The position numbers and the translations under genes were made by a program. A stretch of 32,094 nt of DNA, from assembly GCA_012798895.1 (NCBI GenBank), contig JAAZMI010000098.1:1-32094 (forward strand). The letters run 5' to 3'. Source of the DNA: Bacillota bacterium (lineage in GTDB: Bacteria > Bacillota > Dethiobacteria > DTU022 > UBA8154). Under the pieces are notes generated by a model. It did not search any database. It saw only the letters and a list, made by a program, of their open reading frames with translations, and was not told the DNA's origin. The number at the start of each line of letters is the position of its first letter. Within the stretch, counting starts at the first letter, position 1. Below, piece by piece: positions 1 through 32,094 of the stretch.

Positions 1-185
1 GGCGGTAGTATCTTCTATGCAGGGCTATCAGATGATTGTAAATAGAGCCGGCAATGTTAATTGACCTGTGCAGTTTTTTGTTACGCTTAGCACGGTAGAG
101 CTTAAAGCAGTAGGTTTTCATATTTAAACCTCAAACATTTGCAAGCAAAAACCCTGCCTTATATTCCCACGGATAAATCCGGGGG
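1..185 (-). mobile_element. Left end of an IS200/IS605 (IS1341-like) element, truncated by the window edge
   Basis: TnpB N-terminus encoded at 121..2 (minus). Upstream is an imperfect palindrome CCCaCGGAT-aa-ATCCGgGGG at 166-185, typical of subterminal hairpins at IS605-family ends. Confidence 0.75.
2..121 (-). CDS. tnpB: TnpB (IS200/IS605 family RNA-guided endonuclease), N-terminal 40 aa only
   Basis: Minus-strand translation MKTYCFKLYRAKRNKKLHRSINIAGSIYNHLIALHRRYYR matches the TnpB N-terminal pattern (FKLY..KRNK.LH..INIAGSIYNH.IALH+RYYR). Runs off the window. Confidence 0.85.
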   Translation of the reverse strand, partial: MKTYCFKLYRAKRNKKLHRSINIAGSIYNHLIALHRRYYR

Positions 186-417
186 TTTTACGGCAGAAAT
201 GATAAAATGTTTAGATCTGTTGAGGGTGTGTATTGTTTGCGCGGCATTAAAGTCTACGGTGAAGTGTAGGTTGAAAAACGATTCAGCCGACAGGACGCCG
301 GCTGCCGGCAGGCGAACAGGAGGTGAGCTCTGCCGGGAAAATCGCTTAAAACCAGAACTGAACCCCAAGGCTTTCCGCAAAAACACTATTTAACACCAAC
401 AACAGATCTAGACCGCC

Positions 418-1212
418 TCACAGTACCTTATATTCATACTTCCTATTTTTTAAACGAATCCGGTCCGCAACGAGCGCGATGAATTCCGAATTAGTTGGTT
501 TCCCTTTTTCAGTATTTATTGTGTAACCAAAAAATTTCTTGATAGTATCAATGCTGTTTCTCGACCAGGCCACCTCAATAGCGTGGCGGATAGCCCGCTC
601 TACCCTGCTGGGGGTGGTATCAAATCTCTCTGCAATACGCGGATAGAGAACCTTGGTTACCGAACCTAAAAGTTCGATTTCTTCTACAACCATGGAGATA
701 GCATCACGCAGATACAGATAACCCTTGATATGGGCCGGAACGCCAATTTCATGAATTATCTGTGTAATCTCGGCAATATAATCATCTCTTTCTTTTTGAG
801 GTGATGTTGATGCTGTTATCGGGGCTCTTTGAACATTAAGCTGATTTTTACCGAGCTGGCGGATCCTTTCCGCCAAAACCTCGAGGTTAAAGGGCTTCAA
901 AATATAATAAGCTGCTCCCAGTTCCACTGCTCTTTGTGTAATATTTTCGTGACCAAAAGCAGTTAACATAATCACCTTGGGTTTGGGAGATAGATCCATC
1001 TTGCCCAGCTCTTCCAACACCCCGATACCATCGAGATGCGGCATAATAATATCCAGGAGAATGACATCAGGCTTTTTTTCTTCCAGTAACGCCAGAACCT
1101 CTTTGCCATTGTAGGCATTGGCAACCACTTCGATACCCGGTTCTTTGTTGATATATTCCGACAAAAGTACATTGAATTCCCGGTTATCATCCGCGATTAA
1201 AACTTTCAACAT
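418..1212 (-). CDS. spo0A: Sporulation transcription factor Spo0A
   Basis: 264 aa; receiver domain ([24 protein letters not shown]) and C-terminal effector HTH ([18 protein letters not shown]). Confidence 0.97.
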
Positions 1213-1260
1213 GTTAAATAAGAGCCCCCTTAAGAAAAATTAGTTTTAATTATTGGCCTT

Positions 1261-1296
1261 CTATAAATTATTCGACAAATGAAAGGTAATTCCTGC
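1261..1296 (-). promoter_or_regulatory. SigH-type promoter for spo0A with overlapping 0A box
   Basis: Minus strand: GCAGGAATT (1296-1288), 11 nt, GTCGAATAA (1276-1268). This fits RnAGGAwWW-n11/12-RnnGAATww. TGTCGAA 0A-box core at 1277-1271 overlaps the -10. Confidence 0.7.
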
Positions 1297-1343
1297 TTAA
1301 AGGAGGAATATTTTGGACAATTTTTAAAATATTACTACACTTT

Positions 1344-2654
1344 TTACGAAACCGGCAACAATTCCATCTCTTTGACCATCCATTCAGCAAAGATCCCATA
1401 TCCCCTGGCTGGATCATTGATAAAAACATGTGTTACCGCCCCGATCAACCTTCCGTTTTGAATGATTGGGCTGCCGCTCATACCTTGTACGATGCCTCCT
1501 GTTTTAGACAATAATTTTTCATCAACTACTCTGAATACAATACCTTTATCCACCGGCCTGTTCTGATTCAATGTTTTTTCAATCTCCAACTTAAAACTTT
1601 GTATCTTATTGCCCTCCACAACCGTAAGCATCTCTGCCGGACCTAATTCTGCCTCAAAAGAAAGCCCAAGTGGGATGGGATCCGGGTAGGGTGTTGCACA
1701 TTTTTCTATATTTTTCAATTTGCCGTAGATACCAAAGTGGGTATTCTTGGCAATGCTGCCCAAGATATCCTTTTCTTCCCTAAAAACCCCCGCCTTTTCT
1801 CCCGGTTGACCCCGCTGGGCCATCTTTACATTGACGATATCCGCCCGCACGATCAATCCATTGTCGATCTCCATTACTGTATGTGTATCACTATCTGTAA
1901 TAATATGGCCAAGTGCACCATAATATTGTTTTTCCAGATCATAAAAGGTCAAAGTTCCCACGCCGGCAGCAGTATCACGAATATAAAGCCCGATACGATA
2001 ATCCTTACCGGAGGGATCGGGATAAGGGATCACTTTTACATTTATTTTTTTCCCTTCTCTTTTGAGCAGCAGATCGAGCGCTCCTTTTGCAGATTCCCTT
2101 TTAATGACTCTTGCCGCTGTATTCAAATCATGAACGCCAATTCCATTTACTGCTAAAATAAGATCGCCGATGAGCACACCGCTATCTTCAGCCGGTGATT
2201 TTTTCCCCTCTTCATTTTCTGCATAAAAATATCCGACGACCACCACGCCTTCGTCATGCAATTTGATACCTATGGAGTGACCTCCGGCGTTTAGCCTTAT
2301 CTCTGGCAAGACGCTGACCGTAAGCTGCCTAATGGGAAGCAGCCCTTTGAACAAACTAAGCTCGAGGTTGACATCCCCGCTGTTTAAACCGCGCAGAGCC
2401 AGATCTTTGTGCATCCCCAGATGGTTCAGCTTATTGCCATGGATAACATTACCGTTTATATCCAGTATGCCAGATTTATCAGCTTTAATGTACAGATGCA
2501 GGGGAAATTTTAGCCGGTAAGAGTATTCCTGGCCTTCAAACAGTTGTAGATCGCTGGCCAAATTGTTTTTGAAGGTCTGGGAAAAAAACAAGGAAAGTGA
2601 GAAGACAAGGAGAACCAAAATAAAGATGGATCTTCTTTTCCAGAAATTAGGCAT
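1344..2654 (-). CDS. spoIVB: SpoIVB serine peptidase (sporulation checkpoint protease with PDZ domain)
   Basis: SpoIVB motifs (GHSIGIKL..GVVVVGY, PDZ VNG..V, ALGHIITD, GIVQGMSGSPIIQNGRLIGAVTHV). Start moved to MPNFWKRRSIF, which has GGAGG upstream; the full ORF extends to 2744. Confidence 0.95.
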   Translation of the reverse strand: MPNFWKRRSIFILVLLVFSLSLFFSQTFKNNLASDLQLFEGQEYSYRLKFPLHLYIKADKSGILDINGNVIHGNKLNHLGMHKDLALRGLNSGDVNLELSLFKGLLPIRQLTVSVLPEIRLNAGGHSIGIKLHDEGVVVVGYFYAENEEGKKSPAEDSGVLIGDLILAVNGIGVHDLNTAARVIKRESAKGALDLLLKREGKKINVKVIPYPDPSGKDYRIGLYIRDTAAGVGTLTFYDLEKQYYGALGHIITDSDTHTVMEIDNGLIVRADIVNVKMAQRGQPGEKAGVFREEKDILGSIAKNTHFGIYGKLKNIEKCATPYPDPIPLGLSFEAELGPAEMLTVVEGNKIQSFKLEIEKTLNQNRPVDKGIVFRVVDEKLLSKTGGIVQGMSGSPIIQNGRLIGAVTHVFINDPARGYGIFAEWMVKEMELLPVS

Positions 2655-2771
2655 AAAAAATTCCTCCATCAGAGACATTGAAAATTTGTGATGCAGTTTT
2701 AAATTGTCTCCGGGAAGATTTTTTATCCCCATTTTGCCGGCCAAAACGATATGATATTTCTGGTATTATGA

Positions 2772-2808
2772 CAAAAAAACATCCCTGGGCCGCTTTGCAG
2801 GCTCAAGG
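2772..2808 (-). terminator. Putative rho-independent terminator downstream of recN
   Basis: Minus strand CCTTGAGCC-tgcaaagc-GGCCCAGGG stem (8 of 9 paired, one G-T) followed by ATGTTTTTTTG. Confidence 0.65.
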
Positions 2809-2829
2809 AGAGCAATAAAATTTATTATT

Positions 2830-4518
2830 TTAAAGTTCTTGACCTTTTTTTAAGAGTTCAGCGGCGTGCCGCCTTGTAATTTCAGTCATATTTCCGCCAT
2901 CCAGTAGGCGAGCTATCTCCAAAACTCTATCTTTCCCCTGAAGATAGGAGACAGAGGTGGTAGCACGACCTTCCAGCACCTCTTTAAAAATATTGTATTG
3001 ATGATCAGCAACGCTGGCAATCTGAGGGCTGTGGGTTACACATATAACCTGGTGTTTTCTACCCAATCCGGCCATTTTTTCCGATACTTTTTGAATCGTA
3101 TTCCCGCCGATGCCACTGTCGATTTCATCAAAAACTATGGTGGGAACCTGATCCTGCTCTGCTAAAATGCTTTTTAGGGCCAGCATCACCCGGGCCAGCT
3201 CCCCGGCAGATATAATACGGGCCAGTGGTTTTAGAGGTTCCCCGGGGTTAGCTGAAAATAGAAATTCCAGCTCCTCCCGGCCCTCTGGGCCCGGAACTTT
3301 TCGCTCTACAAATTGAACGCTAAAACGTGCTTTTTCCATACCCAGTTCCTGCAGGGCTTCGACGATCAGCGGTTCCAGTTTTGATGCAGTTTCCTTTCTT
3401 TTAATCGTTAACTGGGCCGCCACCTGTTCAATTTCCTGCCAAAGGGTCTCCTCTTCTTTTTCCCATTTTAGTATCTCTGCTGTACTGTTTTCTATAGCAT
3501 CTATTTTTTGCGCGCAATCTTCAGCAAAGGAAAGAATTTCCGCTACATTCTGGCCGTATTTTGTTTTAAGATGCCGGTATAATTCCAGGCGGCGCTCAAT
3601 CTCTTCTCTTTCGGCAGGTGAAAAATTAAGACCATCCAGATAGTCAAATAGTTCGCGGCTTAGTTCAGCCAAGTTGGTACTAATCTCCTGAAGAAGATCT
3701 GCAAAAGAGGAGAGTTTGGGATCGATCTGCAATAAAGAGGATATCTCTTTTTCGATATCGTCGATCCGATCGATGACAGGCGCCTGCAGCACATTTTCGT
3801 CGCCATAAATTTCGAAATAGGCCCGGCTGATCGTTGAGGACAATTTTTCCAAATTATCGAGAAGGGTTAATCTTTGTTTTAGTTCTTTTTCTTCTTCCGG
3901 GCAAAGGGAGGCATCAATAATTTCATTTCTCTGATATACCAGGAGCTCCAACTGCCTTTCTCTTTCGGCGGGAGAGCCCCCTGTTGCTTTAAGTTTTCGT
4001 ATGATGCCTTGCCTGCGGTGAAATGCTTCCCGCAAACGGAATTTAATCTTCAGCAGCTCTTCATCTCCAAATTCGTCCAAAAGAAACAGGTGTTTTTCCG
4101 TTTTCAAAAGGGATTGGTGGCTATGCTGTCCATGAAAATCTACAAGAGCACCGCCCAATTCCCTTAAAAATGAAAGGGTTACGGTTCTTCCGTTAACACG
4201 GCAGATATTGCGCCCGCTAAGCGCTATCTCCCGTAGGATAATCAGATCCGTTTCCCAACTTAAACCATTATCCTCCATAATATCCTTTAAATGCCTATAA
4301 TCAGGTGGAACATGGAAAACGGCTTCGATTACAGCTCGTTCCGTACCGGTCCTTACCTGCTCACTGGAAGCCCTCTCTCCCAAAATGAGGTTAATAGCTC
4401 CGATCAGTATGGATTTCCCTGCGCCTGTTTCCCCCGTCAGAACGTTCATACCCGGATAAAACTCCAGGGATAGATCATCGATCAGCGCAAAGTTTTGCAT
4501 ACGCAAGTAAGCGAGCAT
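2830..4518 (-). CDS. recN: DNA repair protein RecN
   Basis: MLAYLRMQNFALIDDLSLEFYPGMNVLTGETGAGKS... Walker A and IVFDEIDSGIGG Walker B. Start chosen at ATG with GGAGGTGTTGTG upstream; ORF track extends to 4590. Confidence 0.95.
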   Translation of the reverse strand: MLAYLRMQNFALIDDLSLEFYPGMNVLTGETGAGKSILIGAINLILGERASSEQVRTGTERAVIEAVFHVPPDYRHLKDIMEDNGLSWETDLIILREIALSGRNICRVNGRTVTLSFLRELGGALVDFHGQHSHQSLLKTEKHLFLLDEFGDEELLKIKFRLREAFHRRQGIIRKLKATGGSPAERERQLELLVYQRNEIIDASLCPEEEKELKQRLTLLDNLEKLSSTISRAYFEIYGDENVLQAPVIDRIDDIEKEISSLLQIDPKLSSFADLLQEISTNLAELSRELFDYLDGLNFSPAEREEIERRLELYRHLKTKYGQNVAEILSFAEDCAQKIDAIENSTAEILKWEKEEETLWQEIEQVAAQLTIKRKETASKLEPLIVEALQELGMEKARFSVQFVERKVPGPEGREELEFLFSANPGEPLKPLARIISAGELARVMLALKSILAEQDQVPTIVFDEIDSGIGGNTIQKVSEKMAGLGRKHQVICVTHSPQIASVADHQYNIFKEVLEGRATTSVSYLQGKDRVLEIARLLDGGNMTEITRRHAAELLKKGQEL

Positions 4519-4636
4519 CACAACACCTCCAAGGCTCGCCAGGATCAGGGATCGCCTGAAGAACACACTATGTTTTGCCGGCTGGATCACACTTCACCAA
4601 AAACTGTCTTCAGGCTTTTTCCAAGCCGATCATCGA

Positions 4637-5485
4637 TCAGATCAGTTTATCATGCAGCAATTTATAAAAATTGCTATCTGCAAAGGTGATCACTTTGGCT
4701 GCACATTCAGCTTTTTTTACCCTGATGCGATCGTTATAATTTAAAGCAAAACCCTCCTGTCCGTCCAAAGTTAAAAATATATCGGCATACTCTGTGGCAA
4801 TGGTCACTGTCACCAGATCATCTTTATCTACAATTACTGAACGCTGGTAGAGCAAGTGAGGACATATTGGCGTAACCACCAGAACATTCAAGGCCGGGTG
4901 CACTACCGGCCCACCGGCAGAAAGAGAGTAACCTGTAGAGCCGGTAGGACTGGCGATAATAACCCCATCGCCGGGGTAGCTTTCCAAAAAATCGTTGTTA
5001 ATGTACGTATCCAGCTCGATGATCCTGGAGAAAGGGCCCCTGGAAATAATTACATCGTTTAAACAGATTGCCGAGGCAAAACTTTTTCCCGCCCGGATTA
5101 TTTCGGTCTGCAACATCATTCTCTCTTCCAACTGGTAGTTACCATTGATCAGTTGCTGGAGAGAAAAAGACAGCTTTTCTACTTCGATTTCGGCTAAAAA
5201 ACCTTTGTGCCCCAAATTAATACCCAGCATGGGCAGGTCTGTATAGGCAAGTTCGCGGGCTACTCTTAAGAAGGTGCCATCACCACCGAGGACGATAACC
5301 ATATCTGTTTTTTGGGGCCATTCCTGTATCTCTTCGATTGGTGAGGCAAGATGTAAAAGAGGTTCTCTCCCCGGAACAACGTACACAGGCACATTATGTT
5401 TCCCGAAAAAGGTTTTAATTTGCCCGATAACTTCCTGCATATTTTCTTTTTGCCAATTGGGAACCACGCCGATACCTTTAAACAT
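4637..5485 (-). CDS. nadK: NAD(+)/ATP-NAD kinase
   Basis: GGDGTFLRVARE, NLGHKGFLAE, SPTGSTGYSLSAGGP motifs. Confidence 0.95.
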   Translation of the reverse strand: MFKGIGVVPNWQKENMQEVIGQIKTFFGKHNVPVYVVPGREPLLHLASPIEEIQEWPQKTDMVIVLGGDGTFLRVARELAYTDLPMLGINLGHKGFLAEIEVEKLSFSLQQLINGNYQLEERMMLQTEIIRAGKSFASAICLNDVIISRGPFSRIIELDTYINNDFLESYPGDGVIIASPTGSTGYSLSAGGPVVHPALNVLVVTPICPHLLYQRSVIVDKDDLVTVTIATEYADIFLTLDGQEGFALNYNDRIRVKKAECAAKVITFADSNFYKLLHDKLI

Positions 5486-5528
5486 TTACCAAACCCCTTT
5501 ATGGCCATTGTTCCAGGTCTTAGAATCA

Positions 5529-6335
5529 TCACCCTAAATGAGAGTGAGCCTGAGAAACCACGCCCTGTATTAAAGCAGACAGATCCTCTGCTCCGTTTTC
5601 TCTCAAACCCATAGCCGCCTTTTGTCGTAAGTAGAGAAAAAATTCTATATTGCCGCGCGGCCCTTTCAATGGAGAATATGTTAGCCCGGCCACTCGATAA
5701 GCCAGCTTCTCTGCTGCTATTGCAATGCCTTTCAGAACGGCATGATGAACGGCGGCATCCCTGACAACACCCCTTTTCCCAACCTGTACAGGCTTTGCTT
5801 CAAACTGTGGCTTGATCAGACATATTATCTCCGGGATACCTAATGCCGCCACCACGGGTAAAACCAGTTTTAGGGAGATAAAAGAAACATCTATTACCGC
5901 CAGATCAGGGGTATCAGGCAAGTCTTCTTTCTTTAGGTGACGCACATTAAAGCGCTCCATGTTGATAACACGCGGTTCCCTGCGCAGCTTCCAGGCCAAC
6001 TGACCGTAACCAACATCGAGAGCATATACCTTTTTTGCCCCCTGCTTCAAGGCGCAGTGTGTAAAACCACCTGTAGAGGCACCGATATCCAGAACGATCC
6101 TGCCTTCTAGATCGATATTGAATTCGCGCAGGGGTTTTTCTAATTTTAACCCTCCCCTGCTGACATAAGGATTCAGGGTGCCGCGTACCTCGACTTCTGC
6201 CCGGCAGAGTACAGTTTCGCCGGGTTTATCCCTTTTCACCCCGTTAACATAGACATTTCCAGCCATAATTTCTGCCTTGGCCTTGCTGCGCGTTGAGATG
6301 AGGTTTTTTTCAACGAGCAGTAGGTCCAACCTCAT
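5529..6335 (-). CDS. tlyA: TlyA family RNA methyltransferase (S4 domain + FtsJ-like)
   Basis: MRLDLLLVEKNLISTRSKAKAEIMAGNVYVNG S4 domain, VLDIGASTGGFTHCALKQGAKKVYALDVGYGQL. Start set at MRLDLLL; ORF track extends to 6395 and overlaps dxs. Confidence 0.9.
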   Translation of the reverse strand: MRLDLLLVEKNLISTRSKAKAEIMAGNVYVNGVKRDKPGETVLCRAEVEVRGTLNPYVSRGGLKLEKPLREFNIDLEGRIVLDIGASTGGFTHCALKQGAKKVYALDVGYGQLAWKLRREPRVINMERFNVRHLKKEDLPDTPDLAVIDVSFISLKLVLPVVAALGIPEIICLIKPQFEAKPVQVGKRGVVRDAAVHHAVLKGIAIAAEKLAYRVAGLTYSPLKGPRGNIEFFLYLRQKAAMGLRENGAEDLSALIQGVVSQAHSHLG

Positions 6336-6367
6336 CTTGCCTTTCTTTTTCGTCACCGTAGGCACCC

Positions 6368-8257
6368 TCAGTACACTTTTTCCTGAACCTGGCAAAACCG
6401 ATAGGCTTCATCGGCAATTTTTTCTGCCGAAAGTCCATGCCTTTCTAACAAAAAATCTCTTTTACCCTGGCCGGTATATGGGCTAATGAAGCCCAGTCGT
6501 TTCAGATGCACTCCCTGGATACCTTCATCAGCCAACATCTCCAGGATTGCACTGCCAAAACCTCCGCCTAAAATATGTTCTTCCACGGTGATTACCCGAC
6601 CACATTTTTCCGCCCAGCAGCAGATCATCTCCTTATCCAGCGGCTGAACAAAACGAGGGTTAATCACGCTGCTTTCAATCTTCATTTTTAAAAGAATCTC
6701 GTGTGCTTTAAGAGCCGGCACAACCATAGAGCCGACAGCCAGTATGAGCAGATCCCGGCCTTTTGTTAAAAGTTGTGCCTTGCCCGGTTTCAGTTTGCTG
6801 GTTTCTTCAGTCAAAAATCTATCTGCCGGGCCGCGTGGGTACCTAATCGCTGCCGGGCACTTCATCTCCAAAGCCATCTTAAGCATTGCCTTCAGCTCCC
6901 GGCCATCTGCCGGGGCCATGAGGGTAAGGTTGGGTAGATTCCGCAGATAGGCCAGATCATAGAGGCCGTTATGCGTCTCCCCATCCTCGCCCACCAAACC
7001 CGCCCGATCTACGGCAAAAACAACCGGCAATTTCTGTAGGCAGACATCGTGTAAAAGTTGGTCGTAAGCCCTCTGTAAAAAAGTACTGTAGATAGCTGCA
7101 ACAGGTTTAAAACCCTCAACAGCCAGCCCTGCGGCCATGGTTACAGCATGTTGTTCGGCAATGCCCACATCGAAAAAACGTTCCGGCCAGCGCCGTGCAA
7201 AGTTTTCTAAACCGGTTCCTACAGCCATCGCTGCTGTAATAGCCACGATAGAAGGATCCTCTTCAGCATATTCTTCCAGGGCGGAGCCAAAAACCCCGCT
7301 ATAGGTTGGCCGATCCTTGCTCCCGGAGAGAGGTTCGCCCGTTTTTTTATCAAAGGGGCCTACACCGTGAAAAGTACAAGGCTTTTTTTCTGCAGGAGGG
7401 TAACCTTTACCTTTTTTGGTTACGACGTGCAGCAAAACAGGGCCGCGCACGCTTTTTACCTCGCGAAAAAGAGCAACCAATTTAGGTATGGAATGGCCGT
7501 CTACCGGCCCCAGATATGTAAAACCCAGTTCTTCAAAAAGCATCCCGGAAACAAGCAGATATTTTAAACTGTCTTTGATACGTTCCGCTGAACGAAGCAT
7601 CGTCTTACCGATAGCCGGTATGCGTTCGAGAACATACTCCAGATCTTCTTTTAGGCGGTAATATGTGGGATCCGTGCGTAGTTTTGCTAAATAGGAGGGC
7701 AAACCACCAATGTTATGGCCGATCGACATCTCGTTATCGTTTAAGATAACGAGCAGATCTGTCTTGATCTCCCCGGCATAGTTTAGCGCCTCCAAGGCAA
7801 TACCACCGGTAAGAGCGCCATCGCCGATCACATCGACTACATAAAAATTTTCTTTCCGCAGATCCCGGCCCTGGGCGATACCCAAAGCAGCCGAAAGAGA
7901 GGTACTGCTGTGCCCTACGCCAAATACATCATAAAGGCTTTCCTCTCTTTTGGGAAAGCCGCTCAAACCTTTGTAATCGCGAATCTGTTTAAAATTTTCC
8001 CGGCGTCCAGTGAGAATTTTGTGAGCATAACACTGGTGCCCGACATCCCAAAGAATCTTATCGAAAGGAGCGTTAAAGACATAATGGAGGGCGATGGTCA
8101 TCTCTACAACCCCCAAGCTGGGGGCAAGATGCCCGCCTTTTCGGGAGGTTACATCGATTATCAGTTCCCTAATCTCACTGGCTAATTGATTCAGCTCTTT
8201 TAGTGAGAGTTTTTTTAAATCAGCAGGGCTGTCAATCCTATTAAGAACAACACTCAA
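6368..8257 (-). CDS. dxs: 1-deoxy-D-xylulose-5-phosphate synthase
   Basis: 629 aa; GHQCYAHKILTGR, GDGALTGG, DRAGLVGEDGETHNG, GIAEQHAVTMAAG motifs. Confidence 0.97.
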   Translation of the reverse strand: MSVVLNRIDSPADLKKLSLKELNQLASEIRELIIDVTSRKGGHLAPSLGVVEMTIALHYVFNAPFDKILWDVGHQCYAHKILTGRRENFKQIRDYKGLSGFPKREESLYDVFGVGHSSTSLSAALGIAQGRDLRKENFYVVDVIGDGALTGGIALEALNYAGEIKTDLLVILNDNEMSIGHNIGGLPSYLAKLRTDPTYYRLKEDLEYVLERIPAIGKTMLRSAERIKDSLKYLLVSGMLFEELGFTYLGPVDGHSIPKLVALFREVKSVRGPVLLHVVTKKGKGYPPAEKKPCTFHGVGPFDKKTGEPLSGSKDRPTYSGVFGSALEEYAEEDPSIVAITAAMAVGTGLENFARRWPERFFDVGIAEQHAVTMAAGLAVEGFKPVAAIYSTFLQRAYDQLLHDVCLQKLPVVFAVDRAGLVGEDGETHNGLYDLAYLRNLPNLTLMAPADGRELKAMLKMALEMKCPAAIRYPRGPADRFLTEETSKLKPGKAQLLTKGRDLLILAVGSMVVPALKAHEILLKMKIESSVINPRFVQPLDKEMICCWAEKCGRVITVEEHILGGGFGSAILEMLADEGIQGVHLKRLGFISPYTGQGKRDFLLERHGLSAEKIADEAYRFCQVQEKVY

Positions 8258-8289
8258 AGAACCACCGCTTCCACAAATAGTATATATTG

Positions 8290-8919
8290 CTATGAATTCC
8301 TCTTCCAGGAAAATATCCGTTCAAAAGTCGTTAAAAAACGGGCCGCAAACAGCACTAGATCGGTGGGCCTATTAATTGCCAGGGATTTGCCGATAGCTTT
8401 GCCGCCCACCGTTAAGGCAGAGACGGTTCCAGCTAAAAAAATGCTTAAAAGTATCTCATTAAGCTCGGCATTTCTCTGGACCAGGTTGACTACGATTATT
8501 GTTCCAACTACCCCGCTCACAATGCCGCTTATATCCCCGATGACATCGTTACAAAAATTTGCCACCAGATCGGCATGGCGCACCAGGTATATACCCTTTT
8601 TGGCCCCATAAATTTTTTTAGCCGCCTTGGCATGAAAGGGCGTCTCTTCGGCCGCGGCAGCTGCCGTGCCAATCAGGTCAAAAAAAATGCCCAGCGAAAT
8701 AATCAAAAACAAAAGAATAAAGGAGGGTAGAATTGAACGTAGGTTTTGCAACAAAGCACGCGTTACCCAGGTTAGGGTTATTGCTAAAAAAAAAGTCCAA
8801 AAACTGACAAATATTACCCAACGCTTGGTTTTTTTACTTCTTGGTTGTCGCCTCTGCCTTTTTTTGTTTTCCCCCAAGATCTTTTGCACTCGCCAAATAA
8901 TATTTTGTTGATAGGACAT
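8290..8919 (-). CDS. oapA: OLE-associated protein OapA (membrane protein)
   Basis: 209 aa with several hydrophobic segments and a basic N-terminus (KKRQRRQPRSKKTKR). Contains LGIFFDLIGTAAAAAEETPFHAKAAKKIYGAKKG. Lies directly downstream of the ispA-proximal structured non-coding region and upstream of dxs. Confidence 0.87.
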   Translation of the reverse strand: MSYQQNIIWRVQKILGENKKRQRRQPRSKKTKRWVIFVSFWTFFLAITLTWVTRALLQNLRSILPSFILLFLIISLGIFFDLIGTAAAAAEETPFHAKAAKKIYGAKKGIYLVRHADLVANFCNDVIGDISGIVSGVVGTIIVVNLVQRNAELNEILLSIFLAGTVSALTVGGKAIGKSLAINRPTDLVLFAARFLTTFERIFSWKRNS

Positions 8920-8929
8920 AGTGTGGTAG

Positions 8930-9518
8930 CTTTATGAGTAAACTTTGCGGCTTGAGGTCCAGCAGGTTTTCCCAGATGTTCACCGCTTGTCACCAAACGG
9001 CAGTTTCCTTTTCAGAACACCTCTGCTGTGTTGCCACTAACAGGGCTGGATTACCACTTAGACCACACTTTAATCCCCATAAAGCCTCCCCATCCGGCTT
9101 CCCGGCAGGGAACAGCCTAGGAGTTTTCCTCGATGCCCCGGATACGCTTCCTATCCTTTTTTGCAGCCTTGGTTTCCTAAGGATTCAACCTTCCTCCCCC
9201 AAGGCCACTCAAGGCCGGCTACACTGTGCACAGCTTTGACCGCACACAGGTTCTGGCCTAAGCCGTAACCTTTTACCCTTACGGTAATACGCCACGCACT
9301 TAGGTCTCCGCGAGGGCAGGGTCAACGCCTACATGCCTTTGTAGATCGCCCCATCCCCCTTAACTCCCAGCACCAACTCCCGACTGGGCTTCGGCAGCCG
9401 GCACCAGGAACTTCATCGCTGTGCCTAAAGCAGGCTTCCCACCCGCTTTCGGAAACGCTGGTGACAACTAGAATACTGCACCACGCTATGCCCGAACAAA
9501 TTAAATTAATTCTAGCTA
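8930..9518 (-). ncRNA. ole: OLE RNA (Ornate Large Extremophilic RNA)
   Basis: About 590-nt GC-rich intergenic region between ispA and oapA/dxs with no credible ORF. Many hairpins, e.g. CCTAAG..CCGTAA-loop-TTACGG.CTTAGG (9257-9304) and GCCTTGG..CCAAGGC (9166-9205). Size and synteny match the published ole locus. Ends are estimates: 5' from the promoter, 3' from oapA. Confidence 0.88.
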
Positions 9519-9524
9519 ATTAAT

Positions 9525-9553
9525 ATTATACTCGAATTTATGGCCTATTTCAA
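9525..9553 (-). promoter_or_regulatory. Sigma-A promoter for the OLE RNA
   Basis: Minus strand TTGAAA (9553-9548), 17 nt, TATAAT (9530-9525), in the ispA-OLE gap. Confidence 0.8.
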
Positions 9554-9598
9554 ATAAAAATAGCGATCCCCTTCGTTTTTGAGACAAGCTGCCGCCGG

Positions 9599-10516
9599 TC
9601 AATGATCACGGTAGAAGGCCAGGCGAGTAATTTCGCGCAAGGGTTGGGCCCCCCCGCCAAAATGGTACAACTCCCCTATAGCCTGCGCATATAACTGATC
9701 CCTTTTCTTTTTGGCAGCCTCTAGACCATGCAAAGATACGAGGTTGGCTTTTTTTCTCTCCACATCTTTCCCTTTGGCTTTCCCCATTTTTTGTTCATCG
9801 CCATCCAGATCCAGAATATCATCCACGATCTGGAAGGCCCTTCCCAGCAGTTTCCCATAGGCAGTTAATTTGTCCAGCTCCCCAGGCCCGGCCCCGGCCA
9901 CAAGGGCTCCCAAACGCACGGAAGCCAAAAGCAACTCCCCTGTTTTATGGGTATCGATATATTCCAAGGTTTCCGCATTGACCGCTTTTCCCTCCGAAGC
10001 CAGATCCATCGCCTGCCCCCCAACCATCCCTTCCACCCCTGCAGCACGTGCCAGCTCGCAGATTGCTGCCAGTTTAACCTCAGCCGGAACATTTTTCCTG
10101 TAGGAACTGCAAAATTTATTCTTCCGTTCCGGGTTGCCGGCCAATATTTCAAAGGCAAGGGTCAATAGTGCATCCCCGGTCAATATGGCGACAGCCTCCC
10201 CAAAAACCTTATGCGAAGTAGGGCATCCCCTTCTGTAGTCATCATCATCCATCGCCGGCAGATCGTCATGGATCAGAGAATAGGTATGGATAAGCTCCAA
10301 AGCACAAGCCGCCGGCAGGGCCCTTTGCCAATCTGTAGTGAAAAGTTCCGCCGAAAACAGAACCAATAGCGGCCTGAGACGCTTGCCCCCGGCAAAAACG
10401 CTATAGCGCATAGCCCGGTAAAGCCCTGCGGGGTGCAGCTCTTCATCGGGTAGGAAGCAATCAAGCGTGCTTTCTATTAAGGTTTTTCTGGTTTCCATCA
10501 GTTGTTCAAAATTCAT
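9599..10516 (-). CDS. ispA: Farnesyl/geranylgeranyl diphosphate synthase
   Basis: GGKRLRPLL, LIHDDLPAMDDDDYRRG, FQIVDDILDLDGD motifs. Confidence 0.95.
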   Translation of the reverse strand: MNFEQLMETRKTLIESTLDCFLPDEELHPAGLYRAMRYSVFAGGKRLRPLLVLFSAELFTTDWQRALPAACALELIHTYSLIHDDLPAMDDDDYRRGCPTSHKVFGEAVAILTGDALLTLAFEILAGNPERKNKFCSSYRKNVPAEVKLAAICELARAAGVEGMVGGQAMDLASEGKAVNAETLEYIDTHKTGELLLASVRLGALVAGAGPGELDKLTAYGKLLGRAFQIVDDILDLDGDEQKMGKAKGKDVERKKANLVSLHGLEAAKKKRDQLYAQAIGELYHFGGGAQPLREITRLAFYRDH

Positions 10517-10555
10517 GGCGAACTCCTCAACGATTCAAAATAATAAAAGACAGCC

Positions 10556-10807
10556 CTACATCTGTAGGTCGTCCCATGAAATCTGTTCGTTGTTTTGCAG
10601 CAGCCTATCCACTTTGAATTCCGCTTCGGAGAGAAGTTTACGGCAATATTGCGTCAACTTCATTCCTTCTTCCAGGTGTTGCAGCAGTTTTTCCAAGGGG
10701 AGCTCCTCCCCTTCCATCTGCTCGACAATCTTTTCTAATTTTTGCAGGGCATCTTCGAGGTTTAATTTTTCAATTTTTTTAGAAGTCATATCAAGACCCT
10801 CTTTCAA
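10556..10807 (-). CDS. xseB: Exodeoxyribonuclease VII small subunit
   Basis: 83 aa; LNLEDALQKLEKIVEQMEGEELPLEKLLQHLEEGMKL.. typical XseB. Confidence 0.93.
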   Translation of the reverse strand: MKEGLDMTSKKIEKLNLEDALQKLEKIVEQMEGEELPLEKLLQHLEEGMKLTQYCRKLLSEAEFKVDRLLQNNEQISWDDLQM

Positions 10808-12030
10808 CTATCTAGCATTTTTTTTCTCACTATCTTTTGCACCCGACAAGCAGCTTTCCCGTCATGGAAGATAACATGAATACCCTGTCCCTCCTGCAAA
10901 ACATCAATACTATTGAGCGGTAGGTTCTGCCGATCGGTAATCAGGGCAAACCCCCGCTCCATGATCTGCAAGGGGTTTAAAGCCTTTAATTTTTCTTCAA
11001 TATGTAGAAGTGCAGTTCTTTTAAATCTTAAATTATAGAGCATGTTCTGTCTCAGGCGTTGACCTAGCTCATCGATGCGCTGGTATCCCTGGTTAATTTT
11101 TTCTCGGGGATATTTTAATGAGACTGCGTTGGAGAGATTCTCAAGTACGATCTTCTTTTCCCGCTTAAAGTTATGCCACTTGTTAATTAAGCGGTGCTCT
11201 TGCATATTGAGATGCCGTACAAGTTCTTTTTGTTCTGGGGCAATCAATTCTGCAGCAGCCGTGGGTGTCGAAGCTCTTACATCGGCAACAAAATCGGCAA
11301 TTGTAAAATCTGTTTCGTGCCCTACCGCACTAATTACAGGAGTATCCAGCCCAGATATAACATGGGCCAACTCCTCATTATTAAAAGGCCATAGCTCTTC
11401 AAGGGACCCACCACCCCTGGTGAGCACCAGGACATCGATCTTTTCCAAACTGTCCAGGTTTCTAAGAGCAGTAATTATCTGCCCGACAGCCTCCGCCCCC
11501 TGGACGGCCACAGGGCAAAACAAAACACGTATATAGGGAAATCTTCTTTTCAAAGTCGTCAAAAAATCCTGAACTGCCGCCCCCGTCGGAGAGGTAACCA
11601 ATCCCACACAACGCGGTATATAGGGCAGAGATTTTTTCCTTTCAACATCGAAGAGCCCTTCATTTTTAAGTTTATCTTTCAACTGTTCGAAGGCAAGGTA
11701 TAGGGCACCGATTCCTTCCGGTTTCAGGTCTTCCACGTATAGTTGGTAATTACCGCTCCGGGCATAGAGCGAGATATTGCCGCGAGCAACGACCTTCATC
11801 CCATCTGCCGGCGCAAACTGCAGATTTTTGTTTCTGCTAAGGAAAAAAACACAGCGGATAATACTTTCGTTATCTTTTAAAGTAAAATAAATGTGTCCCG
11901 AGGGTTTATGCAGTTTGTAATTGGAAATTTCGCCGAGGACGGAGATCGCCTGGAGCAAGCTGTCCTGCAAAAGAAGGCTTTTTAGATACGAATTCACTTG
12001 AGAAACCGTGAAAATTCCTTGCCTCTTCAT
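10804..12030 (-). CDS. xseA: Exodeoxyribonuclease VII large subunit
   Basis: LGEISNYKLHKPSGHIYFTLKD, VLTRGGGSLEELWPFN, SAVGHETDFTIADFVADVRASTPTAAAEL. Confidence 0.96.
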   Translation of the reverse strand: MKRQGIFTVSQVNSYLKSLLLQDSLLQAISVLGEISNYKLHKPSGHIYFTLKDNESIIRCVFFLSRNKNLQFAPADGMKVVARGNISLYARSGNYQLYVEDLKPEGIGALYLAFEQLKDKLKNEGLFDVERKKSLPYIPRCVGLVTSPTGAAVQDFLTTLKRRFPYIRVLFCPVAVQGAEAVGQIITALRNLDSLEKIDVLVLTRGGGSLEELWPFNNEELAHVISGLDTPVISAVGHETDFTIADFVADVRASTPTAAAELIAPEQKELVRHLNMQEHRLINKWHNFKREKKIVLENLSNAVSLKYPREKINQGYQRIDELGQRLRQNMLYNLRFKRTALLHIEEKLKALNPLQIMERGFALITDRQNLPLNSIDVLQEGQGIHVIFHDGKAACRVQKIVRKKMLDS

Positions 12031-12866
12031 TGAACTTTTACCGCCTCCAGAAGATTTTCGAACAACATGGTAATTGTCATCGGGCCGACGCCGCCCGGTA
12101 CCGGCGTTATCCAGCCTGCCGTTTTCTTCACATCCCAGTAATCTACATCCCCAACCAAGCGCGTGCCGGCAAAATTAACGCCAACATCGATCACGATCGC
12201 CCCTGTTTTAACCATCTTCTGCGTGATCAAACGTGGCTTGCCGGCGGCAACAACGAGCAGATCCGCCTTCTTAGTAAAAGCAGCCAGATCCGGCGTCTGG
12301 GAATGACAGATGCTTACGGCAATCCCTCTTTCCAAGAGCAGAAGGGCGACCGGTTTGCCTACTAACCGGCTGCGTCCCACTACCACCGCTCTCTTCCCCG
12401 CCAAGCTTTCCCCGGTGGCTGTGATCAACCTCATAATGCCTTTGGCTACATAAGGGATCAGCTTATATTCTCCTCTAAAAAAATTGCCCATATTCAGGAA
12501 ATGTAGAACTTCGATATCTTTGTGTGGTGCCACTAACTGAGAGAATAGCATGTGGTCAAAAGAAGGCGGCAGCGGATGAATGTTAACCCCGTGTATCTTA
12601 GGGTCAGCATTCAGCTGGATTAACAACTGCTCAAGTTCAGCTTTGGTGGTATCTTCCGCAAGATAGTGGACCCGGCAATAAATTCCAAGCTGCCGGCAGG
12701 CCCGTTCTTTCAGGCGAGCAACATGGATGCGGGCTACCGGGCTTTTGAGCACCACAATAGCCAGGCCGGGGGTTATCCCTTCACTTTTTAAGAAAGCAGC
12801 AGTCGATTTTAGCTGTTCCCGTACTTCCCTGGCAATTTGTTCCCCGTTGATCACTTTAGCAGCCAA
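12027..12866 (-). CDS. FolD-like protein, divergent paralog (folD3)
   Basis: FolD fold (VVVGRSRLVGKPVALLLLERG, TPVPGGVGPMTITML). Catalytic regions altered: GVNIHPLPP instead of GILVQLPLP, KDIEVLHF instead of KDVDGFHP. ATGA overlap with xseA. Confidence 0.85.
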   Translation of the reverse strand: MAAKVINGEQIAREVREQLKSTAAFLKSEGITPGLAIVVLKSPVARIHVARLKERACRQLGIYCRVHYLAEDTTKAELEQLLIQLNADPKIHGVNIHPLPPSFDHMLFSQLVAPHKDIEVLHFLNMGNFFRGEYKLIPYVAKGIMRLITATGESLAGKRAVVVGRSRLVGKPVALLLLERGIAVSICHSQTPDLAAFTKKADLLVVAAGKPRLITQKMVKTGAIVIDVGVNFAGTRLVGDVDYWDVKKTAGWITPVPGGVGPMTITMLFENLLEAVKVQ

Positions 12867-12905
12867 ATATTCTTTCCTCCCTAGACCGGCCCCTGCAAAA
12901 ATTAA

Positions 12906-12957
12906 GGGGGAGAAGTGCCAAAACGTTCATCCGCAGCGCAGATTCGGCCCCTCCCCC
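12906..12957 (-). terminator. Possible attenuator/terminator hairpin between the two divergent folD paralogs
   Basis: Minus strand GGGGGAG...CTCCCCC inverted repeat enclosing ~38 nt, followed by TTAATTTTTG. Confidence 0.35.
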
Positions 12958-12967
12958 GTAATTATTA

Positions 12968-13822
12968 TTAAACCGTTTTGCTTAGGAATGTTTTCAGCGT
13001 GTTTTTCATCACCATGGTTAGCACGAGTGTTCCTGCTTCTCTTGCCGCCAGGGGGAAAACCCATTCTGCAACCTGCAAGGCTTCCTCCAACACAACATCG
13101 CCCACCAAGGCTCCATCTTGCTTCCGGGTTACGCCGGCGTCGATTACCGCCGCCCCGGGCTTTATCCAGCCACCCTTGATCAACCTCGGCCTACCTATCT
13201 CTGTAATAAGAATATCCGCGCTGCGGCAGATCTCCGGCAGATCAGCGGTTAGAGCAGGGCACATAGTGATCGTAGCGTTTTTTTGCAACAGTAAGAGAGC
13301 AAGTGGTCTGCTCACAATGTTGCTGTGCCCGAGCAGCACCACCGTTTTGCCGTGAAGCGGCTGCTTGGTAAATTCAAGCGCCTGCAGGCAAGCAAGAGCA
13401 CTACAGGGTATAAAGCTTGCGCCCCCACCCCAAAGCATCCCCATGTTCAGCGGGTGCATGCCCCCCACATCTTTAGCGGGATCAATCGCTTTTAAAACAT
13501 CTTCCGCCAGATGGAGAGGCAAAGGGAACCGGCAGAACAGACCATGGATCTTTTCATCATCGTTTAAACGCCGGATCACTCTGCGAATCTTCCCTGCGGA
13601 GGTAGCCGGAGACAGACGGTGCACCTCGATGTGATAACCCAGTTTTTTGCCCAATTCCTCTTCCCCGTAAACAGCAGAAGGAGAGGTGGGGTCTTCGTCA
13701 ACAGCGATCACAGCCAAACCGGGAACCTGTTCTGTTTTTTTATGCAGGCTCTTCAATTTTGCCAGGATTTCGCGTTGAACCTCGCCCCCCACCTCTTCTT
13801 CACCAAGCAATTTTTCAGGCAT
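12968..13822 (-). CDS. FolD-like protein, probable non-catalytic paralog (folD2)
   Basis: FolD-like architecture (VVLLGHSNIVSRPLALLLL) but active-site regions replaced (PSAVYGEEEL, GLFCRFPLP, KDVGGMHP) and the canonical TPVPGGVGPMT replaced by VFPLAAREAGTLVLT. Confidence 0.85.
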   Translation of the reverse strand: MPEKLLGEEEVGGEVQREILAKLKSLHKKTEQVPGLAVIAVDEDPTSPSAVYGEEELGKKLGYHIEVHRLSPATSAGKIRRVIRRLNDDEKIHGLFCRFPLPLHLAEDVLKAIDPAKDVGGMHPLNMGMLWGGGASFIPCSALACLQALEFTKQPLHGKTVVLLGHSNIVSRPLALLLLQKNATITMCPALTADLPEICRSADILITEIGRPRLIKGGWIKPGAAVIDAGVTRKQDGALVGDVVLEEALQVAEWVFPLAAREAGTLVLTMVMKNTLKTFLSKTV

Positions 13823-13838
13823 GGATTAATGCCCTAAG

Positions 13839-14720
13839 TTACTGGTTAAGCGTAATTGCTGCTTCAACAGTATTGTAAAGGAGCATGGTCACTGTCATAG
13901 GGCCTACGCCACCGGGAACCGGGGTAATAAATGAAGCTTTTTCGGCAACAGGTTCAAAATCTACGTCGCCCGCCAGACGGAAGCCACTCTTTTTGGATTC
14001 ATCGGGAATCCTGTTTACGCCAACGTCGATCACAACTGTGCCTTCTTTTACCATATCGGCGGTGATAGCCTGGGGCCTACCCATTGCTGCAATAAGGATA
14101 TCAGCTTGCTTTGTAAAGTAAGAGATATCCTTGGCACCTGTATGCACCACCGTCACTACAGCGTTGGCCCCTTCTTTCTTCTGCATCAAGATCGCAGCCA
14201 GTGGCTTGCCGACAATGTTGCTGCGGCCACAGACCACAACGTGTTTCCCTGAAGGATCGTTACCGGAACGGGATAAGAGCTGCTGGACGCCATGAGGGGT
14301 GCAAGGCAGCGGGCAGGGTTCGCCCCGCAGCAGTTTGCCTACGTTTACAGGGTGAAACCCGTCGACATCTTTTTCCGGAGAAATGTAACCGATAATCTTA
14401 TCCACGCTGATGTGATCCGGTAAGGGAAGCTGCACCAGAATACCGCTAAATTTCGGGTCATTGTTCATGCCATCGATGATCTTGAGCACCTCTTCCTCCG
14501 GCGCATCAGCCGGAAGACGGATCGTCTCTTCATACATCCCGATCTCCTGGCAACCCTTGGCCTTACTGGTTACATAAGAGATAGAAGCGGGATCTTCCCC
14601 CACCAGCACAACACCGAGGCCGGGCACGATATCTTTCTTTTTTAACTCCGCAACCTTCTCCTTAAGCTCAGCACGGATCTCCTTCGCCACATCTCTACCG
14701 GAAATAATCTTTGCTGCCAT
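13839..14720 (-). CDS. folD: Methylenetetrahydrofolate dehydrogenase/cyclohydrolase FolD (canonical)
   Basis: YVTSKAKGCQEIGM, GILVQLPLPDHI, KDVDGFHPVNVG, VVCGRSNIVGKPLA, TPVPGGVGPMTVTML all intact. Confidence 0.96.
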   Translation of the reverse strand: MAAKIISGRDVAKEIRAELKEKVAELKKKDIVPGLGVVLVGEDPASISYVTSKAKGCQEIGMYEETIRLPADAPEEEVLKIIDGMNNDPKFSGILVQLPLPDHISVDKIIGYISPEKDVDGFHPVNVGKLLRGEPCPLPCTPHGVQQLLSRSGNDPSGKHVVVCGRSNIVGKPLAAILMQKKEGANAVVTVVHTGAKDISYFTKQADILIAAMGRPQAITADMVKEGTVVIDVGVNRIPDESKKSGFRLAGDVDFEPVAEKASFITPVPGGVGPMTVTMLLYNTVEAAITLNQ

Positions 14721-14813
14721 ACTAAATAAAACCTCCTTATAGAATGTATAATTGAAAAAACAACTTTAAAGCATCCGCCCTAAATCTCTTAAAAACAGGC
14801 CCTTTTCCCCGGA

Positions 14814-16235
14814 TTATAGAGCTTTCAGGTATTTATCCATCGCCCGTGCGGCCACTTTGCCGGCACCCATGGCCAAGATAACTGTAGCTGCACCCGTAAC
14901 AATATCCCCACCGGCAAAAACTCCCGGACGGGAGGTAGCCCCTTCTTCATCCGCTTCGATCGTTCCCCAACGTCCGATTTTCAAACCGGAAGTGGTCTGC
15001 GGAATAAGCGGGTTGGGATTTTGACCAATAGCAATGACAATGGTATCCACATCAAAAACAAATTCTGAACCCTCGATGGGAATAGGACGTGCCCGGCCGG
15101 AATCGTCCGGTTCACCCAACTCCATCTTGATGCATTCCATCCCTGTAACCCAGCCATTTTCATCCCCTATGATGCGAACGGGGTTGGTCAATAAATTAAA
15201 GACAACGCCCTCCTCCTTGGCGTGTTCGATCTCTTCAGCACGGGCCGGCATCTCCTTATCCGAACGGCGGTAGACGATGTGGACCTCTTCGGCACCCAGA
15301 CGAAGCGAAGTACGGGCGCTGTCCATGGCCACGTTACCCGCACCGACTACAGCAACTTTTTTGCCCAACTTGATCGGTGTATCATATTCAGGAAACAGAT
15401 AGGCTTTCATCAGGTTGGCTCTCGTTAAAAATTCGTTCGCAGAGAAAACACCGTTCAGGTTTTCTCCCGGGATATTGAGAAACTGGGGCAACCCTGCTCC
15501 TGTACCGATAAAGACAGCCTGAAAACCCTCTTCCTCAAAAAGCTCGTCAACAGTCAGAGTTTTTCCAATGACGACATTCGTTTTAATTTCAACGCCCAGG
15601 CTGGCAATGTAATCCACTTCGCGCTGCAAAACTTTTTCTTTGGGCAGACGGAATTCCGGGATCCCATAGCGGAGGACCCCCCCTGTAGCGTGGAAAGCTT
15701 CAAAAAGAACTACTTCATGCCCCATCTTGGCCAGATCACCGGCTGCTGTCAACCCAGCTGGCCCCGCACCAACGATGGCCACGCGTTTTCCGGTCGAAGC
15801 CGGTTTGGGAGGTGTCTCCACTCCTTTGGCCAGCTCATAATCCGCGAGAAAACGTTCCAACCTCCCGATAGCCACAGGTTCCGCTTTTTTGCCACGCAGG
15901 CAGAGGGCCTCGCATTGGCTTTCTTGGGGACAAACACGCCCGCAAACCGCCGGCAGGCTGTTTTTTTCCTTCAGCTTTTTAATACCTTCGTCGAACTTGC
16001 CTTCGGCAACCAACTTGATAAAAGCTGGTATGTCCACCTCCACCGGGCAGCCTTCGACGCACTTGGCATCTTTACACTGCAGGCAGCGGTTGGCTTCTTT
16101 GATCGCCGTTTCAGCATCATAACCGAAAGGTACTTCATTGTAATTTTTGATGCGCTCCTCCGGTGCTTGTTCCGGCATCGGATGCTTTTCCTTCATTCTA
16201 CGCAGTTGTCTGATCTGGTCTTTATCCAATTTCAC
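14814..16235 (-). CDS. nfnB: NADPH-dependent glutamate synthase small chain-like / NfnB (transhydrogenase large subunit)
   Basis: CLQCKDAKCVEGCPVEVDIPAFI, GAGPAGLTAAGDLAKMGHEVVLFEA, AGGDIVTGAATVILAMGAG. GTG start chosen with GGAGGTGGCAATA upstream; ORF track extends to 16313. Confidence 0.88.
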   Translation of the reverse strand: MKLDKDQIRQLRRMKEKHPMPEQAPEERIKNYNEVPFGYDAETAIKEANRCLQCKDAKCVEGCPVEVDIPAFIKLVAEGKFDEGIKKLKEKNSLPAVCGRVCPQESQCEALCLRGKKAEPVAIGRLERFLADYELAKGVETPPKPASTGKRVAIVGAGPAGLTAAGDLAKMGHEVVLFEAFHATGGVLRYGIPEFRLPKEKVLQREVDYIASLGVEIKTNVVIGKTLTVDELFEEEGFQAVFIGTGAGLPQFLNIPGENLNGVFSANEFLTRANLMKAYLFPEYDTPIKLGKKVAVVGAGNVAMDSARTSLRLGAEEVHIVYRRSDKEMPARAEEIEHAKEEGVVFNLLTNPVRIIGDENGWVTGMECIKMELGEPDDSGRARPIPIEGSEFVFDVDTIVIAIGQNPNPLIPQTTSGLKIGRWGTIEADEEGATSRPGVFAGGDIVTGAATVILAMGAGKVAARAMDKYLKAL

Positions 16236-17082
16236 TATTGCCACCTCCGCATCCGCATTCTTCTTTATATTTATCCAAGGCCTCTTTTTCTTCCGGCAGG
16301 TACATCTGCCCACGGCGGGTTAGCTCTTCAAAATCAACCTGGTGTGCATCAAATACAGGGCCGTCGACGCAGGTAAATTTTGTTTCCCCGCCGACGGACA
16401 CACGGCAACACCCGCACATCCCGGTCCCATCGACCATGATGGGGTTTAAACTAACCACCGTCTTAATTCCGTAGGGTTTTGTCTGGTTGGCGACAACGCG
16501 CATCATGGGCAGCGGCCCGACTGCGATGATCTCATCAATTTTCTGGCTTTTATCGTCCAGCATCCCCTGCAGAATATCGGAAACAAAACCGTGATGTCCT
16601 TTTGTTCCGTCATCTGTGCAGATATGAAGCTCCTTGCTGACGGCCCTCATTTCATCTTCTAAGATAAGAAGATCGGCTGTCCGTGCTCCAATAATGGAGA
16701 TAACCTCCATGCCGGCCTGGTGGAAAGCTTTTACCTTTGGATAGATCGGAGCAATGCCCACCCCGCCGCCTACGGCAATGACCCGGCCCGAGGTCGGCAA
16801 CTCCATGGCCTGTCCCAGCGGCCCGACAAAATCTCTTAAACTGTCCCCCTCTTCAAGAGCACCCAATTCCTTCGTTGTCTTGCCAACCTCCTGGAAAATG
16901 ATGGTGATCGTCCCTTTTTCCTTATCGCTATCCGCAATAGTTAAAGGAATTCTCTCCCCGTTTTCGTGGATGCGCAAAATAATAAACTGCCCGGGTTGAG
17001 CCTTACGCGCAACAAGAGGCGCCTCCACCTCCATGAGTTTGGATACATCAGCCAAATCTCTTTTTTTGACTATTTTGAACAT
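16222..17082 (-). CDS. nfnA: Sulfide/dihydroorotate dehydrogenase-like FAD/NAD-binding protein, NfnA
   Basis: AQPGQFIILRIHENGERIPLTIAD FAD-binding; C-terminal iron-sulfur region GTGMCGCCRVSVGGETKFTCVDGPVFDAHQVDF. Confidence 0.88.
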   Translation of the reverse strand: MFKIVKKRDLADVSKLMEVEAPLVARKAQPGQFIILRIHENGERIPLTIADSDKEKGTITIIFQEVGKTTKELGALEEGDSLRDFVGPLGQAMELPTSGRVIAVGGGVGIAPIYPKVKAFHQAGMEVISIIGARTADLLILEDEMRAVSKELHICTDDGTKGHHGFVSDILQGMLDDKSQKIDEIIAVGPLPMMRVVANQTKPYGIKTVVSLNPIMVDGTGMCGCCRVSVGGETKFTCVDGPVFDAHQVDFEELTRRGQMYLPEEKEALDKYKEECGCGGGNSEIG

Positions 17083-17138
17083 ATGATACCTGAACCTCCT
17101 TTACTTTTTATGTCCTTTTTTAAGGATCTTAGTTCGCC

Positions 17139-17144
17139 ATTATA
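17139..17144 (-). promoter_or_regulatory. Candidate -10 element for the nfnA-folD transcription unit
   Basis: Perfect TATAAT on the minus strand ~57 nt upstream of nfnA and just downstream of the nusB terminator hairpin. No convincing -35. Confidence 0.4.
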
Positions 17145-17195
17145 ACAAAAAAGTCCTTTCGAAAGAGGGGGTGAAAGTAATGTTTATCAATAAAG

Positions 17196-17240
17196 AAAAT
17201 TCCCACAAAGAGGGATCTACCGCCACCCGGTGGGAATTTT
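17196..17240 (-). terminator. Terminator-like hairpin overlapping the nusB stop codon
   Basis: 11-bp perfect inverted repeat AAAATTCCCAC (17196-17206) / GTGGGAATTTT (17230-17240), followed on the minus strand by CTTTATTG. The loop is long (23 nt). Confidence 0.6.
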
Positions 17241-17715
17241 AGTTTGTTTCAGCCTGTTTATATATGGTGTCTAGAATTCCATTGACAAAGCGGGCTGCCT
17301 CTTCATCGTGATAAATTTTAGTCAGTTCTATAGCCTCATTAATAGATACCGCCGGAGGAATATCGTCGAAATAGAGCAGCTCATAGAGGGCGATGCGCAA
17401 AATATTGCGAACTGTCGCCGCCAAGCGGTTAAATTGCCAGTTAACGAGGTGTTTGGACAACATTTCATCCAGTTCCTTCTTTTTAGACTCGACGCCCTCT
17501 ACCAACATCGTACAAAAAAATTCTTCCTTGCTGGAAAAACCGGCATCGTCGAGCAGGTATCGCATCGCATTTTCAGCATCGTTTGTGCCGATATCGATCA
17601 TAAAAAGTATTTTAAAAGCATATTCCCGGGGCAACCTTCTTTTCAAAGCCTGTACCCCTTTCCAGTGACCAAAATAATCAGAAAACCGGAGAGCAAAGGA
17701 AAAAACAGCGCACAT
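17239..17715 (-). CDS. nusB: Transcription antitermination factor NusB
   Basis: REYAFKILFMIDIG, LRIALYELLYFDDIPPAVSINEAIELTKIYHDEEAARFVNGILD. Start overlaps the upstream stop (TAATG); a downstream TTG (~17646) is an alternative. Confidence 0.92.
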   Translation of the reverse strand: MCAVFSFALRFSDYFGHWKGVQALKRRLPREYAFKILFMIDIGTNDAENAMRYLLDDAGFSSKEEFFCTMLVEGVESKKKELDEMLSKHLVNWQFNRLAATVRNILRIALYELLYFDDIPPAVSINEAIELTKIYHDEEAARFVNGILDTIYKQAETN

Positions 17716-17975
17716 TAAAAGCGCTCGCGTCTAAAACGTATTTTTTCTAAAAATTCGTTTATTCCTCCATTGTTTTCAACCCGGGCTCCCAGGTAAACAC
17801 CGGCGGAGACACAGAGAAGAATAAAAAAGCCCCGCCAAAAACCGAAGATGACGATTACTATGGCCACCAATAAACCGCAAAGGCCGCCCAGTATTTTGCC
17901 GGGGTTTTCTTTAATAAATTTTAAAACACTGTGTTCATCCAAAGTGTTCACACCCTTAACGGACTTTTTTTTCAA
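17715..17975 (-). CDS. DUF2273-family small membrane protein
   Basis: 86 aa, VLKFIKENPGKILGGLCGLLVAIVIVIFGFWRGFFIL; position between amaP and nusB. Confidence 0.8.
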   Translation of the reverse strand: MKKKSVKGVNTLDEHSVLKFIKENPGKILGGLCGLLVAIVIVIFGFWRGFFILLCVSAGVYLGARVENNGGINEFLEKIRFRRERF

Positions 17976-18495
17976 TTTGTTCCTGGGCGATATTTTCCAC
18001 TAGAACCTTTACCTCTGCTACGTTTGACCCGCTGATCTCTTGGACATATTCACGGACTTTGCCTTGCAGCTCGTCGACCAGGGCCGGTATGGGTACATCG
18101 GGTATGGCCTTGATACGCAGATATATAATGAGACCCTGTTCCGTAAAATTGAGGCGGGTGCTAACCTCGCGGATTCCTTTAACCTTGCGGGAAGCAGTTA
18201 AAACCATGTTTTCGATAGCCTGGAAGGAGATACGCACCTCCCCGATCTCCGTAAAACTGAGGATGGTATTACCTTCTTTCTTTTTGCTGTCCTGCACGGA
18301 GAAAAACAAAAAGATGACTCCGAGCACAAAAAGTAGTGCTCCGAGAAGGGTATAGCTCAGATCACCGGCAAGTCGGCCGGCAAAAAGAAGCATCCTAGCG
18401 GTAAAGGTCCCCAGGGTGAGTAGGATAAGTAAGATGCCGCTCAAAAGACCACAGATCCCCAGACCGGCTAAAACAATGCGCTTCCCCGTTCCCAT
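17956..18495 (-). CDS. amaP: Alkaline shock response membrane anchor protein AmaP
   Basis: Two N-terminal TM segments followed by an Asp23-like domain; adjacent to asp23. Confidence 0.85.
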   Translation of the reverse strand: MGTGKRIVLAGLGICGLLSGILLILLTLGTFTARMLLFAGRLAGDLSYTLLGALLFVLGVIFLFFSVQDSKKKEGNTILSFTEIGEVRISFQAIENMVLTASRKVKGIREVSTRLNFTEQGLIIYLRIKAIPDVPIPALVDELQGKVREYVQEISGSNVAEVKVLVENIAQEQIEKKVR

Positions 18496-18570
18496 AGTTT
18501 TGCCCCCCTTTTTAAGCCAGTAGAGCTAATCCCCTGCGTTGTTCTGACAGAAGGCTAGCCCCGCCCGCAG

Positions 18571-18957
18571 TTACTTTTTTTCGTTCTCCTCTGCTTGCTG
18601 TTGCGGAAAATTAACCCCCTGAACGTGTACATTTACCTTAACCACTTTCAAACCGGTCATATTTTCCACTGCTTTTTTAACATTTTCCTGGACTTGCCAG
18701 GCCACATCTGGAATCCGCGAGCCGTAGCGAACAATCATAAATAGATCGACCGCGGCTTCCTCCTCGCCGACCTCCACTTTTACACCCTTGGATAGATTTT
18801 TACGGCCCAATGCTTCTGCAATGCCACCGGCAATACCGCCGCTCATGCTGGCTACACCATCGATCTCCGTAGCAGCCAAACCAGAAATAATAGAGACAAC
18901 TTCATCTGCAATACGAATTGTGCCCAATTCTGAAGGAAGGTTACGTGTTTCGCCCAC
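18571..18957 (-). CDS. Asp23/Gls24 family envelope stress response protein
   Basis: GTIRIADEVVSIISGLAATEIDGVASMSGGIAGGIAEALGRKNLSKGVKVEVGEEEAAVDLFMIVRYG. GTG start. Confidence 0.93.
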   Translation of the reverse strand: MGETRNLPSELGTIRIADEVVSIISGLAATEIDGVASMSGGIAGGIAEALGRKNLSKGVKVEVGEEEAAVDLFMIVRYGSRIPDVAWQVQENVKKAVENMTGLKVVKVNVHVQGVNFPQQQAEENEKK

Positions 18958-19027
18958 TATTTTCTCCTCCTTTTAAATGGATAATCCCAAACAGCATACT
19001 CTAAAAAATAACGCCAAACGCGTGCTT

Positions 19028-19056
19028 ATTATACCGAATATACCACAACTTTACAA
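19028..19056 (-). promoter_or_regulatory. Sigma-A promoter for asp23-amaP-DUF2273-nusB
   Basis: Minus strand TTGTAA (19056-19051), 17 nt, TATAAT (19033-19028), ~70 nt upstream of asp23. Confidence 0.7.
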
Positions 19057-19076
19057 ACAAATTTAATAATTATTTC

Positions 19077-19622
19077 TTAACTATGTTGAATTACGTGTAC
19101 CTCCTCTCTGGCCACCTCCAGTTTGGCGGCAACCATCTCTGCTACTCTTAAATAATCCTCTGCAGACATTTTTTCTGCCTCGATCATAATTGTAATGCCT
19201 CCACGGTTGGAAAACAAAAGGGCATCTGTGTATCCCTGTGCTTTAAGCATATTTTCTACGATCAGCTCTTTTTCCATTAGATCCACCAGTTGCAAAAGCT
19301 GTTGTTCCGCTTCTTGCCTTGCCTCCGATCCAACCCGGGGGTTATTGATCATTTCATTAAGCAGCTCTGTTTCCTGTCCCCGCACCCGATCCCTTTCCAG
19401 GCGATACTCCACAAAAAATGCTCCGGCATCATCAAGCTTCCACTGCGCCGGATCATCAGAAAGTTCCCCGGATATCAAGGGCTGAAACATCTCTTCGTCA
19501 GGCGTTATCTCAATCCTGCTCATCTCTTTCTCCACACCGTTTAAAAATAGATAGGCTATCGCCACGACAGACAACAAACTGATAATCCAGATCATTCTTT
19601 TATTCATTACCCTTTGGTTCAC
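19077..19622 (-). CDS. spoIIIAH: Stage III sporulation protein AH (SpoIIIAH)
   Basis: Single N-terminal TM, YRLERDRVRGQETELLNEMINNPRVGSEARQEAEQQLLQL...; last gene of the spoIIIA operon. Confidence 0.93.
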   Translation of the reverse strand: MNQRVMNKRMIWIISLLSVVAIAYLFLNGVEKEMSRIEITPDEEMFQPLISGELSDDPAQWKLDDAGAFFVEYRLERDRVRGQETELLNEMINNPRVGSEARQEAEQQLLQLVDLMEKELIVENMLKAQGYTDALLFSNRGGITIMIEAEKMSAEDYLRVAEMVAAKLEVAREEVHVIQHS

Positions 19623-19678
19623 CCCTTAAATTTTATAACTTAAATTAGATAACCGCTCTCCTGCAATCTGATCCATGT

Positions 19679-20314
19679 TTAGCTCTTTGGATTTCCACCA
19701 CGAGGCAGAACAGCGATGCGGTGCGCGGGCAGATCCAGGGCGCTCTGTATAGCGCGTACTATTTTTAAACGAAGGCCGCTATTTTCTGCCCCGCGCGCAA
19801 CCACCAATACCCCTGTAATCCGGGGCATGCTTTCGCTTAACAGCAGGGGCTTCTCCCCGCCTCCCGCCTCCCGTAGCAGAACATAACCCTCTTTGCAGTT
19901 TTTCTCGAGGATCTCCCGCTGACCCCCTTCCCGATCGCTTTCCACCGTTTGTTTGCTGCTTTCTTCATGGGTGAGACCAAAAGTTGATTCCTTGGTGCCG
20001 GCAAAATTAATGAAGACCTCCACCTGACTAATTCCATCTATATGCTCCAAAACCAGCTGCAATGATCGGCTTAATTCTTTTTCGTATGTATTAACGGCTA
20101 CAACTGGTTCCCTTTTATTTTCCCCAGTTTTCTGCTGTTCAACGGTAGGTATTTTTTTTAACGGTTTGATAAAAGAGCCAACCAGCATCAATATTATTCC
20201 CAGAAGAAGCAAAGCTAATAGAAGGTAGTTTTTCCTCTTACCGGTCGGGTTTTTGTTCTGTAAGAAAGTTTGAAGTAAAGCGTACCATGTTTTTTCTTGT
20301 TTTTGATCAGACAT
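19679..20314 (-). CDS. spoIIIAG: Stage III sporulation protein AG
   Basis: YEKELSRSLQLVLEHIDGISQVEVFINF, ITGVLVVARGAENSGLRLKIVRAIQSALDLPAHRIAVLP. ORF track start is 20329; ATG at 20314 follows GAGAGGTGG. Confidence 0.93.
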   Translation of the reverse strand: MSDQKQEKTWYALLQTFLQNKNPTGKRKNYLLLALLLLGIILMLVGSFIKPLKKIPTVEQQKTGENKREPVVAVNTYEKELSRSLQLVLEHIDGISQVEVFINFAGTKESTFGLTHEESSKQTVESDREGGQREILEKNCKEGYVLLREAGGGEKPLLLSESMPRITGVLVVARGAENSGLRLKIVRAIQSALDLPAHRIAVLPRGGNPKS

Positions 20315-20325
20315 TTTTCCACCTC

Positions 20326-21024
20326 TCAAGGCAAAATTTCAACCTCTACATCCCCGGAAGAAAGCCGGAAATAAGTTGCTAAATATTCTGCAATCTCCAC
20401 TGCCTTGTCCCTGCCGGAAACACCGGGGGTTAAATCTCCTACCGGGCCAGGCCCTTCCTCCCTATCTTCCGTTTCTTCTTCCCCTGCAGAACCCCCCAGA
20501 CCCGGGGAATCAACTTTTACAGAAACCCTGATCTCCTGAGCAGGGTCTGAGGATTCCTTTTCCAGACCGGAAACGGGTTCTTGTGCCCGGGTTGCCACGT
20601 AGATACTCTTAAGCATCCCAAACTCTCTGTTGTCCGGATCATCCTCTGTCTCCACCTGAAGACGGAGCAGTTTTTGATCGAATTCCCGGGCCAGTTCGAT
20701 CTCTAATAGATCAAAAATCTGGTTTTGGTAATCCTCCAGGGCGCTCCTCATTTTTTCCCTGTAAAGCTCCTCTCCAAGACCAAGGATCGCTTCCAATTCG
20801 CCGGCATTTTCATTGTCTTGGTTTTCTACCGAAGACGGTATCTCCCAATATGGTGCAATGCGCATAATTTTTTGCAGCGGTGTAAGCAGTGTAAAGATCA
20901 GCAGGATTCCGATCAGCATCCGCAGGTAACTGCGAAAAACCCCCCGGGGCAAGATCATCTCCAAAAGGGCGCTAATGAAAATGAGAATGACGAGATAACG
21001 AATGAGGTTGCTGATGGTTTCCAA
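20326..21024 (-). CDS. spoIIIAF: Stage III sporulation protein AF
   Basis: ETISNLIRYLVILIFISALLEMILPRGVFRSYLRMLIGILLIFTLLTPL. TTG start with GGAAGG upstream preferred over the extended start at 21069, whose first codons lie in an inverted-repeat element. Confidence 0.85.
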   Translation of the reverse strand: METISNLIRYLVILIFISALLEMILPRGVFRSYLRMLIGILLIFTLLTPLQKIMRIAPYWEIPSSVENQDNENAGELEAILGLGEELYREKMRSALEDYQNQIFDLLEIELAREFDQKLLRLQVETEDDPDNREFGMLKSIYVATRAQEPVSGLEKESSDPAQEIRVSVKVDSPGLGGSAGEEETEDREEGPGPVGDLTPGVSGRDKAVEIAEYLATYFRLSSGDVEVEILP

Positions 21025-21044
21025 TGTGTTACCGCCTTCCGGAG

Positions 21045-21250
21045 TGGTGAAGGATGTAGTGAGCTCCAAGTTCAGCTCAGAGAGTTCTACGGCTCAGCTA
21101 CGGCCTACGATGGCCTACCCGACCAAGCGGCCATCCATGGCCGCACGGTCGGCCACAGGCGTCCTGTCGGCAGGGTCATCTTAAAGCCTTAAGCTTCGCC
21201 GGGAACTCTTCGCTTCGCTTCACAAGTCACTACACTACATCCTTTCACCA
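21045..21250. repeat. Inverted-repeat-bounded (MITE-like) element between spoIIIAE and spoIIIAF
   Basis: TGGTGAAGGATGTAGTG (21045-21061) and CACTACATCCTTTCACCA (21233-21250) are inverted repeats differing by one inserted base. The interior has a 13-bp hairpin, CCGACC-aa-GCGGCCA-TCCA-TGGCCGC-ac-GGTCGG (21119-21152), and ACAGG-cgt-CCTGT (21155-21167). Confidence 0.7.
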
Positions 21251-21479
21251 CCATAATCAAATATAAAAATTAAAAGACAAGTGATAAAAACCACCACAAT
21301 CCAAAGTCCACATGGATAACCATAGATATCCTGCCAACAGGGCCATCTTCAGCCTATGCTACGTCCCATAGGTCGCTGTGCTATAGCTCTCACCACCAAA
21401 ACTGAGCAGAAAGATTAAAAACAAGTGATTAAGAGATCTAAAATCCAAGGCTGCATGGTTGGTTGTCTTAGCCCCTGTT
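21240..21479. repeat. Two degenerate direct copies of an AT-rich unit in the spoIIIAE-AF gap
   Basis: CACCACCATAATCAAATATAAAAATTAAAAGACAAGTGAT...AATCCAAAGTCCACATGGAT (from ~21246) versus CACCACCAAAACTGAGCAGAAAGATTAAAAACAAGTGAT...AATCCAAGGCTGCATGGTT (from ~21391). Confidence 0.6.
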
Positions 21480-22694
21480 TCAACGCAGCATAACTGTGGC
21501 GTTGCTGGCACCGATGAGCATGGCGATTCCAATAAAAAAAACAAGGGCTACGGTGGCTACTGCAGCAAAAATGAGCGTCAGGCTTTCGCTCATGGTCTGC
21601 AGGGTCTCGCCCAACGTGGTCTCTCCCAAAGGTTGGATGATCGCCCCGCAAAATTTATAGACAGCAACCAACGCCAGAATTTTAAGCAAAGGAAAGATGA
21701 CCATCAGGGCTAAAATGATCAGCCCGGCGATGGTTGCGCCATTTTTGATTAAGAGGGAATAGCTGACTACGGTCTCTACCGTATCGGTTAGGATGCCCCC
21801 CACCACCGGGATTATGGCACCCGTTAAAAATTTGGCTGTCCGCAAGGCTATGGCATCGCCAATTCCCCCGGCCACCCCCTGAATAGTCATTAATCCGATA
21901 AAAAGGGTTAACAGAAGCCCCAGTCCAAAGATGCTGCAATCCCGAAAAAAGTCGGCGAGACGATTGATCTTGAAGTGTGATGAAAGATGGTTTGCCAGAT
22001 ACAGAATGGTCGAGCAAAAAATCAAAGGAAAGATTACGTTGCTGACTAGAGATGCAATAAAATGAACAGCAAAAATAATAAAGGGATGGAAAAGAGTAAC
22101 CAGGGTAATATGGCCCAGTGAAGCCAGCAGGGTAAATAAAACAGGCAGAAGGGCCAGCATAAAATCCACCATGCTTCCCACCGTGCTTCTTCCCGTCTCC
22201 ACAACGAGGGTAAAACTTTTTAAAGCCAACCCCAGCAATACAAAGAAAGCAACGGCTTCTGTCAACCGGGCCACCTCTTCCTGGCTAAAAGCCCCCTGCA
22301 GGCTTTTCAATAGGGCAGCGGCTACTGCCAGAAAGAGAAGTTGCCCCAACAGCCCCAGATTATCGACCACCTCGGCCAAAAGGTAGCGCCCCAGTCCCCT
22401 GCAAAACTCCTTATAGGGGATAGTCCCGCTCCCCTCTCCTTCCCAGATCTCCCCAATCTGCCAAGCGGGCAAAAATTCATCCATCTCCTCTTGCAATTCA
22501 GACCAGTATTTTTCCACTCCCTCCCATTCCTGTGGCATCGAAATATTTTCGCTTTCGCCTTCGTTTCCGCCGGTGGCGCAGGGGATACCCAATCTTTTTT
22601 CCCGGGCCTGTATCTCCCCGGGGTATGTCCAAATAAAAAGCGCAATGCATAAAATCAGGAATACTCGTTTCAGGGGATGCCTCGAAAAAGTCAT
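21480..22694 (-). CDS. spoIIIAE: Stage III sporulation protein AE
   Basis: 404 aa polytopic membrane protein with SpoIIIAE features (VGSMVDFMLALLPVLFTLLASLG, TGAIIPVVGGILTDTVETV). Confidence 0.95.
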   Translation of the reverse strand: MTFSRHPLKRVFLILCIALFIWTYPGEIQAREKRLGIPCATGGNEGESENISMPQEWEGVEKYWSELQEEMDEFLPAWQIGEIWEGEGSGTIPYKEFCRGLGRYLLAEVVDNLGLLGQLLFLAVAAALLKSLQGAFSQEEVARLTEAVAFFVLLGLALKSFTLVVETGRSTVGSMVDFMLALLPVLFTLLASLGHITLVTLFHPFIIFAVHFIASLVSNVIFPLIFCSTILYLANHLSSHFKINRLADFFRDCSIFGLGLLLTLFIGLMTIQGVAGGIGDAIALRTAKFLTGAIIPVVGGILTDTVETVVSYSLLIKNGATIAGLIILALMVIFPLLKILALVAVYKFCGAIIQPLGETTLGETLQTMSESLTLIFAAVATVALVFFIGIAMLIGASNATVMLR

Positions 22695-22722
22695 TTTGCC
22701 GTATGCTGCCTCCGCCTTAAAT

Positions 22723-23109
22723 TTAGGGTATAAAATTAATGATGCCCTCCAAAACCGCCACCAAAACCGGCACAGCCATAATTAAAATCAGTATTTTCCC
22801 CGCAAATTCGATCTTCACGGCAATGCTTCCTTCCCCCGCATCCCGGCAGACCTGTGCACCGAATTCCGCCAGATAAGCTATACCGATTACGCGTAGCAGG
22901 ATCCTTAAAAAAACGGTATCGATCTCGGCCTCCAACGCTAGATCGGTAATAATATCAACAACCATTGTCAGATAATTAAGCACGTAGATTACGATGATCA
23001 ACCCTACTCCAATAGATAGCAACCGGGCCAGATCGGGCCGGTTTTGACGAATAAAAAGGATCAGGATGGTGGCCACAACTCCAAAAGCCATTACCTGGGC
23101 AATCTCCAC
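22723..23109 (-). CDS. spoIIIAD: Stage III sporulation protein AD
   Basis: IRQNRPDLARLLSIGVGLIIVIYVL, IAYLAEFGAQVCRDAGEGSIAVKIEFAGKILIL. Confidence 0.95.
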   Translation of the reverse strand: MEIAQVMAFGVVATILILFIRQNRPDLARLLSIGVGLIIVIYVLNYLTMVVDIITDLALEAEIDTVFLRILLRVIGIAYLAEFGAQVCRDAGEGSIAVKIEFAGKILILIMAVPVLVAVLEGIINFIP

Positions 23110-23136
23110 TGCATAACACCACTTTTGCTTAATAAA

Positions 23137-23340
23137 CTATAAATTGAAAAGGTCACGGATGCTGTTGAAAAGTTCCCCCAGCAGTTGCAAAACCAGCAAT
23201 AGAACGATCACCACGCCTACCAGGGTCAACATCTGGGCCTGTTCTTCTTTGCCTGCCTCTTTTAAAACAATATTTAATACAGAGATAAAAATACCGATTC
23301 CGGCGATCTGAAAAAGGAGATCGACCCTTAAAATATGCAT
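23137..23340 (-). CDS. spoIIIAC: Stage III sporulation protein AC
   Basis: 67 aa; VDLLFQIAGIGIFISVLNIVLKEAGKEEQAQMLTLVGVVIVLLL. Confidence 0.96.
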   Translation of the reverse strand: MHILRVDLLFQIAGIGIFISVLNIVLKEAGKEEQAQMLTLVGVVIVLLLVLQLLGELFNSIRDLFNL

Positions 23341-23401
23341 CTTTAAACTCCTCTCCCCATATCCGGCCCCGTTAGTTTAAAACCTAAAACAGTACGATCT
23401 C

Positions 23402-23923
23402 TTATAATAGAAAAATAACGAGGGTTGTACCGCCAAGCAGCCCTAAATACTTCCACATTTTATCATTCTTTTGCAGTTCTTCCCGGGCCTCACGTAGGGC
23501 CTGTCTTAGTAATTCTTGGATCAGGGCCGTCTGCCGCAGCTGATCGTTTTTATCGCCTTTCCCCCAGGCCAGTCCCAATCTCTCCAATAATTTCATCTCA
23601 CGGGCTGAAAATGCCAGCGCTCCAGAGCTGTCTTCCCAGGCATTTTGCCAGCACCGGCGGGCACTTAATCCCCTGCTTTTCTGCATCTCTCTTGCTGCGC
23701 CCAAAAAGATGGCCCCTACCGGTTCCCTCAGCTTTGCCCCGATATTCATAAAAGCAAGGGGCAAAGGGGTTAAGCCATAATTTATCTCTGTATGGAACAT
23801 CTCCAACCCCAGCAAAAGTTCTTCCAACTGGCCGACGCGATTCCGGTAGAAAGATGATATACTGTTCCCGTAGAAATAAGTAGAAGCAATGATCAGTGCC
23901 GCCCCGAAATATTTAAGGAGCAT
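23402..23923 (-). CDS. spoIIIAB: Stage III sporulation protein AB
   Basis: MLLKYFGAALIIASTYFYGNSISSFYRNRVGQLEELLLGLEMFHTEINYGLTPLP. Start adjusted from 23983. Confidence 0.95.
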   Translation of the reverse strand: MLLKYFGAALIIASTYFYGNSISSFYRNRVGQLEELLLGLEMFHTEINYGLTPLPLAFMNIGAKLREPVGAIFLGAAREMQKSRGLSARRCWQNAWEDSSGALAFSAREMKLLERLGLAWGKGDKNDQLRQTALIQELLRQALREAREELQKNDKMWKYLGLLGGTTLVIFLL

Positions 23924-24947
23924 CTTTCTGCCCTCCCCCCCCATAACGGGCCGAATACAGAGGCAGCCCCTTTTCCCCCTCAACGATCATCTCCAGCGTT
24001 CCCGGTCCCCGTTTACTGCTTAAGAAGATCAAACGTTCAAAGATATTTTTCTCCAACAGCTCTCCCAAAACCGGGCGCCGGAGAATCTCTTCCAGGGTAG
24101 AACCATGCGCAGATGTAATTAGCGAGATACCGGCGGAGACAGCTTCGGCAATAGCCTGTACATCTTCAACCCTACCCAGCTCGTCAGTAACGATCACTTG
24201 CGGTGAAAGGGAGCGCAACATGAGCATGATGCCCTCTGCTTTGGGGCAGGCATCCAGCACATCCGTTCTCGTACCGATATCTAACTGGGGAATCCCCCGA
24301 AAACAGCCGGCAATCTCCGAACGCTCGTCGACGATGCCCACCTTTTTCCCGGCCTGCCCCAAAATTCCGTCGCCCTCACTAATCAGCCGGGCCAGATCCC
24401 GCAGCAACGTCGTCTTTCCGGCTTGTGGAGGAGAAACGATCAAAGTATGGTAGACGCGGCTGTTATCCCGGTCGAAAAGAAAACCCAACACTTTTTCCCC
24501 TGCCCCTTTAATCTGGCGTGCTACTCGAAAATTCAGTGAGCTGATATCCCGCAATACTTTCACCCTGCCTTTTTCCAGAACCGCTCTCCCGGCCAGTCCA
24601 ACCCGGTGCCCGCCGGGAAGGGTCAGAAAACCCTGTTTCAGCTCCTCTTCAAAAGCATAGAGGGAGTAATTGCTAATTAATTCCAAAGTCTTTTCCAGGT
24701 CTTCGCTTAATACCCGGTAGGCCCCTTTGGCCGTAAGAGTGGGGCCCCTTTCTCCCAGAAAGGATTCCCCGCCCTCCGCCCAACCGATAATCAGGGGGCG
24801 GGAATGCCTTAACCGTATCTCTTCTGTTTTGTTTAAAAGTTCTGGCGATAATTTTTCAATTATGGCCCGGATTCTCGGCGCTAAAAAGGGGCAGATCTGT
24901 TCTTTGATGCTGATATTAACTTTAACCATCCATAAAACACCTTCCAT
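23913..24947 (-). CDS. spoIIIAA: Stage III sporulation protein AA (ATPase)
   Basis: VSPPQAGKTTLLRDLARLIS Walker A, VGIVDERSEIAGC, VIVTDELGRVEDVQAI. Confidence 0.96.
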   Translation of the reverse strand: MEGVLWMVKVNISIKEQICPFLAPRIRAIIEKLSPELLNKTEEIRLRHSRPLIIGWAEGGESFLGERGPTLTAKGAYRVLSEDLEKTLELISNYSLYAFEEELKQGFLTLPGGHRVGLAGRAVLEKGRVKVLRDISSLNFRVARQIKGAGEKVLGFLFDRDNSRVYHTLIVSPPQAGKTTLLRDLARLISEGDGILGQAGKKVGIVDERSEIAGCFRGIPQLDIGTRTDVLDACPKAEGIMLMLRSLSPQVIVTDELGRVEDVQAIAEAVSAGISLITSAHGSTLEEILRRPVLGELLEKNIFERLIFLSSKRGPGTLEMIVEGEKGLPLYSARYGGGGQKDAP

Positions 24948-25078
24948 TTTATAACAGATTCTTTTTGAATGCTCAGGATTTCTCTACTTTCTTCCTGGCC
25001 TCTCCCCTTAGAAAATAGTATTGCAGAAGAGATCCTTTTATGATTAACGATCTTATTTTTTTAAAATATGCTTTCTAA

Positions 25079-25115
25079 CCAAAAAAACTCCCGGCTGGAA
25101 AAACCAGGAGTTTGG
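25079..25115 (-). terminator. Rho-independent terminator between the efp/CD1247-like unit and spoIIIA
   Basis: Minus strand AAACTC-CTGG-ttttt-CCAG-ccg-GGAGTTT followed by TTTTGG (7-T run). Confidence 0.8.
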
Positions 25116-25205
25116 TATTAAAAAACAACAAATTAGTCAAGATAATCAGACCGCTGCTGAGTTTCGTTTCAGGCGGGCGAACAAACAGAAGGCCGGGTTG
25201 TTCCC

Positions 25206-25748
25206 CTATTTTTCCGGCGTAACATCTTCCCCTCCTTCATCAACCATCTCTTCCAATCCTTCTTCCCATTCTTCATCGTTGATAAAAACCACTTTCCCAC
25301 AATTAGGGCAGAGAACCTCCAAGGTATCTTCATTTTCTAAAATATCATCATCTATGGGCACTTCATAGCGACACTCCGGGCATTCTACCGTGAAGCTAAC
25401 CTCATATTCATCACCGTCGGCAAATTCGTGCTCGTAATCGTCATCATCATCGTCATCGAAATCATCAAAATCGTCGTCATCATAGTCATAATCATCATCG
25501 AGGTCATCGTAATCATAGTCATCATCTTCATAGCAATCATCTTCCAAAGCAGTCAGATCTTCGTCCATGGTTTCCACATAGGAATAGAGTTCATCGCAAT
25601 CCTCCTCTAAATCCCTTATGGAATCGACCACCTCATCGAGAACCGCAATAATCTGATAAATTATCTTGCCTTCTTTTTTGTCTCCGTCCACCCCCAACCC
25701 ATCGACCAACCCTTTTAAATAACCCATCCTGGAACTGAGATCCTCCAT
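25206..25748 (-). CDS. CD1247 N-terminal-domain-like protein with Asp/Tyr-rich acidic linker and zinc-ribbon
   Basis: MEDLSSRMGYLKGLVDGLGVD N-terminus; DDDYDYDDLDDDYDYDDDDFDDFDDDDDDDYEHEF low-complexity region; CPECRYEVP...CPNCGKVVF zinc ribbon. Confidence 0.8.
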   Translation of the reverse strand: MEDLSSRMGYLKGLVDGLGVDGDKKEGKIIYQIIAVLDEVVDSIRDLEEDCDELYSYVETMDEDLTALEDDCYEDDDYDYDDLDDDYDYDDDDFDDFDDDDDDDYEHEFADGDEYEVSFTVECPECRYEVPIDDDILENEDTLEVLCPNCGKVVFINDEEWEEGLEEMVDEGGEDVTPEK

Positions 25749-25796
25749 TTTTAACCCTCCTTTAAATTTAAAATGAACCTATCCTGCTTCTACACG

Positions 25797-26354
25797 TTAG
25801 ACGCGTTCTATATATGTACCATTGCGCGTATCAATTTTTAGGATATCTCCTTCGTTAACAAATAAAGGAACCTGAACAACGAGGCCTGTCTCCAGTTTGG
25901 CCGGTTTGTTTCCGCCGGACGCGGTATCTCCCTTGAAGCCGGGTTCGGTCTCCGAAACCTTCAACTCTACAAAATGAGGCAATTCAACACCGATGATCTC
26001 CTCCTGGCAAATTAGCACCTGTAATCGTTCATTCTCCTTTAAAAATTTGATATTATCCTCCACTTGTGACAGACTTAGGGAAATCTGTTCATAGTTTTCC
26101 GTATCCATAAAAATATATTCTTCCCCGCTGCTGTACAAATATTCCATTTCCTTCCTTTCGATCAGCGCTCTGGGCACTTTTTCTCCCGCCCGGAATGTTT
26201 TTTCTACCACAGCCCCACTGCGTATGTTTTTCAGGCGGGAACGCACAAAAGCAGAACCCTTCCCCGGTTTCACATGCTGAAAATCCACCACAGTGTAGAT
26301 GTCCCCTTCAAATTCAATGGTTAATCCCGTATGAAAATCATTAGTAGAGATCAT
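25797..26354 (-). CDS. efp: Elongation factor P
   Basis: [43 protein letters not shown]..., C-terminal [17 protein letters not shown]. Confidence 0.97.
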
Positions 26355-26413
26355 CCCCGCATCACTCCTTCTTTATATTTTTTATCCGGTTGCTCTGTTT
26401 TATCTATAACCGG

Positions 26414-27484
26414 TCAGCCATAGACCAGCCTTTTTTCGCTTTTTGTCAGGATCTGCGCCCCGGTGGAGTCTAGAACAACAGAATCTTCTATCCTTACCCC
26501 TCCCCATTCCGGAATATAGAGCCCCGGTTCTACAGTAAAAACCATCCGCTCCTGCAACACTCCTTGCCCGCTTGGTGCCAGGGTGGGCAGTTCATGTATC
26601 TCCAACCCGACCCCATGGCCTAATCCGTGGCCGAAATAGGCACCATAACCTTGCTGCTGGAAATATTGCCGAACCATGGCATCTACATCAGCGCACTTCT
26701 GCCCGGCTCTAATCGATTGCAAAACCATCTCCTGGGCAGTCAAAACCAAGGTGTAGATCTCGGACTGTTTGGCTGTAGGTTCCCCGAAAAGAAATGTCCG
26801 GGTCATATCAGAATGGTAGCCATTAAATACAGCTCCGAAATCAACGGTGATCAGTTCTCCGGCTTCAATTATTTTGGAACCGGCCACGCCGTGGGGTAGA
26901 GCCGAACGTTCACCGGAAGCCACGATAGTTTCAAACGCCAGCCTCTCTGCACCCCGTTTGCGCATCTGGAATTCCAGCTCATCGGATACCTCTCGTTCGC
27001 TGATCCCCGGTTTTAATCGCGGCCATAGATCTCGCCAGGCTTCATCGGCAATCTGTGCCGCCCTGGCGATAAGTTTCACCTCGGATTCCTCTTTAACCGC
27101 TCTCACCTCTTCGATGAAGTTATTAAGCGGCAACAGTTCGATCCCCGGGATCTCCTTCTGTAGCAGCCGGTAGGCACGCAGGGTAAGATGGGCCTCTTCC
27201 AGGCCGATCTTACCAGATCTGTCCCGAGAAACAAAGGTTGCAAGCTGCGCATAATCGACGGCGCTTTTCACCTGGATAATTTCGAAAAAGGGGGCCTCCA
27301 CCGCAGCCTGTTCGATATAGCGAAAATCAGTGTAAAGCAGAGCCTCCCGGTCTGTCAGCAGTAGATAACCGCTGCTGCCGGAAAAACCGCTGAGATAGAA
27401 AATGTTCGGCGGGTGAGTAATTAAAACAGCCTCAAGATCCATCTCCGCCATCTTTTGCCTGGTATTGTTTAATCTTTTAGTCAT
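26414..27484 (-). CDS. pepP: Xaa-Pro aminopeptidase (M24 family)
   Basis: VDFGAVFNGYHSDMTRTF, GHGLGHGVGLEIHELP, VFTVEPGLYIPEWGGVRIEDSV. Confidence 0.94.
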   Translation of the reverse strand: MTKRLNNTRQKMAEMDLEAVLITHPPNIFYLSGFSGSSGYLLLTDREALLYTDFRYIEQAAVEAPFFEIIQVKSAVDYAQLATFVSRDRSGKIGLEEAHLTLRAYRLLQKEIPGIELLPLNNFIEEVRAVKEESEVKLIARAAQIADEAWRDLWPRLKPGISEREVSDELEFQMRKRGAERLAFETIVASGERSALPHGVAGSKIIEAGELITVDFGAVFNGYHSDMTRTFLFGEPTAKQSEIYTLVLTAQEMVLQSIRAGQKCADVDAMVRQYFQQQGYGAYFGHGLGHGVGLEIHELPTLAPSGQGVLQERMVFTVEPGLYIPEWGGVRIEDSVVLDSTGAQILTKSEKRLVYG

Positions 27485-27695
27485 GTGGGCACCTCCTTTT
27501 TCATAAAGAATTATTGTATATTATCTCCCTGGTAACACTGTAAATTCCACTTTCAGGGAAAAAGTCCTGCAAGAACAGCAAAATTAATAAAAAACCTTAA
27601 CTTTATAGTTAAAGATCGAGACCCGGCGACTATTTTAGAAATTTTTTTCAGATGTTCATCGGCTCCAAGTAACTGGAGAGATCCGGGCTGCCGCG

Positions 27696-28217
27696 CTACC
27701 AGTGTTGCGGGGGCTCCTTAGAAATCCTGACCCGCCCCGTTACCGGAGTTACAATAACGTAGAGTCTGTCCCCCTTCTTTGTTTTAAGGGTTACCGTGCC
27801 GCCGCCACTGGGGTGCCCCAGTGTGTTAAAGTGTACATTAGGGGGGTCTCCCTTAAAAGACGGAACAGATCCGAAATCCACCCCCTCCGGCAGATAGACA
27901 TTACGCTTTTCCCCCGGCAGACGCAGTTCATAGTAGTGCGAATACCTATAGAATTCTATCCTGCAAAATTCCCCGCCGGTGATCGCAGCCTGACGGATCA
28001 GTCGCAGATCGTCCGCCAAACCACGGGCCGCCGTCTCCAATTTAAGGCGATCATGCACCTGAATGTTGGGCCAGAGCACTGCGGCGCAGAGAGAGACAAT
28101 AGCCAAGGCCGCCAGCAGTTCGAGCAGCGTAAATCCTTTTTGGTTCCAATTATGTCCACTATGTCCACTACCTGTCCACAATTTTCTGGGCAAATTATTC
28201 CGCCTTTCCAATCTCAA
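27696..28217 (-). CDS. GspH/FimT-like minor pseudopilin
   Basis: Prepilin-like NQKGFTLLELLAALAIVSLCAAVLWPN with the type III signal-peptide pattern (G|FTLLE). Confidence 0.82.
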   Translation of the reverse strand: MRLERRNNLPRKLWTGSGHSGHNWNQKGFTLLELLAALAIVSLCAAVLWPNIQVHDRLKLETAARGLADDLRLIRQAAITGGEFCRIEFYRYSHYYELRLPGEKRNVYLPEGVDFGSVPSFKGDPPNVHFNTLGHPSGGGTVTLKTKKGDRLYVIVTPVTGRVRISKEPPQHW

Positions 28218-28356
28218 TACTACTTAGGATGCAACCCCGAAAATGCCGGCCTGACCCCGGGGCCGAAAATTGCATCTTCAACATAGCCCAACCGACAACA
28301 GCTTGAATCAGGGCTGCCGGGTAAAATTCCCCTTCGACAGCATGGCCAAAGCTGTA

Positions 28357-28977
28357 TTACTGGCCGCTGAGGTAGAGCAGGGTTATGCTCGTTTTCCCTG
28401 TACCACTTTCATCTTCTACATTGGTTTCATCACCTGTATCGCCTTCTTCCACACCGCCTCCATCCTCGCTATCGTCATTATTTCCTGCACCGTTTTCATT
28501 CTCTACACCATCTTCGTCCCCCGTGTTATCTTCTTCTTCCACCCGGTCTACCTTCATCAAAGCCTTAATTTCAGCACGGGCACTCCTGTTTTCAAAAGTA
28601 GAGCGTGTATAACCGGTTGCTGTAAGGGTATAGAACTCTTCCGGGCCTGTCTGGTCGGCCGATTTCCGCCATTCCAGTTCAAAATATTCCCCATTCTGCC
28701 CGGAAGCGCCGCCATTGTACATATAAACCGGGTTCTCAAAGCCGTGTTCCAAAAAATAATCCGGTTGATCCCGGAGAACGGTTAGAGCAGCTTCCATGCC
28801 CGCTTCTGCAATATAATGTGCTCTTATTTTCTGCGTGTAGTTCCTGGCGATAAGTTTTTCCTGCAGCGAGCTGCGCAGAAAAGCAGTCCCCAGCAACAAT
28901 AGCGCGGCAGCAGATAAGATGACCAAGAATAAGATCGATCCTCTCTCTTCTTCCAAAGGCTTTTTAAGCATCGGCAA
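28357..28977 (-). CDS. PilX-like minor pilin/pseudopilin with acidic low-complexity C-terminus
   Basis: EEERGSILFLVILSAAALLLLGTAFLRSS, IRAHYIAEAGMEAAL (PilX_N-like), then VEEEDNTGDEDGVENENGAGNNDDSEDGGGVEEGDTGDETNVEDESGTG. Confidence 0.7.
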   Translation of the reverse strand: MPMLKKPLEEERGSILFLVILSAAALLLLGTAFLRSSLQEKLIARNYTQKIRAHYIAEAGMEAALTVLRDQPDYFLEHGFENPVYMYNGGASGQNGEYFELEWRKSADQTGPEEFYTLTATGYTRSTFENRSARAEIKALMKVDRVEEEDNTGDEDGVENENGAGNNDDSEDGGGVEEGDTGDETNVEDESGTGKTSITLLYLSGQ

Positions 28978-29001
28978 ACCGCCCCTCCTTTTTCCCTGCG
29001 G

Positions 29002-29646
29002 CTATTCATTAAACAGAGGTAGGTTTTGCAGGCGCACCACGCTTTGCAGAGTATAGGAATCCCCCTCCTGTTGTCCCTGTGCTTTTCCCTGCATTCTTAT
29101 GCACACTAGCAATAGAGGGCGGCTATCCGGAAAACTGCTCGCTGTCTGTCCTCCCCGGGGAACATAATGGAAGAAATCGAGCCCGGTAACATTATAAGCT
29201 ATCTCATTGGGCGAACCCCGCTTGGTTTTAAGGGTGACGATCCTTTTCGCCTTATTAAAACTAAGCTCCGATCTGGAACCCTCAACATCAGTATAACGCA
29301 AACTGCCGGCCCCCCGTTGCTCTGCAAGCCCATGGCGATAGAGAGGAAGGGGAAGGGTGCCCCCATCTTGGAAACCATCCAGATGGCGTGCATACCGCAG
29401 TTCCCTGATCATTACATCCATGGCAATGCGGGCATTTTGTTGAAGATCTGAGGCGCTTATACCCCGTGACCAGCTTTGCAGGCCACAGCTGTAAAATGCA
29501 AGGGCAATGGTCATGATCAAACTGAAAATTGCCACAGCCAAGACCACCTCCACCAGGGTTGTGCCCCGTTCTTGGTCTCGTCTCCAATCCACAGCCCGCA
29601 CCCTTGCAGGCCTGTTTTGCCGGCCCTTTTTATCTCGTTTCTGCAT
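29002..29646 (-). CDS. GspJ/PulJ-like pseudopilin
   Basis: ERGTTLVEVVLAVAIFSLIMTIALAFYSCGLQSW prepilin N-terminus; NARIAMDVMIRELRYARHL. Confidence 0.8.
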   Translation of the reverse strand: MQKRDKKGRQNRPARVRAVDWRRDQERGTTLVEVVLAVAIFSLIMTIALAFYSCGLQSWSRGISASDLQQNARIAMDVMIRELRYARHLDGFQDGGTLPLPLYRHGLAEQRGAGSLRYTDVEGSRSELSFNKAKRIVTLKTKRGSPNEIAYNVTGLDFFHYVPRGGQTASSFPDSRPLLLVCIRMQGKAQGQQEGDSYTLQSVVRLQNLPLFNE

Positions 29647-29652
29647 CTTATT

Positions 29653-30141
29653 TCAAGGCCCCCCGGGTAACCTTACAGGATCTTCACCCAGATAGGAAAC
29701 AAGAGAGACAGAGCGTTGCTTGCCCTCCTCCCCCCAGAAAACGGATACCCGCAAAAAAATTATCTCTGCTCCTTCTTCCAGGCCGGGGAACAGATGCGAC
29801 AGGGGCAGGCATTTTAGTTCTGTTTCCCACCAATAGTCCCCCACTGCTTCCCGTCGAGGGGAATTCTTTTGTTCCTGCAATTCTTTTTTAAGTTGTGCAT
29901 AGCCTTTTCCCTTCAGTACCTCCATCTTCTCCTGGGCCAGTGATACCGCCTTCGTCTCCTGTCCGGCCAGCAGGACAGCTCTGATCGAACCAGTAAACAT
30001 AGATAAAAGCGGTATGATCAAGATCCCCACGAGAGCAACCGCAGCGAGGACCTCGATCAGGCTAAAACCTGCTTCCCTTCTATAAAGCGGAGTACCTTCC
30101 GACAGTTTTAGTGTTGAATTAAACCGGATAAAACCGGTCAA
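29653..30141 (-). CDS. GspI/PulI-like minor pseudopilin
   Basis: EAGFSLIEVLAAVALVGILIIPLLSMFTGS prepilin N-terminus; LAQEKMEVLKGKGY. Confidence 0.8.
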   Translation of the reverse strand: MTGFIRFNSTLKLSEGTPLYRREAGFSLIEVLAAVALVGILIIPLLSMFTGSIRAVLLAGQETKAVSLAQEKMEVLKGKGYAQLKKELQEQKNSPRREAVGDYWWETELKCLPLSHLFPGLEEGAEIIFLRVSVFWGEEGKQRSVSLVSYLGEDPVRLPGGP

Positions 30142-30177
30142 ACCAGTTCCGCTCTTGTTAAACAGGCTGTCCCCCTC

Positions 30178-30630
30178 CTAATTGGCCAAGGAGATAGAAA
30201 TTTGTCCGTTTCCCCGGCTCCCGATCTTTTCACCCAGCTTTTCCTCCAATTTTTCCAGGGCGCCGGCAGGAACTTTGGTCAGATGCAGAAACAATTTATC
30301 TCCCGTGCAGGAAAGACTATAGACACCGCCCCAGGGGTTCTTTTGGGGCCAACTTTCCAGGTATGGACCGTTCCAACCCTCCACCGGCGAACCCTGGTTA
30401 TTTAAAAAGCCGGGATCATCACCGGAGGAATTCTCCGGCCACCGGCCGGTATCAGCATAATAAGCCAACGCCGCGTTTTTAATTGTTTTAATATCCGATA
30501 CCACTGCAACCACCCGGCTGTTTTCAATAGCCTTCAAAATATTGGGAGTTACTACAGCACCCAGAATGGCGATGATCGCCACCACCGTAATCAGTTCTAC
30601 CAACGTAAACCCTTCTTCTTCTTTGAACAC
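30178..30630 (-). CDS. Major pseudopilin, GspG/PilA-like
   Basis: EEGFTLVELITVVAIIAILGAVVTPNILKAIENSRV; YADTGRWPENSSGDDPGFL...GPYLESWPQKNPWGGVYS (GspG signature). Confidence 0.88.
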   Translation of the reverse strand: MFKEEEGFTLVELITVVAIIAILGAVVTPNILKAIENSRVVAVVSDIKTIKNAALAYYADTGRWPENSSGDDPGFLNNQGSPVEGWNGPYLESWPQKNPWGGVYSLSCTGDKLFLHLTKVPAGALEKLEEKLGEKIGSRGNGQISISLAN

Positions 30631-30775
30631 TTTGGCAAACCTCCCTTAGCGGTTTGTGGTATTGCGCTGTTGATCTGTAAAGTCTGTAAAGCAGAGCGGT
30701 TCATCTCCGGCCAAACCGGCCGGCCAAAAGCTGCCGCTGGTGGCCACCCCGCGCCCGGTAAAAATATCTGCTTTG

Positions 30776-31870
30776 CTAAAGCAACTGGTACATTTCAAAG
30801 ATGGGCATAAGTACAGAGAGGGCAATAAAAGCAACGACACCGGCCAGGGTGAGAATGAGCACCGGTTCAAGCGTGGCCTGCAAGCGATCGATGGTATAAG
30901 AGAGATCTGCTTCATAAAAATCCGCCACTTTATCCAACAGGTTTTCGAGGTTGCCCGTCATCTCCCCCACACGAACCATTTCCACGATCATAAGTGGGAA
31001 AAACCCCGTGGCAGCCAATGTTTCGGCCAGAGAACGGCCTTGGACGATCCTCCCCCTTACAATTTGAATGCTTTCGGCTAAAATTACATTTTCCAAGATC
31101 CCCTCAAGCAGCTCCAGCGCGGGCAGCAGAGTCATGCCGCTGCTTAAAAGTATTCCTAAAATCCGGCAGAAGCGGGCCAACACAACCTTCCTGTAGATGG
31201 AACTGAAAAAGGGGACAATAAGACGCAGCCGATCATAATAACGGGCCCCTTTTTCTGTCTGCAGATACTTCCAGATCACAAAATACAGGGCCGCCAGGGA
31301 TAGAGCGATGAGATGCCAATAAGTAGTCAACAACTCACCTGCTGCAAAAAGCAGCCCCGTAAGCAGCGGCATCTCCAAGCCCATGTTTTCAAAAACCCCC
31401 ACAAAATTGGGTAGAACGAACATCAGGATGAAGGTGATCGTCAGGAAAACCAAGCCGGTTAAAAATTTGGGGTAGAAGGTAGCCGCCTTAATTTTCTGCT
31501 CAAGGTCGTATTGTTTTTCAAAATGTAGCGCCAAGCGGTCTAAAACCGTATCGAGAACTCCCCCCTCTTCCCCGGCTTCAACCATGTTGATCAACAGAGC
31601 CGGAAAGACGTCATCGTGCATAGCCAATGATTCGGCCAGCAGCCCCCCTCTTTCCAATTCGGCTGCCACTGCCCGCAACCTCTCCCGCAGTACAGGCTGT
31701 TCCATCTGTGTGCCGAATAACCGGAGACTGTCGAGCAAGGTGATCCCTGCATTATTCATCGCAGCAAACTGCCGGCAAAAGATCATCAGGTCCCTGGTCC
31801 CCGGGCGGGACCGCGCCAAAAAAAATCGGGACTTGGCAATGGGCATTTTTTTATCTTCTGTTCCCTGCAT
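30776..31870 (-). CDS. Type II secretion/type IV pilus inner membrane protein GspF/PilC
   Basis: FCRQFAAMNNAGITLLDSL, FPALLINMVEAGEEGGVLDTVL, GILLSSGMTLLPALELL, EMVRVGEMTGNLENLLDKVADFYE. Confidence 0.94.
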   Translation of the reverse strand: MQGTEDKKMPIAKSRFFLARSRPGTRDLMIFCRQFAAMNNAGITLLDSLRLFGTQMEQPVLRERLRAVAAELERGGLLAESLAMHDDVFPALLINMVEAGEEGGVLDTVLDRLALHFEKQYDLEQKIKAATFYPKFLTGLVFLTITFILMFVLPNFVGVFENMGLEMPLLTGLLFAAGELLTTYWHLIALSLAALYFVIWKYLQTEKGARYYDRLRLIVPFFSSIYRKVVLARFCRILGILLSSGMTLLPALELLEGILENVILAESIQIVRGRIVQGRSLAETLAATGFFPLMIVEMVRVGEMTGNLENLLDKVADFYEADLSYTIDRLQATLEPVLILTLAGVVAFIALSVLMPIFEMYQLL

Positions 31871-31893
31871 TCAGCCAGTCGTTCCCTTCGTCC

Positions 31894-32094
31894 TTAGGTA
31901 ACAGTATAAGCCACCCGCATTATCTCCTGCAGGGTGGTTAATCCCCTCTCTACCCTGTTCAACCCATCCTCAAGAAGAGATTGCATCCCTTGGGAGATGA
32001 CGTGATGACGCAGTTCCTCCATTCCCCTCGCTTCATGAATCAGCTTGCGCAGCGTTCCATCCACCGGCATAACCTCGTGAATGGCCGTGCGCCC
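31894..32094 (-). CDS. GspE/PilB secretion ATPase, C-terminal 66 aa (truncated by window end)
   Basis: Minus-strand translation GRTAIHEVMPVDGTLRKLIHEARGMEELRHHVISQGMQSLLEDGLNRVERGLTTLQEIMRVAYTVT* matches the GspE/PilB C-terminus. Confidence 0.88.
   Translation of the reverse strand, partial: GRTAIHEVMPVDGTLRKLIHEARGMEELRHHVISQGMQSLLEDGLNRVERGLTTLQEIMRVAYTVT

Follow-up and report, generated by a model that had tools for sequence, protein, structure and literature searches.

Locus and question

The window analysed here, 32,094 nt of contig JAAZMI010000098.1 (assembly GCA_012798895.1, a Bacillota bacterium), contains a gap between ispA and a gene for a CNNM-like membrane protein, and the question is what occupies this gap. 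A sequence-only reading had proposed an OLE RNA and the gene of its partner OapA within an ispA–dxs operon. Few structured bacterial RNAs whose biochemical function is not known are as large as OLE, and a dimer built from RNA only was reported for it no earlier than 2025. On sequence comparison, the gap is an OLE RNA on the minus strand. The stretch very probably represents a complete OLE ribonucleoprotein locus, including the mechanism proposed below and an RNA dimer that would be built differently in this lineage. The departures at two RNA-dimer contacts go beyond the earlier reading.

The OLE RNA

8907–9500, minus strand: OLE RNA (RF01071), full model length
8923–9484, minus strand: RNA enclosed by the putative P1 closing arms, from sequence
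9329–9344, minus strand: apical hairpin of P6, loop AAAGGCA, intact partner in bridge B2, from sequence
9257–9304, minus strand: P7 hairpin, from sequence, placed in P7 by the RF01071 alignment
9166–9205, minus strand: shortened P9, loop UUGAAU, without P9.3 arm or palindromic kissing loop, from sequence comparison

The covariance model for OLE (Rfam RF01071) aligns end to end (positions 1–616 of 616) with the minus strand at 8907–9500 and scores 431.4 bits (E 1.2e-123) against a curated gathering score of 50 bits. This bears out the expectation of OLE in the gap at 8900–9600, and OLE was the sole match when all of Rfam was scanned across the window. The only open reading frame of at least 80 aa inside the gap, 101 aa on the plus strand, lies opposite the fully matched RNA, and a protein-coding gap was rejected. 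The source genome has one copy of OLE. A search of 14 control genomes with RF01071 gave no match; 57 of 71 genomes from the order of the source genome gave OLE, as did 217 of the 300 in a phylum-wide sample. The copy in the window has the lowest full-length score within the order. It keeps 203 of the 213 columns that are at least 93% conserved among 102 OLE RNAs, and 168 of the 172 near-invariant columns (at least 97% conserved).

The three hairpins noticed earlier are all present and belong to named parts of OLE. CCTAAG (9304–9299) pairs with CTTAGG (9262–9257), and CCGTAA (9284–9279) with TTACGG (9268–9263), in P7; GCCTTGG (9205–9199) and CCAAGGC (9172–9166) form P9; CTACA-AAGGCA-TGTAG (9344–9329) is P6. 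The P1 arms GUGGU (9484–9480) and ACCAC (8927–8923) are conserved in relatives and would pair to close the RNA.

Operon, promoter and the start of oapA

9599–10516, minus strand: ispA (polyprenyl synthetase), upstream neighbour (PF00348, 4e-57)
9525–9553, minus strand: OLE's own promoter, TTGAAA - 17 nt - TATAAT (11 of 12 consensus letters)
8290–8877, minus strand: oapA, 195 aa from the probable start TTG 8877, reading frame open to ATG 8919 (family alignment A1, CNNM fold, start codon)
6368–8257, minus strand: dxs, downstream neighbour (PF13292, 1e-119)

The gene order read on the minus strand agrees with the operon context that had been claimed: nusB, a GltA/SudA-type pair, three folD-like genes, xseA, an xseB-sized open reading frame and ispA come before OLE, and oapA, dxs, tlyA, NAD kinase, recN, spoIVB and spo0A follow it. 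The OLE gene adjoins oapA in the ispA–dxs operon, as is the rule for the class.

Several neighbouring features, all on the minus strand, may be recorded here. The pair that follows nusB, ahead of the folD genes (14814–17082), is a GltA-type protein adjoining a sulfide/dihydroorotate dehydrogenase-type FAD protein, and is NfnAB/SudAB-like. The three folD-like genes are consecutive (12027–12866, 12968–13822 and 13839–14720), the middle one being the most divergent at 234 bits with a cut-off of 445. Upstream lie a spoIIIA sporulation operon and a type IV pilus/T2SS-like cluster (19077–24947 and 27696–31870). In many metagenome-derived genomes of the order, a contig stops within the 5′ half of OLE (L117, L120–L123, L162–L164, L172 and L173); the probable cause is disruption of assembly by the conserved OLE sequences of species living together.

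Promoter and terminator pattern scans across the region gave counts not above chance, so the promoter call rests on conservation: most relatives have a −10/−35 pair at the same place just upstream of OLE, usually with TGn preceding TATAAT. A separate promoter likewise serves OLE in H. halodurans (PMC9723947). An extra AT-rich stretch of ~25 nt in the window (9500–9530, minus strand), which relatives do not have, parts the −10 box from the OLE 5′ end. The terminator scan found no intrinsic terminator at the OLE 3′ end in the window.

The membrane protein had been read as a 209-aa OapA; its identity stood, as set out below, and its start did not. In near relatives, OLE ends in ACCACC and is followed by a Shine–Dalgarno sequence, typically GAGGTG with a pairing energy of about −9.5 kcal/mol, and then by a TTG start that gives an OapA of roughly 188–203 aa. 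In the window, ATG 8919 comes 4 nt after the ACCAC that closes the RNA and lacks a Shine–Dalgarno sequence (−0.2 kcal/mol), and TTG 8877 stands at the start position of the relatives with a weak one (−4.6 kcal/mol). The gene probably starts at TTG 8877 (195 aa), not at ATG 8919 (209 aa). The Shine–Dalgarno sequence is weaker throughout this genus (GCGAGTG, GCGAGCG; window 8862–8895, minus strand) than the GAGGTG of relatives.

This weakness, with an RNA end at most 4 nt from the ATG and ~45 nt from the likely TTG, would fit a segment that is a mere leader of the oapA mRNA controlling its translation. Such a role is very improbable for an RNA of this size that has a promoter to itself and the complete structure of the family, and the OLE of H. 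halodurans exists in its own right as an abundant RNA of 630 nt, required alongside OapA (PMC9723947).

OapA and the other protein partners

The downstream protein is identified as OapA by family alignment, the fold of its model and invariant motifs. By profile, the open reading frame at 8290–8919 gives a sub-threshold CNNM match (PF01595). The protein is 75% identical to its same-genus homologue; it has 484 genomic relatives, and when the best 80 were searched with an OLE profile, nearly all had the RNA immediately upstream. It has the basic N-terminus, the all-helical CNNM-like membrane domain and the aspartates four apart that are features of OapA. The motif ND-V-I-GD is invariant or nearly so in an alignment of 40 OapA sequences, and the spacing of its aspartates suggests that they equal D100 and D104 of H. 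halodurans. A sequence search against the PDB gave no match, but a fold search with the AlphaFold2 model (pLDDT 86.8) did: the six best Foldseek matches are all CNNM/CorB/CorC membrane domains, MtCorB and CorC being the best, with probabilities of 0.99–1.00 but weak E-values (0.014 at best). For OapA of H. halodurans, a published comparison had likewise pointed to CorB (PMC11332333). The modelled membrane-domain fold is thus that of the CNNM–CorB–CorC proteins (PDB 7m1t, 7m1u, 7cff), whereas OapA would consist of this domain alone (195 aa), with its gene beside OLE.

OapB and OapC, which the earlier reading proposed to seek elsewhere in the genome, were both found. OapB, a KOW protein of 105 aa homologous to H. 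halodurans OapB, is encoded between map and infA and matches the OLE-associated protein B of PDB 7k9b (E 1.3e-9). It was located by context; a Pfam search of the genome for KOW missed it and gave two other KOW proteins only. OapC is a 93-aa YbxF homologue (YbxF/L7Ae-like) between rpoC and rpsL (YbxF 3v7e, E 5e-16). The genome also encodes bS21, a known OLE partner (PMC12054373). No CNNM protein besides OapA, and thus no MpfA, was found in the assembly, which is 87.5% complete so that absence is not proof; the lone CNNM match being OapA agrees with the reported anticorrelation of OLE and MpfA (PMC11332333).

Bridges B2 and B3

Cryo-EM has described three contacts between two OLE chains: bridge B1, four A–A pairs between the P4 loops; bridge B2, base pairing of L5 with L6 and stacking of L7; and bridge B3, a kissing loop of palindromic L9.3 (PMC12286853, PMC12191101). 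The B2 loops, L5 GCCCAG and L6 AAAGGCA, are unchanged in the window, the pairing itself being predicted.

The palindromic L9.3 of bridge B3 is absent from the window. Most Bacillota have a long P9 with a GGCC, GATC or AGCT loop (142 of 149 long forms). In the order of the source genome, all 40 RNAs parsed by script have a short P9 and no palindromic loop; by eye, three of the four unparsed RNAs also have a short P9, and family f2 retains TTGGCCAG. Among the 219 OLE RNAs, the P9.3 arm is absent from nearly all members of the order and is kept there only in f2. Outside the order, a short P9 is sporadic; counts there are approximate, as the script scored L018, L057, L147 and L204 as short, yet these carry GGCC.

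A short P9 is shared with OLE variant 1 of the TANB77 clade, which tends to lose the OapB site (PMC11332333). The window differs from that variant in keeping the conserved letters of P13, OapB and OapC, and its score lies in the full-length range of the authors (at least 390, but scored with their own model). The B1 and B3 features are usual for OLE but not defining, and other accepted members do without them.

P4 and bridge B1

9427–9449, minus strand: P4 hairpin, AAAGCGGG-UGGGAAG-CCUGCUUU, its loop standing in for the B1-forming CUAAAAAU
9407–9420, minus strand: J4a/5, 5′ half of the OapC kink-turn (numbering from PMC9723947)

P4 was equated with the hairpin that comes first in the Rfam model, since this hairpin is placed before J4a/5 and has an A-rich loop. 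L4 was surveyed in the 219 distinct OLE RNAs from genomes, 210 of which have an intact, findable 5′ part. TAAAAA occurs in the P4 loop of 201 of these 210 (200 by script and L218 by eye), and clustering at 85% identity leaves 127 canonical groups among 133. Nine RNAs are altered: the window has UGGGAAG, its same-genus homologue GGGAAAAA and one member of the family UGAAAAU; four others have AAAGA, one AAAAC and one UAAAC. The A-rich L4 of bridge B1 is therefore missing from the window, which is unique in the survey in having just two adjacent A in the loop. The P4 stem is retained and is stronger than in canonical relatives (−14.4 kcal/mol versus −8 to −11), so it is the loop that has changed rather than the hairpin. 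An assembly error is unlikely, as an independently assembled contig of the same genus also has the GGG replacement.

The loop does not stand alone. Of the 10 departures from the 213 conserved columns, 8 fall within 31 nt, OLE positions 60–90, which hold 23 of these columns (hypergeometric P = 2e-7, a descriptive value since the segment was picked post hoc). This stretch comprises P4, its loop, the P4a side and J4a/5. A G stands at 9419, the position of H. halodurans U84, where 94% of relatives carry U; in kink-turn 1a, U84 is paired with G (PMC9723947). In P4a, two changes, A to U at 9427 and G to A at 9426, make A–U pairs of most of what is an internal loop (GAA/AAG) in relatives. Both alterations are located where OapA and OapC are expected to bind. 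Compared with OLE RF01071 of H. halodurans, C. acetobutylicum and C. botulinum, the window shares the full model match, the conserved cores, the position before oapA and the partners; it differs in the missing P9.3 palindromic arm, the replaced A-rich L4, the P4a internal loop and the U84 position.

In a tree of OLE built without the P4 and P9 parts, the window and its same-genus homologue are joined with support of 98. The UGAAAAU member is near this pair but not its sister, and the L4 changes may thus have two origins. Taken as a whole, the order seems to manage without B3, and the genus of the window has changed B1 also. The window has a branch of 0.26, longer than its near kin (0.11 for the same-genus homologue), and this, with its lowest score in the order, is what would be seen if OLE were decaying in the lineage and the odd P4 region were plain loss of constraint. 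We regard decay as improbable: nearly all conserved columns are kept and the changes are clustered as described above, P4 pairing is retained, and OapA, OapB and OapC are intact.

How the dimer might be built

The lineage of the window would appear to build its OLE dimer differently, without B3 and with B1 rewritten. More specifically, the chance that the dimer of the genus lacks the P9.3 kissing arch and has had its A–A helix of P4 loops lost or turned into G·A pairs is put slightly short of even.

Dimerisation may no longer be needed, B3 having been lost in the order and B1 having decayed in the genus, which would leave at most B2 and an OapA dimer. The absence of the P9.3 arm outside f2, the L4 replacements in window, genus and family and a P4 stem kept and stabilised under an altered loop speak for this possibility, which we nevertheless doubt. 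The B2 loops are unchanged. Most of the order combines an A-loop with the absence of the P9.3 arm, which makes it likely that dimers there normally lack B3.

B1 may instead have been rewritten, the GGGAA of two chains lying antiparallel and forming tandem G·A pairs in place of the four A–A pairs. Sheared A·A and sheared G·A pairs are alike in shape. As the published A–A pairs of B1 are described as sheared (PMC12265935), this likeness would let tandem G·A pairs replace them. The replacement letters are purines, GGGAAAAA of the same genus is capable of the same pairing, and the four AAAGA members also show A to G changes. In L234, a distant member with an altered loop, the run includes a pyrimidine, and the shortened loop of seven letters may not suit the geometry; a rewritten B1 is a minority expectation. 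On sequence, a weaker dimer, a G·A-paired dimer and an RNA held by an OapA dimer are each candidates.

Proposed function and significance

By analogy with H. halodurans, the particle may be pictured as follows. OLE RNA would be transcribed with the operon as well as from a separate promoter immediately upstream, and would fold into the family architecture. Two OapA molecules would anchor it at the membrane through the P2/P4a part; OapC would be bound to the kink-turn at P5, bS21 to P6 and OapB to P12.2/P13. The particle would then support growth under cold, alcohol, Mg2+ and carbon-source stress.

An order lacking one bridge, with a genus in which a second appears rewritten, while OapA, OapB, OapC and nearly all other conserved letters are kept, amounts to a natural test of dimerisation. 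These natural variants let the need for dimerisation in OLE function, and the contact on which it depends, be tested directly. If the proposed dimer is correct, OLE ribonucleoproteins would be able to work with a dimer that is minimal or made by protein.
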